Of a DNA stretch of 64,000 bases, positions 1 through 64,000 are shown one piece after another. Numbering within the stretch: position 1 is the first letter of the stretch; the number at the start of each line of letters is the position of its first letter. The stretch lies in assembly GCA_002729525.1 (NCBI GenBank), contig PBYI01000048.1, positions 1 through 64,000 of the forward strand. Reading direction: 5' to 3'. A program made the translations under genes and the position numbers. Source of the stretch: Nocardioides sp. Its GTDB lineage: Bacteria; Actinomycetota; Actinomycetes; Propionibacteriales; Nocardioidaceae. The notes below the pieces were generated by a model that was not told the DNA's origin, searched no databases, and was given only the letters and a program-made list of their open reading frames with translations.

Positions 1-288
1 CGGCTGGCGTGCGAGGCCCACCTGATCCCGGCCGTGCTGGGTGGGGAGTCCGAGGTCCTCGACCTCGGCCGCGCCCGCCGCCTCCACACCCGCGCGATGC
101 GCCTCGCGCGGCTCGTGGAGCAGCCCACCTGTGAGCAGCCCACCTGCGACGTCCCCGCCACCGCCTGCCACGCCCACCACCGCACCCCCTGGGCCCGCGG
201 CGGCACCACCGCCAAACACACCCTCGAGTGGCTCTGCCCCCACCACCACCGCCAGACCCACGCCACCGACACCGTCAGACGGACGTGA
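1..288 (+). CDS. HNH endonuclease domain protein (DUF222/13E12 type), C-terminal part
   Basis: The reading frame is open from base 1, so the gene starts before the window and only the last 95 codons are present. The visible part matches the C-terminal HNH nuclease region of the DUF222/13E12-repeat proteins that occur in many copies in actinobacterial genomes. Cysteines of a probable zinc site come first, then HAHHRTPWARGG, then a CPHHHRQTH ending. These proteins are predicted metal-dependent DNA nucleases; their cellular role is not settled. The neighbours are unrelated. It is an ordinary chromosomal family member and gives no evidence of an intron or a mobile element. Confidence 0.8.
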   Translation, partial: RLACEAHLIPAVLGGESEVLDLGRARRLHTRAMRLARLVEQPTCEQPTCDVPATACHAHHRTPWARGGTTAKHTLEWLCPHHHRQTHATDTVRRT

Positions 289-302
289 GGAGCGTGTCGT
301 TG

Positions 303-749
303 TCAGGCCACGCCGGCGTCGACGATCCGCCAGGAGCCGTCGCCCCCGCGCTCGAGGTAGTAGCCCCAGAGGCCGTCCTCGATCGTGCCGTCACCGCCGG
401 AGAAGTCGGCGGTGAAGACGACGTGCGCGTGCCGGTCGTCGCCGGTCACCGTGCCGATCTCCACGTGGTGCGCCGTCGACGGTCGACTGAACCGACCCAG
501 GTGCTCGTCCGGTCGGATCGCCTCCGCGGTGTCGAAGTCGCGCGCGGCCACAGCGTCGAGGTAGGCGAGCGCGACCGCCTCCGGGGTGGCGTCCGGTCCG
601 GGTATGCGCACGTCCTCGCGCGGGGCCGACCACACCAGCAGTCCGGCGACCGCGGATGCCACGACGCCGGTGACGACCCCGGCCGCGACCACCGCGAGGG
701 TCTGGCCTCGGCGCAGCCCGCGCGCGGGGGTCGACGTGGACGGCGGCAT
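303..749 (-). CDS. Small membrane-anchored protein of unknown function
   Basis: 148 residues. A short basic N-terminus (TPARGLRRG) is followed by one hydrophobic segment at about residues 17-40. The rest is soluble and should lie outside the cell, since positive residues precede the membrane segment. The pattern of an early DAVAARDFDTAEAI helix, beta-rich middle and a final WRIVDAG strand resembles small NTF2-like or DUF4878-type extracytoplasmic domains, but I do not recognise the family. The start was chosen as the first Met before the basic stretch and membrane helix; longer readings run antisense through the LysR gene. It is convergent with the HNH gene and in the same direction as the LysR gene. 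Confidence 0.6.
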   Translation of the reverse strand: MPPSTSTPARGLRRGQTLAVVAAGVVTGVVASAVAGLLVWSAPREDVRIPGPDATPEAVALAYLDAVAARDFDTAEAIRPDEHLGRFSRPSTAHHVEIGTVTGDDRHAHVVFTADFSGGDGTIEDGLWGYYLERGGDGSWRIVDAGVA

Positions 750-807
750 GCAGGGGATGGTCTCACCGGGCGGCGGCCGTGGGGACTGCTGCTGGGAGGG
801 GAGTCGG

Positions 808-1704
808 TCAGCCCGCCACGGCGCGGACCGCCTCGGCCACCCGCAGCGCGGCGGGTCCGGCGTCGTCGCGACGCACCAGCGCCAGCGGGACCTCGGTGCG
901 CGGGTCGTCCAGCGGCACGTAGGCGACCCCGTCGTGCCGGAGCGCGCGCACGCTCGCCGGCACGAGCCCGACCCCGAGACCCGCGGCCACGAACGCCACC
1001 AGGGTGCCGGTCTCCGACACCTCCAGCACCTCGCGCGGCACCACCCCGGCCTCCCGGTAGACGTCGAGCACGCGCGGCTGCATCGTCGAGCGCCGCCCGC
1101 CCGGCTGGGTGACGAGCGGGTCGACGGCCAGGTCCGCGAGGCGTACGCCGTCCGCACCGGCCAGCGGGTGCTGCGCCGGGAGCACCGCCACCAGCGCCTC
1201 CGAGCGCAGCGGCTCCACGACCAGCCCGGCCGGCGTGCTCGGCCCCGGCCGCAGCACCGCCAGGTCGAGCGACCCGGATGCCACCTCGTCGAGCAGCGCC
1301 GGACCGAGCAGCTCGCCCCTCACGTCGAGGCGCAGGTCGGGCAGGTCGGCGCGCACCCGGCGCACCAGCCGCGGCAGGACGTCGTACGTCGCGGTGCCGA
1401 CGAAGCCGACGGCGACCCGCCCGGCCAGGCCCTCGCCGAGCAGTCGCAGGTCGCCGGTCGTGCGATCGAGCGCGGCCAGCACCTCGCGAGCCCGGGTCAG
1501 CAGCAGTCGGCCGGCGTCGGTCAGGTCGACGCGGCGCGTCGATCGGTCCAGCAGCCGGACGCCGACCTCGGCCTCCAGCGCCTTGAGCTGCTGCGACAGC
1601 GCGGGCTGCGCCAGGTGCGGCCGGGCGGCGGCGCGACCGAAGTGTCGCTCCTCGGCGAGCACGACGTACGAGCGCAGCAGGCGGGTCTCCACCCCGCCCA
1701 TCAT
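808..1704 (-). CDS. LysR-family transcriptional regulator
   Basis: 298 residues, the usual LysR length. An N-terminal winged helix-turn-helix (about residues 5-65, with FGRAAARPHLAQPALSQQ) is followed by a periplasmic-binding-like effector domain (about 92-298). The gene is divergent from pcaFIJ with a 72-base gap, the standard arrangement for a LysR activator of the adjacent operon. The likely co-inducer is therefore a beta-ketoadipate-pathway intermediate (inference). Two ATG codons lie in a row at the start; 1704 or 1701 could be used. The gap is the most AT-rich DNA nearby and carries a direct repeat ATCAA-N9-ATCAA (1718 and 1732) that could be part of the binding site. Confidence 0.85.
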   Translation of the reverse strand: MMGGVETRLLRSYVVLAEERHFGRAAARPHLAQPALSQQLKALEAEVGVRLLDRSTRRVDLTDAGRLLLTRAREVLAALDRTTGDLRLLGEGLAGRVAVGFVGTATYDVLPRLVRRVRADLPDLRLDVRGELLGPALLDEVASGSLDLAVLRPGPSTPAGLVVEPLRSEALVAVLPAQHPLAGADGVRLADLAVDPLVTQPGGRRSTMQPRVLDVYREAGVVPREVLEVSETGTLVAFVAAGLGVGLVPASVRALRHDGVAYVPLDDPRTEVPLALVRRDDAGPAALRVAEAVRAVAG

Positions 1705-1763
1705 ATTCACCGCACTTATCAATCCGTGCAGATCAACTATTGGACGTGATGGATACCCGGACC

Positions 1764-1776
1764 TACCGTCGAGGAC
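1764..1776 (+). promoter_or_regulatory. -10 element of a leaderless promoter for pcaF
   Basis: TACCGT at 1764-1769 is followed by exactly 7 bases and then the GTG of pcaF, so transcription would begin at the start codon. No good Shine-Dalgarno sequence is placed for this GTG. Confidence 0.4.
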
Positions 1777-2988
1777 GTGACCGCCGCCTACCTGTACGCC
1801 GCCGCCCGCACGCCGTTCGGGCGCTTCAACGGCGCCCTCGCCGACCAGCGTCCCGATGACCTCGCCGCGACCGCCCTCGCCGGGGTGCTCGCCCAGGCGC
1901 CCGCGCTCGACCCGGCCGCGATCGACGACGTCGTGTGGGGCTGCGCCAACCAGGCCGGTGAGGACAACCGCAACGTCGGCCGGATGGCGGTGCTGCTCGC
2001 GGGCCTGCCGACCTCGGTGCCCGCGGTCACCGTCAACCGGCTCTGCGGCTCCAGCCTCGACGCCGCGATCGCCGGCTCGCGCGCCATCGAGACCGGCGAC
2101 GCCGACGTCGTGGTCGTCGGCGGGGTCGAGTCGATGACCCGTGCGCCCTGGGTGCTGCCCAAGCCGTCGCGCGCCTTCCCGGCCGGCAACGTCACCGCCG
2201 TCTCGACGACCCTTGGGTGGCGGCTCGTCAACGACCGGATGCCGGTCGAGTGGACCGTCTCGCTGGGCGAGTCGAACGAGATGCTGGGGGAGCGGTTCGG
2301 CATCGGCCGCGACCGGCAGGACGCCTTCGCCGCCCGCTCGCACACCCTCGCGCACGAGGCCTGGGAGGCCGGTCGGTACGACGACCTGGTGGTGCCGGTC
2401 GCGGGCGTCGACCTGACCCGCGACGAGGGCATCCGACCCGGCTCGACCGCCGAGAAGCTCGGTGGGCTCACGCCGGTCTTCCGCAGCGCGGACGCCGGCG
2501 GCACCATCACCGCCGGCAACGCCAGCCCGCTCAACGACGGCGCCTCCGCCCTGATCCTCGGCAGCGAGAGCGCCGACCTCGGCACCGACCCGATCGCCCG
2601 GATCGCCGGCCGCGGGGTGTTCGCCAACGACCCGCAGGAGTTCGGCTACGCGCCGGTGGAGGCCGCCAACGCCGCCCTCGGCCGCGCCGGCATCGGCTGG
2701 GGCGACGTCGCCGCCGTCGAGCTCAACGAGGCCTTCGCCGTGCAGTCGCTGGCCTGCGCCGACGCCTGGGAGAAGGACGGCCTCGACCCCGAGGTCGTCA
2801 ACGCGTGGGGCGGCGCCATCGCCATCGGTCACCCGCTTGGCGCGTCCGGCGCCCGCGTGCTCGGCACGCTCGCCGCCCGCCTCCGGGCCAGCGGTGAGCG
2901 CTGGGGCGTCGCCGCCATCTGCATCGGCGTCGGCCAGGGCCTCGCGGTCGTCCTCGAGAACGTCGCGACCGAGGGGGGCGCCGCGTGA
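1777..2988 (+). CDS. pcaF: 3-oxoadipyl-CoA thiolase
   Basis: 403 residues, a full-length type II thiolase that would cleave 3-oxoadipyl-CoA with CoA to succinyl-CoA and acetyl-CoA. Catalytic residues are in place: nucleophile Cys90 in RLCGSS, His352 in GHPLGASG, and Cys382 in CIGVGQG. The segment MTRAPWVLPK followed by TTLGWRLVN is characteristic of PcaF/PaaJ thiolases and less so of acetoacetyl-CoA thiolases. The gene overlaps the CoA-transferase gene after it by 4 bases, so thiolase and transferase are made together, as expected for the last two steps of the beta-ketoadipate pathway. Ring-cleavage genes are not in this window. GTG start, probably leaderless. Confidence 0.85.
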   Translation: MTAAYLYAAARTPFGRFNGALADQRPDDLAATALAGVLAQAPALDPAAIDDVVWGCANQAGEDNRNVGRMAVLLAGLPTSVPAVTVNRLCGSSLDAAIAGSRAIETGDADVVVVGGVESMTRAPWVLPKPSRAFPAGNVTAVSTTLGWRLVNDRMPVEWTVSLGESNEMLGERFGIGRDRQDAFAARSHTLAHEAWEAGRYDDLVVPVAGVDLTRDEGIRPGSTAEKLGGLTPVFRSADAGGTITAGNASPLNDGASALILGSESADLGTDPIARIAGRGVFANDPQEFGYAPVEAANAALGRAGIGWGDVAAVELNEAFAVQSLACADAWEKDGLDPEVVNAWGGAIAIGHPLGASGARVLGTLAARLRASGERWGVAAICIGVGQGLAVVLENVATEGGAA

Positions 2989-3668
2989 GCGTCGAGGTCT
3001 GCACGTCGTACGACGAGGCGGTCGCCGACGTCGCCGACGGCTCCACCGTGCTCGTCGGCGGGTTCGGCATGGCCGGCATGCCGGTCCACCTCATCGACGC
3101 GCTCATCCGGCAGGGCGCGACCGACCTGACCGTCGTCTCGAACAACGCCGGCAACGGCGACACCGGCCTCGCCGCACTGCTGGCCGCGAAGCGCGTGCGC
3201 ACGGTGATCTGCTCGTTCCCGCGCCAGGCCGACTCCTGGGTCTTCGACGGGCTCTACCGCGCCGGCGACATCGAGCTCGAGGTCGTCCCGCAGGGCAACC
3301 TCGCCGAGCGGATGCGGGCCGCGGGTGCCGGCATCGGGGCCTTCTACTGCCCGACCGCCGTCGGCACGCCCCTGTCGGAGGGCAAGGAGACCCGCGAGAT
3401 CGACGGGCGCACCTACGTGCTGGAGTACCCGATCCGCGGCGACGTCGCGCTCATCGGCGCGCACCTGTCGGACCGGATGGGCAACCTCGTCTACCGCAAG
3501 ACGGCCCGCAACTTCGGTCCGGTCATGGCGACCGCCGCCCGCACCGTGGTCGCCCAGGTCGACTGCGTCGTCGAGACCGGCGAGATCGACCCCGAGCACG
3601 TGGTCACCCCGTCCATCTACGTCGACCGCGTGGTGCCCGCCGGCGCCCGTGAGGAGGTGCCGGCATGA
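2985..3668 (+). CDS. pcaI: 3-oxoadipate CoA-transferase subunit A
   Basis: 227 residues, the length of the alpha subunit of 3-oxoacid CoA-transferases. The CoA-binding GGFGMAGMP turn (about residues 22-30) and the NNAGNGDTGLAALL and SFPRQADSW segments are conserved in PcaI/ScoA. With subunit B it would move CoA from succinyl-CoA to 3-oxoadipate, feeding the upstream thiolase. The GTG start overlaps the thiolase stop and its own stop overlaps the start of subunit B, so the three genes are translationally coupled. Use on acetoacetate (ScoA) cannot be excluded from sequence, but the PcaF-like thiolase favours 3-oxoadipate. Confidence 0.82.
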   Translation: MSVEVCTSYDEAVADVADGSTVLVGGFGMAGMPVHLIDALIRQGATDLTVVSNNAGNGDTGLAALLAAKRVRTVICSFPRQADSWVFDGLYRAGDIELEVVPQGNLAERMRAAGAGIGAFYCPTAVGTPLSEGKETREIDGRTYVLEYPIRGDVALIGAHLSDRMGNLVYRKTARNFGPVMATAARTVVAQVDCVVETGEIDPEHVVTPSIYVDRVVPAGAREEVPA

Positions 3669-4357
3669 CGACCAGCCAGACCACCAGCCAGACCACCAGC
3701 CAGACCACCAGCAGCCCTCGCACCAAGCACGAGATCGCCGCCGCCATCGCCGCCGACGTCGCCGCGGCCTTCCCGCGGGGCGCCTACGCCAACCTCGGCA
3801 TCGGCCAGCCGACCCTGGTCGCCGACCACCTGCCACCCGGCTCCGGCGTCGTGCTCCACACCGAGAACGGCATGCTCAACATGGGTCCCGCCGCCACCGG
3901 CGACGAGGTCGACCCCGACCTCACCAACGCCGGAAAGATCCCGGTCACCGAGCTGCCCGGGGCGGCGTACTTCCACCACGCCGACTCCTTCGCGATGATG
4001 CGCGGCGGCCACCTCGACGTGTGCGTGCTCGGCGCCTTCCAGGTGTCGGCGACGGGCGACCTCGCCAACTGGCACACCGGCGCACCCGACGCGATCCCGG
4101 CGGTCGGCGGGGCGATGGACCTGGCCATCGGCGCCAAGGAGGTCTGGGTGATGATGACGCTCCTCACGAAGGACGGCACGCCCAAGCTGGTGCCCGAGTG
4201 CACCTACCCGCTCACCGGGCTGGGCTGCGTCGACCGGGTCTACACCGACCTCGGCACCTTCGAGATCACACGCGACGGCGTGACGGTGCGCGACGTCGCC
4301 GGCACCACGGTGGAGGCGCTGCGCGACCTGCTCGGCCCGGCGGTCCTGCCCGGCTGA
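3665..4357 (+). CDS. pcaJ: 3-oxoadipate CoA-transferase subunit B
   Basis: 230 residues. The catalytic glutamate that forms the CoA thioester is Glu67 in HTENGMLNMGP. The ANLGIGQPTLVA segment before it and HADSFAMMRGG after it are typical of the beta subunit of class I CoA-transferases. The first 17 residues are unusual: a low-complexity TTSQ repeat encoded by a 12-base DNA repeat, placed before the normal family start (around TKHEIAAAIA). It is probably a disordered tag and may vary in length between strains. Last gene of pcaFIJ; a strong hairpin follows. Confidence 0.85.
   Translation: MTTSQTTSQTTSQTTSSPRTKHEIAAAIAADVAAAFPRGAYANLGIGQPTLVADHLPPGSGVVLHTENGMLNMGPAATGDEVDPDLTNAGKIPVTELPGAAYFHHADSFAMMRGGHLDVCVLGAFQVSATGDLANWHTGAPDAIPAVGGAMDLAIGAKEVWVMMTLLTKDGTPKLVPECTYPLTGLGCVDRVYTDLGTFEITRDGVTVRDVAGTTVEALRDLLGPAVLPG
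3671..3712 (+). repeat. 12-base tandem repeat inside pcaJ
   Basis: Three and a half copies of ACCAGCCAGACC encode the Thr-Thr-Ser-Gln repeats at the N-terminus of PcaJ. The unit is a multiple of three, so slippage would keep the frame. Confidence 0.9.
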
Positions 4358-4374
4358 CACCGGCGTACGGCGAC

Positions 4375-4405
4375 GGGCCGCCCGGGTCGACGACCCGGAC
4401 GGCCC
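4375..4405. terminator. Bidirectional hairpin between convergent pcaJ and DoxX genes
   Basis: GGGCCG, one mismatch, CCGGGTC, a GAC loop, then GACCCGG, a mismatch and CGGCCC: a 13-pair stem with one mismatch. There is no T tract on either side, as is common in high-GC actinobacteria. It lies between the stop codons of converging genes. Confidence 0.65.
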
Positions 4406-4440
4406 GTGCGGAGCGGTCCTGCGGAGGGCTCGGTGGCGAC

Positions 4441-5037
4441 TCAGCGGAGCCAGGGGTGACGCTGCACCAGCTCGGTGGCGGCCCACCGGCGGCCGAGGCC
4501 CCAGGTGTCACCGGCGTACATCGTGGCGAGCACGACGACCGCGACGGCACCGACCACGTGGTCGTCGATCACCGGGTTGTTCTCCGGCCACAGCACGGCG
4601 GACCACATCATCGCGTAGAGCGCGGCGCCGGCGACGGCCGCGGCGCGCATCCCGATGCCCAGGGTCAGCGCGAGGCCGATGCCGAGCAGCGCACCCATGA
4701 ACAGCACGTCGGCCCACCAGGCCCCCGCGAAGGACTGGTAAAAGCCGGCCAGGGGGCCGCTGGTGCCGAAGGACAGGAAGCCCTCAGTCGGGCTGCCGCC
4801 GTTGATCCACGCGGCGTCGCCGAGGTAGTCGACCGTGCCGTCCTCCATCGCTCCGGTGTGGAAGCCGAGGGCGAGCAGCTTGTCGAGGAAGGCCCACAGG
4901 AAGGTGAGGCCGAAGGTGATGCGCAGGACCGCGAGCGCCTTGCGGGCGAACGGCGTGCCGGGGGCGTCGTCGACGGTGCGCTCGACGAGCGCGGTCGTGG
5001 CGGTGGCCTCGTGACGGTGCGGGGCGTGGAGGATCAT
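4441..5037 (-). CDS. DoxX-family integral membrane protein
   Basis: About 198 residues with four predicted membrane segments: ALAVLRITFGLTFLWAFLD, the ADVLFMGALLGIGLALTL region, AAAVAGAALYAMMWSA and HVVGAVAVVVLATMYAG. This is the layout of DoxX/DoxD-like proteins, which include the small subunit of thiosulfate:quinone oxidoreductase; most actinobacterial members have no proven substrate. An upstream ATG at 5046 directly abuts the ribosome-binding site AGGAG, whereas the ATG at 5037 lies 9 bases after it, so 5037 is the better start. It is followed upstream by a universal stress gene in the same direction, about 95 bases away. Confidence 0.75.
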   Translation of the reverse strand: MILHAPHRHEATATTALVERTVDDAPGTPFARKALAVLRITFGLTFLWAFLDKLLALGFHTGAMEDGTVDYLGDAAWINGGSPTEGFLSFGTSGPLAGFYQSFAGAWWADVLFMGALLGIGLALTLGIGMRAAAVAGAALYAMMWSAVLWPENNPVIDDHVVGAVAVVVLATMYAGDTWGLGRRWAATELVQRHPWLR

Positions 5038-5132
5038 GTCGAACATCTCCTGGGTGGAAAGGCCCTCGTCTGCCCGGGGGCCTGGTCTGTGGGTTGCGGC
5101 GGTGGGGGTTGCGGCGGTGGGGGTGGCGGCGC

Positions 5133-6032
5133 TCAGGCGTCGACGGCGGTCGGTACGACGGCCACGGGACCGTGCGCGCGCTCGACCACGGCGGTGAGCA
5201 CCGGGTGCGGGAAGAGCTGGCGGCGGTCGCGCCGGACGGTCCGGCCGAGCACCAGCAGCGACGACTCCTCGGCTGCCGCGAGCACGGCCTCGACCGTGGG
5301 TCGCGAGACGTCGGAGTCGAGGTCGGCGACCACGTCGGGGAACTTCTCGGCCAGGCCCGCGACGGTCTCGGCGAGCAGCACCTGGAGGTCGGTCAGCGTG
5401 CCGACCTCACCGGGCGGCACGGTCAGCGGGTCGAAGCAGTGGACCACCCGGACCCGCCCGCTCGTGGCGGCGGCGTACCGGTAGGCGAGCTCGACGACCG
5501 CGCGCGCCGTGGCCGTGCCGTCGACGGCGGCGACCACCGGCTGGTGGGTGCGCGGCTCGCCGGGGCGGATCACCACGACGGGGCCGTGCGCGTGGCGCAC
5601 CAGCATCGCGCTCACCGAGCCGAGCACCAGGCTGGACACCGGACCGCGTCCGCGCGAGCCGACGACGACCAGGTGGGCCCGCTCGGTCGCCTGCTCCAGC
5701 GCGACGCGGGGGTCGAGGTCGTCGGCCACGGTGCGCACGGCCAGGCCGAACCGGCCGACCCGGGCCGCCGCGGCCGCCTCGGCGAGGACCTCGGCCTGCC
5801 CCTCCTCGTGCCCGCGCCGCACCTCGGCGGCGTCGATCACCGGGACCGCCAGGGCGCCGTACGGGATCGCCGGCGGCGGGGCGGAGTAGAGGAGGGTGAG
5901 CACGCGGTGCTCGCGGTGCGCGAGGTCCGCGGCCCAGTCGACGGCGCTGCTCGCGCCCTCGGAGCCGTCCACGCCGACGACGATGCTGCCCGGTTCGATG
6001 CTGTCGATCCCGCGGATCCCGGTCCTGTTCAT
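5133..6032 (-). CDS. Universal stress protein, two tandem Usp domains
   Basis: 299 residues holding two Usp domains (about 15-150 and 160-298). The first has the ATP-binding signature G-x2-G-x9-G-S in GSRGRGPVSSLVLGS; the second ends VLGRTVRRDRRQLFPHP and has lost the G-x9-G part, so only one nucleotide site is likely. Tandem-Usp proteins of this size are typical members of the DosR dormancy regulon in mycobacteria. Here the gene is divergent from a DosR/DosS-like pair with a possible DosR box between them, which supports the same link (inference). The start at 6032 is preceded by GGAGG; a longer reading has no such site. Confidence 0.85.
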   Translation of the reverse strand: MNRTGIRGIDSIEPGSIVVGVDGSEGASSAVDWAADLAHREHRVLTLLYSAPPPAIPYGALAVPVIDAAEVRRGHEEGQAEVLAEAAAAARVGRFGLAVRTVADDLDPRVALEQATERAHLVVVGSRGRGPVSSLVLGSVSAMLVRHAHGPVVVIRPGEPRTHQPVVAAVDGTATARAVVELAYRYAAATSGRVRVVHCFDPLTVPPGEVGTLTDLQVLLAETVAGLAEKFPDVVADLDSDVSRPTVEAVLAAAEESSLLVLGRTVRRDRRQLFPHPVLTAVVERAHGPVAVVPTAVDA

Positions 6033-6127
6033 GCCTCCAGCGTCCTCCGCGCCCGGGCTGCGCAGCACCGGCAAACGGCACCGGCAGCGGCGTCGCTACG
6101 GCCCCGTCCGAGCGGCCCCGCGCCGGC

Positions 6128-6141
6128 GGGCCGAAGGTCCC
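6128..6141. promoter_or_regulatory. Possible DosR-type binding site
   Basis: GGGCCGAAGGTCCC has the 14-base layout of the mycobacterial DosR core GGGACT-WW-AGTCCC, with an AA centre. It matches the right half at 5 of 6 bases and the left half at 4 of 6. It lies about 45 bases upstream of the proposed -10 of the response regulator gene and about 100 bases from the divergent stress gene. Confidence 0.35.
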
Positions 6142-6178
6142 TGGCGCGGGTCGCGCTGCACCGCGGTCGATCACCTTC

Positions 6179-6191
6179 TAGGGTGGGCGGG
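6179..6191 (+). promoter_or_regulatory. -10 element of a leaderless promoter for the response regulator
   Basis: TAGGGT at 6179-6184, then 7 bases, then the GTG start at 6192. There is no separate ribosome-binding site. Confidence 0.45.
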
Positions 6192-6866
6192 GTGAGTGGT
6201 GAGAACGGCACCGGGACGGACGGCACCGTCCGCGTGTTCCTCCTCGACGACCACGGCCTGCTGCGCCGCGGCCTGCGCGACCTCCTCGCGACCGAGGACG
6301 ACATCGAGGTGGTCGGCGAGGCCTCCACCGTCGCCGAGGCCAAGGCCATCGCGGCCCGGCTGGAGCCGGACGTCGCCCTGCTCGACCTGCGCCTGCCCGA
6401 CGGCTCGGGCGTCGACGTCTGCCGCCACCTGCGCGAGGTCGCCCCGGACGTCGCCGTCGTCATGCTGACCTCCTTCGACGACGAGGAGGAGGTGGTCTCG
6501 GCGATCATGGCCGGCGCGTCGGGCTACCTGCTCAAGGACGTCAACGCCGACGAGCTGCTGCGCTCGGTCCGCGCGGTCGCTGCGGGCCACTCGATCCTCG
6601 ACCCCAGCGTCACCGCCCGCGTGCTGGACCGGATGCGCCGCGGTCCCGTCGGCGACCCCGAGCTGGAGCGCCTCACCGACAGCGAGCGCAAGGTGCTCGC
6701 GCTGGTCGCCGAGGGCCTGACCAACCGTCAGATCGCCACCCGCACGCACCTGTCGGAGAAGACGGTCAAGAACTACGTCTCCGACGTGCTGGCCAAGCTC
6801 AACCTCACCAGCCGCACGCAGGCGGCCGTCTTCGCCGTCGAGCACCACCTCGGCCCGAAGCACTGA
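6192..6866 (+). CDS. NarL/FixJ-family response regulator, DosR/DevR-like
   Basis: 224 residues. The receiver domain (about 13-130) has the acidic pair Asp19-Asp20, phosphoacceptor Asp65 in ALLDLRLPDG and the conserved lysine in GYLLKD. A LuxR-type helix-turn-helix (about 155-215) contains LTDSERKVLALVAEGLTNRQ and HLSEKTVKNYVSD. The order and lengths match DevR/DosR. The sensor kinase gene follows after 16 bases. The GTG start at 6192 was chosen because the receiver strand begins shortly after it and a -10 lies 7 bases before it. It probably controls the divergent stress gene and possibly the DoxX and YrhK-like genes (inference). Confidence 0.88.
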   Translation: MSGENGTGTDGTVRVFLLDDHGLLRRGLRDLLATEDDIEVVGEASTVAEAKAIAARLEPDVALLDLRLPDGSGVDVCRHLREVAPDVAVVMLTSFDDEEEVVSAIMAGASGYLLKDVNADELLRSVRAVAAGHSILDPSVTARVLDRMRRGPVGDPELERLTDSERKVLALVAEGLTNRQIATRTHLSEKTVKNYVSDVLAKLNLTSRTQAAVFAVEHHLGPKH

Positions 6867-6882
6867 CGGGTCGCGGCGACCC

Positions 6883-8496
6883 GTGGACGCACCGGACCCG
6901 CTCGTCCTCGAGGTGCTGCGCCTCGCCGCCGGCGACTCCGCCGAGATCACCCTCGACGGCACGCTCCACCAGCTGGCCGTCACCGGTGCCCGCCTCCTCG
7001 GCGCCCGGTACGCCGCCATCGGCGTCCTCGACGACAAGCCCGGCGTGCCGCGGCTGGGCACCTTCGTGCACACCGGCATGGACCCGGCCACCGCCACCCG
7101 CCTCGGGCCCCCGCCGCGCGGTGTCGGGCTGCTCGGCGACCTGCTGCTCCGCCCCGAGCCCCTGCGCCTCTCCGACCTGCGCACCCACCCGACGTTCAGC
7201 GGCTTCCCCGAGGGGCACCCGCAGATGCGCAGCTTCCTCGGCGCCCCGGTGCCGGTCGAGGGTGCGCCGTTCGGCTACTTCTACCTGACCGACAAGGTCG
7301 ACGCCGAGGAGTTCTCCGAGGTCGACGCCGCCACGCTGACGGTGCTCGCCGAGGTCGCCGGCGTGCGGGTCGCTCAGGCGCGCCGCTACGAGCACGAGCA
7401 GCGCCGGTCGGCCTGGCTCGACGCCACCCTGCGGATCTCCGGACGGCTGGCCGCGGGCGCCGCGGAGGACGTGCTCCAGGAGATCACCGAGTCCGCCCGC
7501 CGGGTGGCGCACGCCGACGTGGCGTGGATCCGCGCCGGGCGCACGCCCGACTCGCTCGCGGTCGAGGCCGTCGACGTGGCCGACGGTGCCGGCCACCTCG
7601 CCGACCTCCCGTACGACGCCACCTTGCGCGCCCTGGCCGGGCGCGTGGTCGAGGCGCAGGAGGCCGAGCGCGCCGGGTCGGCGTCGACCTGGTGGGCGCT
7701 GGCCGTCCCGGCGAGCACGCCGGGCGGGCTGTCGGGAGCCCTGATGCTCGCCTGGGACGCCTCCTGCGGCGCGGAGTTCGAGGCGGTGCCGCCGCCGCTG
7801 GTGGTCGGTTTCGCCGAGCAGGTCGCCGTGGCGCTCGGCCTGGCCGAGGCCTCGCGCGACAAGGGTCGCCTCGACCTGCTGACCGAGCGCGACCGGATCG
7901 CCCGCGACCTGCACGACCACGTCATCCAGGACCTCTTCGCAGCGACCCTCTCCCTCCAGGCCACTGCCCGTCGCGCCGACGACGAGAAGGTCACCTCCCG
8001 GATCGAGGAGGCCGTCGAGGACCTCCAGCGCACCAGCCGCGGCATCCGGCGCGCGATCTTCGGGCTCGGTGCGATCGAGCACGGCGACGACCTCGGCGCC
8101 GAGGTGGTCCGTCTGGTCGACCGGGCCGGCGCCCAGCTCAAGCTGCGCCCCGACCTCACGGTGTCCGGGCGGCCCGAGGAGCTCGACGGCCCGCTCGCCG
8201 ACGACCTGCTCGCGGTGCTGGTCGAGGCGCTCTCCAACGTCACCAGGCACGCCGCGCCGGGGCGTGTCGACGTACGCCTCCGGGTCGGTACCGACCAGGT
8301 CGAGCTGGTGGTCGCCGACGACGGCGTGGGCATTCCCGACGACGCCCGCCGCAGCGGGCTCAGTCATCTCCAGGAGCGGGCCGAGCGCCACGGGGGCAGC
8401 GCCTCCGCCGGGCCGGGTCCGGACGGGCGGGGCACGGTGGTCACCTGGCGGGTGCCCCGTACCTCCGGTCCGGCCGGCAGGGACCCGGCCAGGTAA
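6883..8496 (+). CDS. GAF-domain sensor histidine kinase, DosS/DevS-like
   Basis: 537 residues without membrane segments: two GAF domains (about 15-165 and 180-320), a HisKA_3 dimerisation helix with phosphorylated His344 in ARDLHDHVIQDL, and an HATPase domain with EALSNVTRHA and ADDGVGIPDD. The first GAF contains GHPQMRSFLGAPV, which resembles the segment of the haem-binding GAF domain of DosS and DosT. Haem and sensing of O2, NO or CO are therefore plausible but not shown, because I cannot align the proximal histidine with confidence. It should phosphorylate the regulator encoded just upstream. GTG start. Confidence 0.85.
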   Translation: MDAPDPLVLEVLRLAAGDSAEITLDGTLHQLAVTGARLLGARYAAIGVLDDKPGVPRLGTFVHTGMDPATATRLGPPPRGVGLLGDLLLRPEPLRLSDLRTHPTFSGFPEGHPQMRSFLGAPVPVEGAPFGYFYLTDKVDAEEFSEVDAATLTVLAEVAGVRVAQARRYEHEQRRSAWLDATLRISGRLAAGAAEDVLQEITESARRVAHADVAWIRAGRTPDSLAVEAVDVADGAGHLADLPYDATLRALAGRVVEAQEAERAGSASTWWALAVPASTPGGLSGALMLAWDASCGAEFEAVPPPLVVGFAEQVAVALGLAEASRDKGRLDLLTERDRIARDLHDHVIQDLFAATLSLQATARRADDEKVTSRIEEAVEDLQRTSRGIRRAIFGLGAIEHGDDLGAEVVRLVDRAGAQLKLRPDLTVSGRPEELDGPLADDLLAVLVEALSNVTRHAAPGRVDVRLRVGTDQVELVVADDGVGIPDDARRSGLSHLQERAERHGGSASAGPGPDGRGTVVTWRVPRTSGPAGRDPAR

Positions 8497-8517
8497 ACCT
8501 AGGAGACGTCAGCAGCC

Positions 8518-8802
8518 CTAGAAGTCCTGCGCGGTCTCGTGCGCGTGGCGCCGTCCGGTGTGCCGGGTCAGGTGCACGCGGCGGGTCAGCCGGATCGCCG
8601 GCCGAGCGAGCAGCTGCGCGGACCCGACGACGAACAGCCAGGTGCCGGCGTACGTCGTGGACTCCGACAGGAACAGCACGCTCCCGACCAGGAACCACAC
8701 CGCCACCATCAGGTCGTTGACGACGCTGAGCGTCTCGTAGCGCCCGCGCAGCACCAGCTCGTGCTCCCCGGGCAGGTCCAGGTCGAGGTCCCGCGCACTC
8801 AT
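8518..8802 (-). CDS. YrhK-like two-helix membrane protein
   Basis: 94 residues. A polar N-terminus ends in LVLRGRYETLSVVNDL, followed by two hydrophobic segments (MVAVWFLVGSVLFLSES and WLFVVGSAQLLARPAIRL) and a basic, histidine-rich tail. This is the layout of the short YrhK-domain membrane proteins, whose function is unknown. The start at 8802 is supported by TAGCGT (8810-8815 on the opposite strand) 7 bases upstream, an apparent leaderless promoter. It converges on the kinase gene with a 21-base gap. Confidence 0.65.
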   Translation of the reverse strand: MSARDLDLDLPGEHELVLRGRYETLSVVNDLMVAVWFLVGSVLFLSESTTYAGTWLFVVGSAQLLARPAIRLTRRVHLTRHTGRRHAHETAQDF

Positions 8803-8920
8803 GCGGTCGACGCTACGCCGACGCGGCCCACCCCCACGGACGGCGACGGGTGCCGGTGGAGGCCGCCGACCCGGCCGCCGGAACCGTCCCTGGACGACGC
8901 GCCCGGGCTGACCTAGGCTC

Positions 8921-8936
8921 CCGAACGATCGTTCAG
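8921..8936. promoter_or_regulatory. Palindromic operator, family A, copy 1
   Basis: CCGAACGATCGTTCAG, containing the perfect 12-base palindrome GAACGATCGTTC, 33 bases before the start of the crotonase gene. One of five related sites in the window; compare 11943, 26547, 31484 and 31579. TetR-type operator by form. Confidence 0.6.
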
Positions 8937-8968
8937 TCGCTCGCCAGCCGTCCGTCAGGAGAGCCCCC

Positions 8969-9880
8969 GTGGAGCACATCGCCCTCACCGTCGAGGACCG
9001 CGTCGCCACCGTCCGCTTCAACCGCCCCGACGCCCTCAACGCCTTCACCGACACGATGGAGACCGAGCTGCTCGAGGTCCTCGACGCCGTCGACGCCGAC
9101 CCCGAGGTGCGCGCCGTCGTGCTCACCGGCGAGGGCCGCGCCTTCTGCGCCGGCATGGACCTCTCGGCCTCCAGCGACGCCTTCACCGAGTGGCGCACCT
9201 CCGACACCGCGCCGCCCGGCACCGCCTTCGACGTACCCGGCCAGGACCTCCCCGTACGACGGGACGGCGGCGGGCGGGTGGTCCTGCGGATGTTCGACCT
9301 CGACAAGCCGATCATCGCGGCGGTCAACGGGCCCGCCGTCGGCGTCGGCTCGACCATCACGCTGCCCTGCGACGTCCGACTGGCCTCGACGACCGCCCGC
9401 TTCGGGTTCGTGTTCAACCGGCGCGGCTTCGTGCCGGAGTCCTGCTCGACCTGGTTCCTGCCGCGCGTGGTGCCGATGCAGACCGCGCTCGAGTGGGTCT
9501 ACACCGGACGCGTCTTCGGAGCCGACGAGGCGCTGCAGAAGGGTCTGGTCCGCGACGTCTACGAGCCCGACGACCTGCTGCCCGCGGCGTACGCCCTGGC
9601 CCGTGAGATCGCCGACAGCACCGCCGCGGTGAGCACCGCCCTGGCTCGTCGGATGATGTGGCGGATGCTCGGCGCCGAGCACCCCGTGGTCGCCCACGAG
9701 GCTGAGACCCTCGGCATCAACCTGCGCGGCGTGAGCGCCGACGCCCGCGACGGCATTGCCGCCTTCCTGGAGAAGCGCGACCCCGTCTTCACCGACCGCG
9801 TCCCCGACGACGTCCCCGACGTCCTGCACTTCCGTCCCGACCCGACCTTCGACCCCGAGCACCTGGAGATCCCGCGATGA
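8969..9880 (+). CDS. Enoyl-CoA hydratase/isomerase (crotonase family)
   Basis: 303 residues, slightly longer than the usual 260. The crotonase fold is clear: FCAGMDLSASS (first oxyanion-hole segment), NGPAVGVGSTITLPCDVRLAS (second) and RRGFVPESCSTW, where the glutamate is at the position of a catalytic acid. It would hydrate trans-2-enoyl-CoA or isomerise it; the substrate cannot be read from sequence. The insert after the first motif (about residues 70-95) is longer than average and may shape the acyl pocket. The GTG start has GGAG 6 bases upstream. It overlaps the acyl-CoA dehydrogenase gene by 4 bases, giving a dehydrogenation-hydration pair, and a family A operator precedes it. Confidence 0.85.
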   Translation: MEHIALTVEDRVATVRFNRPDALNAFTDTMETELLEVLDAVDADPEVRAVVLTGEGRAFCAGMDLSASSDAFTEWRTSDTAPPGTAFDVPGQDLPVRRDGGGRVVLRMFDLDKPIIAAVNGPAVGVGSTITLPCDVRLASTTARFGFVFNRRGFVPESCSTWFLPRVVPMQTALEWVYTGRVFGADEALQKGLVRDVYEPDDLLPAAYALAREIADSTAAVSTALARRMMWRMLGAEHPVVAHEAETLGINLRGVSADARDGIAAFLEKRDPVFTDRVPDDVPDVLHFRPDPTFDPEHLEIPR

Positions 9881-11037
9881 GGCGACACCTGTACGACGAC
9901 GAGCACGAGCAGTTCCGCGCGGTGGTGAAGGAGTTCGTCGCCCGCGAGGTCGAGCCGCACCTGGAGAAGTGGGACGACCAGCGCCACGTCGACCGCGACA
10001 CCTGGGTCGCCGCCGGCAAGCAGGGCCTCGTCGGCCTCAGCGGGCCCGAGGAGCACGGCGGCGCGGGCATGGACCGCGACTACCGCTACCGGATGGTGAT
10101 CCTCGAGGAGCTCGCCCGGGTGTACGCCGGCGGCCTGGCCTCCAGCCTGTCGCTCCAGGACGACATCCTCATCCCGTACTTCGCCGAGCTCGGCACGCCC
10201 GAGCAGCAGGCCAGGTGGCTGCCCGACCTGTGCTCGGGCGAGAAGATCGCGGCCGTCGCGATGACCGAGCCGGGCACCGGCAGCGACCTCCAGGGCATCC
10301 GCACCTCGGCCGAGAAGGTCGACGGCGGCTGGCTGCTCAACGGCGCGAAGACCTTCATCACCTCCGGCATCCAGTCCGACGTGGTGGTCGTGGTGACCCG
10401 CACCGACCCCGACGCGGGCCGCGACGCCTTCAGCCTGCTGGTCGTCGAGCGCGGCATGGACGGCTTCAGCCGCGGCCGGCAGCTCAAGAAGATCGGCCTG
10501 GCCTCGCAGGACACCGCCGAGCTGTTCTTCGAGGACGTCTTCGTGCCGGAGGAGAACCTCCTCGGCGCCCGCGGCGGCGGCCTCGCCCAGCTCAAGCAGA
10601 TGCTGCCGCTGGAGCGCCTCTCGATCGCCGCGCAGGCGGTCGCGGTCACCGACGCCGTCGTCGCCACGACGCTCGACTACACGGTGCAGCGCACGGCCTT
10701 CGGCCAGCCGATCAGCGACTTCCAGAACACCCGCTTCGAGCTCGCCGAGCTGCAGACCGAGGCCGACGTGACCCGCTCGTACGTCGACGACTGCATCCGC
10801 GCCTGGAACGCCGGCGACCTCACCGACGTCGACGCCGCCAAGGCGAAGTGGTGGGCCACCGACGTGCAGAACCGGGTCGTCGACCGCGGGCTGCAGCTGC
10901 ACGGCGGCTACGGCTACATGGTGGAGTACCCGGTCGCGCGGGCCTACCAGGACGCCCGCGTGCAGAAGATCTACGGCGGCACCAACGAGATCATGAAGCA
11001 CATCATCGGCGGCGCGATGGTGCGCGCGGCCCGCTGA
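9877..11037 (+). CDS. Acyl-CoA dehydrogenase
   Basis: 386 residues, full length. Seen: AVAMTEPGTGSDLQGI (FAD/substrate loop), FITSGIQSDVVVVV and the C-terminal LHGGYGYMVEYPVARAYQDA with KIYGGTNEIM. In medium-chain enzymes the catalytic glutamate lies in a YEGT segment; here that position is glycine (IYGGT), as in several actinobacterial FadE proteins that take the base from another helix. FAD-dependent alpha,beta-dehydrogenation of an acyl-CoA is the expected reaction. It is translationally coupled to the crotonase upstream. Confidence 0.87.
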   Translation: MRRHLYDDEHEQFRAVVKEFVAREVEPHLEKWDDQRHVDRDTWVAAGKQGLVGLSGPEEHGGAGMDRDYRYRMVILEELARVYAGGLASSLSLQDDILIPYFAELGTPEQQARWLPDLCSGEKIAAVAMTEPGTGSDLQGIRTSAEKVDGGWLLNGAKTFITSGIQSDVVVVVTRTDPDAGRDAFSLLVVERGMDGFSRGRQLKKIGLASQDTAELFFEDVFVPEENLLGARGGGLAQLKQMLPLERLSIAAQAVAVTDAVVATTLDYTVQRTAFGQPISDFQNTRFELAELQTEADVTRSYVDDCIRAWNAGDLTDVDAAKAKWWATDVQNRVVDRGLQLHGGYGYMVEYPVARAYQDARVQKIYGGTNEIMKHIIGGAMVRAAR

Positions 11038-11081
11038 GGACCGACGGAACGGGCCGGCCCATGATGAGTGGGGACGAGCGG

Positions 11082-11909
11082 TCAGCGCCGGTGGTACGTC
11101 GCCGGCCGCTTCTCCAGGAACGCCGCGCGCGACTCCGCGGAGTCGGCCGTCAGTGCGGTGATCACCTGCTGACGGTTCTCCAGCTCGATGCCCGCCCGCA
11201 GGCTGGGCATCTCCAGGGCCAGCCACATGCCCTGCTTGGTGAGCTCGACCTGGCCGGGGCCGTTGGCCAGGATCTGCTCGGCCGTGGCGAGCGCGGACGC
11301 CAGGACGTCCTCGGGCTCCACGACGCGGGCGACCAGCCCGATCCGCGCGGCCTCCTCGGCGTCGAAGAGGCGCCCGGTGAGCATCAGCTCGTGCGCCGCG
11401 CCCGCCCCGACGATGCGGGGAAGCAGCCAGGACACGCCGATGTCGCACGCGGAGTAGCCGGCGGTGATGAACGAGACCTTGAAGACCGAGCGGGTCGAGG
11501 CGACCCGTACGTCGCTGGCGCACACCAGGGCGAGCCCGCCGCCGGCCGCGGCACCGTCGACGGCGGCGACCACCGGCTGAGGGAGCGTGTGCAGCTGCTC
11601 GGTCAGGTGGGCGATCCGGCGCTGCCGGTCGAGCACGGCGAGCGGCTCGTCGATCGGCTCGCCGTCGCCGTACCCGAACAGGTCCAGGCCGGAGCAGAAC
11701 GCCCCGCCGGCACCCGTGAGCACCACGACCCGGCACGAGCGGTCGTCGCGCACCCGGTCGAGCTCCGCGGACAGCGTGGTCACCAGGTCGTGGTCGAGTG
11801 CGTTGAGGCGCTCGGGACGGTTGAGCGTCAGCTGCGTGACGCCCTCGCGGGGGTGGGACACCCGCAGGGTCTGCGGGTCGGTCTGGGTGTCGGTCTGGGG
11901 CTCGGGCAC
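11082..11909 (-). CDS. Enoyl-CoA hydratase (crotonase family)
   Basis: 275 residues. Crotonase signatures: LNRPERLNALDH, FCSGLDLFGYGDG, AAAGGGLALVCASDVRVAS and the segment SACDIGVSWLLPRIVG. The last motif is shared with the broken crotonase at 61387, so the two are close paralogues and this one shows what the other has lost. GTG start with GAGGAGG upstream. It is divergent from the APH kinase gene across a family A operator, and converges on the acyl-CoA dehydrogenase gene. Confidence 0.85.
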   Translation of the reverse strand: MPEPQTDTQTDPQTLRVSHPREGVTQLTLNRPERLNALDHDLVTTLSAELDRVRDDRSCRVVVLTGAGGAFCSGLDLFGYGDGEPIDEPLAVLDRQRRIAHLTEQLHTLPQPVVAAVDGAAAGGGLALVCASDVRVASTRSVFKVSFITAGYSACDIGVSWLLPRIVGAGAAHELMLTGRLFDAEEAARIGLVARVVEPEDVLASALATAEQILANGPGQVELTKQGMWLALEMPSLRAGIELENRQQVITALTADSAESRAAFLEKRPATYHRR

Positions 11910-11942
11910 GGCGGGACCTCCTCGTCTCGGACCATGAGGTAT

Positions 11943-11960
11943 ACCGAACGTTCGCTAGGT
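11943..11960. promoter_or_regulatory. Palindromic operator, family A, copy 2
   Basis: ACCGAACGTTCGCTAGGT, 15 of 18 bases as in the consensus ACCGAACGATCGTTCGGT, in the 68-base gap between the divergent crotonase (11909) and APH kinase (11978) genes. Confidence 0.55.
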
Positions 11961-11965
11961 TTGCC

Positions 11966-11977
11966 TAGGGTGGGACG
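11966..11977 (+). promoter_or_regulatory. -10 element of a leaderless promoter for the APH kinase
   Basis: TAGGGT at 11966-11971, then 6 bases, then GTG at 11978. The family A operator lies immediately upstream, where it would block polymerase. Confidence 0.45.
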
Positions 11978-13018
11978 GTGACGACCCTCGACGCCGGCTC
12001 CATGGCGCAGCCGCTCGCAGCCTGGGCCCGGGCCCACCGCCGTCCCGACGCCACCGTGCGCGACGTCGCCCCGATGCCCGGCAACGCCGGTCTGAGCTTC
12101 GGCTTCCGCGTCGAGGTGCCCGACGCGCCCGACGCCCCGTCCGAGCGGCTCGTCGTGCGCCTCGCGCCCCCCGGCGTACGACGGCGCGGCAACACCGACG
12201 TGCTGCGCCAGGTGCCGCTCCTCGACGCCCTCGACGCGGGCGGCGTCCCGGTCGCACCGGTGCTCTGGTCGACCGACGACCCGGCGTGGTTCGGCACCGA
12301 CGCGCTCGTCCAGCCCTACCTCGACGCCCTGCCCGTGCCGATGCACCTCGCTCCCGGCGAGCGGGCGCCGTCCGAGGACCTCGTGCACGCCCGACTGCGC
12401 GCGGCCGTCGACGCGCTCGCCGTCCTCCACGCCGTCGACCCGGGGTCACCCGGCCACGACCTCACCGGCTGGAGCGAGCCCGTCACCGCGGCCAGCGAGG
12501 TGGCCTTCTGGGGCCGTCTGCTGGAGCGCTCGCCCGACGCCGACCTGGTGGAGCTGGGCCGCCGGCTCGGCGCGGAGCTCGTCGAGTCCGACCCGGGCGG
12601 TCACCGCACCGGCGTCTTCCACGGCGACTTCCAGACCCACAACGTCCTGTACGCCGCCGACGGCGCCCTCGCGGCCGTCATCGACTGGGAGATCGCCGGC
12701 CTCGGGCCGGTCGGGCTCGACCTCGGCTGGCTGCAGATGATGGTCGACCCGGCCTGCTGGCACGCCGAGCGCCGGGCCGTCCTGGCGACACCGTGCGACC
12801 CCGCCGTGCTGGAGGAGTGGTACGCCGCGGCGACGGGTCGGCCGGTGGAGCACGCCGCGTGGTACCGCGCCTGGGCCTGCTTCCGGTACGGCGCGATCGC
12901 GGCGTTCAACCTGCACCTGCACACCTCCGGGCGCCGGCCCGACGAGGTGAGCGTGCTGATGGGCGGCGGGTGCGCCGACCTGTTCCGGGCCGGGCTCCGA
13001 CTGGTCGCCGAGCACTAA
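11978..13018 (+). CDS. APH-family phosphotransferase (ACAD10/11 kinase-domain type)
   Basis: 346 residues with the aminoglycoside-phosphotransferase/choline-kinase fold: catalytic loop FHGDFQTHNVLY (about 211-222) and metal-binding VIDWEIAGLGPVGLDLGW (about 231-248). The surroundings (two acyl-CoA dehydrogenases, crotonases, CoA racemase) are catabolic, so antibiotic resistance is unlikely. In levulinate catabolism of Pseudomonas putida, an APH-family enzyme (LvaA) phosphorylates a 4-hydroxyacyl-CoA and an ACAD-family partner (LvaC) removes the phosphate; mammalian ACAD10/11 fuse the two domains. A similar role is inferred here with the dehydrogenase at 13131. This one is the most divergent of the three APH proteins of the window. 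Confidence 0.75.
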   Translation: MTTLDAGSMAQPLAAWARAHRRPDATVRDVAPMPGNAGLSFGFRVEVPDAPDAPSERLVVRLAPPGVRRRGNTDVLRQVPLLDALDAGGVPVAPVLWSTDDPAWFGTDALVQPYLDALPVPMHLAPGERAPSEDLVHARLRAAVDALAVLHAVDPGSPGHDLTGWSEPVTAASEVAFWGRLLERSPDADLVELGRRLGAELVESDPGGHRTGVFHGDFQTHNVLYAADGALAAVIDWEIAGLGPVGLDLGWLQMMVDPACWHAERRAVLATPCDPAVLEEWYAAATGRPVEHAAWYRAWACFRYGAIAAFNLHLHTSGRRPDEVSVLMGGGCADLFRAGLRLVAEH

Positions 13019-13130
13019 GGCACCTGTCTGAAAAGATCATCGTGATGCATTGACGCGGCCGTCCGTCGTGGAGCACCCTGACCACGCCGGCGCACCGACG
13101 ACGCAGCGCCGAGACGAGGAGTGGAAGACG

Positions 13131-14407
13131 ATGTGGTCCTTCGAGAACGACCCGGAGTTCCAGCCCGAGCTGGACTGGATCGACAGCTTCGTGCGGGAGA
13201 AGGTGCAGCCGCTCGACTACCTGCTGGGCAGCCAGTGGGACATCCACGACCCGGAGTTCGTGCGGTTGGTGCGGCCGTTGCAGGCGGAGGTCAAGGAGCG
13301 TGGCCTGTGGGCCTGCCACCTGGGGCCGGAGCTGGGTGGTCCGGGCTACGGGCAGCTGCGGCTGGCGCTGATGAACGAGAAGTTCGGGATGTCGCGGTTC
13401 GGTCCGATCGTGTTCGGTGCGCAGGCGCCCGACACCGGCAACTCCGAGATCCTGGCGCACTTCGGCACGCCTGAGCAGAAGGAGAAGTACCTCGAGCCGC
13501 TGCTGGCCAACGAGGTCGTGTCGTGCTTCTCGATGACCGAGCCGCAGGGCGGCGCGGACCCGCTGCTGTTCAAGACGTCGGGCGTGCGGGACGGTGACGA
13601 GTACGTCATCAACGGCGAGAAGTGGTTCGCCTCGGAGGCCGAGACGGCGGCGTTCTACATCATGATGGTGGTGACCGAGCCGGAGGCCGAGAGTCCGTAC
13701 CAGCGGGCCTCGATGTTCCTCATCGACACCGACACTCCCGGCATCGAGGTCGTGAGGAACTACGGGTTCTACGGCGAGGTCGAGCCGACCCACGCCCACC
13801 TGCGGCTGACCGACGTGCGGGTGCCGGCAAGCGCGATGCTCGGCGAGCCCGGCCAGGCGTTCGCGATCGCGCAGACCCGTCTGGGTGGCGGTCGGATGCA
13901 CCACGCGATGCGGACGCTGGCCCAGGCGACGCGGGCGTTCGAGATGACGTGCGAGCGGGTGCTGTCGCGCACGACCAAGGGCGAGCAGCTGGCGCGCAAG
14001 CAGATGGTGCAGGAGAAGATCGCCGACTCGTGGGTGCAGCTGCGGCAGTTCCGGCTGCTGGTGCTGGAGACGGCGTGGCTGGCCGACCAGGGCAAGGACT
14101 GGAAGGCGATCCGCAAGAACGTCTCGGCGGTGAAGATGATCATGCCGCAGGTGCTCCACGACATCTCCTCGCGTGCGCTGCACCTGCACGGGTCGCTGGG
14201 GCTGTCGCACGAGATGCCGTTCGCGGAGTGGGTGATCAACTCCTTCCACGTGGGTCTGGCCGACGGGCCGACCGAGGTCCACAAGATGGTCGTGGCGCGC
14301 GAGGTCCTCAAGGACTTCAAGCCCGACGACTCCCAGTTCCCGACCTACATCCGGCACGAGCAGGTACGGCACGCCCGAGCGCTGTACGGCGAGCCGGGCA
14401 CCACGGC

Positions 14408-14411
<4 letters not shown>
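13131..14411 (+). CDS. Acyl-CoA dehydrogenase family protein, possible partner of APH kinases
   Basis: 426 residues. CFSMTEPQGGADPLLFKTS, INGEKWFAS, and LGGGRMHHAMRTLAQATRAFE place it near the ACAD10/11 and LvaC branch, which has RLGPGRIHHCMR at the same place. The C-terminal HLHGSLGLSHEMPFAEW and ADGPTEVHKMVVAREVL replace the usual YEGT glutamate segment. It lies between two APH kinase genes and overlaps the second (GTGA), so it may act on a phosphorylated 4-hydroxyacyl-CoA as well as in normal dehydrogenation (inference). A TTG at 13050 would lengthen the protein, but the ATG at 13131 has GAGGAG 9 bases upstream and fits the family start. Confidence 0.8.
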
Positions 14412-15475
<1,064 letters not shown>

Positions 15476-15491
15476 CCGGCGGCCCGAGACA

Positions 15492-15509
15492 TCCCGGGAC
15501 GTCCCGGGA
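15492..15509. promoter_or_regulatory. Double palindrome before the racemase gene
   Basis: TCCCGGGACGTCCCGGGA: the palindrome TCCCGGGA twice, 2 bases apart, forming an 18-base perfect inverted repeat 35 bases upstream of the racemase ATG. It could be an operator or an intra-operon hairpin. Confidence 0.4.
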
Positions 15510-15543
15510 CGCACTGCACGACCCACCCCGAGAGGACCCACCC

Positions 15544-16626
15544 ATGACCAAGCCGCTCACCGGAGTGCGGGTGCTGGAGATGGCCGGCATCGGCCCCGGA
15601 CCGCATGCCTGCATGATGCTCGCCGACCTCGGCGCCGACGTCGTCCGCGTCTGCCGACCGGGGGCCGAGGAGCCCGCCAACGTGCACACGCTGCGCGGGC
15701 GGACCACGGTCGTCGCCGATCTCAAGGACCCCCGCGAGCGGGACCGGGTGCTCGACCTGGCGGCGTCCGCCGACGTGCTCGTCGAGGGCTTCCGCCCCGG
15801 TGTCATGGAGCGGCTCGGGCTCGGCCCGGAGGAGGCCCGCGCCCGCAACCCGCGCCTGGTCTACGCCCGGATGACCGGGTGGGGCCAGGACGGTCCGCTC
15901 GCTCCGACCGCCGGGCACGACATCAACTACATCTCGCTCACCGGTGCGCTGCACGCGATCGGCACCGCCGATGCGCCCGTGCCGCCGCTCAACCTCGTCG
16001 GCGACTACGGCGGCGGCTCGATGCTGCTGGTCAACGGCGTCCTCGCCGCGCTCGTGCAGCGCGCGACGACCGGGGAGGGCCAGGTCGTCGACGCCGCCAT
16101 GGTCGACGGCGCCGCCCAGCTGCTCGCCGGCATCCTCGAGCTGCGCACCACCGGGCTGTGGAACGACACCCGGGGCGACAACCTCCTCGACGGCGCCGCG
16201 CCGTTCTACGGCACCTACCAATGCTCCGACGGCGGGGCGATGGCCGTCGGTGCGATCGAGGCCCCCTTCTACGCGCTGCTCGTGCAGGGGCTCGGCCTCG
16301 ACGCCGAGACGCTGCCCGACCGCGACGACCGCTCGACCTGGCCCGTGCTGCGCGAGACCTTCGCCGCGGCGTTCGCGGCCCACCCCAGGGCGCACTGGGA
16401 GTCGGTCTTCGACGGCACGGACGCCTGCGTGACGCCGGTGCTGTCCTTCGCGGAAGCACCCACGCACCCGCACGTCGCGGCCCGCGGCGTCCTCGCCGGC
16501 GCGCAGGGCACGGCCGTCGCCGGCGCCGCGCCGCGGCTCTCGGACGGGCAGACCGAGGCCGCCGCACCAGGCGGCACCAGCAGCCTGGAGCGGGCGGTCG
16601 AGACCTGGGCGGGCGCCTCGGTGTGA
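15544..16626 (+). CDS. Alpha-methylacyl-CoA racemase (CaiB/BaiF family)
   Basis: 360 residues, the length of alpha-methylacyl-CoA racemases (CoA-transferases of the family are usually about 400). The three catalytic residues of the mycobacterial racemase MCR (His126, Asp156, Glu241) align with His125 (GHDINYIS), Asp154 (NLVGDYGGGS) and Glu239 (GAIEAPF). It would invert the 2-methyl centre of a branched acyl-CoA so that an S-specific dehydrogenase can act. It is the last gene of the kinase-dehydrogenase-kinase-racemase series and faces a convergent SDR gene. The paralogue at 37445 shares the same residues. Confidence 0.85.
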   Translation: MTKPLTGVRVLEMAGIGPGPHACMMLADLGADVVRVCRPGAEEPANVHTLRGRTTVVADLKDPRERDRVLDLAASADVLVEGFRPGVMERLGLGPEEARARNPRLVYARMTGWGQDGPLAPTAGHDINYISLTGALHAIGTADAPVPPLNLVGDYGGGSMLLVNGVLAALVQRATTGEGQVVDAAMVDGAAQLLAGILELRTTGLWNDTRGDNLLDGAAPFYGTYQCSDGGAMAVGAIEAPFYALLVQGLGLDAETLPDRDDRSTWPVLRETFAAAFAAHPRAHWESVFDGTDACVTPVLSFAEAPTHPHVAARGVLAGAQGTAVAGAAPRLSDGQTEAAAPGGTSSLERAVETWAGASV

Positions 16627-16644
16627 ACCGGCCGGGGAGCACCC

Positions 16645-17463
16645 CTAGGTGTGCCGGACCGTCATCCCGCCGTCGACCGGGATGACGGCGCCGTTGACGT
16701 ACGACGACGCCGGCAGGCACAGGTTGAGCGTCATCTGGGCGACCTCCTCGGCGCTGCCGTAGCGCCGCATCGGCACCCGCCGCCGCGCGTACGTCGCCTT
16801 GGCCTCCCCGGGGAACCGCTCGGTCATGGCGGTCTCGATCGGGCCCGGGCAGATGCAGTTGACGGTCAGGCCGTCCCGGCCGATCTCGACCGCGAGGCTG
16901 CGGGTGAGCCCGGTGACCCCGGCCTTGCTGGCGGCGTACGCCGCGAGGCTCGCGGTCGCCACGATCGCCTCGGTCGAGGCGATGTTGACCACCCGCCCGG
17001 CCGGCGCCGCCTCGAGGTGGGGCAGCGCGTGCCGGACCAGTCGGGCCTGCGACGTCAGGTTGACCGCCATCGTGCGCTCCCAGCTGGCCTCGAAGTCCTC
17101 CTCGTCGACTCGCGCGCCGTCGACCAGCGAGATGCCGGCGTTGTTGACCAGGATGTCGAGCCGACCGCCCCAGGCCGTGACCTGCTCGACGGCGTCACCG
17201 CACGCCCCGACGCCCCCCAGGTCGGCGACGACCCCGAGCGCTGCGTCGGGCCCGTGGACGTCCGTGATCTCCGCGACGACGTCGCCGACCCGGGCCTCGT
17301 CGAGGTCGACCACGCCGACCCGGACACCCTCGTCGGCGAGCAGGTGGGCAGTCGCCCGGCCCATGCCGCTGGCGGCGCCGGTGACCAGCGCGACCGAGCC
17401 GGCGACGGAGCGGGACAGCGTGGTGAGCCGTGCGCCGCCGGCGGGGGACGCTGTCACCGTCAT
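16645..17463 (-). CDS. SDR-family oxidoreductase
   Basis: 272 residues. Rossmann motif TGAASGMG (about residues 29-36), NNAG, a catalytic Ser in NIASTEA and YAASK. A classical short-chain dehydrogenase with an Asp after the second strand (VVDLD), which favours NAD. It is translationally coupled (ATGA) to the TetR gene upstream on the same strand and so is probably under that regulator. By analogy to LvaD it could interconvert a keto- and hydroxyacyl-CoA, but nothing in the sequence fixes the substrate. Confidence 0.82.
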   Translation of the reverse strand: MTVTASPAGGARLTTLSRSVAGSVALVTGAASGMGRATAHLLADEGVRVGVVDLDEARVGDVVAEITDVHGPDAALGVVADLGGVGACGDAVEQVTAWGGRLDILVNNAGISLVDGARVDEEDFEASWERTMAVNLTSQARLVRHALPHLEAAPAGRVVNIASTEAIVATASLAAYAASKAGVTGLTRSLAVEIGRDGLTVNCICPGPIETAMTERFPGEAKATYARRRVPMRRYGSAEEVAQMTLNLCLPASSYVNGAVIPVDGGMTVRHT

Positions 17464-18164
17464 CGGGCGTCGCCGCGAGCGGCCAGCAGGCGCTGGGTCT
17501 CCTCGGACAGCGGCGCACCGAGAAGTGCGGCCACCATGTCGAGCAGCTGGTGGGTGAAGAGCGGGACGTCGATCGGCGGGCCGACCCGCGCACGTCGACC
17601 GATCTCGATGTGGGCGAAGCGGATGACGGCGAACCGGCGGTGCAGCGGCGGGCCGGTGCTGCCCTCCGGCATCAGCGCCTCGAAGACCGCGGACCAGCGG
17701 TCGAGGGTGTCGAGGTGGTCGTAGATGACCGGTCCGACCGGCTCGGCCGGGTCGATGTTGCGCTGGGTGCGGTTGAGCAGCTCGCCGGCGATCTGGAGGA
17801 ACTCCGGGCCGCCGTCGTCGTCGGTGAGCTTGGCGACGACCGGCTGCACCAGGATCGCCGCGCCGTCGCGCAGGCACAGGTCGTCGCGGCCCTCGATGTG
17901 GTCGAGCAGGGCGGCGCGGCGTACGGCGACGGTGTGCATGTGCTTCTGCACCAGCGCGCGCACCAGCCCGTCGCGGCCGCCGAAGTGGTACTGCAGAGCG
18001 GTGGTGTTGCGCTGGTGCGCCTCGCGGGTGATCTCGCGCAGCGACACCCCGTCGATGCCCTTCTCGGCGAAGAGCCGCTCTGCGGCGCTGATCAGCTCGG
18101 TGGGCGCGTCGGCGCCCTCGCGCCGGGCAGCTGCGCGCGCCGGGGCGCCGGGGGTCGAGGGCAT
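17460..18164 (-). CDS. TetR-family transcriptional regulator
   Basis: 234 residues. An N-terminal helix-turn-helix (about 18-65) with GVSLREITREAHQRN and ALQYHFGGRDGLVRAL, then a long ligand-binding domain. The start at 18164 is supported by TACACT 7 bases upstream (18172-18177, opposite strand), an apparent leaderless promoter, and by the domain beginning soon after; a longer reading to 18263 would run through the promoter region. The gene is divergent from the Liv-transporter operon and overlaps the SDR gene. An inverted repeat at 18186-18200 overlaps its own -35 region, which suggests autoregulation and control of the transporter. Confidence 0.83.
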   Translation of the reverse strand: MPSTPGAPARAAARREGADAPTELISAAERLFAEKGIDGVSLREITREAHQRNTTALQYHFGGRDGLVRALVQKHMHTVAVRRAALLDHIEGRDDLCLRDGAAILVQPVVAKLTDDDGGPEFLQIAGELLNRTQRNIDPAEPVGPVIYDHLDTLDRWSAVFEALMPEGSTGPPLHRRFAVIRFAHIEIGRRARVGPPIDVPLFTHQLLDMVAALLGAPLSEETQRLLAARGDAR

Positions 18165-18185
18165 GCGCGGCAGTGTAAGCCTCAC

Positions 18186-18200
18186 CACATGGTGCATGTG
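18186..18200. promoter_or_regulatory. Inverted repeat, probable TetR operator
   Basis: CACATG-GTG-CATGTG, a perfect 6-base inverted repeat, 22 bases upstream of the TetR start and covering its -35 position. It lies on the TetR side of the divergent promoter of the transporter operon. Confidence 0.5.
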
Positions 18201-18230
18201 AAACCCGATATGGACCTTTTGATCTAGGGC

Positions 18231-18298
18231 TTGTGGCAAGTGACTTAACGTGGTTAGGGTCACACCCGTCCGCCGCTGCGACCTGGGTCACAGGTCGC
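18231..18298 (+). promoter_or_regulatory. Promoter and 5' hairpin of the Liv binding-protein gene
   Basis: TTGTGG (18231-18236), an 18-base spacer holding the palindrome AAGTGACTT (18238-18246), and TAGGGT (18255-18260). Downstream, GCGACCTG-GGTCA-CAGGTCGC (18278-18298) is a perfect 8-pair hairpin or operator in the untranslated leader. Confidence 0.4.
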
Positions 18299-18324
18299 GT
18301 TCACCGTCGAAAGGCCCCCGAACC

Positions 18325-19572
18325 ATGACGCTCCGGCCCACTCGCCCCCGGTCCGCGAAGCCCCGCGCGCTCCAGGCCGTCGCCCTCGCCGCGGCCGCCG
18401 CCCTCACGCTCTCCGCGTGCGGTGGCGGCGACACCGACGAGGCGACCGGCACCGCCGACGCCGACGGCGTCATCACGGTCAAGCTCGGCGTCGTCGGTCC
18501 GATGACCGGCCCCGCCTCGCTCTACTACAAGTACATGGAGCAGGACCTCGAGACGTTCGGCGACACCTTCGAGGACAAGTACGGCGTCCGGTTCGAGCCG
18601 GTCGAGAAGGACGACCAGGCCTCGCCCGAGGAGACCGCCCGCGCGGTCTCGGAGCTCATCAACGAGGACGGCGTCCAGGCGATCCTCGGCCCGCCGCTGT
18701 CGGGCAACTCGCTCCAGGTCGCCGACACGGTGCAGCGCAGCCAGATCCCGTGGCTGCTCGCCGGCCCCAACGCCGACGAGATCATCAACTACGACCAGCA
18801 GCCGAACTGGGCGTTCCAGACCAACTTCACCAACGCCCAGATCATGAACGTCCTCGGCAACATCCTCTGGGCCGACGACGCCAAGGTCGGCATCGTGTTC
18901 TCCGCCGATGGCTTCGGCCAGTCCAACCTCGACAACCTCAAGGCCTGGGCCGAGGACAACGGGTTCGAGCTGAGCGCCGAGGAGACCATCCAGCCCGGCG
19001 CAGCCGACGCCAACGCGATCGTCCAGCGCTTCGAGGACGCCGGCGTCGACTCGGTGTTCATGGGCATCACCCAGGGCGCCGACACCGCCACCGTCACCCG
19101 CGCCATCGAGCAGGCCGGCTACGAGCCGAGCACGATCATGACCACCGGCACGATCCTCACCGACTACAAGGACGTCGCCGAGCCGTCGCAGTGGGAGAAC
19201 GTCCGCATCGTCGACCCGCGCAACTTCCTCGAGGGTGGCGACAAGGAGGTCCTGGACGCGGTCCAGGAGGCGACCGGCGAGGCCCCGGCCATCCCGACGA
19301 ACAACATCTCGACGTACGCGATGCTCGACATCTACGCCCAGGCCGTGCAGGAGGTCGGCGACGCCAACGACAAGGAGGCGGTCCGCCAGGCCATGGAGGA
19401 CATCGAGACCGTCCACATCGGTGAGTCCCTGACCATCGACAGCCCCTACTCCGCCGACGACCACCGTCTCTACACCGACGACCCGGCCGACTGGCTGACC
19501 TACGGCTTCGACGAGAACTTCGACCTGGTGCTCCTCGGCTCGGCCGAGGAGTGCATCGAGAGCGGCTGCTGA
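18325..19572 (+). CDS. Branched-chain-type ABC transporter substrate-binding lipoprotein
   Basis: 415 residues. Signal peptide with a lipobox LSAC, lipidated Cys32, then a type I periplasmic-binding fold (Peripla_BP_6) beginning VKLGVVGPMTGPASLYYKY. The insert YYKYMEQDLETFGDTFEDKYG is longer than in LivJ/LivK, suggesting a bulky ligand rather than leucine; binding proteins of this branch often carry aromatic or alicyclic acids (inference). It is the first gene of a full transporter operon. A perfect hairpin after the stop codon should make its message more abundant than that of the permeases. Confidence 0.87.
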   Translation: MTLRPTRPRSAKPRALQAVALAAAAALTLSACGGGDTDEATGTADADGVITVKLGVVGPMTGPASLYYKYMEQDLETFGDTFEDKYGVRFEPVEKDDQASPEETARAVSELINEDGVQAILGPPLSGNSLQVADTVQRSQIPWLLAGPNADEIINYDQQPNWAFQTNFTNAQIMNVLGNILWADDAKVGIVFSADGFGQSNLDNLKAWAEDNGFELSAEETIQPGAADANAIVQRFEDAGVDSVFMGITQGADTATVTRAIEQAGYEPSTIMTTGTILTDYKDVAEPSQWENVRIVDPRNFLEGGDKEVLDAVQEATGEAPAIPTNNISTYAMLDIYAQAVQEVGDANDKEAVRQAMEDIETVHIGESLTIDSPYSADDHRLYTDDPADWLTYGFDENFDLVLLGSAEECIESGC

Positions 19573-19589
19573 GGCGCTCACCCGTACCC

Positions 19590-19627
19590 GCCCGCCGGCC
19601 GGGGCCACCGTGCCCCGGCCGGCGGGC
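19590..19627 (+). terminator. Strong hairpin between binding protein and permease genes
   Basis: A perfect 16-base stem (GCCCGCCGGCCGGGGC and its complement) with a 6-base loop. Placed after the binding-protein gene inside the operon, it is likely a partial terminator or a 3' stabilising hairpin. Confidence 0.65.
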
Positions 19628-19677
19628 AGTCCCACTGACCGGGCCCGCCCGGTCACCACCGATCCCCGGAGGACGAC

Positions 19678-20543
19678 GTGGAACCCGTCATCATCGGACT
19701 GGTGCTGGGAGGGATGTACGCCCTCCTCGCGCAGTCGTTCGTGCTCACCTTCGTGACCACCCGCACCCTCAACTTCGCCGTCGGCGAGTTCGTCGCCGTC
19801 GGCGCCTTCGCGACCCTCGCGGTCGCCTCGTGGGGCTGGCTCCCCACCGTCGGCAAGATCGCAATCGGCGTGCTCGCCGCTGCCCTGCTCGGCGCGCTGG
19901 TCTACCGCTTCCTGGTGCTGCCGTTCACCACCCAGGGCGAGCACGACGTCCGCTGGCTGCTGTCGACCGTCGCGGTCTCCTTCGTCCTGCTCAACCTGAT
20001 GAACAACGTCGAGGGCCCGTCGCCGCAGCGCAGCGAGACCGCCAAGCTCGACGGCGCGGTCGACCTGCTCGGCGTCGGAGTCAGCAAGCAGCAGCTGCTG
20101 CTCGCTGCCCTCGCCCTGGTGATCTCGCTCGGCCTGATCGCCGTCACCCAGCGCACCTCGATCGGCCTGGTGATGCGCGCGGTGTCCCAGGACCCCGACA
20201 CCACGTCGCTGATGGGCGTCTCGCCCCGCGTGGTCGGCATGGGCTCCTACGCCGTCGCGATGGGTCTCGCCGGCCTCGCCGGCATCCTGTACGCCGCCAA
20301 CGTCGGCGCCTCGCCGGTCATGGGCGAGCCGCTGCTGGTGGCCTCGATCGCCGTCGCGATCGTCGGTGGGCTCGGGTCCCTGTGGGGCCCGCTGGTCGGG
20401 GGCGCGCTGTACGGCGTGCTCAGCCAGGTCGCCAGCTACCAGTGGGGCGCGGTCTGGGGCGAGACGGCCGGTCTGCTGCTCGTCATCGCCGTCTTGGTGT
20501 GGAAGCCCGAGGGACTCCTCGGCCGTCGTGCGGAGGTCAAGCT

Positions 20544-20547
<4 letters not shown>
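19678..20547 (+). CDS. livH: Branched-chain-type ABC transporter permease, LivH-like
   Basis: 289 residues with about eight hydrophobic segments; conserved LNFAVGEF near the N-terminus (LivH proteins have a similar N-F-A-x-G-E/M segment) and the permease-ATPase contact region GLAGLAGILYAANVG. It forms half of the membrane channel with the LivM part of the next protein. GTG start with GGAGG 6 bases upstream; the stop overlaps the next start by 4 bases. Confidence 0.87.
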
Positions 20548-22615
<2,068 letters not shown>

Positions 22616-22619
<4 letters not shown>

Positions 22620-23329
22620 GCCTCGTCGTCGAGAAGGCAGAGTCCGGCTACGACCGCAACCCGATCCTCACCGGCGTGAGCGTGCGGGTCGACCCCGGCG
22701 AGCTCGTCGCCGTCGTCGGCTCCAACGGGGCCGGCAAGACGACCCTCGTGCGCACCATCGTCGGCCAGCTCGCGCTGCGGTCCGGCTCGGTCACGCTGGA
22801 GGGCGCCGACGTCTCCTCGCTCGCCACGCACAAGCGGGCCAAGCAGGGCCTGATGATGGTGCCCGAGGGGCGCAAGCTCTTCCCCCGCCTGACCGTCGGG
22901 GAGAACATCGCCCTCGGTCGCCGCGCGGCCGGCAAGCGGGCGACGGGGGAGGACCCCGTCGAGGCGCTGCTCGAGGCCTTCCCGGTCGTCAAGGAGCGGT
23001 GGGGGCAGCAGGCCAGCCTGCTCTCCGGCGGCGAGCAGCAGATGGTCGCGCTGACGCGCGCCGTCGCCGCGCGGCCGTCGTACCTGCTCCTCGACGAGCC
23101 GTCCCTCGGTCTCAGCCCCCTCAAGACCCTCGACGTGTTCCGGCTGATCGAGCTCATCCGCGAGCGCACCGGCGCGGGCGTCCTGCTCGTCGAGCAGATG
23201 GCCGACCAGGCCCTCGCCGCCGCCGACCGCGCCTACGTGCTCGAGCACGGGCGGATCTCCATGGAGGGCGACGCGGCCGAGCTGCGCGCCTCCGACGAGG
23301 TGCGCCGGGCCTACCTCGGCGCCGCCTGA
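22616..23329 (+). CDS. livF: Branched-chain-type ABC transporter ATPase, LivF-like
   Basis: 237 residues. Walker A GSNGAGKTT, signature LLSGGEQQMVAL, Walker B YLLLDEPSLGLSP and the switch histidine region replaced by VEQM, as usual in LivF. MMVPEGRKLFPRLTVGENI is diagnostic for LivF. Last gene of the transporter operon (binding protein, LivH, LivM-LivG, LivF); an acyl-CoA dehydrogenase gene starts 37 bases later and may be co-transcribed. Confidence 0.9.
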
Positions 23330-23366
23330 CCCGGCCTCCCGGCGAACCCAACGAAGGAGAACACCG

Positions 23367-24638
23367 ATGTTCGACCCGACCCCGCGAGGCGCTGAGCTCC
23401 TCGAGGCGATGACCGCCTTCCTGGAGGAGCAGGTCTACCCGAACGAGGCGCTGTACGAGGCCCAGGAGCGCGAGGTCCACGAGACCCGCACCCAGCCGCC
23501 CGTGCTGGAGGACCTCAAGAAGGAGGCCCGCGCCCGCGGGCTGTGGAACCTCTTCCTCCCGCACGCCGAGCCCGGCCACGAGCCACTGTCCAACCTCGAC
23601 TACGCCCGCATCGCCGAGCTCAGCGGACGCTCGCTCTTCCTGGCCCCCGAGGCCATGAACTGCAGCGCCCCCGACACCGGCAACATGGAGCTGCTCTCGA
23701 TGTTCGGGACGCCGGCCCAGAAGGAGCAGTGGCTCGGCCCGCTCATGGACGGCGCCATCCGGTCGTCGTACGTCATGACCGAGCCGCTGGTCGCCTCCAG
23801 CGACGCCAGCAACATCGAGACCACGATCGAGCGCGACGGCGACGAGTGGGTCGTCAACGGACGCAAGTGGTGGATCTCCGGCGCCCACCGCGACGCCTGC
23901 AAGCTGCTCATCGTGATGGGCGTCACCGACCCCGAGGGTGACGCGCCGCGGCACTCGCGCCACTCGATGGTGCTGGTCCCGATCGACGCGCCGGGCGTGA
24001 CGATCGAGCGCGACCTGACCGTCCTCGGCTACAACCCGTTCGACAGCCACGTCGAGATGACCTTCGACGACGTCCGGGTGCCGGCCGACCACGTGCTCGG
24101 CGACCCGGGGGCCGGCTTCGCGATGTCGCAGGCCCGGCTCGGCCCGGGGCGCATCCACCACTGCATGCGGATGATCGGCGCCGCCGAGCGCGCCCTGGAG
24201 CTGTTGATCGCACGTGCCCAGGTGCGCTCGACGTTCGGCAAGCCGCTCATCGACCGCGGCGTCGTGAAGGAGTGGATCGCCGACTCCCGCATCGAGATCG
24301 ACCAGGCGCGGCTCTACACCCTCTACACCGCGCACCTCATGGACACCGTCGGCAACCGCGCCGCGGCCAGCGAGATCTCCGGCATCAAGGTCGCCGTGCC
24401 CAACATGGCCTCCCGGGTGCTCGACCGCGCCATCCAGGCCTTCGGCGGCGGCGGCCTCAGCCAGGACTACGTGCTCGCCAAGCTGTACGCCGAGACCCGC
24501 ATCGTGCGGATGGCCGACGGTCCCGACGAGGTGCACCGGCGTGCCGTCGCCCGCACCGAGGTCAAGCGCTTCACCGACGCGACGACGCCCGCACCGCACG
24601 GCGTCGCCGCCCACCTCGCGCACGTGGGTCGGCTCTGA
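23367..24638 (+). CDS. Acyl-CoA dehydrogenase, ACAD10/11-like
   Basis: 423 residues. It closely follows the dehydrogenase domain of human ACAD11: MTEPLVASSDASNIETTI, NGRKWWISGAHRDACK, SRHSMVLVPIDAPGV, ARLGPGRIHHCMRMIGAAER and ADGPDEVHRRAVAR all have near-identical counterparts there. ACAD10/11 carry an additional kinase domain and handle 4-hydroxyacyl-CoAs; here the kinase would be a separate protein, for which 11978, 14408 and 30428 are candidates (inference). An AAGGAG ribosome-binding site precedes the ATG. It directly follows the Liv transporter operon, suggesting that the imported acid is its precursor. Confidence 0.85.
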   Translation: MFDPTPRGAELLEAMTAFLEEQVYPNEALYEAQEREVHETRTQPPVLEDLKKEARARGLWNLFLPHAEPGHEPLSNLDYARIAELSGRSLFLAPEAMNCSAPDTGNMELLSMFGTPAQKEQWLGPLMDGAIRSSYVMTEPLVASSDASNIETTIERDGDEWVVNGRKWWISGAHRDACKLLIVMGVTDPEGDAPRHSRHSMVLVPIDAPGVTIERDLTVLGYNPFDSHVEMTFDDVRVPADHVLGDPGAGFAMSQARLGPGRIHHCMRMIGAAERALELLIARAQVRSTFGKPLIDRGVVKEWIADSRIEIDQARLYTLYTAHLMDTVGNRAAASEISGIKVAVPNMASRVLDRAIQAFGGGGLSQDYVLAKLYAETRIVRMADGPDEVHRRAVARTEVKRFTDATTPAPHGVAAHLAHVGRL

Positions 24639-24653
24639 CCCTGGCTGCGTGAG

Positions 24654-24696
24654 CGAGCCGGGAGGCGGCCTGTGGTGGTGCCCGCCTCCCGGCTCG
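24654..24696. terminator. Bidirectional hairpin between convergent genes
   Basis: A perfect 15-base stem, CGAGCCGGGAGGCGG and its complement, with a 13-base loop, between the dehydrogenase stop and the stop of the convergent SDR gene. Confidence 0.7.
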
Positions 24697-24714
24697 TGGT
24701 GTCTCCCGGGTGCG

Positions 24715-25482
24715 TCAGGCCCAGCCGCCGTCGACCCGCAGGCACGCCCCGGTCGTGTACGACGACGCCGACGTCGCGAGGTACAGCACCGTGCCGACCA
24801 CCTCGTGCGGCTGCGCGCACCGACCGAGCGCGATCTTCGGCTCCATCTCCTCCTGGAGCCCCTCGGGCCAGTTGTCGGAGATGTCGGTCAGGAACGCCCC
24901 GGCCTGGATCGTGTTGACCCGCACCTTCGGGCCGTAGGCCCGGGCGAAGCCCTCGGTGAGGACGTGCAGCCCGGCCTTGGCGGCGGCGTACGGGAGCGCG
25001 TGCGGCTGCGGTCGGATCGCCTCGATCGACCCGATGCTGATGATCGAGCCGCCGTCGCCGGCGGCCATCCGCTCGCCGATGACGGCGGTCAGCCGGAACG
25101 GCCCGCGCAGGTTGACTGCGACGACCTTGTCGAACAGCGACTCCGAGACCTCCGAGAGGCTCGGGTAGAGCGGCGACAGGCCGGCGTTGTTGACCAGCAC
25201 GTCGACGGTGCCGAGCTCGGCGTACACGGTCTCGACGAGGCGGTCGCAGTCGTCCCAGGAGCTGACGTTGAAGCCGACCGGGAGCGCGCGGACGCCGTAC
25301 GTCTCGGCCACCTCGGTGGCGACGGCCTCGCAGTTCTCGAGCTTGCGGCTGGCGACGACGACGTGCGCGCCGCGCGCGGCGAAGGCGTGCACCATCTCCT
25401 TGCCCATGCCGCGGCTGCCGCCGGTGACGACGACGACCTTCCCGGCGAGCTCGTCGGGGGCGGGGGTCTGCGGGGTGGTCAC
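24715..25482 (-). CDS. SDR-family oxidoreductase
   Basis: 255 residues. TGGSRGMG nucleotide motif (about 20-27), an Arg after the second strand (VVASRKLE) that favours NADP(H), NNAGLS, ISIGSIEA and PYAAAK as the Ser-Tyr-Lys set. The C-terminal TGACLRVDGGWA is the normal SDR end. GTG start. It follows the LLM oxidoreductase gene on the same strand (50-base gap) and is probably co-transcribed with it from the family A operator region. Substrate unknown. Confidence 0.82.
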   Translation of the reverse strand: MTTPQTPAPDELAGKVVVVTGGSRGMGKEMVHAFAARGAHVVVASRKLENCEAVATEVAETYGVRALPVGFNVSSWDDCDRLVETVYAELGTVDVLVNNAGLSPLYPSLSEVSESLFDKVVAVNLRGPFRLTAVIGERMAAGDGGSIISIGSIEAIRPQPHALPYAAAKAGLHVLTEGFARAYGPKVRVNTIQAGAFLTDISDNWPEGLQEEMEPKIALGRCAQPHEVVGTVLYLATSASSYTTGACLRVDGGWA

Positions 25483-25532
25483 GGTCGGTCTCCTCTGGTC
25501 GGGCGGGTCGGGGCGGGTCGGTGGGTGAGCGG

Positions 25533-26510
25533 TCAGCGGGGCGCGAGGTCGCGGCAGGCCTGGACGGGGTCGACGCCGGGCACCGGCAGCAGCATCGTGA
25601 CGGGCACGGTGACGCCGTGCTCGACGTACGCCGCCAGGCCCTCGCGGATCCGCTCGGGCGGGCCGTGGAGCACGAGGGCGTCGACGACGTGGTCGGGCAC
25701 GGCCGCCAGCGCTCCGCGGCGGTCGCCGGCGTCCCAGGCCGCCCACATCGGCGCCAGCTCGTCGCGGCCGAGCCAGGCGTGGAAGGCGCGGTAGACCGGC
25801 ACGTTGAGGTACGTCGTGATGAGGCGCCGGGCGATGCCCCGGGCCACGTCGGCGTCGTCGGTGGGCGCGACGAGCACCCGGCAGACGACGTCGCGCGGGC
25901 CGTGCGCGGTGACGGCGGGCGCGACGGTGCCGACGTCCTCGGCGGTCAGCCAGTTGAGGGCGACGCCGTCGGACTCGGAGCCGGCGAGGTCGAGCATCTT
26001 GCCGCGCAGCGCGGCCAGCACGATCCGTGGCGGCTCCGGCGGCACCGACCCGAGGCGCACGCCGCGCACGGAGAAGGTGTCGTACTGCTCCTCGACCCGC
26101 TCGCCGGTGAGTGCGGCGCGCAGGAACCGCACGACGTCGCGGCTGCGCGACAGCGGCTTGGCGAACTCCAGGCCGTTCCACTGCTCGACGAGCACGTCGG
26201 AGGAGGCGCCGAGGCCGAGGGTGACCCGGCCGGGGGCGAGCCCGGCCAGGGTGGCGGCGGTCTGGGCGAGCAGCGCCGGGCCGCGGGTGAAGACCGAGGC
26301 GATCGCGATGCCGAGGTGCGCCTCGCGGGTGACGGCGGCGGCGACCGCGAGCGGGGTGATCCCGTCGGTGCCCATGCCCTCGGCGGTCCACAGGTCGGTG
26401 CAGCCGAGGTCCTCGAGCTCGCGGCAGACGTCGGCCAGTCGGGTGAGGGGCACGCCCTCGAGCGGGATGGTGGTGCCCCAGCGGGGCCGGTCGTCAGGGA
26501 CCTGCGGCAC
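25533..26510 (-). CDS. LLM-class (luciferase-like) flavin/F420-dependent oxidoreductase
   Basis: 325 residues, a bacterial-luciferase-like TIM barrel: LGCTDLWTAEGMGTDG near the N-terminus, HLGIAIASVFTRGPALLAQTAATLAGLAPGR split over strands 3-4, and GLGASSDVLVEQWNG. The type is close to F420-dependent LLM proteins of actinobacteria, common in catabolic clusters; substrate unknown. The GTG at 26510 is preferred because GGAGG lies 4 bases before it; the ATG at 26543 has no ribosome-binding site and would sit 3 bases from the family A operator. First gene of a two-gene unit with the SDR. Confidence 0.78.
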   Translation of the reverse strand: MPQVPDDRPRWGTTIPLEGVPLTRLADVCRELEDLGCTDLWTAEGMGTDGITPLAVAAAVTREAHLGIAIASVFTRGPALLAQTAATLAGLAPGRVTLGLGASSDVLVEQWNGLEFAKPLSRSRDVVRFLRAALTGERVEEQYDTFSVRGVRLGSVPPEPPRIVLAALRGKMLDLAGSESDGVALNWLTAEDVGTVAPAVTAHGPRDVVCRVLVAPTDDADVARGIARRLITTYLNVPVYRAFHAWLGRDELAPMWAAWDAGDRRGALAAVPDHVVDALVLHGPPERIREGLAAYVEHGVTVPVTMLLPVPGVDPVQACRDLAPR

Positions 26511-26546
26511 GTCGCCTCCGTCGCGTCGCTGAGACAGTTGCATTAA

Positions 26547-26564
26547 ACCGAACGATCGCTAGGC
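26547..26564. promoter_or_regulatory. Palindromic operator, family A, copy 3
   Basis: ACCGAACGATCGCTAGGC, 15 of 18 bases of the consensus, between the divergent LLM oxidoreductase (26510) and acyl-CoA synthetase (26642) genes. Confidence 0.6.
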
Positions 26565-26641
26565 TAGGTGACCTGCGCCACGTCCGCAACGTCGCCGACG
26601 CCCGGGCCACCGGGGACCCGTCGGAGGAGGAGAACCGACCC

Positions 26642-28207
26642 ATGCACCTCGCCCGCAACGTCTTCGGCATCCTCGACCGCTCCGCGTCGTCCCGGTACGG
26701 CGGCCGCGCGGCGTTCGGGTACCCCGACGGCGACCGCACCTTCGTCGAGACCCGCGACGCGGCGCTCCAGGTCGCCGGCGGTCTCCTCGCGGCCGGCGTG
26801 GGCCCGGGCGACAAGGTGGCGGTGCTGATGGGCAACCGCCGCGAGTGGGTCGAGGTCTTCTTCGGCCTCGGCGCTCTCGGTGCGGTGTGCGTGCCGGTCA
26901 ACGTCCTGCTCACCGGTCCCGAGATCGAGCACGTGTGCCGCGACAGCGGAGCGCGGGTGCTCGTCGTCGACGAGGTCGGAGCCCGGGCGACCGCCCAGGT
27001 GTCGCTGGACGTCGACGCCGTCGTGACCGTGGGGGAGGTCCCTGCGCCGCCCGGCACCCGGCAGCTGCTCTGGACCGACCTGGTGGCCGGCGCCGCGCTC
27101 CCGACCGACCACGTCGGCCCGGCGCTGTCCGACCCGTTCATCCTCTACTACTCCTCCGGCACCACCGGCCTGCCGAAGGCCGCCGTGCACACCCACGACG
27201 GTGTGCTCTGGAACGCCATGGGCCAGGTGCAGGGCCTGGGTCTGGCGCCCGAGCACCGCTACGAGGTGATCCCGTCGCTGTCGTGGGCGGCGGGCTTCCA
27301 CAACCTCGTGCTGGCCCTGTGCTGGGTCGGCGGCTTCTCCCAGATCCGCCCGACGGGCGGCGCCACGATGGAGCGCATCGTCGAGGACCTCGAGGCGCAC
27401 TCGATCACCCACGTGATGCTGGTGCCGAGCCTCCTGCGCGAGCTGGTAGGCCGGCCCGACCTCATGCAGCGCCTGTCCGACAGCCCGCTCACCTGGATCG
27501 TCACCGGTGCCGAGCCGGTCCCGCGCGCGGTGATCGAGGGCGTGTGTCGCGGTGTCCCCGGCGTCGACGTGTGCCAGGGCTACGGGCTCTCGGAGTTCCC
27601 GACGATCACCACCGTGCTGATGGCCGACGAGGTGTTCGACCACGAGGGCTCCGCGGGTCGTGCCCTGCCGCACACCGACCTGGCGATCCGCGACGCGGAC
27701 GGCGTCGTACGTCGTGAGGGCACCGGCGAGCTGCTGGTGCGGTCGCTGGCGACGATGGTCGGCTACCACGAGCGGCCCGAGCAGACCGCCGAGGCGTTCC
27801 GCGACGGGTGGCTGCACACCGGTGACCTCGTCGAGCTCGACGCCGACGGGTTCATCACCATCGTGGGCCGCACCAAGGACATGATCATCTCCGGCGGGCT
27901 CAACGTGTACCCCAAGGAGATCGAGGACGTCATCAGCCGGCTCCCGGGCGTGCTCGAGACCGCGGTCGTCGGCGTCCCGCACGAGCGGTTCGGCGAGACC
28001 GCCGTCGCGATCGTGGTGACCGACGACCCCGACTTCGACGCCACGAGCGTCGAGCGCGCGTGCGAGGAGAGCCTGGCGTCGTACAAGCGGCCCCGTCGGA
28101 CCCTGGTGCGCACCGAGCGCCTGCCCCGCAACGCCAACGCCAAGCTGCTCAAGCGCGAGCTGCGGCCGTGGGCCGCCGAGCAGGTCGAGCAGGTGTCCAC
28201 GGCCTGA
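26642..28207 (+). CDS. Acyl-CoA synthetase (AMP-forming)
   Basis: 521 residues, an ANL-superfamily ligase. AMP/ATP loop YYSSGTTGLPKAAVHTH (about 164-180), the YGLSEFPT acid-selectivity segment, TGDLVELDADGFI, and the C-terminal catalytic lysine in NANAKLLKREL. It would activate a free acid to its CoA thioester at the expense of ATP. A good ribosome-binding site (GGAGGAG) lies 9 bases upstream of the ATG. It is followed after 58 bases by a TetR gene in the same direction and preceded by the family A operator, which suggests that repressor, ligase and operator form one regulatory unit. Confidence 0.88.
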   Translation: MHLARNVFGILDRSASSRYGGRAAFGYPDGDRTFVETRDAALQVAGGLLAAGVGPGDKVAVLMGNRREWVEVFFGLGALGAVCVPVNVLLTGPEIEHVCRDSGARVLVVDEVGARATAQVSLDVDAVVTVGEVPAPPGTRQLLWTDLVAGAALPTDHVGPALSDPFILYYSSGTTGLPKAAVHTHDGVLWNAMGQVQGLGLAPEHRYEVIPSLSWAAGFHNLVLALCWVGGFSQIRPTGGATMERIVEDLEAHSITHVMLVPSLLRELVGRPDLMQRLSDSPLTWIVTGAEPVPRAVIEGVCRGVPGVDVCQGYGLSEFPTITTVLMADEVFDHEGSAGRALPHTDLAIRDADGVVRREGTGELLVRSLATMVGYHERPEQTAEAFRDGWLHTGDLVELDADGFITIVGRTKDMIISGGLNVYPKEIEDVISRLPGVLETAVVGVPHERFGETAVAIVVTDDPDFDATSVERACEESLASYKRPRRTLVRTERLPRNANAKLLKRELRPWAAEQVEQVSTA

Positions 28208-28265
28208 CGTGGGAGGATCGCCCGACCGGGGCGACCCGGGCGAGCAGGAGGACCAGGAGGACCAG

Positions 28266-28874
28266 GTGGCGAGACCGCGGGGCGAGGGCCGCAGCGGACG
28301 CGACGGCGTGGTCGACGCCGCTGTCGAGAACTTCACCGCGCTGGGCTACCACGGCACCTCGATGCGCGACATCGCGCGCAGCGCGGGCGTGACGGTGGCC
28401 AGCATCTACCACCACTTCTCCTCCAAGCAGGAGATCCTCCAGCACATCATGACCGGCACCCTGACCGACGTGCTCGGCTCGACGCAGGCGGCCGTCCGCG
28501 AGGCGCCCGAGGCCCCGACGCAGCGGCTCGCCGCCCTGGTCGAGGCGTGGATCCTGTTCCACACCCACAGCCAGGCGGAGGCCCTCATCGGCGCCTCCGA
28601 GCTGCGCAGCCTCGACGACGCCGGACGCGCCCAGGTCGTCGCGCTGCGCGACCAGCAGGAGCTCGTCTTCCGCGAGGTCGTGGAGGCCGGCGTGGCGTCC
28701 GGGGAGTTCGGCACCACGCACCCGCGCGAGGCGGCGCGGGCGATCATCAACATGGGCTACGCCATCGCGTCGTGGTACCGCCTCGGTGGCGAGGTCAGCC
28801 CGGAGGAGATGGCTGCGCGGTACGTCGACCTCGCGCTGGGCACGGTGCTGGCACGCTCGCTCACCGAGACCTGA
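28266..28874 (+). CDS. TetR-family transcriptional regulator, candidate regulator of family A operators
   Basis: 202 residues. Helix-turn-helix (about 10-55) with GYHGTSMRDIARSAGVTVAS and IYHHFSSKQEILQHIM; the rest is an all-helical TetR_C domain with HTHSQAEALIGASELRSL. This resembles the KstR2/FadR-like TetR proteins that sense acyl-CoAs. The start GTG at 28266 follows AGGAGG at 5 bases; an upstream ATG at 28209 would add a low-complexity acidic stretch made by a 9-base repeat (CAGGAGGAC). Because it is co-directional with the ligase gene under a family A operator, it is the best candidate for the protein that binds that palindrome (inference). Confidence 0.82.
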   Translation: MARPRGEGRSGRDGVVDAAVENFTALGYHGTSMRDIARSAGVTVASIYHHFSSKQEILQHIMTGTLTDVLGSTQAAVREAPEAPTQRLAALVEAWILFHTHSQAEALIGASELRSLDDAGRAQVVALRDQQELVFREVVEAGVASGEFGTTHPREAARAIINMGYAIASWYRLGGEVSPEEMAARYVDLALGTVLARSLTET

Positions 28875-28892
28875 GCCGCGACGACGGGCCGC

Positions 28893-29642
28893 TCAGCGGC
28901 TCCAGCGCGGCGGGCGCTTCTCGAAGAACGCCGTGACGCCTTCCGCCTTGTCCGGCGACAGCGACACCTGCGCGATCGCGTGGTCGGTGGCGGTCCAGCC
29001 CACGGCCTCGGCCGGCCCGCGCGACTCGTGCACCGCGCGCAGCGTGGCGCTCACCGCGTCGGGGGAGTTGCGGGTGATCCGCCCCGCGAGCGCCAGCGCG
29101 CCGTCGAGCGCGCCGCCCGCCTTGGTGAGCACGTTGACCAGACCCACCTGGTGCGCGCGCTCGGCGTCCACCGGGTCGCCGGTGAGCAGCAGCTGGGTGG
29201 CGACCGCCGGCGGCAGCCGGTCCGGGGCACGGAACAGCCCCGCGCACGTCGCCACCAGGCCCCGCGCGACCTCGGGCAGCCCGAACCTCGCATCGGCACC
29301 GGCGACGACCAGGTCGCACGCCAGCACCAGCTCGAACCCGCCGCCCAGGGCCGCGCCCTCCACGGCCGCGACCAGGGGCGTCGTACGACGGCGGCGGACC
29401 AGGCCGTACTCCCCGCCGCGGTCCGTGGCCGGGCTGGCCGTCTCGTGCAGGTCGGTGCCCGCGCAGAAGACCGGGCCGTTCGCGGCCAACACGCCCGCGT
29501 GCAGCGAGGGGTCGTCGTCGAGCTCGTCGAGCGCGGCCGACAGGGCGTCGGTGAGGGCCCGGTCGAGGGCGTTGCGGCGCTCGGGCCGGTCGAGGGTGAG
29601 GACGAGGACGTCGTCGCGCCGCTCTGTGGTGAGCACGCTCAT
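28893..29642 (-). CDS. Enoyl-CoA hydratase/isomerase (crotonase family)
   Basis: 249 residues. LDRPERRNALDRALT, FCAGTDLHETA, GAALGGGFELVLACDLVVA and FGLPEVARGLV, where the glutamate is at the position of the catalytic acid of hydratases. The C-terminal EGVTAFFEKRPPRW is standard. It overlaps the nitroreductase gene (ATGA) on the same strand and converges on the TetR gene. Probably hydrates an enoyl-CoA in module A. Confidence 0.85.
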   Translation of the reverse strand: MSVLTTERRDDVLVLTLDRPERRNALDRALTDALSAALDELDDDPSLHAGVLAANGPVFCAGTDLHETASPATDRGGEYGLVRRRRTTPLVAAVEGAALGGGFELVLACDLVVAGADARFGLPEVARGLVATCAGLFRAPDRLPPAVATQLLLTGDPVDAERAHQVGLVNVLTKAGGALDGALALAGRITRNSPDAVSATLRAVHESRGPAEAVGWTATDHAIAQVSLSPDKAEGVTAFFEKRPPRWSR

Positions 29643-30355
29643 GCGCCGGCGCGCTCCCGGGCGGTCTGGGCAGTCGCGGCGGGCGGGGCGTCCACGAGCG
29701 TGACGACGTCCTCGAGCTCGGCGCGGGTCGTGCGGAAGTCGTTCACCGGGTGCTCGGCCGGGCGGCCCAGCGCCACCCCGCACACCACGAGCCGGTCCTC
29801 GGGGAGGCCGAGCAGCTCGCGCACCGGTCCGGCCTGCATGCCGATCGCGCCCTGGGCGATGCTCGCGACGCCGTGCGCGAGGGCGGCGTTCATCAGGTTG
29901 GCGACGTAGCCGCCGCAGTCGAGCACGCCGTACGTGCCCTGGGTGCGGTCGGTGGTCACGATCGCGACGTGCGGGGCCCCGAAGAAGCTGAAGTTGCGCA
30001 GCATCTGCTCGGCCCGGCGACCGAAGTCCGAGCGCTCGATGCCGAGGCTCTCGTAGAGCGCGTAGCCCGCGCCCCGCTGCCGCTCCTTGTAGACCCCGAC
30101 GTACGCCGCCGGCAGGTCGAGGTCCGGCGTCTGCTCCTCGGGCGTCGGGTGGTTGACGACGTGCTCGACGAGCGCGTCACCGAGCCAGGTGACGGCCTCG
30201 CCCGACAGCAGGTGCACCTGCCACGGCTGGGTGTTGCACCACGACGCCGTGCGCTGCGCGGTGACCATCACGTCGCGCAGCACGTCGTCGGGGAGCGGGT
30301 CGGGCAGGAACTCCCGGCAGCTCCAGCGGGCGGCCATCAGGTCGTCGAATTCCAC
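29639..30355 (-). CDS. Nitroreductase-family FMN oxidoreductase
   Basis: 238 residues. RWSCREFLPDPLPDDVL at the N-terminus and TASWCNTQPWQVHLLSG match the FMN-binding segments of nitroreductases, with AHGVASIAQGAIGMQAG and LVVCGVALGRPAEHPVNDFRT near the end. The family uses NAD(P)H to reduce nitro groups, quinones or activated alkenes such as enoyl-CoA analogues. The GTG start has GAGGAG 4 bases before it. Position upstream of, and coupled to, a crotonase gene suggests reduction of an unsaturated or ring intermediate (inference). Confidence 0.85.
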   Translation of the reverse strand: MEFDDLMAARWSCREFLPDPLPDDVLRDVMVTAQRTASWCNTQPWQVHLLSGEAVTWLGDALVEHVVNHPTPEEQTPDLDLPAAYVGVYKERQRGAGYALYESLGIERSDFGRRAEQMLRNFSFFGAPHVAIVTTDRTQGTYGVLDCGGYVANLMNAALAHGVASIAQGAIGMQAGPVRELLGLPEDRLVVCGVALGRPAEHPVNDFRTTRAELEDVVTLVDAPPAATAQTARERAGA

Positions 30356-30427
30356 GGGTCTCCTCGTCGAGTCGGGCGTCGTCGCGGCGTGCGGGACCAG
30401 TGTCCCGCGATCCGGGTCAGGTCAGGG

Positions 30428-31453
30428 TCACAGGGCGGCCAGGCCGTGCTCGAGCAGCAGCGGCACGGCGTCCGCGGCGGTGTCGAACCCGGCGCCGTGT
30501 GTGGCGCCGGCCCGGTAGCGGTGGTCGATGCCGGCCGCGATGACCGCGAGCTTGAAGTAGGCAAGCGCGAGGTGCTCGGCGAAGTCGACCAGCGGCACGC
30601 CCCCGGCCTTCTCGTACGCCGCCGCGAGGCCGTCCGCGTCGGGCAGCCGCTCGCTGGTCCACGCGCACGGCGAGCCGATGACCAGGTCGAAGGCGGGGTC
30701 GCGGTAGACGCACATGCTGGCCACGTCGGCGACGGGGTCACCGATCGTGGAGAGCTCCCAGTCGACGACCGCCGCCACGGTGACGTCGTCAGGGGCCACG
30801 GTGACCAGCGTGTTGTCGAGGCGGTAGTCGCCGTGCACGATCCCGGTCGACTCCTGGCGGGGGAGCCGGTCGCCGAGCCGGACGGCCAGCCGCTCGGCGA
30901 GGTCGCGGACCGCGGGCGTCGCGGCCTCGCCGACGATCTCCCACTGGCCGGTCCAGCGCTTGTGCTGGCGGGCGGCGTAACCGTCGGGGCGGCCGAACCG
31001 CTCGAGCCCGGCGGCGACGTGGTCGACGCGGTGGAGCGAGGCGAGCGTGGTCGAGAGGGCGTCGATCGAGGCGGCGACCTGGTCGTCGTTCCAGGCGGAC
31101 AGCTGCTCCTGGGTCTGCACGGTCTCGCCGCTGACGAAGCCGCACACCGCGAACGGTCCGCCGATGAGCGAGTCGTCCTCGCAGAGGGCCACCGCGGGGG
31201 CGACGGGCACCGGGGTCGGGCCGAGGGCGCTGACCACCCGGTGCTCGCGCGCGACGTCGTGCGCGGACGGCGTACGTCCTGCGCGGGGCGGGGTGCGCAT
31301 CACCCACGCCTGGGCGTCGTCGTCGAGCCGGAACGTCAGGTTGGAGCGGCCTCCGGAGAGCAGGCGCGCCCGCAGCGGGCCGACGAGGTCGACGCCGGCG
31401 TCGGTGAGCACTCGGCCGATCGCCGCGAGCTCGTCGGTAGTCAGCTCGGTCAC
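30428..31453 (-). CDS. APH-family phosphotransferase (ACAD10/11 kinase-domain type)
   Basis: 341 residues. The nucleotide-binding SGGRSNLTFRLDDDAQAWVM start, catalytic IVHGDYRLDNTLV and VVDWELSTIGDPVADV are almost the same as in the kinase domain of human ACAD11 and its bacterial relatives; MRTPPRAGRTPSAHDVAREH is also typical. Of the three APH proteins in the window this is the closest to that group, so a role in phosphorylating a 4-hydroxyacyl-CoA is inferred, with the ACAD11-like dehydrogenase at 23367 as possible partner. GTG start with AGGAGG 5 bases upstream; a family A operator lies 31 bases upstream of the start. Confidence 0.82.
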   Translation of the reverse strand: MTELTTDELAAIGRVLTDAGVDLVGPLRARLLSGGRSNLTFRLDDDAQAWVMRTPPRAGRTPSAHDVAREHRVVSALGPTPVPVAPAVALCEDDSLIGGPFAVCGFVSGETVQTQEQLSAWNDDQVAASIDALSTTLASLHRVDHVAAGLERFGRPDGYAARQHKRWTGQWEIVGEAATPAVRDLAERLAVRLGDRLPRQESTGIVHGDYRLDNTLVTVAPDDVTVAAVVDWELSTIGDPVADVASMCVYRDPAFDLVIGSPCAWTSERLPDADGLAAAYEKAGGVPLVDFAEHLALAYFKLAVIAAGIDHRYRAGATHGAGFDTAADAVPLLLEHGLAAL

Positions 31454-31483
31454 GTGGTCCTCCTGGGGTGCGCCGACCGCTAA

Positions 31484-31501
31484 ACCAAGCGATCGTTCGG
31501 T
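31484..31501. promoter_or_regulatory. Palindromic operator, family A, copy 4
   Basis: ACCAAGCGATCGTTCGGT, 16 of 18 consensus bases, on the kinase side of the 201-base gap between divergent kinase and thiolase genes. Confidence 0.65.
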
Positions 31502-31578
31502 AAAGCATGGAGACCGCGACGCCCGAGGTCAAGGCCGGGAGTGTTGACCACTCCGCGACGCCCGGCCTACCGTTCGAA

Positions 31579-31596
31579 GCCGAGCGATCGTTCGGT
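31579..31596. promoter_or_regulatory. Palindromic operator, family A, copy 5
   Basis: GCCGAGCGATCGTTCGGT, 16 of 18 consensus bases, on the thiolase side of the same gap, 95 bases from copy 4 (centre to centre). Confidence 0.65.
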
Positions 31597-31654
31597 CCGT
31601 CCGTGGGCCGTCCGCGCGCCTGCCGATCGCGCCGCAGAAGCCCAGGAGCAGCCC

Positions 31655-32839
31655 ATGACCAGCGCCGTCATCGTCGACATCGTCCGTACGCCGTCCGGGA
31701 AGGGGAAGCCGGGCGGCGCCCTGCACGAGGTCCACCCGGCCTCGCTGCTGTCGCAGACCCTCGTCGCGCTCGTCGAGCGCAACGGCCTCGACACCTCCCT
31801 CGTCGACGACGTCATCGCCGGCTGCGTCGGCCAGGTCGGCGACCAGGCGCTCAACATCGCCCGCACCGCGGTGCTGGACGCGGGGTTCCCCGAGTCCGTG
31901 CCCGCCACGACCGTCGACCGACAGTGCGGCTCCTCGCAGCAGTCGGCCCACTTCGCCGCGCAGGGTGTCATGGCCGGTGCCTACGACATCGCGATCGCCT
32001 GCGGCGTGGAGTCGATGAGCCGGGTGCCGATGGGCGCCTCGACCCTCCCGGGCACCGACCCGATGGCGCCGCTGTCGAGCCGCTACCCCGAGGGCCTGGC
32101 CCACCAGGGCATCGGTGCGGAGCTGATCGCGTCGCAGTGGAAGATCGACCGGGCCGCGCTCGACGAGTACTCCGCCCGGTCCCACCAGCGCGCCGCGGCC
32201 GCGTGGGAGTCCGGCGCCTTCGACCGCGAGGTCGTCCCCGTCGCCCTGCCCGGCGGTGGCAGCCACACGACCGACGAGACGGTGCGTGCCTCGACCACCG
32301 CCGAGGGCCTCGCCGGCCTGCGGCCGGCGTTCCAGAACGACCACTTCTCCGAGCGGTTCCCGGAGATCGACTGGGTCATCACCCCGGGCAACTCCTCGCC
32401 CCTCACCGACGGCGCCTCCGCCGCGCTCATCATGAGCGAGGAGAAGGCTGCGGCGCTGGGCCTCACCCCGCGCGCCCGCTTCCACACCTTCAGCGTGACC
32501 GGCTCCGACCCGCTGCTCATGCTCACCGGCGTCATCCCGGCGACCCGCAAGGCGCTCCAGCGCTCGGGGCTGTCCATCGAGGACATCGACGCCTACGAGG
32601 TCAACGAGGCCTTCGCGCCGGTTCCGCTGGCGTGGCAGCAGGAGTTCAACGCCGACCCGGAGAAGCTCAACCCGGTCGGTGGTGCCATCGCGATCGGCCA
32701 CCCGCTCGGCGGCTCGGGCACCCGGATCATGGCCACCCTGCTCAACCACCTCGAGGCCACCGGCGGTCGCTACGGACTCCAGACGATGTGCGAGGGCGGC
32801 GGCATGGCCAACGCGACCATCATCGAGCGCCTGGGCTGA
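31655..32839 (+). CDS. Acetyl-CoA C-acyltransferase (thiolase)
   Basis: 394 residues. Catalytic Cys91 (RQCGSSQQS), His349 (GHPLGGSG) and Cys379 (MCEGGGMAN) are present. The subtype with DRQCGSSQQ and LQTMCEGGG is the FadA-like group found in actinobacterial steroid and branched-acid catabolism, and differs from PcaF at 1777. It would release acetyl- or propionyl-CoA from a 3-ketoacyl-CoA. It is preceded by a family A operator and followed by a very strong terminator, so it is a single-gene unit. The paralogue at 36241 belongs to module B. Confidence 0.88.
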   Translation: MTSAVIVDIVRTPSGKGKPGGALHEVHPASLLSQTLVALVERNGLDTSLVDDVIAGCVGQVGDQALNIARTAVLDAGFPESVPATTVDRQCGSSQQSAHFAAQGVMAGAYDIAIACGVESMSRVPMGASTLPGTDPMAPLSSRYPEGLAHQGIGAELIASQWKIDRAALDEYSARSHQRAAAAWESGAFDREVVPVALPGGGSHTTDETVRASTTAEGLAGLRPAFQNDHFSERFPEIDWVITPGNSSPLTDGASAALIMSEEKAAALGLTPRARFHTFSVTGSDPLLMLTGVIPATRKALQRSGLSIEDIDAYEVNEAFAPVPLAWQQEFNADPEKLNPVGGAIAIGHPLGGSGTRIMATLLNHLEATGGRYGLQTMCEGGGMANATIIERLG

Positions 32840-32865
32840 CCCGGACCCGACCCCGTACCACCTGC

Positions 32866-32902
32866 CCGCGGCGGCACCCGACCTGGTCGGGTGCCGCCGC
32901 GG
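32866..32902 (+). terminator. Strong intrinsic-type terminator after the thiolase gene
   Basis: A perfect 17-base stem with a CTG loop, starting CCGCGGCGGCACCCGAC, 26 bases after the stop codon. Confidence 0.75.
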
Positions 32903-33141
32903 ACGCGCGTCCGACCCCGAGCGAGACGTCGTGTCCCCCCGGCCGGGCTAGCGCAGAGGTACTAGTCCGGCCTGGCCCGATCGGGTGGTTCGGCCCGGAT
33001 GTCTGACCGGATGTGCCAGGAAGGGTGTCGCCGGGCCCTCGGGACCGCCACCATGGATCCACAGCACCCCCACACGGCAGCCCCCGCTGCCACCTCCGAG
33101 GCTCGGGACCCGGCGGAGACGCGTCACCCCCTGGAGCATCC
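32903..33141. other. Intergenic region without recognised gene
   Basis: Together with the terminator this makes a 302-base gap. Between the hairpin and the ATG at 33142 I see no conserved gene or repeat, only the ribosome-binding site GGAG just before 33142 and TCCGG/CCGG-rich short palindromes near 32940-33010. Confidence 0.4.
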
Positions 33142-33627
33142 ATGACCGCCCTGCCCACCGACGCTGCCCGCGCAGCCGAGGCTGCCGCGCCGCTCACCCC
33201 GGCCGACGCCGACCCCGAGTCGCTCACCGCGTCCCTGTGGGACGCTGCGCGCCTCGGCCTCGTGGCGCCGCGGCCGGACGACACCGACACGCTGGTGCAG
33301 GCCCTCTTCGACCGGGTCTTCGGCGAGGCCTCGCGCGAGCCGGGTGCGCGCGCCGCGCTGGTCGACGACCTGCGGTCGCTGCTCGACGCCCACGAGGCCG
33401 CTCCGCCCCGCCCGCGGGTGGTGCCGGACCGTCCGGTGTGGGAGCTCGGTGCGATGGACGAGGCGGCGTACGTCGTCGCCCGCTCGCGGTGGGCGATGGC
33501 CACCCGCGCGCTCGCCGCGTCGGAGTCGCTCGTCGCGGCAGCCCAGGAGGAGGCCGTGTGGCAGGGCGGCCACACTGCGCCGGTCGAGCGGCTGCTCGAC
33601 CGGGCCCGCCAGGTCACGACGACCTGA
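33142..33627 (+). CDS. Conserved-looking protein of unknown function
   Basis: 161 residues, hydrophilic, mostly helical and alanine-rich, without signal peptide or membrane segment. Seen: an N-terminal low-complexity AARAAEAAAPLTPADADPE stretch, a helical segment TLVQALFDRVFGEAS, then VVPDRPVWELGAMDEAAYVV and ARSRWAMATRALAASESL. I do not recognise the family. The ATG has GGAG 5 bases before it and codon use is like the neighbours, so it is likely a real gene. It stands alone between a terminator and the convergent MFS exporter gene. Confidence 0.6.
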   Translation: MTALPTDAARAAEAAAPLTPADADPESLTASLWDAARLGLVAPRPDDTDTLVQALFDRVFGEASREPGARAALVDDLRSLLDAHEAAPPRPRVVPDRPVWELGAMDEAAYVVARSRWAMATRALAASESLVAAAQEEAVWQGGHTAPVERLLDRARQVTTT

Positions 33628-33678
33628 CGAGCCCGGCCCCGGTCGGTCCTGGTCGCCGCTCCTCTTCCGGGGTGCGGC

Positions 33679-35142
33679 TCAGTCGACCTGCGCGCCGGCG
33701 ACCGGCTCGGCGACGTCCTGCTCCGGGCCCTGCTCGGCGGTGCGGGAGCCCCGCGGGATCGTCGCCGCGACGGCCACGCCCACGAACGCCGCGATCGCGC
33801 TGATCACGAAGCAGAGCTGGAACGCGCTCTCGGTCGGCACCGAGACCGGGCCGAGCGGCTGGGTGTCGCTGGTGAGCACGGTGGCCATCAGGGCCGAGGC
33901 GATCGTCGTGCCGAGCGAGCGCATGAGGGTGTTCACGCCCACCGCGGACCCGGCCTCGCGGACGGGGGTGTGGTCGAGCACGAGCGTCGGCATGGCGGCG
34001 TACCCGATGCCCACGCCGATGGAGATCACCAGCGTGCCGATCATCAGGTGCCAGGCCTCGCCCATGAGGAAGAATGTCACGACGTAGCCCAGGCCGAGCA
34101 CGGTGGCGCCGATCATCAGCGTCGTCCTCGGGCCGAGCGTGGACATCAGCCGGCTCGACACCGGGGCGAAGAGCAGCATCATCAGGCCGCCGGGGGCCAT
34201 CCACAGACCGGCCTGGAGGATCGTCTGGCCGAGGCCGTAGTCGAGCACGTCGGGCAGCTGGAGCAGCTGGGGGATCACGATGGCCTGGGCCATCATCCCC
34301 ATGCCGATCGCGACGGCGGCGACGTTCGTCAGCAGCACCGGCAGGCGCGAGGCGCTGCGCAGGTCGACGAGCGGCTCGGCGGTGCGGAGCTCGAGCACGG
34401 CCCACGCCACGAGGACGGCGAGGCCGGCGACGACGCACCCGATGGTACGACCAGAGGCCCAGCCCCACGTGCTGGCCTTGGAGAGTCCGACGAGGAAGAG
34501 GCTCAGTCCGAGGGCGAGGCCGACCGCGCCGGCCACGTCGAAGTGTGCGGGGTGCGCGTCGTGGACGTGCGGCACCAGCGCCACGATCGCCACCAGCACC
34601 GCCGCGGCCACTGCGGCGGAGACCCAGAAGAGCGCGTGCCAGTTGCCGGCCTGGACGATCCACGCCGACAGTGGCAGGCCGATGGCACCGCCCACGCCGA
34701 GCGTCGCGCTCATCGCGGCCACGGCGCTGCCGGCCATCCGCGGCGGCACGATCTCGCGCAGCAGTGCGATGCCGACGGGGATGAAGCCCATCGCCATGCC
34801 CTGCATGCCGCGGCCGACCAGCATCGGGAGCAGCGAGCTGGAGAGCGCGCAGACGACCGAGCTCACGAGCAGCAGCACCGCGCTGGCGACCAGCACCCGC
34901 TGCTTGCCGACCATGTCGGCGACCCGGCCGCTGATCGGCATGGTGACCGCTGCGCACAGCAGCGTGATCGTGACGACCCAGGCGGTGTCGGCCGCGGTGC
35001 TGTCGAGCAGCTGCGGCAGCTCGCCCTGGATCGGGATGACCATGGTCTGCGTCAGGGCGGCGGCGAGACCGCCGAAGCACAGTGCGACCACGGCGGCGAC
35101 GGGGTGCGCCGACCGCGGGGCAGAGGTCTCGGTCTGGGACAC
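33679..35142 (-). CDS. MFS drug-efflux-type transporter, DHA2 family
   Basis: 487 residues with about 14 hydrophobic segments, the EmrB/QacA layout. Signatures: LTQTMVIPIQGELPQLL after helix 1, the ISGRVADMVGKQRVL loop 2-3 motif and VPPRMAGSAVAAMSATLGVG in the antiporter helix (motif C region GVGGAIGLPLSAWI). It should export a hydrophobic compound by proton antiport. The GTG at 35142 has GGAG 5 bases upstream. It is divergent from a TetR gene across an excellent 19-base operator, the classical arrangement for a substrate-induced pump. Confidence 0.85.
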   Translation of the reverse strand: MSQTETSAPRSAHPVAAVVALCFGGLAAALTQTMVIPIQGELPQLLDSTAADTAWVVTITLLCAAVTMPISGRVADMVGKQRVLVASAVLLLVSSVVCALSSSLLPMLVGRGMQGMAMGFIPVGIALLREIVPPRMAGSAVAAMSATLGVGGAIGLPLSAWIVQAGNWHALFWVSAAVAAAVLVAIVALVPHVHDAHPAHFDVAGAVGLALGLSLFLVGLSKASTWGWASGRTIGCVVAGLAVLVAWAVLELRTAEPLVDLRSASRLPVLLTNVAAVAIGMGMMAQAIVIPQLLQLPDVLDYGLGQTILQAGLWMAPGGLMMLLFAPVSSRLMSTLGPRTTLMIGATVLGLGYVVTFFLMGEAWHLMIGTLVISIGVGIGYAAMPTLVLDHTPVREAGSAVGVNTLMRSLGTTIASALMATVLTSDTQPLGPVSVPTESAFQLCFVISAIAAFVGVAVAATIPRGSRTAEQGPEQDVAEPVAGAQVD

Positions 35143-35165
35143 GTGGTCTCCTGCGGAGCGAAGGG

Positions 35166-35184
35166 TGGTTGCCTGCGGCAACCA
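35166..35184. promoter_or_regulatory. TetR-type operator of the MFS exporter
   Basis: TGGTTGCC-TGC-GGCAACCA, a perfect 8-base inverted repeat with a 3-base centre, 24 bases upstream of the exporter start. A second palindrome, TCACGTGA, lies at 35208-35215. Confidence 0.65.
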
Positions 35185-35287
35185 AGTACGCACCGACTGT
35201 AGGTAAGTCACGTGAATGACGAAAGTCCACGTCGGTGTGCTCTGCGACACAGGCCGCCCGTGGGCGGGGCGCGGTCCGGCGGCGGTC

Positions 35288-35300
35288 TAGGTTGGCGACC
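35288..35300 (+). promoter_or_regulatory. -10 element of a leaderless promoter for the TetR gene
   Basis: TAGGTT at 35288-35293, then 7 bases, then GTG at 35301; no separate ribosome-binding site. Confidence 0.45.
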
Positions 35301-35948
35301 GTGGGACGGGCGACCGGGGTGCGGGCCGAGCAGGCCGCCGCGACGCGTGCCCGCATCCTCGACGCCGCCGAGCGGCTCTTCGCCGAGGAGGGGCTCGCCG
35401 CCGTCTCGCACCGCCGGATCGGCGCCGAGGCCGGGCAGCGCAACGTCACCGCCGTCGGCTACCACTTCGGTGACCGGACCGACCTCGTGCGCGCCCTTCT
35501 CCTGCGACACCAGGACGAGATGGAGGAGGCGCGCCGGGCCCTCGTCGCGGTGGCGCGGCCCGGGGTGACCGCCGACTGGCTCCGCTGCCTCGTGCAGCCC
35601 GTGCTCGACGTCGTGGTGGCGCTGCCCCAGCCCACCTGGATGCTGCGCTGCGGCGCGCAGCTGCTCTCCGACCCCGGCGTCCGTGCGCTGCTGGAGGACG
35701 AGGTGCTCGCGGCTCCGTGGCTGGTCGCGGCCGACCGCGGCCTCGACGACTGCCTGGGTCACCTCGGCCCGGACGAGCGCGCCGACCGGCGTGCGATGGT
35801 GCGGACGCTCGTCGTCCAGCTCTACGCCGAGCGGGAGGCCGCTGTGGCGGCGCTGCCGGCCGACGGGGTCGCCGCGGCCTGGGGGCGGTTCTCGGCCCAC
35901 CTGGTGGCTGCCACGACCGGGCTGCTCGAGGCGCCGGCGGCCGACTGA
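35301..35948 (+). CDS. TetR-family transcriptional regulator of the divergent exporter
   Basis: 215 residues. N-terminal helix-turn-helix (about 10-60) with AERLFAEEGLAAVSHRRIGAE split over helices 1-2 and VTAVGYHFGDRTDLVRALL as the recognition helix and following turn. The C-terminal domain (about 80-215) contains PTWMLRCGAQLLSDP. Leaderless GTG start. Divergence from the MFS gene and the operator at 35166 make local repression of the pump the most likely role. Confidence 0.85.
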   Translation: MGRATGVRAEQAAATRARILDAAERLFAEEGLAAVSHRRIGAEAGQRNVTAVGYHFGDRTDLVRALLLRHQDEMEEARRALVAVARPGVTADWLRCLVQPVLDVVVALPQPTWMLRCGAQLLSDPGVRALLEDEVLAAPWLVAADRGLDDCLGHLGPDERADRRAMVRTLVVQLYAEREAAVAALPADGVAAAWGRFSAHLVAATTGLLEAPAAD

Positions 35949-36169
35949 CCCTCCGCAGACAGTCCGCGCCGGAGGAGTCGGCCGGCCTCGGCGACGAGCA
36001 CGCGCTGCCGCACGCGCAGGGCGCGGCGCGTCGCGTGGTGCGCCCCGAAGGTGGTCGGCGCGAGGGGGTGGATGGCCGTCGGCGTCATGGACGACGAGCC
36101 GACGCGGACCCGCTGTGAGCGACCTGGGTGGTCGGTCGGAGGGCGGTGTCAGGGTGGTCGACGTGACCG

Positions 36170-36198
36170 TTGACACGTCCGGCCCGGACTCCTAATGT
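36170..36198 (+). promoter_or_regulatory. Sigma70-type promoter of the module B thiolase operon
   Basis: TTGACA (36170-36175), a 17-base spacer and TAATGT (36193-36198). A near-consensus promoter; the family B operator begins at the last base of the -10. Confidence 0.65.
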
Positions 36199-36211
36199 GA
36201 CGACGACGTCA
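36198..36211. promoter_or_regulatory. Operator, family B, copy 1
   Basis: TGACGACGACGTCA: TGACG/CGTCA inverted repeat with a 4-base centre, just after the -10, covering the transcription start. Identical to copy 2 at 40247. Confidence 0.65.
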
Positions 36212-36240
36212 ACATCAATCTTTGGTCCGAGGAGGACTCC

Positions 36241-37440
36241 ATGGCTGAATCGGCCGTCATCGTCGACGCCGTCCGTACCCCCGGCGGTCGTCGCAACGGG
36301 TCGCTCGGCGGATGGCACGCCGCGGACCTCGCCGGCACCGTGCTCGCCGCGATCGCCGAGCGCAACGATCTCGACCCCGCCCTCGTCGACGACGTGGTCA
36401 TGGGCTGCGTCTCCCAGGTCGGCGACCAGGCGGTCAACGTGGGCCGGTCGGCGGTGCTCGCCGCCGGGTGGCCGGAGTCGGTGCCCGCCACGACCATCGA
36501 CCGCCAATGCGGTTCGAGCCAGCAGGCCGCGCACTTCGCCGCCCAGGGCGTCATCGCCGGTGCGTACGACGTCGTGGTCGCCGCGGGCGTCGAGGTCATG
36601 ACCCGGACGCCCATGGGCGCCAGCGGCGCGTCGGGCCACCCGTTCGGCCCGATGGTCGAGCAGCGCTACGCCGACGTCGACTCCTTCGGCCACCGCGGCC
36701 TGGTCAACCAGGGCATCAGCGCCGAGCTCATCGCCGAGCGGTGGGGCCTCTCGCGCGAGGACCTCGACGCCTTCGGCCTGCAGAGCCAGCAGCGTGCGGC
36801 CGCGGCCCGCGACGAGGGTCGCTTCGAGCGCGAGCTGCTGCCGGTCGAGGTGCGCACCTGGGACCCGGAGGCCCGCGAGGCCCAGCACCACGGGCGTCAC
36901 CTGACGGCCGACGAGGGCATCCGCGCCAGCACCGCCGACAAGCTGGCCGACCTCAAGCCGGCCTTCCTCCCCGACGGGCGGGTGACCGCCGGCAACAGTT
37001 CCCAGATCACCGACGGCGCCTCGGCGGTGCTCATCATGTCGGAGCGGCGGGCCGAGCAGCTCGGCCTCACCCCGCGGGCGCGCTTCCACACCTTCGCCGT
37101 GGCCGGGGACGACCCCATCGCGATGCTCACCGCGCCGATCCCCGCGACCCGCAAGGTGCTCGAGCGATCCGGGCTGACCCGCGATGACATCGACGTCGTG
37201 GAGATCAACGAGGCGTTCGCGTCGGTGGTCCTGGCCTGGCAGGCCGAGACCGGCTTCGACCTCGAGAAGGTCAACCGCAACGGCGGTGCCATCGCGCTCG
37301 GCCACCCGCTCGGGTCCTCGGGCACCAAGCTCATGGCGACCCTGCTGTGCGAGCTCGAGCGGTCCGGCGGGCGCTACGGGCTGCAGACGATGTGCGAGGG
37401 CGCGGGCCTGGCCAACGCCACGATCATCGAGCGGATCTGA
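36241..37440 (+). CDS. Acetyl-CoA C-acyltransferase (thiolase)
   Basis: 399 residues. Catalytic Cys90 (RQCGSSQQA), His355 (GHPLGSSG) and Cys385 (MCEGAGLAN) are present. It is a paralogue of the thiolase at 31655, with the same DRQCGSSQQ and LTPRARFHTF segments, but with a longer loop around HHGRHLTADEG. GAGGAGG ends 6 bases before the ATG. It heads an operon with an alpha-methylacyl-CoA racemase and an acyl-CoA synthetase, so it probably performs the last step of beta-oxidation of a methyl-branched acid, releasing acetyl- or propionyl-CoA. Confidence 0.88.
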   Translation: MAESAVIVDAVRTPGGRRNGSLGGWHAADLAGTVLAAIAERNDLDPALVDDVVMGCVSQVGDQAVNVGRSAVLAAGWPESVPATTIDRQCGSSQQAAHFAAQGVIAGAYDVVVAAGVEVMTRTPMGASGASGHPFGPMVEQRYADVDSFGHRGLVNQGISAELIAERWGLSREDLDAFGLQSQQRAAAARDEGRFERELLPVEVRTWDPEAREAQHHGRHLTADEGIRASTADKLADLKPAFLPDGRVTAGNSSQITDGASAVLIMSERRAEQLGLTPRARFHTFAVAGDDPIAMLTAPIPATRKVLERSGLTRDDIDVVEINEAFASVVLAWQAETGFDLEKVNRNGGAIALGHPLGSSGTKLMATLLCELERSGGRYGLQTMCEGAGLANATIIERI

Positions 37441-37444
37441 CGCC

Positions 37445-38605
37445 GTGAACGGTGCCGGTGCGCTGGCCGGGCTGCGGGTGGTCGAGCTCGCCGGCCTCGC
37501 GCCGGCGCCGTTCGCCACGATGATGCTCGCCGACCACGGCGCGGAGGTCGTGCGCGTCGACCGGGTCGTCCCGACCGTCGCCGAGCCGGACCTGCTGGGC
37601 CGGGGCCGCACCACGCTCGGCGTCGACCTGAAGGACCCGGCCGTGGTCGCGGCCGTGCTGGCGCTGGTCGACACCGCCGACGTCCTCGTCGAGGGCTTCC
37701 GGCCGGGCGTCGCGGAGCGGCTGGGTCTCGGCCCCGACGTCTGCCTGGCGCGCAACCCTCGTCTGGTCTACGGGCGCATGACCGGGTGGGGCCAGGGCGG
37801 GCCGCTGGCCACGACCGCCGGCCACGACATCACCTACGTCGCGGCGTCGGGCGCCCTCGGGGCGCTGGGACCGGCCGACGCGCCGCCGGTGTCGCCGCTC
37901 AACCTGGTCGGGGACTTCGGGGGAGGCGGGCTGGTGCTGGCCTTCGGCGTCGTGGCCGCGCTCGTCGAGCGGGCCACCAGTGGGCGTGGGCAGGTCGTGG
38001 ACGCCGCGATGGTCGACGGCGCCGCTTTGTTGACCACCCACCTGCACTCGCTGATCGCCGAGGGTGTCTGGTCCGGACCGCGCGGCCGGAACCTGCTCGA
38101 CGGTGGGGCGCCGTTCTACCGCTGCTACGCCACCGCCGACGGCGGTCACGTGGCCGTGGGCGCGATCGAGGCGCCGTTCTACGCCGCCTTCCTGGACGGC
38201 CTCGGCCTCGACGCGACCGACCTGCCCGACCAGCTCGACGAGTCCGGGTGGCCGGAGCTGGAGCGGCGCTTCGCCGAGGTGCTCGCCACCCGCGACCGCG
38301 ACGCCTGGGCGGACGTCTTCGCCGGCACCGACGCCTGCGTGCAGCCCGTGCTGGCACCGCACGAGGTCGCCTCCTCCCCGCACGGCCGGGCACGGGGCAC
38401 GGTCGTCGACGGACCGGGTGGGCCGCAGCCGGCGCCCGCCCCCCGGCTCGGACGCACTCCGGCCGGACCGCCACGCGGACGTGGACCCGCCACTGCGGCA
38501 GCCCTCGCGTCGTGGGGGCTCCCGGACGACGCCGTCTCCACGTTGCTCGGCACCCCGAGCACCCGTCCCGACACCCCGACCAGAGAGGACGTGAGCGTCC
38601 GATGA
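37445..38605 (+). CDS. Alpha-methylacyl-CoA racemase (CaiB/BaiF family)
   Basis: 386 residues. The racemase residues His127 (GHDITYV), Asp157 (NLVGDFGGGG) and Glu242 (GAIEAPF) match the MCR triad. It is a paralogue of 15544, with a longer proline- and glycine-rich C-terminus (about 330-386) that may be a flexible tail. The GTG start lies 4 bases after the thiolase stop and the stop overlaps the next ATG, so it is tightly coupled to thiolase and ligase. It would epimerise a 2-methylacyl-CoA so that the ACADs of module B can act. Confidence 0.85.
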   Translation: MNGAGALAGLRVVELAGLAPAPFATMMLADHGAEVVRVDRVVPTVAEPDLLGRGRTTLGVDLKDPAVVAAVLALVDTADVLVEGFRPGVAERLGLGPDVCLARNPRLVYGRMTGWGQGGPLATTAGHDITYVAASGALGALGPADAPPVSPLNLVGDFGGGGLVLAFGVVAALVERATSGRGQVVDAAMVDGAALLTTHLHSLIAEGVWSGPRGRNLLDGGAPFYRCYATADGGHVAVGAIEAPFYAAFLDGLGLDATDLPDQLDESGWPELERRFAEVLATRDRDAWADVFAGTDACVQPVLAPHEVASSPHGRARGTVVDGPGGPQPAPAPRLGRTPAGPPRGRGPATAAALASWGLPDDAVSTLLGTPSTRPDTPTREDVSVR

Positions 38606-40167
38606 CGTACGCGACCGGCCTGGGCGAGACCATGCAGGTCAGCCTCGGCGAGAGCATCACCATGACCGCGGGGCGCGCCCCCGACCGGGCGAGCTTCCTG
38701 TTCGCCGACGGCAGTCACCACACCTTCGCCCAGACCAACGCCCGGGTGAACCGCCTCGTCTCGGCGCTGCGCGACAACGGCGTCGGGGCGGGCGACCGGC
38801 TCGCGGTGTTCGCCCTCGACTCCCACCGGTACGTCGAGATCGTGCTGGCCGCCTGCAAGCTCGGCGCGGTCTACGTGCCGCTCAACTACCGTCTGATGCG
38901 CGGCGAGGTCGACGTGCTGACCGCACGCGCCCGGCCGACGGCGTTCTTCTACGACCGCCGCTACGCCGACCTGCTCGAGGGGCTCGACGAGCAGCACGGC
39001 ATCAAGCTGATGCTCGCCCTCGACCCGGCGCCGGGGGAGACGTCCTCGCCGTACGAGGAGCTCCTCGCCAGCGGCGAGGAGATCGAGCCCCCCGTGGTCG
39101 CGACGGACCGCGACCTCGTCGGTCTGGCGTTCACCTCCGGCACCACCGGGCTGCCCAAGGGTGTGCTGCAGTCGCAGCGGATGATGAAGGCGATCGTCGC
39201 CGAGCAGATCATCGAGTTCCGGATGCTCCCGGAGGAGGTCCGCTACACCGCCGCCCCGACCTTCCACATCACCGGGGTGTGCCAGCTGCTCGCCGGCGTC
39301 TCCTACGGCTTCACGTCGCTGGTGCTGCCGCAGTTCGACCCACGGGTGACCCTCGACTTCCTGGCTCGCGACCAGCTCACGGGCATCTTCATGGTGCCCA
39401 CCATGATCAGCACGCTGCTGCAGCTGCCGGGCGTGCACGACCACGACTACGAGCGCCTGCGGCTGATGTACTACGGCGCCGCGCCGATGTCGCCGGCCCT
39501 GCTCAAGCGGGCCATGGACACCTTCGACTGCGACTTCCTCAACGCCTTCGGTGCCGGCACCGAGGCCGGTCTCCAGGCGCTCCTCGGCCCGGAGGACCAC
39601 CGTCGCGCCCTCGACGGGCGGCCCGAGCTGCTCGGGTCGATCGGCAAGCCGGCCTTCGGGGTCGCGCTGCGCATCGTCGACGACCAGCTGCGTGACGTGC
39701 CGGTCGGCGAGGTGGGCGAGATCGCCACCCGCAGCGACATGCAGTTCGACGGCTACCTGGAGATGCCCGAGGAGACCGCCGAGGCCACCCGCGGTGGCTG
39801 GTTCCGGGCCGGCGACATGGGGTACGTCGACGAGCAGGGCTACCTCTACCTGCACGGCCGCAAGAAGGACATGATCGTGCGCGGCGGGGAGAACATCTAC
39901 CCCGTCGAGATCGAGTCCGTCCTCTCCGAGCACCCGGACGTGGTGCAGGTCGCCGTGGTCGGGGTCGAGGACGAGCACTGGTCGGAGATCTGCCGGGCCT
40001 GGGTGCAGCTGGCCGAGGGCTCGACGGTGACCGAGGACGACCTCAAGGCGCTCTGCGCCAGCAAGCTGGCGAAGTACAAGGTGCCCGCGGAGTTCCGCTT
40101 CTCCGAGGCCCTCCCGGTCAACGCCAGCGGCAAGATCCTCAAGCGCGAGCTGCGGACCTGGGACTGA
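38602..40167 (+). CDS. Acyl-CoA synthetase (AMP-forming), module B paralogue 1
   Basis: 521 residues, ANL ligase. AFTSGTTGLPKGVLQSQR (phosphate loop, about 176-193), FGAGTEAGLQALLGPED, GDMGYVDEQGYLYLHGRKKD split by the hinge, GGENIYPVEIES and catalytic Lys in NASGKILKREL. It is clearly paralogous to 46355 and 55445; all three share VPTMIS/MIQ and the G-A-x-T-E-G/S-G-L segment. Three ligases of one type under one operator family suggest related substrates or successive intermediates. Overlaps the racemase gene by 4 bases. Confidence 0.88.
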   Translation: MTYATGLGETMQVSLGESITMTAGRAPDRASFLFADGSHHTFAQTNARVNRLVSALRDNGVGAGDRLAVFALDSHRYVEIVLAACKLGAVYVPLNYRLMRGEVDVLTARARPTAFFYDRRYADLLEGLDEQHGIKLMLALDPAPGETSSPYEELLASGEEIEPPVVATDRDLVGLAFTSGTTGLPKGVLQSQRMMKAIVAEQIIEFRMLPEEVRYTAAPTFHITGVCQLLAGVSYGFTSLVLPQFDPRVTLDFLARDQLTGIFMVPTMISTLLQLPGVHDHDYERLRLMYYGAAPMSPALLKRAMDTFDCDFLNAFGAGTEAGLQALLGPEDHRRALDGRPELLGSIGKPAFGVALRIVDDQLRDVPVGEVGEIATRSDMQFDGYLEMPEETAEATRGGWFRAGDMGYVDEQGYLYLHGRKKDMIVRGGENIYPVEIESVLSEHPDVVQVAVVGVEDEHWSEICRAWVQLAEGSTVTEDDLKALCASKLAKYKVPAEFRFSEALPVNASGKILKRELRTWD

Positions 40168-40211
40168 CCCTCCCCTCGCCGTGCCCGACCGCCGAGCGGG
40201 CGCTGTGATCC

Positions 40212-40260
40212 TTGACACACCCTCGGCACCATGACAGCCTTCAACCTGACGACGACGTCA
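40212..40260. promoter_or_regulatory. Operator, family B, copy 2, with upstream -35-like element
   Basis: TGACGACGACGTCA at 40247-40260, identical to copy 1. A TTGACA lies upstream (40212-40217) but I see no good -10 at normal spacing. Confidence 0.55.
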
Positions 40261-40347
40261 CATTCACGCCGGGTAGCGTCGGGACGACCCCGGGCGTGCG
40301 CCGGCGTCGGTGGAGGACCGCACACCATCGCCAAGGAGGCCCGCAGG

Positions 40348-41727
40348 ATGCTGACGGGACAGCAGTACAAGGACTCGCTCAAGGACGGCCGCAAGGTCTA
40401 CTTCGAGGGACGGCTGATCGAGGACTTCGCCACCGAGCCGGGGCTCGCGGTCCCCATGGAGCGTGCGGCGGAGGGCTACGACAAGTACTTCTCGGCCGAG
40501 CCGGACGCCCGCAACCCCGTGATCACCGCGCCGCGCAGCGCCGAGGAGCTGCGGGACAAGATCCCCGAGCTGCTCGAGATGGACCTGCTGCTCAACGTCA
40601 CCTACCAGTCGATCATGACGCTGATCGTCGCCGCGTCGCGGATCGAGGCGGCCGCCCCGCAGTTCATCCCGCGGATCCACGCCTACATCGAGCAGGCGCT
40701 GCGCGACGACATCCGGATCACCGAGTGCATCACCGACGCCAAGGGCAACCGGGCCAAGGCGCCGGCGGCCCAGGACGACCCCGACGCCTACGTCCGGGTC
40801 GTCGAGCGACGCGAGGACGGTGTCGTCATCCGCGGCGCCAAGATGCACATCAGCGCCGCGGCGCTGGGCCACGACCTGATGATCATGCCGACCAAGACGA
40901 TGAAGCCGGGCGAGGAGGACTACGCCATCGCCTGCGCGGTGCCGGTCAACGCCCCCGGCGTGCACATCACCAACACGACGTACCACCCCACCGACCGCGA
41001 CGAGCGCGACTTCCCGGTGTCGTCGCGCATCTCGGTGCCCGACAGCATGTGCATCTTCGACGACGTGTTCGTGCCGAACGAGCGGATCTTCCTCGACGGC
41101 CAGGTCGAGCACGCGGCGGTCTTCGCGCACTCGCTCGGGCTGTGGGAGCGACTGGGTGGCACCGCGTTCATGGTCGAGCAGGCCGACGAGCTGGTCGGTC
41201 TGGCCTCGCTCATCGCCGAGGCCAACGGCACCCACAAGATCTCCCACATCCGGGAGAAGATCGACGAGATGATCATCCACGCCACGCTCCTGCGGGCTGG
41301 CCTGGAGGCGGCGCTGATGCACGCCCACAGCACGTCGGAGGGCTACTTCTACCCCGACGACATGTACACCAACGTCACGAAGTACCAGGGCGCGACGCAG
41401 TTCAACACGATGGTGCGCCACCTGCACGACATCGCGGGCGGCGCGGTGCTGACCGCCCCGTCGATGAGCGACTTCGACAACGACACGCTCAAGCCGTTCC
41501 TCGAGAAGTACATGGCCACCGGCTCGGGAGTCGGCGGCGAGTACCGCACCAAGCTGTTCCACGCGATCCGTGACACCACCGCGGACGCCTACGGCGGCTG
41601 GCACCAGGTCACCAACATCCAGTCGGGCGGCGGTCTGTTCGCCCAGCGGCTGGTGACCCGTCGCCACTACGACATCGACCGCGCGCGCCGGCTCGGGCTG
41701 CGCGCCGCCGGGCTGCCAGCCAGCTGA
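40348..41727 (+). CDS. HpaB/4-hydroxybutyryl-CoA dehydratase superfamily flavoprotein without Fe-S ligands
   Basis: 459 residues. From memory of the family, the protein follows 4-hydroxybutyryl-CoA dehydratase (AbfD) over most of its length: MLTGQQYKDSL, ITDAKGNRAKAPAAQDDPD, VVERREDGVVIRGAKMH, IMPTKTM, VFVPNERIFL, HKISHIREKIDEM and DIAGGAVLTAPS. The ligands of the AbfD [4Fe-4S] cluster (Cys99, Cys103, His292, Cys299) fall on non-ligand residues here: the first pair in LLLNVTYQSIM, the second in LWERLGGTAF. It should bind flavin but not that cluster. It could be a flavin-dependent oxygenase, dehydrogenase or isomerase; the substrate is unknown. AAGGAGG lies 8 bases before the ATG; an upstream ATG at 40231 would place the operator inside the gene. 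Confidence 0.75.
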   Translation: MLTGQQYKDSLKDGRKVYFEGRLIEDFATEPGLAVPMERAAEGYDKYFSAEPDARNPVITAPRSAEELRDKIPELLEMDLLLNVTYQSIMTLIVAASRIEAAAPQFIPRIHAYIEQALRDDIRITECITDAKGNRAKAPAAQDDPDAYVRVVERREDGVVIRGAKMHISAAALGHDLMIMPTKTMKPGEEDYAIACAVPVNAPGVHITNTTYHPTDRDERDFPVSSRISVPDSMCIFDDVFVPNERIFLDGQVEHAAVFAHSLGLWERLGGTAFMVEQADELVGLASLIAEANGTHKISHIREKIDEMIIHATLLRAGLEAALMHAHSTSEGYFYPDDMYTNVTKYQGATQFNTMVRHLHDIAGGAVLTAPSMSDFDNDTLKPFLEKYMATGSGVGGEYRTKLFHAIRDTTADAYGGWHQVTNIQSGGGLFAQRLVTRRHYDIDRARRLGLRAAGLPAS

Positions 41728-41737
41728 CGCCTGCCCA

Positions 41738-41769
41738 GGGCCGCCCCGTGCCTCGCCGCGGGGCGGTCC
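41738..41769 (+). terminator. Hairpin after the HpaB-like gene
   Basis: GGGCCGCCCCG pairs with CGGGGCGGTCC (11 pairs including one G:U) around a 10-base loop, 10 bases after the stop codon. It separates the HpaB-like gene from the transporter operon, perhaps only partly. Confidence 0.55.
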
Positions 41770-41840
41770 CGGCGACCCCGCACACCCCACGACACCCCTG
41801 CCACCGCGACACCCGTGACCGACCCTTGGGAGACGACCGC

Positions 41841-41882
41841 ATGACCACCGTGCACCGCAGCACCTCGAGGAGACGGACGTGA
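41841..41882 (+). CDS. Possible 13-codon leader ORF before the Liv permease gene
   Basis: ATG at 41841 with GGGAG 8 bases upstream, reading MTTVHRSTSRRRT and stopping at a TGA that overlaps the permease GTG start (41879) in a GTGA. It could couple translation of the permease to ribosomes arriving upstream. No conservation can be judged here. Confidence 0.25.
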   Translation: MTTVHRSTSRRRT

Positions 41883-43903
41883 CCACCTACCTGGAGTTCG
41901 CCGTGCTGGGCCTCGGCCTGGCATCGGTGTACGTCGGCCTGTCCACCGGGTTGCTGCTGGTCTACCGCTCGACCGGCATCATCAACTTCGCGCAGGGCGC
42001 CATGGGCATGTGGGGCGTCTACGTCTTCACCACGCTGCACGACGACGGGGTGCTGGTGCTGCCGATCGGGTCGTTGACCCTGGGCGACGAGATGGCCATG
42101 GCGCCGGCGATCCTGATCGGCCTGGTCAACGCGGTCGTCCTCGGCGTGCTGGCGCACTACCTGGTCTTTCGGCCGGTGCGGCACGCCCCGGACCTCGCCC
42201 AGGTCGTCGTCTCGATCGGCCTGATGGTGCTGCTCCAGGCCCTCGCGGTCATCCGCTTCGGGCCCAACAACATCCCGGTCGAGTCGATCTTCCCGCGCGA
42301 GGAGCTCACGGTGCTCGGGGCCGACGTCGCGGTGCGCGAGCTGTCGATGTGCCTGGTGATGCTCGTGCTCGCCGCGCTCGTGTGGGCCTACCTCCGCTTC
42401 ACCTACGCCGGCGCGGCCACCCGTGCGGCCTCCGAGAACGAGCGCGGCGCGGTGCTGATGGGGTTCGCGCCCGACCGTCTCGCCCTCGTCGCCATGGTGA
42501 TGGGCGCGGTGGTCAGCACCGTCGGCGTGATGTTCGGGGCGAGCCTCACCGGCCTGAGCCCCGCCAACTACACGCTCATGGTCGTGCCCGCGCTCGCCGC
42601 GCTGCTGGTCGCCCGCCTGGAGTCGGTCGGCATCGCGGTGCTGGCCTCGGTGCTGCTCGGCGTCTTCCAGTCCGAGCTCAGCCTCATCGCCACCAAGCCG
42701 TGGTGGCCGGTCTGGGCCAAGTCCGGCCTCGACCAGGTCGTGCCGTTCGTGGTCATCATGGTGATCCTCTTCGTGCTCGGCGGTCGGATGCCGTCCCGTG
42801 GCTCGTTGCAGTCGGTGCGACTGCCCGACGTCGCGGTGCCGCGCTTCCGCCTGGTGCCGACCCTGGTGCTGCTCGGCGTCACCGCCGCCGCGCTCGTGGT
42901 CGCCAACGACACCTACCGGTTCGGCCTGACCAGCTCGCTGATCATCACGCTGCTGGCGCTGTCGTACGTCGTGATCACCGGCTACCTCGGCCAGATATCG
43001 CTGGCCCAGTCGGCCTTCGCCGGCGCCGCCGGCTTCACCCTCGCCAAGCTCACCGCGCAGTGGGACATGCCGTTCCCGCTCGCGATCGTGCTGTCGGCCG
43101 CGGTGGCGGCGCTGCTCGGCATGGCCGTGGCCCTGCCCGCCTTCCGCATCCGCGGCGTCCAGCTCGCGATCGTCACCATCGCCGCGGCGCTGGCCATCGA
43201 GCGGTTCGTGTTCGGCAACTACAGCCTCACCCCGCCCACGGGCAACCCGATCGCGGCGCCGCAGCTGTTCGGCATCGACTTCGCGATCCGTGAGGGACGC
43301 GACCTGGCCCGGCTGGAGTTCTCGTTCATGGTGCTCGCGGTGGTCACCCTGGTGATCCTCGCGTTCGTCCGGATCGCCCGGGGCGACACCGGCCGGGCGT
43401 TCCTGGCGGTCCGCGCCAACGAGCGCGCGGCGGCGTCCGCGGGCATCGACGTACGCCGGACCAAGCTCATCGGCTTCGGTCTGTCGGCGTTCATCGCCGG
43501 TGTGGCGGGCTGCCTGCTCGGCTACAGCCACGGTCAGCTCTCCGCGGAGAGCTTCTCCGTCGTCGTGGGCCTCCAGGTGCTCGCGATGGCCTACCTCGGC
43601 GGCATCACGTCCTTCGGTGGCGCGATCGTCGCCGGGATGCTCGGCCCGCTGGGGCTCGTCTACACCGCGCTGCACCAGTGGTTCGACATGGGCGACTACT
43701 ACGCGCTGATCACCGGCATCGGCCTGATCGTGACCGCGATCCTCAACCCGTCCGGCATCGCCGGCCAGACCCGGATGCAGATCGCCTGGGTGCGCGAGCA
43801 CCTCGGGCACGGCGAGGAACCGCCGACGTCGGGTCCACCCGACACCGGCGAGCCCGCGCCCTCGTCCGGACGCACAGGACAGGAGGTGGCCGGTCGTGTC
43901 TGA
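41879..43903 (+). CDS. Fused branched-chain-type ABC transporter permease (LivH-LivM)
   Basis: 674 residues holding both permease halves. The LivH part (about 1-290) has STGIINFAQGAMGMWG near the start; the LivM part (about 310-640) has GYLGQISLAQSAFAGAAGF and LAVRANERAAASAGIDVRRT, the usual ATPase-contact loop. About 17 hydrophobic segments. The C-terminal tail of about 35 residues is polar. The other Liv system of the window fuses LivM to LivG, so the two systems are of different descent. GTG start with GAGG 8 bases upstream; the stop overlaps the LivG start by 8 bases. Confidence 0.88.
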   Translation: MTTYLEFAVLGLGLASVYVGLSTGLLLVYRSTGIINFAQGAMGMWGVYVFTTLHDDGVLVLPIGSLTLGDEMAMAPAILIGLVNAVVLGVLAHYLVFRPVRHAPDLAQVVVSIGLMVLLQALAVIRFGPNNIPVESIFPREELTVLGADVAVRELSMCLVMLVLAALVWAYLRFTYAGAATRAASENERGAVLMGFAPDRLALVAMVMGAVVSTVGVMFGASLTGLSPANYTLMVVPALAALLVARLESVGIAVLASVLLGVFQSELSLIATKPWWPVWAKSGLDQVVPFVVIMVILFVLGGRMPSRGSLQSVRLPDVAVPRFRLVPTLVLLGVTAAALVVANDTYRFGLTSSLIITLLALSYVVITGYLGQISLAQSAFAGAAGFTLAKLTAQWDMPFPLAIVLSAAVAALLGMAVALPAFRIRGVQLAIVTIAAALAIERFVFGNYSLTPPTGNPIAAPQLFGIDFAIREGRDLARLEFSFMVLAVVTLVILAFVRIARGDTGRAFLAVRANERAAASAGIDVRRTKLIGFGLSAFIAGVAGCLLGYSHGQLSAESFSVVVGLQVLAMAYLGGITSFGGAIVAGMLGPLGLVYTALHQWFDMGDYYALITGIGLIVTAILNPSGIAGQTRMQIAWVREHLGHGEEPPTSGPPDTGEPAPSSGRTGQEVAGRV

Positions 43904-44672
43904 CGCACCGCGCTCCGAGGGCGGGCTCGTCGCCCGCGACCTCACCGTCCGCTACGGCGGCGTCGTGGCCAACGAGGGCGTCACCATCGAGGTGCGCCCC
44001 GGTCAGGTGGTGGGTCTCATCGGGCCCAACGGCGCCGGCAAGACGACCTTCGTCGACGCCGTCACCGGGTTCACCGCCTGCGAGGGGTCGATCCACCTCG
44101 ACGGCCGCCGCATCGACGACCTCGCCCCGCACCGGCGCAAGGCCGCGGGCCTGACCCGCACCTGGCAGTCCGGCGAGCTCTTCGGCAACCTCACCGTGCG
44201 GGAGAACCTGCTCGTCTCGGCGCGCAGCATCTCCTTCGGGTCGCTGTTCGCCGACGTCTTCAAGCCGCACAAGGCCACCGAGGCCGGCGTCGAGAAGGCT
44301 CTCGAGGTCGTCGGGCTCCGGGGTGTCGCCGACGTCCTGGCCCGTGACCTCACCCTCGGTCAGCAGAAGCTCGTCGGCGTCGCCCGGGCACTGGCCGGCC
44401 GGTGCAGCCTGGTGCTGCTCGACGAGCCGGCCGCGGGCCTCGACAGCAACGAGAGCCTGGAGTTCGGGGAGCGGGTCCGCGAGATCGCCGCGGACGGTCC
44501 CGGGGTCCTGCTCATCGACCACGACATGTCCCTGGTCATGTCGGTCTCCGACGTCGTCTACGTCCTGGAGTTCGGCAAGATCATCTTCTCCGGGACGCCC
44601 GAGGACGCGCGGACCGATCCCGCCGTCGTCGCCGCGTACCTGGGCGTTCCGATGGAGGCCGCCGATGCCTGA
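43896..44672 (+). CDS. livG: Branched-chain-type ABC transporter ATPase, LivG-like
   Basis: 258 residues. Walker A GPNGAGKTTF, signature region LTLGQQKLVGVARAL (a degenerate LSGGQ, usual in LivG), Walker B LVLLDEPAAGLDSNE and the switch HDMSLVM. LTRTWQSGELFGNLTVREN corresponds to the LivG 'RTFQN' segment. GTG start; overlaps both neighbours by 8 bases. Confidence 0.87.
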   Translation: MSDAPRSEGGLVARDLTVRYGGVVANEGVTIEVRPGQVVGLIGPNGAGKTTFVDAVTGFTACEGSIHLDGRRIDDLAPHRRKAAGLTRTWQSGELFGNLTVRENLLVSARSISFGSLFADVFKPHKATEAGVEKALEVVGLRGVADVLARDLTLGQQKLVGVARALAGRCSLVLLDEPAAGLDSNESLEFGERVREIAADGPGVLLIDHDMSLVMSVSDVVYVLEFGKIIFSGTPEDARTDPAVVAAYLGVPMEAADA

Positions 44673-45453
44673 GCACACCCACCGCGCCGCCACGAGCGGT
44701 GCGCCGCTGCTGGAGGTCGAGGGCCTCACCGCGGGGTACGGCGGGGTCCAGGCCGTGCGCGACCTGTCCTTCACCGTCGGTCCCGGCGAGGTCGTCGCGC
44801 TGCTCGGCCCGAACGGCGCTGGCAAGACCACGTCGCTGCTGGCGACCGTCGGCCTGCTGCCGCTGATGAGCGGCACCGTGCGAGCGCTGGGACAGCCGGT
44901 CGACACCCGCAAGCCGCACCTGCTGGCCCGCCGCGGGGTGATGATGGTGCCCGACGACCGCGGCATCTTCTACGGCCTCAGCGTCGCCGACCACTTCCGA
45001 CTGGCACGACGTCGGGCCGATGCGTCCCGGCGTGCGCTGGTGCTCGAGCGGTTCCCCGCACTGGAGCGGCTGATGTCGCGCAAGGTGGGGCTGCTCTCGG
45101 GCGGCGAGCAGCAGATGCTCACCATCGCCAAGGCGCTGCTGGCCGAGCCGAAGGTGCTGATGATCGACGAGATGAGCCTCGGCCTGGCACCGAAGATCGT
45201 GCAGGAGATGCTCCCGTCGATCCGCGACCTCGCCAAGCAGGAGGGCATCGGTCTGGTGCTGGTCGAGCAGCACATCGAGCTCGCCCTGTCGGTCGCCGAC
45301 CGCGGTCTGATCCTCAACCACGGCCGGGTGGTGCTCGACGGTCCGGCCTCGGAGCTGCTCCAGCGGCGCGACCAGGTGGAGGCCGCCTACTTCGGCGCCG
45401 ACGACCTCGGTGACGTCGACGAGGAGGTCCTGCCCACCGCGAGCACGTCGTGA
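44665..45453 (+). CDS. livF: Branched-chain-type ABC transporter ATPase, LivF-like
   Basis: 262 residues. Walker A GPNGAGKTTS, signature LLSGGEQQMLTIAKALL, Walker B VLMIDEMSLGLAPK, and MMVPDDRGIFYGLSV in place of the LivF 'VPEGR' segment; the change to DDRG is seen in some LivF proteins of aromatic-acid transporters. The stop overlaps the hydrolase start by 4 bases, so transporter, hydrolase and ligase form one unit. Confidence 0.87.
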   Translation: MPEHTHRAATSGAPLLEVEGLTAGYGGVQAVRDLSFTVGPGEVVALLGPNGAGKTTSLLATVGLLPLMSGTVRALGQPVDTRKPHLLARRGVMMVPDDRGIFYGLSVADHFRLARRRADASRRALVLERFPALERLMSRKVGLLSGGEQQMLTIAKALLAEPKVLMIDEMSLGLAPKIVQEMLPSIRDLAKQEGIGLVLVEQHIELALSVADRGLILNHGRVVLDGPASELLQRRDQVEAAYFGADDLGDVDEEVLPTASTS

Positions 45454-46358
45454 CCACCTCCGCGACGCCGTCGCCACCGGCCGCAGTCGACGGCGTCGCG
45501 GGCACGACCCGGGTCGACGGGGTCGACGTCGCGTGGGAGCGCTGGGGGGCCACGGGCGCCCCGTTGCTGGTCCTCGTGCACGGCACGTCGGCGCACACGG
45601 CGTGGTGGCACCACACGCTGCCCTGGCTGGCCGACGTCTTCGACGTCGTGGCCGTCGACCTGAGCGGTCACGGCGAGAGCGGTTGGCGGCCCGAGGGCTA
45701 CTCGCTCGAGCAGTGGTCGGGGGAGGTCCTCCCCGTCGCCGCCGACACCGTCGGGGGTGCGGACGGCGCCGTGCTGGTCGGCCACAGCATCGGGGGGCTG
45801 GTGACCGCCGGCGCCGCCGCCCGCGATCCCGGGGCGGTCCGTGCCCTGGTCCTGGTCGACTGCCTGGTGACCGAGCCCGAGCGGGCCGAGCGGGTCCGCC
45901 CGGTGCTGCGCCAGGACGTCTGCTTCGGCAGCGCGGCCGAGGGCCTGGCGCGCTACCGCCTGATGCCGCCGCAGCCGGTCCCGGACGACCGGACCCTGGT
46001 GTACGTCGCCGAGCGCTCCCTGCGCGAGGACGTCGACGGCTGGCGCTGGAAGGTCGATCCCGCGATCTTCGGTGCGCTCGACACCGACCCGCTCACCCGC
46101 GCGCTGCGCGGCGTCCGCTGCCCCACTGCGGTGGTGCGCGGCGAGCTGAGCGCGCTGGTCGCCGCCGACGCCGGACGTCGGCTGTCCCGCCTGATCGGTG
46201 CGCCGGTTGCGCAGTACGACGTACCGGACGCGCACCACCACGTGATGATCGACCAGGGTCCGGCCTTCGGCCGGCTGCTCCGACGCGCCCTGGACGACCT
46301 CGGCGAGGTGCTCGCACCCGCCACCCGTCCCGTCACCGTCGATGAGGAGTCCCCGTGA
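45450..46358 (+). CDS. Alpha/beta hydrolase
   Basis: 302 residues. Nucleophile Ser113 in LVGHSIGGLV, oxyanion segment HGTSAHTAWWHH, and the terminal histidine in PDAHHHVMIDQG (about residue 263). The acid is probably an Asp after the sixth strand but I cannot fix it. The family includes esterases, lactonases and C-C hydrolases. Between transporter and acyl-CoA synthetase genes it may release the free acid from an ester or lactone before CoA activation (inference). GTG start and 4-base overlaps on both sides. Confidence 0.8.
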   Translation: MTTSATPSPPAAVDGVAGTTRVDGVDVAWERWGATGAPLLVLVHGTSAHTAWWHHTLPWLADVFDVVAVDLSGHGESGWRPEGYSLEQWSGEVLPVAADTVGGADGAVLVGHSIGGLVTAGAAARDPGAVRALVLVDCLVTEPERAERVRPVLRQDVCFGSAAEGLARYRLMPPQPVPDDRTLVYVAERSLREDVDGWRWKVDPAIFGALDTDPLTRALRGVRCPTAVVRGELSALVAADAGRRLSRLIGAPVAQYDVPDAHHHVMIDQGPAFGRLLRRALDDLGEVLAPATRPVTVDEESP

Positions 46359-47893
46359 ACGTGTCCTGGCCGATCGGCCGCATCCTGCCCCAGTCCGCCC
46401 GTCGCTTCCCCGACGTCGACTGCTTCCTGTCCCCGGACGGGTCGCGACGTTCCTTCGCCGAGGTCGACCGCCGGGTGACCCGGATCGTCGACGCGCTCAC
46501 CGCCCGCGGTGTCACCCGCGGGACCCGGGTGGCGCTCCTCGACACCGACTCGTTCGAGTACGCCGAGCTGCTCCTGGCCTGCTTCCAGCTGGGTGCGACG
46601 TACGTCCCGGTGAACTTCAGGCTGGCGCAGTTCGAGGTCGACAACATCCTCGGCCAGGCGCAGCCGACGTGGTTCTTCGCCGGCGAGCGCTACCTCGACT
46701 CCGCCCGGGCCGCGATCTCCACGCTGTCGGGGCCGTGCGAGCTGTGGTCGCTGGACGGTTCGCTCGACCAGGACCTGGCGGTGCTCGTCGAGGAGGGCCG
46801 CGAGGTGCGCCACGACGTGCAGCTCGCCGACGACGACGTCCTGGGCATCATGTTCACCAGCGGCACCACCGGCCTTCCCAAGGGCGTCATGCAGACCCAC
46901 GGGATGCTCAAGAAGATGCTGACCCTCGGGTGGGAGGTCATGCCCCGGCCCGGGCAGGTCCGCTACACGGCGTCGCCGCTCTTCCACATCGCCGGCTGGG
47001 CGATCGTCTTCGAGCAGGTCGCAGCGGGCTGCACGTCCTACCTCCAGCGGCAGTTCGACGCCGAGGTCACCTGCCGCGCCATCAACGAGGGCCTGCTCAA
47101 CGGCTGCTTCCTGGTGCCGACGATGATCCAGGCGGTCCTGGACGTCGATCCCGGGCCGACGGGCCGGGAGCGGCTCGACACGATGCTCTACGGCTCCGCG
47201 CCGATGCCGCCGAGCCTGCTGCGACGGGCTCTGGAGCGCTACCCCGAGTGCGGGTTCTGGAACCTCTTCGGCGCCGGCACCGAGTCGGGACTGACCACCC
47301 TCCTGCGCCCCGAGGACCACCGGCGGGCGCTGGCGGGGGAGGAGCACCTGCTCTCGTCGGTCGGGCAGCCGATCATCGGCGTCGACCTGCGCATCCTCGA
47401 CGACGAGGGGCGCGAGTGCCTGCCGGGCCAGGTCGGCAACATCGCCACGCACACCGACTGTGTGATGTCCGGCTACCTCGACCTGCCCGACCGCACGGCG
47501 GAGGCGCTGCACGACGGGTGGTTCTGGGGTGGCGACCGGGGGTACGTCGACGCCGACGGCTACCTGTTCCTCGGCGGGCGCAGCCGCGACATGATCGTGC
47601 GCGGTGGGGAGAACATCTACGTCTCCGAGATCGAGCTCGTCCTCACCGACGTCCCGGAGGTGGCCGACGCGGCGGTGGTGGGGCGCCCGGACGACCGGTG
47701 GGGCGAGGTCGTCGTCGCGTTCGTGGAGTACCGCGACGCCGCTCCCACGGCCGAGTCGCTGGACTCGATGTGCCGCTCGCGGCTCGCGGGCTACAAGGTG
47801 CCGGTGGAGTACCACGTGCTTCCCGAGCTGCCGCGCAACCCGACGGGCAAGGTGCGCAAGAACGACCTGCTGGGTCTCGTCGGCACCTCCTGA
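46355..47893 (+). CDS. Acyl-CoA synthetase (AMP-forming), module B paralogue 2
   Basis: 512 residues. FTSGTTGLPKGVMQTHGM (about 166-183), GAGTESGLTTLLRPEDHRR, GGDRGYVDADGYLFLGGR, GGENIYVSEIELVL and the catalytic Lys near the end in NPTGKVRKNDLL. Paralogue of 38602 and 55445. Here the end of the acceptor domain reads RNPTGKVRKND rather than NASGKILKRE, so the acid specificity may differ. Last gene of the transporter-hydrolase-ligase operon, followed by two overlapping hairpins. Confidence 0.87.
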   Translation: MNVSWPIGRILPQSARRFPDVDCFLSPDGSRRSFAEVDRRVTRIVDALTARGVTRGTRVALLDTDSFEYAELLLACFQLGATYVPVNFRLAQFEVDNILGQAQPTWFFAGERYLDSARAAISTLSGPCELWSLDGSLDQDLAVLVEEGREVRHDVQLADDDVLGIMFTSGTTGLPKGVMQTHGMLKKMLTLGWEVMPRPGQVRYTASPLFHIAGWAIVFEQVAAGCTSYLQRQFDAEVTCRAINEGLLNGCFLVPTMIQAVLDVDPGPTGRERLDTMLYGSAPMPPSLLRRALERYPECGFWNLFGAGTESGLTTLLRPEDHRRALAGEEHLLSSVGQPIIGVDLRILDDEGRECLPGQVGNIATHTDCVMSGYLDLPDRTAEALHDGWFWGGDRGYVDADGYLFLGGRSRDMIVRGGENIYVSEIELVLTDVPEVADAAVVGRPDDRWGEVVVAFVEYRDAAPTAESLDSMCRSRLAGYKVPVEYHVLPELPRNPTGKVRKNDLLGLVGTS

Positions 47894-47928
47894 CCGGTCC
47901 CGGAGCTCGCGGCTCGCCGGTCGCGCGC

Positions 47929-47983
47929 GAGGAGCCCCCTGCCGACCTGCGGCACGGGGCTCCTCGGGCGTACGCCCGAGGAG
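47929..47983 (+). terminator. Two mutually exclusive hairpins after the ligase operon
   Basis: Hairpin 1 (47929-47965): 16-base stem with one mismatch, from GAGGAGCCCC to GGGGCTCCTC, loop ACCTG. Hairpin 2 (47960-47983): a perfect 24-base palindrome centred on GTAC, whose left arm CTCCTC is also the right arm of hairpin 1. Only one can form at a time. It serves as terminator for the operon and lies 140 bases before the next gene. Confidence 0.6.
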
Positions 47984-48031
47984 CGCCCGACCTGAGCTCT
48001 CGACACCGTGTCCGCGGCTGGGCAGCAGTGA

Positions 48032-48059
48032 TTGACATTGACGTCAGGTTTCATATGCT
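48032..48059 (+). promoter_or_regulatory. Promoter and family B operator (copy 3) of binding protein 1
   Basis: TTGACA (48032-48037), 16-base spacer, TATGCT (48054-48059). The operator TGACATTGACGTCA (48033-48046) begins inside the -35 and fills most of the spacer. Confidence 0.65.
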
Positions 48060-48123
48060 CTGGCTCACACGACGTGAGCGTCGCGGCACCGGTGCCGCGA
48101 CCGGAAGGCTGGGTGCGAGACAG

Positions 48124-49359
48124 ATGAGGAACCTGACGGCGGCGGCGGGCGCGCTGACCCTGGCGGTGGCCCTGGCGGCCTGCGGTGACGGGGGCGGCGG
48201 CGACGCGGACGCGAGCGGCGGCCTGGAGGGTGAGGCGGTGGTGATCGGCGTGCAGTCGCCCGACACCGGGGCCTCGGCCTACCCGCAGAGCACGTACGGC
48301 GCGGAGGCTGCGGTCTGGTACGTCAACAACGAGCTGGGCGGGATCAATGGCGCCCCGCTCGAGATGGACCTGTGCTCCGGCGACGGCACGCCTGAGACGG
48401 GCGTCAAGTGTGCGAACGACTTCGTCGCCGCCGACGTCCCGGTCGTGTTCGACGCCTACGACCAGGTCAGCACCGGGGCGATGACGCCGATCCTGAAGTC
48501 GGCGGAGATCCCGATCGTCGGCACGCTCGCCGGCCAGGGTGTCGCGGAGTCCGAGGCCTACCCGACGGCGTTCTACTTCTCCGGCCCGCTGGAGACCAGC
48601 GCGCTGGGCATGGTGAAGATCCTCAGTGAGCTCGGGAAGTCGTCCGCCTCGCTCGCCGTGAACGACGTCCCCTCGTCGCACGGCTACGTCGACGAGCTGG
48701 TCAAGCCGCTGGGCGAGGCGGTCGGGGTCGACGTCGAGGCCGTCTACGCCGACGTCGACAACATCAACTACCAGGTGCTCGCGGCCACCGAGCTCTCCGA
48801 GGAGCCGGACGTCGCGGGCGTGATCTCGCTGCCCGAGGAGTCGTGCACGGGCCTCATCGGTGCGCTGCGTCAGAACGGCTTCGACGGCACGGTGTTCGCC
48901 GGCTCCTGCTCGCAGTTCATCGACGAGCTCGGCGCCGACGCCGCCGGTGCGATCATCCAGCCGCGCCTCTGGGTGCCGCTGGCCTACGACAACGCGCCCG
49001 CCGAGGTCCAGGAGCAGCTCGACGACTTCGCTGCCGCCATGGAGGCGGTCGGCTACGAGGACGAGCAGTCCGCCAGGTCGCTCTACTCCTTCGCCGGGAT
49101 CGTCAACCTGGCGAACGTCATCAACGGCATCGACGGCGAGATCACGAACGCCTCGGTCAGCGAGGCCATGCAGGGCCTGACCGACTTCCAGACCTTCCTC
49201 GGTCCCGAGGTCACCTGCGACGGCGAGCAGTGGCCCGGCCGCCCGGGCGCCTGCAGCCACGAGGGCATCTTCTTCGAGGTCCAGGAGGACGGCACGCTCG
49301 CTCCGGTCGACCCGGACGGCTACCTCGACCTCGAGCCCGAGTCGGCCACGATCGGCTGA
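48124..49359 (+). CDS. Branched-chain-type ABC transporter substrate-binding lipoprotein 1
   Basis: 411 residues. Signal peptide with LAAC lipobox (lipidated Cys20), then a type I periplasmic-binding domain starting VVIGVQSPDTGASAYP. About nine in ten residues of the mature protein equal those of the next gene's product (49554), so the two arose by a recent tandem duplication. It contains four or more cysteines in the mature part (LCSGDG, VKCAND, ESCTGL, GSCSQF, VTCDGE, GACSHE), unusual for an exported actinobacterial protein and suggesting disulfides. It should deliver ligand to the LivHM-LivG-LivF transporter encoded upstream. Own promoter with a family B operator. Confidence 0.87.
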   Translation: MRNLTAAAGALTLAVALAACGDGGGGDADASGGLEGEAVVIGVQSPDTGASAYPQSTYGAEAAVWYVNNELGGINGAPLEMDLCSGDGTPETGVKCANDFVAADVPVVFDAYDQVSTGAMTPILKSAEIPIVGTLAGQGVAESEAYPTAFYFSGPLETSALGMVKILSELGKSSASLAVNDVPSSHGYVDELVKPLGEAVGVDVEAVYADVDNINYQVLAATELSEEPDVAGVISLPEESCTGLIGALRQNGFDGTVFAGSCSQFIDELGADAAGAIIQPRLWVPLAYDNAPAEVQEQLDDFAAAMEAVGYEDEQSARSLYSFAGIVNLANVINGIDGEITNASVSEAMQGLTDFQTFLGPEVTCDGEQWPGRPGACSHEGIFFEVQEDGTLAPVDPDGYLDLEPESATIG

Positions 49360-49380
49360 TCGTCCGCCAACGCGCCCGAC

Positions 49381-49410
49381 GGGGCGGTCCTCCTGCGGGA
49401 GGGCCGCCCC
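49381..49410 (+). terminator. Terminator after binding protein 1
   Basis: GGGGCGGTCCTCC pairs with GGAGGGCCGCCCC (13 pairs including one G:U), loop TGCG. Nearly the same hairpin follows the duplicate gene (50821-50854). Confidence 0.7.
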
Positions 49411-49465
49411 GTCGGTGCTCTCGGCGTCGCCGTCGCGCGCCCGGTCGAACCGGTCCAGAACGTCA

Positions 49466-49493
49466 TTGACACTGACGTCACATTCTCTATGAT
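49466..49493 (+). promoter_or_regulatory. Promoter and family B operator (copy 4) of binding protein 2
   Basis: TTGACA (49466-49471), 16-base spacer, TATGAT (49488-49493). Operator TGACACTGACGTCA (49467-49480) overlaps the -35, exactly as at the duplicate gene upstream. Confidence 0.7.
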
Positions 49494-49512
49494 CGACATC
49501 ACACTTCACTGA

Positions 49513-49530
49513 CGTGACGACGGCGTCACG
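49513..49530. promoter_or_regulatory. Operator, family B, copy 5 (extended)
   Basis: TGACGACGGCGTCA (49515-49528) is the core of a longer perfect inverted repeat in which ACGTGACG and CGTCACGT flank ACGG, about 20 bases downstream of the -10. Two operators therefore bracket the start of this transcript. Confidence 0.6.
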
Positions 49531-49553
49531 TCGACTGAGAGGCCTGGACCAAC

Positions 49554-50786
49554 ATGAGGAAACTGACGGCGGTAGCGGGCGTGCTGGCCCTGACCAGCGC
49601 CCTCGCGGCGTGCAGCGGCGGCAGCGAGGCGGAGGACACCACGGGCGGCTTGGACGGGGATGCCGTCGTGATCGGCGTGCAGTCGCTCGACACCGGTGCT
49701 GTCGCCTACCCGCAGAACACCTACGGTGCGGAGGCGGCGATCTGGTACGTCAACAACAAGCTGGGCGGCATCAACGGCGCCCCGCTGGAGATGGACCTGT
49801 GCTCAGGCGACGGCACGCCTGAGACTGGCGTCAAGTGTGCCAACGACTTCGTCGCCTCCGACGTCCCGGTCGTGTTCGACGCCTACGACGGCACCAGCGT
49901 CGGCGCCATGACGCCGATCCTGAAGTCGGCGGAGATCCCGATCGTCGGCACCCTGGCCGGCCAGGGCGTGGCCGAGGCGGAGACGTACCCGACGGCGTTC
50001 TACTTCTCCGGCCCCCTCGAGACCAGCGCGCTGGGCATGGTGAAGATCCTCAGTGAGCTCGGGAAGTCGTCCGCCTCGCTCGCCGTGACTGACGCCCCGT
50101 CGTCCCACGGCTACGTCGACGAGCTGGTCAAGCCGCTCGGCGAGGCGGTCGGCGTCGACGTCGAGGCCGTCTACGCCAAGGTCGACACGATCAACTACCA
50201 GGTGCTCGCCGCCACCGAGCTCTCCGAGGACCCGGACGTCGCGGGCGTGATCGCGCTGCCGGAGGAGTCGTGCACCGGCCTGATCCAGGCGCTGCGGCAG
50301 AACGGCTTCGACGGCACGGTGTTCGCGGGCTCCTGCTCGCAGTTCATCGACGAGCTCGGGGCTGACGCCGCCGGTGCGATCATCCAGCCGCGGCTGTGGG
50401 TGCCGCTCGCCTACGACAACGCCCCGGCCGAGGTGCAGCAGCAGCTCGACGACTTCGCCGAGGCGATGGAGGCGGTCGGCTACGAGGACGAGCAGTCGGC
50501 CCGGTCGCTGTACTCCTTCGCCGGGATCATCAACCTGGCGAACGTCATCAGCGGCATCGACGGCGACATCACCAACACCTCGGTCAGCGAGGCCATGCAG
50601 GGCCTGTCCGACTTCCAGACCTTCCTCGGCCCCAAGGTCACCTGTGACGGCGAGCAGTGGCCCGGCCGCCCGGGTGCCTGCAGCCACGAGGGCATCTTCT
50701 TCGAGGTCCAGGACAACGGGACGCTCGCTCCGGTCGACCCGGACGGCTACATCGACCTCGAGCCCGACCAGGCCACCATCGGCTGA
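49554..50786 (+). CDS. Branched-chain-type ABC transporter substrate-binding lipoprotein 2
   Basis: 410 residues, lipobox LAAC with Cys20. It differs from its neighbour mainly in the signal peptide and low-complexity linker (GGSEAEDTTGG) and at scattered positions such as DAYDGTSVGAM against DAYDQVSTGAM, which could line the ligand site. The cysteines are all conserved. Two binding proteins sharing one permease recall LivJ/LivK, so a widened ligand range is likely. GAGAGG precedes the ATG. Own promoter, two operators and own terminator. Confidence 0.87.
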   Translation: MRKLTAVAGVLALTSALAACSGGSEAEDTTGGLDGDAVVIGVQSLDTGAVAYPQNTYGAEAAIWYVNNKLGGINGAPLEMDLCSGDGTPETGVKCANDFVASDVPVVFDAYDGTSVGAMTPILKSAEIPIVGTLAGQGVAEAETYPTAFYFSGPLETSALGMVKILSELGKSSASLAVTDAPSSHGYVDELVKPLGEAVGVDVEAVYAKVDTINYQVLAATELSEDPDVAGVIALPEESCTGLIQALRQNGFDGTVFAGSCSQFIDELGADAAGAIIQPRLWVPLAYDNAPAEVQQQLDDFAEAMEAVGYEDEQSARSLYSFAGIINLANVISGIDGDITNTSVSEAMQGLSDFQTFLGPKVTCDGEQWPGRPGACSHEGIFFEVQDNGTLAPVDPDGYIDLEPDQATIG

Positions 50787-50820
50787 CCCGGACACCCTGC
50801 GTGGGGGCAGAGAAGAACGA

Positions 50821-50854
50821 CGGGGCGGTCCCTCCAGGAGGAGGGGCCGCCCCG
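50821..50854 (+). terminator. Terminator after binding protein 2
   Basis: A 15-pair stem (CGGGGCGGTCCCTCC and its partner, one G:U) with loop AGGA, matching the hairpin after the first copy. Confidence 0.7.
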
Positions 50855-50892
50855 TCGGCGTACGTGTGCGGGGGCCAGGGCGGTGAGTGCCG

Positions 50893-51345
50893 TCAGAGGC
50901 TCCACTGCACGAGGTTGACCGCGACCAGCGCCGGGCGGTCGCTGCCCTCGACCTCGACGGTGACCTCGAAGCCGGCACGTACCCAGCCGTCGAGGTCGGT
51001 CACCGAGTCGACGCGCACGGCGCCCCGCACGCGGGAGCCGGCCCGCACCGGTGAGGTGAACCGGACCTTGTCGAAGCCGTAGTTGAGGCCGAACGGGCTG
51101 CCCTCGACGCGGAGCACCTCGCCCACCAGGACCGGCACATAGGCGAGGGTCAGCATCCCGTGCGCGACGGTGCCGCCGAACGGCCCGTCTGCGGCCCGCT
51201 CGACGTCGACGTGGATCCACTGGTGGTCGTCGGTGAGGTCGGCGAACGTGTCGACGTGCTCCTGGCTGATGGTGCGCCAGGGCGACGTTCCCAGGTCGGC
51301 GCCGGTGAGGGACGCGAGCTCGCGGGGGCTGCTGAGGGTGTGCAC
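50893..51345 (-). CDS. MaoC-like (R)-specific enoyl-CoA hydratase
   Basis: 150 residues, a single hot-dog domain. The hydratase motif is present: catalytic Asp and His in DLTDDHQWIHVD, followed by GPFGGTVAHGML and FTSPVRAGSRVRG. It adds water to 2-enoyl-CoA to give the R-3-hydroxy product, or may act as a dehydratase on hydroxyacyl-CoA. GTG start. Third gene of a leftward unit (nitronate monooxygenase, MFS, MaoC) behind the family B operator at 53653. The gap of 93 bases to the MFS gene holds a 10-base repeat. Confidence 0.82.
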   Translation of the reverse strand: MHTLSSPRELASLTGADLGTSPWRTISQEHVDTFADLTDDHQWIHVDVERAADGPFGGTVAHGMLTLAYVPVLVGEVLRVEGSPFGLNYGFDKVRFTSPVRAGSRVRGAVRVDSVTDLDGWVRAGFEVTVEVEGSDRPALVAVNLVQWSL

Positions 51346-51380
51346 GGGGACCTCCTGGTCGGTGGGGCTTGTTTTCGGGT

Positions 51381-51420
51381 TGTTCCGGGGCGATCCGGGG
51401 TGATCCCGGTTGATCCGGGG
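51381..51420. repeat. Four 10-base tandem repeats upstream of maoC-like gene
   Basis: Four imperfect copies of TGATCCGGGG, with a fifth degenerate copy before them (51371-51380). The 10-base period is one helical turn. It could be a protein-binding array or slippage product. Confidence 0.6.
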
Positions 51421-51438
51421 TGGGTGGCGGTCGCGCGG

Positions 51439-52743
51439 TCAGCGGACCGCCGGCGCGGGCAGGCGGCCCGCGCGCAGCATGAGTACGGCGCCCAGCGCCG
51501 CGGCGACGGCGCAGGCCGCGAGGGCGGCGGTGTAGTCGCCGGCGAGGTCGTGGACGGCGCCCACCGTGACGGGGCCGAGGGCCATCCCGACGGTCACCAG
51601 GAGGTTGCCGCGGGCCAGGATGGCGGCGAAGTCGCGGGCGCCGTAGCGGTCGGCCAGGAGCAGCGGCTGGAGGACCTGGAGATTGCCCATCGAGATGCCG
51701 AACGCCACCGTCGCCACGACGACCGCCGCGTGGGTCGGCAGCACGGCGAGGAGCACCAGGGACCCCGCCTGGAGGGTCATGAGTCCTGCCGTGGCTCGCG
51801 GCAGGGCGACGCGCTCGAACACCCAGCTGCCCGCCAGCCGGCCCACGACGCTGGCCGCTGCCGCGGTGGAGAGCGCGGTGGCGGCGATGGTGGTGTCCAG
51901 CCGCTCGGAGACCGCGTTGTAGAGGTGCGCGAGCGCGCCCAGCTGGGACAGCATCCCGAGCATGAGGGCGACACCGACCAGCAGGAACCACGGGTCGGCG
52001 AAGGCGTCGGCGGCGCTGCTCCCGGCCGTCGCGGGATCGACGGTCGTGCCGTCGGAGGGTGCGTCGCCGTCCGGCAGCAGCCCGCGACGCCCGGGGTCGG
52101 GCCGCACCGCCAGGCTCAGCGGGCCCGCGACGCCGAGCAGGAGCGCGGCCAGCCACGGACCCGCGCCCGCCACGCCGAGTCGCTCGACCAGCACGGCCAC
52201 CAGCGGCGACACCAGGGCACCGCCCACCGGAAGCCCCAGGAACACCAGGGACATCGCCCGCGCCCGGCGGCGGACGAACCACCGCGCGACGAGCGTGCTC
52301 GCCGGGATCACCGAGATCGCCGCGAAGCCCGCGCCGAGCAGGGTGTAGGCGAGCACGAGCTGCCAGGCGGTCTGCACCCGTCCGATCGCGAGCACGGCCA
52401 GGGCGGTGGCGAGCAGGCCCGGCAGCAGCACCGCGCGGGCGTCGTACCGGGCGAGCAGCCGACCCACCGGGAGCCCGGTGACACCGGTGGCGACGAGGAA
52501 GGCGCTCGTCGCCACGGACACCTGGGTGAGGCTGAAGCCACGCCCCTCCCGGGTCAGCGCGCTGAGGTAGACCGAGAGGCCGTAGAACGTCACCCCGACC
52601 CCGATCGCGAGCACGGCCGCCATCAGCACGACGACCGTCCAGCCCGGGAACCAGCGGCCGGGTCGTGGGCCCGCGGCGCCGGAGTCGTCCTCGCCCCCGA
52701 GCACCCCGGTCGGTCGCGGCACGGCGGGGCGCCGCTCAGCCAC
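51439..52743 (-). CDS. MFS transporter, 12-helix (OFA/monocarboxylate-like)
   Basis: 434 residues with about 12 hydrophobic segments. After helix 1, the first loop includes YGLSVYLSALTREGRGFSL, as in monocarboxylate/oxalate-formate type MFS proteins; the loop 2-3 motif reads VGRLLARYDARAVL and RWFVRRRARAMSLVFLGLP precedes helix 5. Uptake of an organic acid or export of an intermediate are both possible. GTG start overlapping the nitronate monooxygenase stop by 8 bases, so it belongs to the same unit. It is unrelated to the 14-helix exporter at 33679. Confidence 0.83.
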   Translation of the reverse strand: MAERRPAVPRPTGVLGGEDDSGAAGPRPGRWFPGWTVVVLMAAVLAIGVGVTFYGLSVYLSALTREGRGFSLTQVSVATSAFLVATGVTGLPVGRLLARYDARAVLLPGLLATALAVLAIGRVQTAWQLVLAYTLLGAGFAAISVIPASTLVARWFVRRRARAMSLVFLGLPVGGALVSPLVAVLVERLGVAGAGPWLAALLLGVAGPLSLAVRPDPGRRGLLPDGDAPSDGTTVDPATAGSSAADAFADPWFLLVGVALMLGMLSQLGALAHLYNAVSERLDTTIAATALSTAAAASVVGRLAGSWVFERVALPRATAGLMTLQAGSLVLLAVLPTHAAVVVATVAFGISMGNLQVLQPLLLADRYGARDFAAILARGNLLVTVGMALGPVTVGAVHDLAGDYTAALAACAVAAALGAVLMLRAGRLPAPAVR

Positions 52744-53674
52744 GGACGGCGACCCGGACGAACGAGGACAGCGACGCCGCGGCGTCCTCGAGCTCGGTCA
52801 CCGTGCGGGCGAGCAGCGTCGCGACGTCGACCACGTCGTCGACCCGGCCGGCCACCTGGCCGAGCTGCGCCAGGGACGCCTCGAGGTCGCCGTCGTCGTA
52901 CGTGCGCCGGACCTCGGCCAGCAGCGGACGTGCGTCGCCGCCGTCGGCAGCCGTGGCGGTGGCCGTCCGCAGCACCCGCATCGGTCGGCCGACGGTGCGG
53001 TTGAACATCATCGTGTCGACCTCGCGGGCGTCGACGACCGCCTGCTTGAGCCCGGGGTGGACGCCGGACTCCGTGGTGGCCAGCATCCGGGTGCCCATCT
53101 GCGCCCCCTGGGCGCCCAGGGCGAGGGCCGCGAGCAGGGACCGGCCGTCGGCGATCCCGCCGGCCGCGACCACGGGCACGTCGACGCGGGAGACCACCAG
53201 GGGCAGGAGCACCATCGTCGAGACCTCGTGCGGGCTCTTGAAGCCGGCGCCCTCGCCGCCCTCGACGACCAGCCCGTCCACGCCGGAGTCGACCGCCTTG
53301 AGCGCGGCCTCGAGGGTCGGGACGACGTGGTAGACCGTCAGGCCCGCGTCCTTGAGAGCGGGGGTGAGGCGCGCCGGCGACCCGGCCGAGGTCGTCACGA
53401 ACCGCACGCCCTCGGTCACGACCATCTCCACGATCGAGGGGTCCTGGGCGAAGGCGATGGGGATGTTGACGCCGAACGGGCGCGCGGTCAGGTCGCGCAC
53501 GCGACGGATGTCGTCACGCACGACGTCGACCGGGAGCGAGCCCGGGACGAGGCCCATCGCGCCGGCCTCCGACACTGCGGCGACGAGCTCGGGTCGGGCG
53601 ACCCAGCCCATCGGGGCGGAGAAGATCGGCAGATCGATGCCCAACTTGTTAGTGACGTCATTGTCAAATCCCAT
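52736..53674 (-). CDS. Nitronate monooxygenase/2-nitropropane dioxygenase-family FMN protein
   Basis: 312 residues, an FMN-binding TIM barrel: LGIDLPIFSAPMGWVARPEL at the start, PFGVNIPIAF, VVEGGEGAGFKSPHEVST with the usual glycine-rich phosphate site, VVAAGGIADGRSLLAALALGAQGAQMGTR. In mycobacterial cholesterol catabolism a protein of this family (IpdC) works on CoA thioesters in ring degradation, so an enoyl-CoA reductase-like role is possible here (inference). The family B operator lies inside codons 3-8, so the message is probably leaderless (TAGTCT lies 6 bases before the ATG). First gene of the leftward unit with MFS and MaoC. Confidence 0.83.
   Translation of the reverse strand: MGFDNDVTNKLGIDLPIFSAPMGWVARPELVAAVSEAGAMGLVPGSLPVDVVRDDIRRVRDLTARPFGVNIPIAFAQDPSIVEMVVTEGVRFVTTSAGSPARLTPALKDAGLTVYHVVPTLEAALKAVDSGVDGLVVEGGEGAGFKSPHEVSTMVLLPLVVSRVDVPVVAAGGIADGRSLLAALALGAQGAQMGTRMLATTESGVHPGLKQAVVDAREVDTMMFNRTVGRPMRVLRTATATAADGGDARPLLAEVRRTYDDGDLEASLAQLGQVAGRVDDVVDVATLLARTVTELEDAAASLSSFVRVAVRG
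53653..53666 (-). promoter_or_regulatory. Operator, family B, copy 6, within the start of the coding region
   Basis: On the minus strand TGACAATGACGTCA, 14 of 14 positions compatible with the consensus, covering codons 3-8 of the nitronate monooxygenase gene. Confidence 0.6.
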
Positions 53675-53785
53675 GTCCGGAGACTAGTCCCCGACCTACC
53701 CGTGATGCCAGGTGTGAGCAGCAGGTGGAGGCTTTGTGCTCGGCGCACCAGACCTAAGTCAGGTGCGACGGGCGGGGAGCCAAGT

Positions 53786-53806
53786 TGATGTCGACTTCAG
53801 TACGAT
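53786..53806 (+). promoter_or_regulatory. Operator, family B, copy 7 (divergent), and -10 of the TetR gene
   Basis: TGATGTCGACTTCA (53786-53799), the least typical copy, directly followed by TACGAT (53801-53806) as -10. It would allow autoregulation of the TetR gene. Confidence 0.45.
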
Positions 53807-53864
53807 GCACGTGCCGTGGCCGCAGCAGTCACCGGCGCGGCGCCCACACCGACGGGAGACAGCA

Positions 53865-54575
53865 ATGGCGAGAAGCAAGCGCATGGGGGTCTCCGCCAGC
53901 CCGGAGCAGCAGGAACGCCGCGACATCGGCCCGCTGACCGGGCGGGGGCACGCGCGGCGCGCGGCGCTCCTCGACGCGGCGCGCCGGGTCTTCGAGGAGC
54001 GCGGCTTCCTCGACACCCGGGTCGCCGACATCGCGGCCGAGGCCAAGGTCGCCCAGGGCACCTTCTACACCTACTTCGACTCCAAGGACGCGATCTTCCA
54101 GGCCGTCGCCTCGCGGGTGGCCGGCGACATGATCATCGAGCTCGGCGCCAGTCGCCCGCTCTCCACGGCCAGCTACGAGCGCACCCACGCCGCGATGCGT
54201 CGGTACGTCGAGTCCTACCGGAGCCGGGCGAAGATCCTCGCCCTCATCGAGCAGGTCGGCACCTTCACCCCCGAGATGAAGCGCATCCGGCTGCAGATGC
54301 GTGAGGCGCACGTCGACCGGCTCGCCCGCGGCATCGAGCACCAGCAGGAGCTCGGCATCGCCGACCCGGCGCTCGACCCGGTGCTCGCCGCGGAGGTGCT
54401 CGGCTCGATGGTCGACAGCACCTGCCACCTGTGGCTGACGTTGGGGCACGAGTTCGAGGAGAACGACCTCCTCGACACGCTGACGCGGATCTATCTCAAC
54501 GGCATCGGCGCCCGCGACAAGATCACCGACGACGCCGCGGCGACGGCGCGCGACGCGGTGGCAGCCGGGTCCTGA
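53865..54575 (+). CDS. TetR-family transcriptional regulator, candidate regulator of family B operators
   Basis: 236 residues. A basic N-terminal arm (MARSKRMG, ARRAALL) precedes the helix-turn-helix (about 25-75) with FLDTRVADIAAEAKVAQG and TFYTYFDSKDAIFQAVA. The C-terminal domain contains YVESYRSRAKILALIEQV and MVDSTCHLWLTLGHEF, typical of acyl-CoA-responsive TetR proteins of the KstR/FadR kind. GGGAGA lies 5 bases before the ATG. It is central to module B, divergent from the nitronate monooxygenase unit, and carries a variant operator in its own promoter, so it is the best candidate for the protein that binds TGACRnnGACGTCA (inference). Confidence 0.85.
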   Translation: MARSKRMGVSASPEQQERRDIGPLTGRGHARRAALLDAARRVFEERGFLDTRVADIAAEAKVAQGTFYTYFDSKDAIFQAVASRVAGDMIIELGASRPLSTASYERTHAAMRRYVESYRSRAKILALIEQVGTFTPEMKRIRLQMREAHVDRLARGIEHQQELGIADPALDPVLAAEVLGSMVDSTCHLWLTLGHEFEENDLLDTLTRIYLNGIGARDKITDDAAATARDAVAAGS

Positions 54576-54591
54576 CCCGGCGCTCGCCGCC

Positions 54592-54608
54592 CCGGTCGCC
54601 CCGACCGG
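54592..54608. terminator. Weak hairpin between convergent TetR and TesB genes
   Basis: CCGGTC and GACCGG around GCCCC; 6-pair stem in the 39-base gap between converging stops. Confidence 0.35.
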
Positions 54609-54614
54609 TGAGCG

Positions 54615-55448
54615 TCAGTCGCGGCGTCTCCGGACCAGGCACTCCTGGGTCAGGCTCGCGAGCGCTCGCCCGGCGGCGTCGTACATCGTGCCGGTGTACC
54701 AGCCCCGTCCGTGCGCGGTGACCTCCGGGCGTAGGTCGGTCAGCACCCAGTCGTCCGCCCGCGGCGGGTGGTGGAACCACACCGCGTGGTCGAGGCTGGC
54801 GCCGGGCAGCCAGCCGTCCTCCCCCCACGGCGAGAGGCCGCTGGAGATGTCGGACAGGTAGGTCAGCACCGCGGCGTGCAGCAACGGGTCGTCGGCGGGG
54901 TCCGGCAGGTCGGCGGTCGTGCGCGCCCAGAACCGGGTCGGCCACGCCGTCGGGCGTGGCTGCGTCCCCGCCCGGCCCTCGAACGACAGCAGGCGCGGCA
55001 GGCCGATCTCCTCGGTCTCCTCCGGCGGCTCCACCGACGGTGCGTCGCCGTCCTGCCGCTGTGGCGCGCCCTGCGAGCGCGGGTCCTCGCGCGCGAAGGA
55101 CGCCGCCATCGAGAAGATCACCTCGCCTCGCTGCACGGCCTCGACCCGGCGCGCGGAGTACGACCGGCCGTCGCGGTCGCGGCGCACCCGCAGCAGCGTG
55201 GGGTGCTCGGAGTCCCCCGCGCGCAGGAAGTAGCCGTGCAGGGAGTGCGGCAGCACGCCCTCGGGCACGGTGCGCCCGGCCGCGAGCAGCGCCTGCGCGG
55301 CCACCTGGCCGCCGTACAGCGCCATCACGTCGGGGGCGACGAACGTCGCGCGGAACAGGTCGGTGTCGACCTCCTCGAGCGTGAGGGCGTCGAGGAGGTC
55401 GCCGCGACCGACGCGGTCGGCCAGGGTGAAGGGCGGGGCGAAGGTCAT
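54615..55448 (-). CDS. Acyl-CoA thioesterase II (TesB-like)
   Basis: 277 residues, two hot-dog domains. LYGGQVAAQALLAAGRTVP and HSLHGYFLRAGDSEHPTL in the first, with SYSARRVEAVQRGEVIFSM, and SLDHAVWFHHP plus GWYTGTMYDAAGRALASLTQE in the second; the Asp/Gln/Thr set of TesB is represented by the D of SLDHAVWFH and the final TQE. It hydrolyses acyl-CoA and could relieve trapped CoA esters. Start overlaps the acyl-CoA synthetase stop (ATGA) so making and breaking of the thioester are co-expressed. Confidence 0.85.
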   Translation of the reverse strand: MTFAPPFTLADRVGRGDLLDALTLEEVDTDLFRATFVAPDVMALYGGQVAAQALLAAGRTVPEGVLPHSLHGYFLRAGDSEHPTLLRVRRDRDGRSYSARRVEAVQRGEVIFSMAASFAREDPRSQGAPQRQDGDAPSVEPPEETEEIGLPRLLSFEGRAGTQPRPTAWPTRFWARTTADLPDPADDPLLHAAVLTYLSDISSGLSPWGEDGWLPGASLDHAVWFHHPPRADDWVLTDLRPEVTAHGRGWYTGTMYDAAGRALASLTQECLVRRRRD

Positions 55449-57001
55449 GCGCCGGCGGGGGCGAGCAGCTGCTCCCGCAGGCGGCGCTTGAGGATCTTGC
55501 CGCTGGCGTTGAGGGGCATCTCGGGCAGCACGAGGTACTCCGCCGGCACCTTGTACGCCGCGAGCTGCTCGCGGCAGCGCACGGCGAGGGCGTCGACGTC
55601 GATCTCCTCGCCCGGGTGTGCGGTCAGGACGGCGACCACCACCTCGCCCCAGTGGTCGTGGGGTCTGCCGACGACCGCGACCTGGGCCACGCCCGGTGCG
55701 CCGGACAGCACCGTCTCGATCTCGATCGGGTAGATGTTCTCCCCGCCGCGGATGATCATGTCCTTGCGTCGCCCGGCGAGGTAGAGGTAGCCCTCCTCGT
55801 CCTGGCGGGCCAGGTCGCCGCCGTAGAACCAGCCGTCGCGGATCGCCTCGGCGGTCTCCTCCGGCATCTCCAGGTAGCCGTTCATCACTGCGTCGGAGCG
55901 GGTGACGACCTCGCCGACCTCACCGCGCGGCACGTCCTGGCCGTCCTCGCCGACGATGCGCAGCTCGACGCCGAAGGCCGGCTTGCCGAGAGAGCCGAGG
56001 AGGTGGGTGTCGCCGTCGAGCGCGCGCTGGTGGTCGGCCGAGCCGAGCACGGTCTGCAGTCCGCCCTCGGTGGCGGCGCCGAAGGCGTTGATGAGGCGGC
56101 ACCCGAAGGTCGTCATCGCCGTCCGCAGCAGCGTGGGAGAGATCGCCGCCCCGCCGTAGATGATCGAGCCGAGGGCGGAGTAGTCGCCGTCCTCGACGCC
56201 GGGCTGCTCCAGCAGCGTGCTGATCATCGTGGGCACCAGGAACACCCCGGACAGCCGTCCGCTGCGCATCCACCGCAGCACGCTGGCGGGCTCGAACTGC
56301 GGCAGGACCAGGGTCGGGAACCCCCGCCAGACGTGCATCATGATCATCGCCTGGCCGGCGATGTGAAAGGTCGGGCTGGCGGTGTAGCGGAACTCGCCGG
56401 GCTGGATCTCGTAGTCGATCGACATGTTGATGATCAGCGACTTGATCATCCCCTGCGACTGCAGCACGCCCTTGGGCAGACCGGTGGTCCCGGAGGTGAA
56501 GGCGAGGCCGATGACGTCCTCGTCGCGTACGTCGACGTCGGGCTCGACGTCCTCGCCGGAGGCGACGAGCTCCTCGTACCCCTCGGGACCGTCGACCTGG
56601 TCGAAGTCGACGAGCCCGTCGAGACCGTCGACCTGCGGGAGCAGGGCGCGACCGGTCGTCAGGTAGCGACCGGAGACGAACAGCAGGCGCGGCGTGGCGC
56701 GGCGCAGCAGGGTGAGCAGCTCGGAGTCGACGAGCCGGTTGTTGAGCGGAACGTAGACCGCGCCGAGCTTCATGCACGCCAGCAGCACCTCGATGTAGCC
56801 GGCGCAGTCGGTGCTGACGATCGCGACCTTGTCGCCCTGGCGCACGCCGCGGGCGGTCATCGCCTGGGCGAGCCGGTTGACCCGGCTGTTGGTCTCGGCG
56901 AACGACTGCTCGCGGCCGTCGTCGAAGACCAGGCAGGCGACGTCCGGCGAACGCTGGGCGGACAGGCGGAGGTAGTCGCCGACGCGGATCCTGGGACGCA
57001 T
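55445..57001 (-). CDS. Acyl-CoA synthetase (AMP-forming), module B paralogue 3
   Basis: 518 residues. AFTSGTTGLPKGVLQSQGM (about 171-189), FGAATEGGLQTVLGSADHQR, GGDLARQDEEGYLYLAGRRKD split by the hinge, GGENIYPIEIET and catalytic Lys in NASGKILKRRL. The nearest relative in the window is 38602. The ATG at 57001 has AGGAG 8 bases upstream; a longer reading to 57055 would place the operator inside the gene. First gene of a two-gene leftward unit with TesB, from a promoter with TTGACA and a family B operator. Confidence 0.88.
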   Translation of the reverse strand: MRPRIRVGDYLRLSAQRSPDVACLVFDDGREQSFAETNSRVNRLAQAMTARGVRQGDKVAIVSTDCAGYIEVLLACMKLGAVYVPLNNRLVDSELLTLLRRATPRLLFVSGRYLTTGRALLPQVDGLDGLVDFDQVDGPEGYEELVASGEDVEPDVDVRDEDVIGLAFTSGTTGLPKGVLQSQGMIKSLIINMSIDYEIQPGEFRYTASPTFHIAGQAMIMMHVWRGFPTLVLPQFEPASVLRWMRSGRLSGVFLVPTMISTLLEQPGVEDGDYSALGSIIYGGAAISPTLLRTAMTTFGCRLINAFGAATEGGLQTVLGSADHQRALDGDTHLLGSLGKPAFGVELRIVGEDGQDVPRGEVGEVVTRSDAVMNGYLEMPEETAEAIRDGWFYGGDLARQDEEGYLYLAGRRKDMIIRGGENIYPIEIETVLSGAPGVAQVAVVGRPHDHWGEVVVAVLTAHPGEEIDVDALAVRCREQLAAYKVPAEYLVLPEMPLNASGKILKRRLREQLLAPAGA

Positions 57002-57040
57002 GTGCTGTGCTCCTGACGGTGGGCGCTCGTCGCGCGAAAC

Positions 57041-57086
57041 TGACACGGGAGTCATGTGTGTAGTCGCCCGGGGCGCCGCGTGTCAA
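57041..57086 (-). promoter_or_regulatory. Promoter and family B operator (copy 8) of the ligase-TesB unit
   Basis: On the minus strand TTGACA (57086-57081), 18-base spacer, TACACA (57062-57057), then the operator TGACTCCCGTGTCA (57054-57041) at the transcription start. Same layout as at 36198. Confidence 0.55.
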
Positions 57087-57264
57087 CGGTCACAGGCCGT
57101 GTGGCACGGAGTGAGCGGGGTCACGAGCTGCGAGCGACCTCGATCGTTCTTCCAGCGTCCGGACCGCGATCTCGCGCGCGTGACGCGCTCTCGCGAGGGC
57201 AGCGTCCGGCCGCCCTGGGAAGTGCCCCACGCCCGGTCCCGCAGTGGCCGACTGGACCTGAACA
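57087..57264. other. Central part of the 304-base divergent intergenic region
   Basis: Between the promoters of the ligase (leftward) and crotonase (rightward) genes. No gene is seen. It contains only short GC-rich repeats; the regulatory elements lie at its two ends. Confidence 0.4.
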
Positions 57265-57298
57265 TGACATTGACATCACTATCGCTCGACCCGATACT
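57265..57298 (+). promoter_or_regulatory. Leaderless promoter and family B operator (copy 9) of the crotonase operon
   Basis: Operator TGACATTGACATCA (57265-57278) contains the -35 TTGACA (57270-57275); after a 17-base spacer comes GATACT (57293-57298), 7 bases before the ATG at 57306. Confidence 0.6.
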
Positions 57299-57305
57299 CG
57301 CCCTC

Positions 57306-58094
57306 ATGGCACTGGTCGCTGACGACGAGACCCCCCGCACCGTGCGGGTGCACCGCGACGGAGCGGTCGCCCGGATCACCCTGAGCAACCCGCGGCGCAA
57401 GAACGCGATCGGGGACGCGGGCTGGACCGAGCTCCGCGACGCCTGCGACTGGGTGGCCCACAGCGGTGTGCGTGCAGTCGTGGTGACCGGTGACGGCACC
57501 GACTTCTGCGCCGGCGCCGACCTGTCGCAGAGCGGCGACCGGCACTCGCTGGCCAACATGCGGATCGTCAACGAGGCCTGCCTGGCGCTGCACCGTCTGC
57601 CGTTGCCCGCCGTCGCTCGCGTGGACGGCTACGCGGTCGGCGCGGGGATGAACCTGGCGCTCGCGTGCGACTTCGTGGTCGCCAGCGACCGGGCGCGGTT
57701 CTCCCAGATCTTCGTACGCCGCGGGCTGTCGGTGGACTTCGGCGGCTCCTGGATCCTGCCCCGCCTGGTCGGGCTGCACCGGGCCAAGGAGCTGGTCATG
57801 CTCGGCGACATCGTGCCGGCCGACGAGCTCGCGACCCTCGGCGTGGTGCGCGACGTCGTCGCCCCCGCCGACCTCGACGCGACCGTCGAGCGGCTCGTCG
57901 ACCGCCTGGTCGCCGGACCGCCCCTGGCACTGGCCCAGTCCAAGCGCCTGCTGCACGACTCCTACGAGATCGGCCTGGAGCGGGCGCTCGAGGACGAGGC
58001 GCGCGTGCAGGCGGTCAACCTCGCCAGCGAGGACGCGGTCGAGGCGGGCAACGCGTTCTTCGAGAAGCGCGAACCCCGCTTCCAGGGTCGCTGA
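57306..58094 (+). CDS. Enoyl-CoA hydratase/isomerase (crotonase family)
   Basis: 262 residues. [52 protein letters not shown] and [18 protein letters not shown]. The position of the hydratase catalytic glutamate after RRGL is Asp (VDFGG), as in dienoyl-CoA isomerases and some specialised crotonases, so isomerisation or C-C bond cleavage is possible besides hydration. The start at 57306 has no ribosome-binding site but a -10 7 bases upstream; a longer reading from 57264 would put the operator inside the gene. First gene of a long operon (SDR, ACADs, crotonase). Confidence 0.83.
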
Positions 58095-58158
58095 CCGCTC
58101 GCCCCCGCAGCCCGCGCACGACCCTCCCGACGTCCGACGAAGCACGAAGGAGACACAC

Positions 58159-58920
58159 ATGGAGCTCGACGGAACCGTGGCGCTGGTCTCGGGCGGGGCC
58201 TCCGGGCTCGGCCTGGCCACCGCCCGCCGCCTGCACGCCGCAGGAGCCTCGGTGCTGCTGCTCGACCTCCCCACCAGCGACGGCAAGGTCGTGGTGGAGG
58301 AGCTCGGCGAGCGGGCGGCCTTCGTGCCCGCCGACGTGCGCTCGGAGGAGGAGGTCGCCGCCGCTGTGCAGGCCGCGACCGAGATGGGCCCGCTGCGGGT
58401 GGCGGTCAGCTGCGCCGGCACCGGCGTGGCCGGCAAGACCGTCGGCCGCGACGGGCCGGCCCCGCTCGACGGCTTCGCCTGGACCGTGCAGGTCAACCTC
58501 GTCGGCACCTTCAACGTGCTCCGGCTCGCGGCGGCGGCCATGGCCGGGCTCGAGCCGGTCGACGGCGAGCGCGGGGTGCTGCTGGGCACCGCGTCGGTGG
58601 CAGCGTTCGAGGGCCAGGTCGGGCAGGCGGCGTACTCCGCCTCCAAGGGGGGCGTGGTCGGCATGACCCTCCCGATCGCCCGCGACCTCGCACCGCTGAT
58701 GATCCGGATGGTCACCATCGCGCCCGGCATCTTCGACACCCCGATGCTCGGCGGGCTGAGCGAGCCGGTGCGCCAGTCCCTCGGCGCGCAGGTGCCGCAC
58801 CCCTCCCGCCTCGGCAGCCCCGACGAGTACGCCGCGCTGGTGCAGCACGTCGTGGAGAACCCCATGCTCAACGGCGAGACGATCCGCCTCGACGGCGCGA
58901 TCCGGATGGCGCCCCGGTGA
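58159..58920 (+). CDS. HSD10-like 3-hydroxy-2-methylacyl-CoA dehydrogenase (SDR)
   Basis: 253 residues, very similar to human 17-beta-HSD type 10. Shared stretches include [60 protein letters not shown] and [13 protein letters not shown]. Cofactor motif SGGASGLG with an Asp at the second strand end (NAD), and SCAGTG in place of NNAG, as in HSD10. HSD10 oxidises 3-hydroxy-2-methylbutyryl-CoA and related branched hydroxyacyl-CoAs, which fits the alpha-methyl racemase in this module. GAAGGAG precedes the ATG; stop overlaps the ACAD start by 4 bases. Confidence 0.88.
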
Positions 58921-60116
58921 CCGGGGAGACCGGGGCCACCGCCTCCGAGCCCGCCGGCGCCGACGACCTCGTGGAGTTCGCCTGGACCGACGAGCACGCC
59001 GACCTGCGCCAGGCGGTGCGCCGCCTGATGGCGACCCGGGCGCCGCTGGACCGCGCCCGCGCCGTCGCCGACTCGGGTGAGCGGCACGACGCCGACCTGT
59101 GGCGCACGATGGCCGAGCAGCTCGGCCTCCAGGGACTCGCGGTGCCCGAGGAGCACGGCGGCTTCGGCGGCACGCTCGTCGACGTCGCCCTGGTCGCCGA
59201 GGAGATGGGCACCGTGCTGCACGGCGGCCCCTTCCTGCCCACCGCGGTGCTCGCCCCGGCCGTGCTCGTGCCGCTGGCGGAGCACGACGGCGAGGCCGCC
59301 GCCCTGCTGGGCCGGATCGCCGCGGGCGCCACCACCGTCGCGGTCGCGGTCGCCGAGGGCCGGCACGCCTGGGCGCCCGGGCTGGTGACGACCCGTGCGA
59401 CCGGAGCACCCGGCAGCGAGCGGCTCACCGGTCGCAAGGACCTCGTCCTGGACGGTGCCGACGCCGACGAGGTGCTGGTGCTCGCCACCACCGACAGCGG
59501 CCCGGCATGGTTCCGGCTCGACACCACCGACGGCCCGCGCCGCGAGCGCTGCGCCACCCTCGACCTCACCCGGCCCGCCGCGACGCTGCACCTGGACGAC
59601 GTACCGGCGCGACGGCTGGGTGGCCCCGACACCGACGGGGCCGCCGTCGCCGACCGGGCGGCGCTCGTCGCGAGCGTCGTGCTCGCCGCCGAGCAGGTCG
59701 GAGGTGCCGCCGAGGTGGTGCGCCGCACCGCGGAGTACGTCACCACCCGGCGTCAGTTCGGTCGACCCGTGGGCAGCTTCCAGGGCGTCAAGCACCGCCT
59801 CGCCGACGCCGCCGTCCGCGCCGAGATGGCGCGCTCCGCGGCGTACTGGGCGGCCTTCCAGCGGCCCGGCACCGACGACTTCGAGCTCGGCGCGCTCGTC
59901 GCCCGCTCCCACTGCTCCGAGGCCTTCCTCCAGACCGCCAAGGACGGCATCCAGCTGCACGGCGGCATCGGCTTCACCTGGGAGCACGACATGCACCTGT
60001 TCCTGCGCCGGGCCCGGCTCGACGCGACCCTGCTCGGCGACGCCGCGGCCGCCCGCGAGCGGCTGCTCGCGCACGCCCTCCCCGACCTGGCCCCGAGTGC
60101 CACGGAGGTGGCCTGA
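58917..60116 (+). CDS. Acyl-CoA dehydrogenase, subunit of a heteromeric enzyme (pair 1)
   Basis: 399 residues. [57 protein letters not shown] and [20 protein letters not shown], the last being typical of one subunit type of the two-subunit (alpha2beta2) FadE enzymes of actinobacterial steroid catabolism. The FAD loop (MTEP...GSD) is missing from the middle domain, which reads [16 protein letters not shown], so the neighbouring subunit is needed to complete an FAD site. Overlap with the next ACAD gene (TGATG) supports a 1:1 complex. Confidence 0.85.
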
Positions 60117-61351
60117 TGCCCGTCGACCTGTCGCCCGATGCCACCGAGGCCGAGGCGTACGCCGCCGCCGACGCGTGGGTGCGCGAGCACCTGCCCGCCG
60201 ACGTGCTCAAGGCCGCGCTCGGCGCGGAGTGGCCCGAGGTGGCGGCGTTCGTCGCCGACCCCGAGCGGTCCACGCCATGGTTCGCCGCCCTCGGCGACGC
60301 TGGCCTGTCCTCCCCGACCTGGCCCTGTGAGCACGGCGGGCTCGGGCTGTCGGCCGCCTCGGCGGGCGCGGTGACCGAGGCCGTCACGCAGTACCGCGTG
60401 GGGCGCACGATGGCCGACTTCGTGGGCCTCGCGCTCGCCGGGCCGACGATCATCGCCCACGGCACCGCCGCGCAGAAGGAGCGCTTCCTCGGCCCGCTGG
60501 CGCGCGGCGAGCACCGCTGGTGCCAGCTGTTCAGCGAGCCCGGCGCCGGCTCCGACCTCGCCGGCCTCAGCACCCGCGCCGAGCAGCAGGCCGACGGCAC
60601 CTGGGTGGTCAACGGGCAGAAGGTGTGGAGCAGCTTCGCCCACCTGTCCGACTTCGGCCTGCTCATGGCCCGCACCGACCCGTCGCTGCCCAAGCACCGC
60701 GGCATCACCTACTTCCTGGTCGACATGACGACGCCGGGCGTCGAGGCCCGGCCGCTGCGCCAGATGACCGGGCACGCGGAGTTCAACGAGGTCTTCCTGA
60801 CGGAGGTCGAGCTGCCCGCCGACGCCGTGCTCGGCGAGCTCAACGGCGGCTGGGCGGTCGCCATCACCACGCTCATGCAGGAGCGCAACGGCCTCACCGG
60901 GCGCCCGGCCGTCGGCGACGGCAAGGCCGACGAGCTGCTCCGGCGGGCCCACGGCAACGGGTCGCTCGAGGAGCCGGTGCTGCGCGACCGGCTGCTGCGG
61001 ATGCTCGTCGAGGAGCGCGCGCTCCAGATGACCACCCTCCGGGCGTACGCCGAGGCGGGCCGCGGCGCCGCCGGCGCCGAGGGGTCGGTGCGCAAGCTCG
61101 TCAACGCCCAGCTCGAGGAGGAGGCCGGTGCCCTGGCCGCCGAGGTCGACCCGCTGACGGCGCTCTCCTGGCCGGCCGGCGGAGCCGTGCCGGCGCCGGT
61201 CGAGGAGTTCTTGGCGATGAAGACGACCAGCATCGCCGGCGGCACCTCGGAGATCCAGCGCAACATCATCGCCGAGCGGCTGCTCGGGCTCCCGAAGGAT
61301 CCCGACCCCGAGAAGGACAAGCCGTTCTCCGAACGGCCACGCACCAGCTGA
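60116..61351 (+). CDS. Acyl-CoA dehydrogenase, subunit of a heteromeric enzyme (pair 1)
   Basis: 411 residues. QLFSEPGAGSDLAGLSTRAE, VVNGQKVWSSFAHLSDFG, PLRQMTGHAEFNEVFLTEVE and AGGTSEIQRNIIAERLLGLP match the FadE26/FadE28-like subunit of alpha2beta2 dehydrogenases. It has the FAD loop that its partner lacks, while the YEGT glutamate position reads IAGGT. Together they would desaturate a branched or steroid-like acyl-CoA. A crotonase gene follows after 35 bases, now damaged. Confidence 0.86.
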   Translation: MPVDLSPDATEAEAYAAADAWVREHLPADVLKAALGAEWPEVAAFVADPERSTPWFAALGDAGLSSPTWPCEHGGLGLSAASAGAVTEAVTQYRVGRTMADFVGLALAGPTIIAHGTAAQKERFLGPLARGEHRWCQLFSEPGAGSDLAGLSTRAEQQADGTWVVNGQKVWSSFAHLSDFGLLMARTDPSLPKHRGITYFLVDMTTPGVEARPLRQMTGHAEFNEVFLTEVELPADAVLGELNGGWAVAITTLMQERNGLTGRPAVGDGKADELLRRAHGNGSLEEPVLRDRLLRMLVEERALQMTTLRAYAEAGRGAAGAEGSVRKLVNAQLEEEAGALAAEVDPLTALSWPAGGAVPAPVEEFLAMKTTSIAGGTSEIQRNIIAERLLGLPKDPDPEKDKPFSERPRTS

Positions 61352-61386
61352 CCGGTCGACCGCACCCGACCCACGAAGGGACCCTC

Positions 61387-62215
61387 ATGACCCTCACGGC
61401 CGCCGACGACGTCGGCCGGGGCGACCCCGGGCAGGACCTGCCCGCCTACGGCACGCTGCGCCTGGAGCGCCCGGCCGACGGCGTCGTCCTCCTGACGCTC
61501 GATCGCCCCCAGCGGCTCAACGCGATGTCGCCCGACCTGCTCACCGACCTGCACGCGGCCCTCGACCACGTCGCGGCCGACGACGCCTGCCGGGTGCTGG
61601 TGCTCACCGGCGCGGGCCGCGGGTTCTGCGCGGGCCTCGACCTCACGGCGTACGCGATGGGGGAGGAGGTCGCCGAGAGCGGCGGCGGGCAGTCGCCGCA
61701 GGAGCGGCTGGCGCTCCAGCAGTGGATCGCCTCGCTCGTGCCGAAGCTCCGCGCCCTGCCGAAGCCGGTCGTGGCGGCCGTCAACGGACCGGCGGCCGGC
61801 GGCGTCCGCGCGCTTCAACGTGGCGTTCGTCCGGATCGGTCTCTCCGGCTGCGACATCGGGGTGAGCTGGCTGCTGCCCCGCCTGGTCGGGGCCTCCCGC
61901 GCCTTCGAGCTGCTGCTGAGCGGCCGGATCGTCGACGCCGACGAGGCGGACCGGATCGGTCTGGTCACCCGCGTCGTCGCGGACGAGGATCTCCTGGACG
62001 CCGCACTCGCCACGGCCGCCGACATCGCGCGGAACAGCCCGATGGGAGTGCGGATGACCAAGGAGGTCATGTGGAGCCAGCTCGAGGTGGGCAGCCTCCA
62101 GGCCGGCATCGACCTGGAGAACCGCACCCAGATCCTCACGTCCTTCACCGCCGACCACCTCGAGGCGTCCGCGGCGTTCCGCGAGCGCCGCGCCCCCGAC
62201 TTCCGCGACCGCTGA
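61387..62215 (+). pseudogene. Crotonase-family gene broken by an internal deletion and frameshift
   Basis: The first 139 codons (to about 61803) read as a normal crotonase: DRPQRLNAMSPDLL, FCAGLDLTAYAMGEE and VNGPAAGG. The rest continues in another frame from 61805 (ARFNVAFVRIGLSG, CDIGVSWLLPRLVG, to a stop at 62215). Compared with the paralogue at 11082, the segment after AAGG that should read GLALVCASDVRVAS is missing, about 44 bases, which removes the second oxyanion-hole helix and shifts the frame. Unframed translation would stop at 62247. All neighbours are intact. Either a recent mutation or a collapse in the assembly of this GC-rich stretch. Confidence 0.8.
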
Positions 62216-62243
62216 CCGCACCCCAACCCCGGAGGAGCACCGC

Positions 62244-63464
62244 GTGACGAGCACGCTCGACCAGGCCCCCGCGCCCACCACTCCCGACGGCGCCCGCGCC
62301 CGTGCCCTGGCGGCCGCCCGCGAGGTGGTCGCCGGACACCCGCCGACCGAGGTGCCGCAGCGCGAGTTCCTCGAGGCCTGCTTCGACGCCGGGCTGGCGT
62401 GGGTGCAGTTCCCCGAGGGCCTCGGCGGTCTCGGGGCCGACCAGGGCGTGCAGGCCGCGGTCGACGCCGTCCTCCAGGGCGCGGGCGGCCCGATCCCGTT
62501 CTGGCTGAACCCGATGGGCTACGGCATGGCCGCGCCCACCGTCGTCGCGCACGGCAGCCGCGCGCTCCAGGAGCGGCTGCTCAAGCCGCTCTACTGCTGC
62601 GACGAGATCTGGTGCCAGCTGTTCTCCGAGCCGGGCGTGGGCTCCGACCTGGCCGGTCTGGCCACCCGCGCGGTGCCCGAGGGCAACGAGTGGGTCGTCG
62701 ACGGTCAGAAGGTCTGGACGTCGAGCGCCCACAAGGCCCGCTGGGCGCTGTTGCTCGCCCGCACCGACCCCGACCAGCCCAAGCACCGTGGGCTGACCTA
62801 CTTCGTGCTCGACATGCACCAGCCCGGCGTCGAGGTGCGTCCGCTGCGCCAGATGACCGGCGAGGCGGAGTTCAACGAGGTGCACCTGACCGGCGCACGC
62901 ATCCCCGACAGCCACCGCCTCGGCGAGGTCGGTGAGGGCTGGCGGGTCGCGATGACCACGCTGATGAACGAGCGCAACGCCATCGGTGGAGGCTCGAGCG
63001 TCCGCGGCTCCGGCACGATCGCCGACGCGCTGCGGCTGTGGCGCGAGCGCCCCGACCTGCACACGCCCGTGCTGCGCGAACGGCTGCTGCGGCTCGCGGT
63101 CCGTGCCGACGCCGCCCGCCTCACCGGCGACCGCTACCGCGCCGAGCAGGGTGGCCGCCCGGCCGGACCCGAGGGGTCGGTCGGCAAGCTCACCGGTGCC
63201 GAGCTCAACCAGGAGGTCTACGAGCTCTGCCTGGACCTCCTCGGCCCCGAGGCCGCGCTCTACAGCGGGTACGACCCGACGGACGCCCCGTCCGCCGGCG
63301 ACCCGCCCGACCTCGCGCGGCGGTTCCTCCGCTCGCGCGCCAACACGATCGAGGGCGGCACCTCCGAGGTGCTCCGCAACGTCGTCGCCGAGCGGCTGCT
63401 GGGGCTGCCCGGCGACGTCCGGGTCGACACCGGCCGCCCGTGGAAGGAGGTGCCCCGTGGCTGA
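62244..63464 (+). CDS. Acyl-CoA dehydrogenase, subunit of a heteromeric enzyme (pair 2)
   Basis: 406 residues. QLFSEPGVGSDLAGLATRAV, VVDGQKVWTSSAHKARWALL, PLRQMTGEAEFNEVHLTGAR and IEGGTSEVLRNVVAERLLGLP, the same subunit type as 60116 and clearly paralogous to it, but with the IEGG form that keeps a glutamate near the usual catalytic position. GTG start with CGGAGGAG upstream. It overlaps the following ACAD gene by 8 bases, forming the second pair. Confidence 0.86.
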   Translation: MTSTLDQAPAPTTPDGARARALAAAREVVAGHPPTEVPQREFLEACFDAGLAWVQFPEGLGGLGADQGVQAAVDAVLQGAGGPIPFWLNPMGYGMAAPTVVAHGSRALQERLLKPLYCCDEIWCQLFSEPGVGSDLAGLATRAVPEGNEWVVDGQKVWTSSAHKARWALLLARTDPDQPKHRGLTYFVLDMHQPGVEVRPLRQMTGEAEFNEVHLTGARIPDSHRLGEVGEGWRVAMTTLMNERNAIGGGSSVRGSGTIADALRLWRERPDLHTPVLRERLLRLAVRADAARLTGDRYRAEQGGRPAGPEGSVGKLTGAELNQEVYELCLDLLGPEAALYSGYDPTDAPSAGDPPDLARRFLRSRANTIEGGTSEVLRNVVAERLLGLPGDVRVDTGRPWKEVPRG

Positions 63465-64000
63465 TCCCACCGCCGGCACCACGTCGTACGACGGCACCGA
63501 GTTCGTGCTCACCGACGAGCAGGAGGCCGTGCGCGACCTCGCCCGCACCTTCGCCGACCGGACCTTCGACGAGTCGAGCGTCCGGGGGCTCCTCGACGAC
63601 CCGCGGGGCTTCGACCCGGCCGCCTGGCGCGCGCTGGGCCGCGACCTCGGGGTGCTCGGTCTGGCCCTCCCCACCACCGTCGGCGGCGACGCGGAGGACG
63701 GCCGCGGGCACGTCGAGCTCGCGCTGCTCGCCGAGGAGCTCGGCCGGGTGCTCGCGGGCGTCCCGCTGCTCGGCTCGGTCGCGCTCGCCGGCACCGCCCT
63801 GGCGCGCTGCGGGGACGACGCCGCGGCCGCCGAGCTGCTCGCCGGTGTGCTCGCCGGCGAGCAGGTACTCGCGCTGGCCGCGACGGACGCCGCCGGCCGG
63901 TGGGCGCCCGAGGACACCGGGGTGAGCCTGCGGGAGGGATCGGACGGCGCGGTCCTCGACGGCACCGTCTCGCACGTGGTCGACGGCGCCGCGGCCGACA
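63457..64000 (+). CDS. Acyl-CoA dehydrogenase, subunit of a heteromeric enzyme (pair 2), N-terminal part
   Basis: 181 codons to the window edge. FVLTDEQEAVRDLARTFADR, DLGVLGLALPTTVGGD and ELALLAEELGRVLAGVPLLG are the N-terminal helical domain of an ACAD of the 58917 type; like that protein the middle domain begins without a TEP...GSD loop (GEQVLALAATDAAGRW). GTG start with GGAGG 5 bases upstream. The rest lies beyond the window. Confidence 0.83.
   Translation, partial: MADPTAGTTSYDGTEFVLTDEQEAVRDLARTFADRTFDESSVRGLLDDPRGFDPAAWRALGRDLGVLGLALPTTVGGDAEDGRGHVELALLAEELGRVLAGVPLLGSVALAGTALARCGDDAAAAELLAGVLAGEQVLALAATDAAGRWAPEDTGVSLREGSDGAVLDGTVSHVVDGAAAD

Follow-up and report, generated by a model that had tools for sequence, protein, structure and literature searches.

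A predicted flavoprotein gene among acyl-CoA and importer genes

We analysed a window of 64,000 nucleotides, positions 1 to 64,000 of contig PBYI01000048.1 from Nocardioides sp. The gene at its centre of interest encodes a protein of 459 residues (the window protein) and is surrounded by genes for acyl-CoA metabolism and for an ABC importer. The genes and start signals are as follows.

36241-37440, forward strand: acetyl-CoA C-acyltransferase (thiolase), TIGR01930 above cut-off
37445-38605, forward strand: CoA-transferase family III (CaiB/BaiF), by profile match
38602-40167, forward strand: AMP-forming acyl-CoA ligase, best models below cut-off
40212-40217, forward strand: TTGACA, a candidate -35 element, from the sequence
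40333-40339, forward strand: AAGGAGG ribosome-binding site, 8 nt before the ATG of the 40348 gene, from the sequence
40348-41727, forward strand: cluster-free HpaB/AbfD-fold flavoprotein, 459 residues, assigned from Pfam, solved relatives and a structure model
41879-43903, forward strand: fused branched-chain-type ABC permease with LivH- and LivM-like halves (cluster 6, profiles)
43896-45453, forward strand: two ABC ATPases, 43896-44672 assigned by eye and by its cluster, 44665-45453 by Pfam
45450-46358, forward strand: alpha/beta hydrolase, by profile match
46355-47893, forward strand: second acyl-CoA ligase, by model matches
48124-49359, forward strand: LivK-type substrate-binding protein 1, by profile match
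49554-50786, forward strand: LivK-type substrate-binding protein 2 (cluster 5)
52736-53674, reverse strand: nitronate-monooxygenase-family (NMO) flavoprotein, by profile match
53865-54575, forward strand: TetR-type regulator (TetR_N, 4.1e-18; cluster 7)
58159-58920, forward strand: SDR, by eye from the translation
58917-60116, forward strand: acyl-CoA dehydrogenase, by eye
62244-63464, forward strand: acyl-CoA dehydrogenase with a helix-G ER motif (cluster 8)

The reading frame of the 40348-41727 gene stays open upstream to 40231. The start at 40348 is likelier than the upstream starts, because an operator at 40247-40260 falls inside the open stretch between 40231 and 40348.

A scan of genome contigs returned at least 16 related loci, of which at least 12 are close (59-87% identity), three more are AbfD-like (4-hydroxybutyryl-CoA dehydratase) and one is HpaB-like. 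The close relatives listed come from Actinomadura, Pseudonocardia, Geodermatophilus, Rhodococcoides, Tamaricihabitans and MAGs. In the tree, eleven of the 12 close loci listed (L006-L015 and L017) lie with the window gene, while L016 (59%) lies with a paralog at 66296-67669 of the same contig. A chance open reading frame or an artefact at 40348-41727 was ruled out by these related loci.

The original prediction had placed a flavin-family gene beside uptake genes, and this arrangement was borne out by the ABC importer and CoA-catabolism genes around it. The importer permease (cluster 6) and a binding protein are kept in 10 of the 12 close loci listed, and 9 of the 12 have a dehydrogenase of cluster 4 or 8. 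The cluster-8 members of the Geodermatophilus locus (L010) are PimC-like. The dehydrogenases encoded there have matches, all below cut-off, to subunits of pimeloyl-CoA dehydrogenase and to IpdE2, and hydratases and an SDR lie alongside. An alicyclic or branched acid would be a fitting substrate for such a gene set. The substrate is not indicated by the binding protein, which gave weak matches to amino-acid-binding proteins, or by the ligases, which gave generic matches to fatty-acyl and feruloyl-CoA ligases.

The two LivK-type binding proteins (48124-49359 and 49554-50786) are similar to one another and lie in tandem, each under its own operator. Between their genes we found a strong inverted repeat at 49376-49415 with 18-nt arms (94%), probably a terminator.

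A shared operator and its probable regulator

Copies of a 14-nt operator precede several genes of the region.

36198-36211, forward strand: TGACGACGACGTCA, upstream of the thiolase gene, by pattern match
40247-40260, forward strand: the same TGACGACGACGTCA, 88-101 nt before the start of the window gene, by pattern match
48033-48046, forward strand: TGACATTGACGTCA, upstream of binding protein 1, looser pattern
49467-49480, forward strand: TGACACTGACGTCA, upstream of binding protein 2, looser pattern
49515-49528, forward strand: TGACGACGGCGTCA, another copy before the gene of binding protein 2, stricter pattern
53653-53666, reverse strand: TGACAATGACGTCA, before the TetR gene, looser pattern; less sure, owing to its overlap with the opening codons of the listed NMO reading frame
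57265-57278, forward strand: weaker site with one mismatch to the looser pattern, in the 5' part of the reading frame holding a hydratase-like protein

Four promoter regions are clear (thiolase, window gene and both binding proteins) and two are less sure (beside the TetR gene and before the hydratase-like frame). The "family B operator" described in the original prediction is real by two measures. Among the 12 close loci listed, the related gene is preceded by the exact 14-mer TGACGACGACGTCA in 8 and by its looser form in 9. Moreover, when one mismatch was allowed, the looser pattern TGACNNNGACGTCA was hit 13 times in the window, where 2.33 hits were expected, and none of 100 shuffles had as many. 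These 13 hits are 10 places, since three count on both strands; five places are exact and some of the remaining ones are intragenic. The stricter pattern alone is not significant in the window (3 hits against 0.88 expected, 8/100 shuffles); across the genome it matches exactly at four places, of which the window holds three, and at 138 places if one mismatch is allowed. L013 carries a degenerate copy, and L015 and L016 have none within the 160 nt read upstream. The regulon was not seen to reach the paralog: the stretch around it (L022) yielded a single weak operator-like hit, no more than chance would give.

Besides the window, 8 of the 12 close loci listed and the locus L032 carry the TetR-type gene (cluster 7), and L006 and L007 have an operator site in the equivalent place before their TetR reading frame. 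The protein at 53865-54575 is probably the regulator that reads this operator. The region holds a conserved, apparently repressor-controlled gene set for the uptake and breakdown of an organic acid.

Family assignment and predicted fold

The window protein carries both Pfam domains of the family above their gathering cut-offs (HpaB_N, 5.3e-61, 207 bits; HpaB, 3.5e-45, 154.1 bits) and, together with a predicted fold matching at Z of 36, belongs to the HpaB/AbfD superfamily. It scores far below the NCBIfam equivalog cut-offs for HpaB-1 (176 against 480.2 bits needed) and HpaB-2 (93.2 against 885.2 bits). A single Pfam domain of the acyl-CoA dehydrogenases was detected, below cut-off (Acyl-CoA_dh_M, 19.8 against 33.3 bits). 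The nearest solved structures by sequence are of the AbfD type (6vjr, 2.3e-49; 1u8v, 4.8e-48), ahead of HpaB (2yyg, 6.9e-41), in keeping with the earlier description of a protein that follows AbfD. Annotation in this family follows the two activities known for it, and Pfam would name the window protein 4-hydroxyphenylacetate 3-hydroxylase.

The structure was predicted from 18 sequences, one of which (L010:8364-9758) begins two residues late. The model has a pLDDT of 80.3 and a pTM of 0.79, with weak stretches at residues 213-227 and 412-432. In fold searches, which included Foldseek, AbfD-type structures such as that of N. maritimus (6VJR) matched over the full length at Z of 36.5-36.6, and group D monooxygenases of the HpaB type (HpaB, TftD, HadA) at Z of 32 up to 36.2. 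The structural comparison with AbfD and HpaB that was suggested with the original prediction therefore relates the protein to both and cannot decide between them, because the scores are tied at about 36. Long-chain and isovaleryl-type acyl-CoA dehydrogenases share the core fold at Z of about 22.

Iron-sulfur ligand positions

We aligned 64 sequences, comprising 20 of the clade that holds the window protein (window clade), 25 AbfD-type proteins, 10 HpaB-type monooxygenases and nine members of a His-only group, which keep the ligand histidine of AbfD and have no ligand cysteines. Three sites of the window gene are central to this comparison.

40585-40644, forward strand: residues 80-99, the helix that holds C99-x3-C103 in AbfD and RxxD in HpaB, here without Cys or His (alignments)
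41041-41043, forward strand: Asp232 codon, the equivalent of HadA Asp254 and AbfD Glu257 (alignments)
41146-41148, forward strand: Glu267 codon, in the column of the AbfD ligand His292 and the HadA base His290 (alignments, including remote profile alignment)

AbfD residue numbers were counted from the pairwise match to the solved AbfD-type structures, and the functional roles given to these residues are those we take them to have. All four [4Fe-4S] ligands (three Cys and one His; C99, C103, H292 and C299) are present in 25/25 AbfD-type rows. In contrast, none of the 20 window-clade rows has Cys at a ligand column, and the H292 column is Glu in all 20. These counts were unchanged across four MAFFT settings. 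The absence of the ligands, which had been read from the segments LLLNVTYQSIM (residues 80-90) and LWERLGGTAF (residues 265-274), was thus upheld; both segments are present. The residues then named as replacements, Asn/Gln and Trp/Thr, held in part. No register puts a Cys at the ligand positions, but the histidine column falls on Glu267 and not on Trp266. We placed it on Glu267 because the Arg that follows is conserved (YHR in AbfD, WER here) and common to the window clade, AbfD and His-only rows; phmmer by itself would choose Trp266. The first segment is less securely registered. C99 and C103 correspond to a gap and Asn83 in the 64-row alignment, to Thr85 and Ile89 in a second alignment, or to Thr85 and a gap by hhalign. 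Three alignments have a gap of about 6-8 residues in or beside residues 80-99, and a fourth sets the shortening earlier. There is no Cys or His within residues 73-99 of the window protein.

A few clade members vary around these positions. Histidine occupies the C103 column in 4/20 rows and the C299 column in 2/20, and one row (L008) has a Cys near the ligand columns. All 20 rows also have His261, which shares a helix with Glu267. Of the other AbfD residues, Glu455 is Thr in the window protein, and the equivalents of Tyr296 and Lys300 are altered along with His292. AbfD-type radical dehydration is unlikely in the window protein, because it has no Fe-S ligands; here our reading agrees with the original one.

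Phylogeny and distribution

A tree of the 64 rows (IQ-TREE, LG+C20, unrooted) recovered AbfD with support of 100/100, the window clade with 100/99, the HpaB type with 100/99 and the His-only group with a weak 56/86. The program gave a long-branch warning, concerning the branch on which L072 joins the rest. The window clade is a well-supported, distinct actinobacterial branch of the HpaB/AbfD family, as judged from 20 sampled sequences. The His-only and AbfD rows together form one side of a 100/98 branch that excludes the window clade, and a grouping of the window clade with AbfD, picked after the tree was seen, was rejected (p-AU 0.018). These two results favour gain of the cluster on the AbfD branch. 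One gain is simpler than two or three losses from an ancestral cluster; the single-gain count holds for any root outside AbfD, and the number of losses depends on the root. As part of our best explanation, the tree favours a window-protein lineage that never acquired the cluster, against the earlier view that it was lost.

An AbfD that has lost its cluster and keeps a residual AbfD function, for example as a vinylacetyl-CoA isomerase, is highly improbable in our assessment. The closest solved structures to the window protein by sequence are of the AbfD type, and it has the TDxKG.R and RGxKxH motifs in common with AbfD. However, the tree and AU test argue against this reading, the ligand-free state extends to 20/20 clade rows, and the changes take in the equivalents of Glu455, His292, Tyr296 and Lys300 as well as the cysteines.

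We then place the clade by its distribution. A class-wide search of 296 genomes gave six with a match at 1e-60 or better, including the source genome; in four the match belonged to the window clade, in two to the His-only group. No match at this level was found among the 14 other genomes listed from the same genus. In a phylum-wide search, 53 of 396 genomes matched at 1e-25, and the 27 new loci taken from it comprised 20 AbfD-type, five His-only and two window-clade sequences. A plasmid search matched 259 records, every one below 60% identity; these relatives bear the names "4-hydroxyphenylacetate 3-hydroxylase" or "4-hydroxybutyryl-CoA dehydratase", and none listed falls in the window clade. 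We found no description of the window clade in the literature covered, which represents subscription papers and preprints poorly.

The source genome encodes four proteins above the HpaB_N cut-off: the window protein, the same-contig paralog and two ordinary HpaB types. The paralog (66296-67669; L022:2296-3699) is 57% identical to the window protein, belongs to the same clade and lies about 25 kb downstream. Geodermatophilus carries both paralogs adjacent to one another (L010:7824-9761 and 10001-11380).

The His-only group (L032:8995-10401, L033:6989-8386, L029, L030 and L050-L054) resembles the window clade in having no Cys ligands, and L032 likewise has CoA-enzyme neighbours. It differs in keeping His292 and a Lys/Arg at position 300, and lies on the sister side of AbfD. 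Its members have Glu/Asp at C103 and Tyr at C299. The His-only gene on a plasmid of Rhodococcus opacus PD630 is flanked on one side by genes for alcohol and aldehyde dehydrogenases and on the other by CaiB, AMP-binding and carboxyl-transferase genes. One record names a His-only protein 4-hydroxybutyryl-CoA dehydratase.

Monooxygenase signature and flavin reductases

According to PMC8342789, FADH2-using class D enzymes all have equivalents of HadA Arg101, Thr193, Arg233, Asp254 and Arg439, and HadA His290 acts as the base for hydroxylation. We carried the flavin-site columns into the alignment through TftD, and the HpaB-type rows have these five residues in 10, 10, 10, 10 and 8 of 10 cases, respectively. 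The window clade keeps the Thr193-type Ser/Thr and the Asp254-type Asp/Glu, each in 20/20 rows. In contrast, the three arginines are found in 0/20 (Arg101), 0/20 (Arg233) and 1/20 (Arg439) of its rows, and are also absent from the AbfD and His-only rows. H167, K345, D361 and T369 are common to the window protein and the AbfD-side rows and mostly not to the HpaB-type rows, and several other positions are common to the window clade and HpaB, not AbfD.

A flavin-reductase profile matched none of 19 window-clade stretches, against a match near 7 of 10 HpaB-type loci, of which 3 are independent of the four proteins beside HpaB-type genes used to build the profile. The flanks searched were 1-3 kb for the HpaB-type plasmid loci, 10 kb for L021, and 12 and 16 kb for the two ordinary HpaB-type genes of the source genome (on contigs C62 and C41). 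For the clade loci they were mostly up to 10 kb per side, about 1.5 kb for L048 and L049, and limited by short contigs for L011 and L016. The missing reductase partner noted in the original prediction holds for this contig but not for the genome, which encodes six flavin reductases elsewhere. One of them adjoins the ordinary HpaB-type gene on C62, and the C41 counterpart, one of the 3 independent matches, lies about 6.3 kb from its gene. With six reductases encoded off its contig, an unlinked one could serve the window protein.

The protein might then be a two-component FADH2 monooxygenase acting on a CoA- or carrier-bound substrate or on a free acid. The Pfam and NCBIfam HpaB matches, a fold that fits the HpaB type as well as AbfD, the six reductases and the retained Ser/Thr and Asp/Glu are consistent with this, and the HpaB relative SgcC acts on a carrier-tethered substrate, according to PMC6165268. 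We nevertheless regard a monooxygenase as unlikely. The arginines that PMC8342789 calls universal are missing in 20, 20 and 19 of 20 rows, which weakens the HpaB-type option raised in the original prediction. In addition, the HpaB-1 score is far under its cut-off, the reductase profile found nothing in the 19 clade stretches and the clade is separate from the HpaB-type rows in the tree.

Glu267 and the acyl-CoA dehydrogenase comparison

Glu267 is invariant in the window clade (20/20 rows). We pooled the acyl-CoA dehydrogenases of these loci into one profile, and in its alignments to the window clade, the His-only group and AbfD the Glu267 column falls on the helix-G "er" (92-97% probability). 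This "er" is a weak consensus, which the template row L012 lacks, and the window-clade alignment has a one-residue gap right before it. The window clade matches the pooled profile at 94.8-96.6%, against 30% and 0.6% for its two subfamilies singly; the second of these nevertheless aligns E with E. The HpaB-type profile, too, reaches 94.3% against the pooled dehydrogenases.

This remote alignment would pair Glu267 with the Glu-Arg that long-chain and isovaleryl-type dehydrogenases carry on the first C-terminal-domain helix, in proteins whose sequence likeness to the window protein is otherwise barely detectable. The human LCAD entries 8w0t and 8w0z differ E/Q at the helix-G Glu position; we take 8w0z to be a base mutant and the helix-G Glu to be the catalytic base of LCAD. 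E254 is the base of isovaleryl-CoA dehydrogenase. We infer that Glu267 is a catalytic base, and it provides our main lead to the mechanism.

The same alignment could point to a net acyl-CoA dehydrogenase, in which Glu267 would take the alpha-proton as in LCAD, a beta-hydride would pass to FAD and the electrons would leave via ETF. The related fold at Z of about 22 and the CoA-catabolism surroundings would suit this reading, which we consider doubtful. The region already encodes several acyl-CoA dehydrogenases, and we know of no HpaB/AbfD-fold enzyme that acts as a net acyl-CoA dehydrogenase.

We give very little credence to a non-catalytic or partner role, for instance as one half of a heteromer with the same-contig paralog. 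The source genome and Geodermatophilus do have both paralogs in one region, but five other genomes with a clade member that were searched whole (G086, G139, G241, G379 and G407) each have one such match, and the flavin-site S/T169 and E267 are conserved.

As far as can be judged computationally, the window protein has the defining features neither of AbfD nor of group D monooxygenases nor of acyl-CoA dehydrogenases proper, and fits neither known activity of its family, although its action may resemble AbfD and the acyl-CoA dehydrogenases in part. It stays within the known HpaB/AbfD superfamily, as a ligand-free clade. Its reaction probably differs from both known activities.

Proposed reaction

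We tentatively propose, at a little short of even confidence, that the window protein is a cluster-free FAD enzyme that uses base catalysis on a CoA-thioester substrate in a pathway resembling beta-oxidation. The proposal draws on computed features: family and predicted fold, missing ligands and monooxygenase arginines, the invariant Glu, and the conserved gene set and operator. The imported acid would be put onto CoA by the ligases of the region. Glu267, which we place beside a predicted bound FAD, would deprotonate the acyl-CoA. A double bond would then be moved or created with the help of FAD and with no radical or oxygen chemistry. The likeliest net reaction would be redox-neutral, either a double-bond shift or the loss of a gamma-substituent, and is one choice among several that fit. 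We prefer a redox-neutral outcome because the region already encodes several acyl-CoA dehydrogenases.

BbuA (gamma-butyrobetainyl-CoA TMA-lyase) offers a model for such chemistry. PMC8364193 describes an FAD-containing member of the ACAD superfamily that uses its flavin for a C4 elimination on an acyl-CoA, and no cluster is reported. BbuA differs in sequence; the identity of about 10% or less given there concerns 4HBD and not the window protein.

More broadly, the clade may give the HpaB/AbfD fold a third functional class, whose members would act on CoA thioesters as lyases, isomerases or desaturases and need neither a cluster nor oxygen. They would use a helix-G Glu in the slot taken by the cluster His in AbfD and by the base His in HadA, and would serve an actinobacterial acid-degradation regulon. 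We see the case for this reading as a whole as evenly balanced. If it is true, the fold has a third chemistry. The series from no ligand through His-only to four ligands would then be a possible route from a plain flavoenzyme to a radical iron-sulfur enzyme, and the locus would point to a complete, regulated pathway for an organic acid.

Finally, the stretch around the paralog contains, in a row at L022:4679-8348, an APH-type kinase gene and an acyl-CoA dehydrogenase gene (both by Pfam) and a second APH-like gene (by eye). This row presumably resembles 4-hydroxyacyl-CoA handling of the LvaA/LvaC or ACAD10/11 type.
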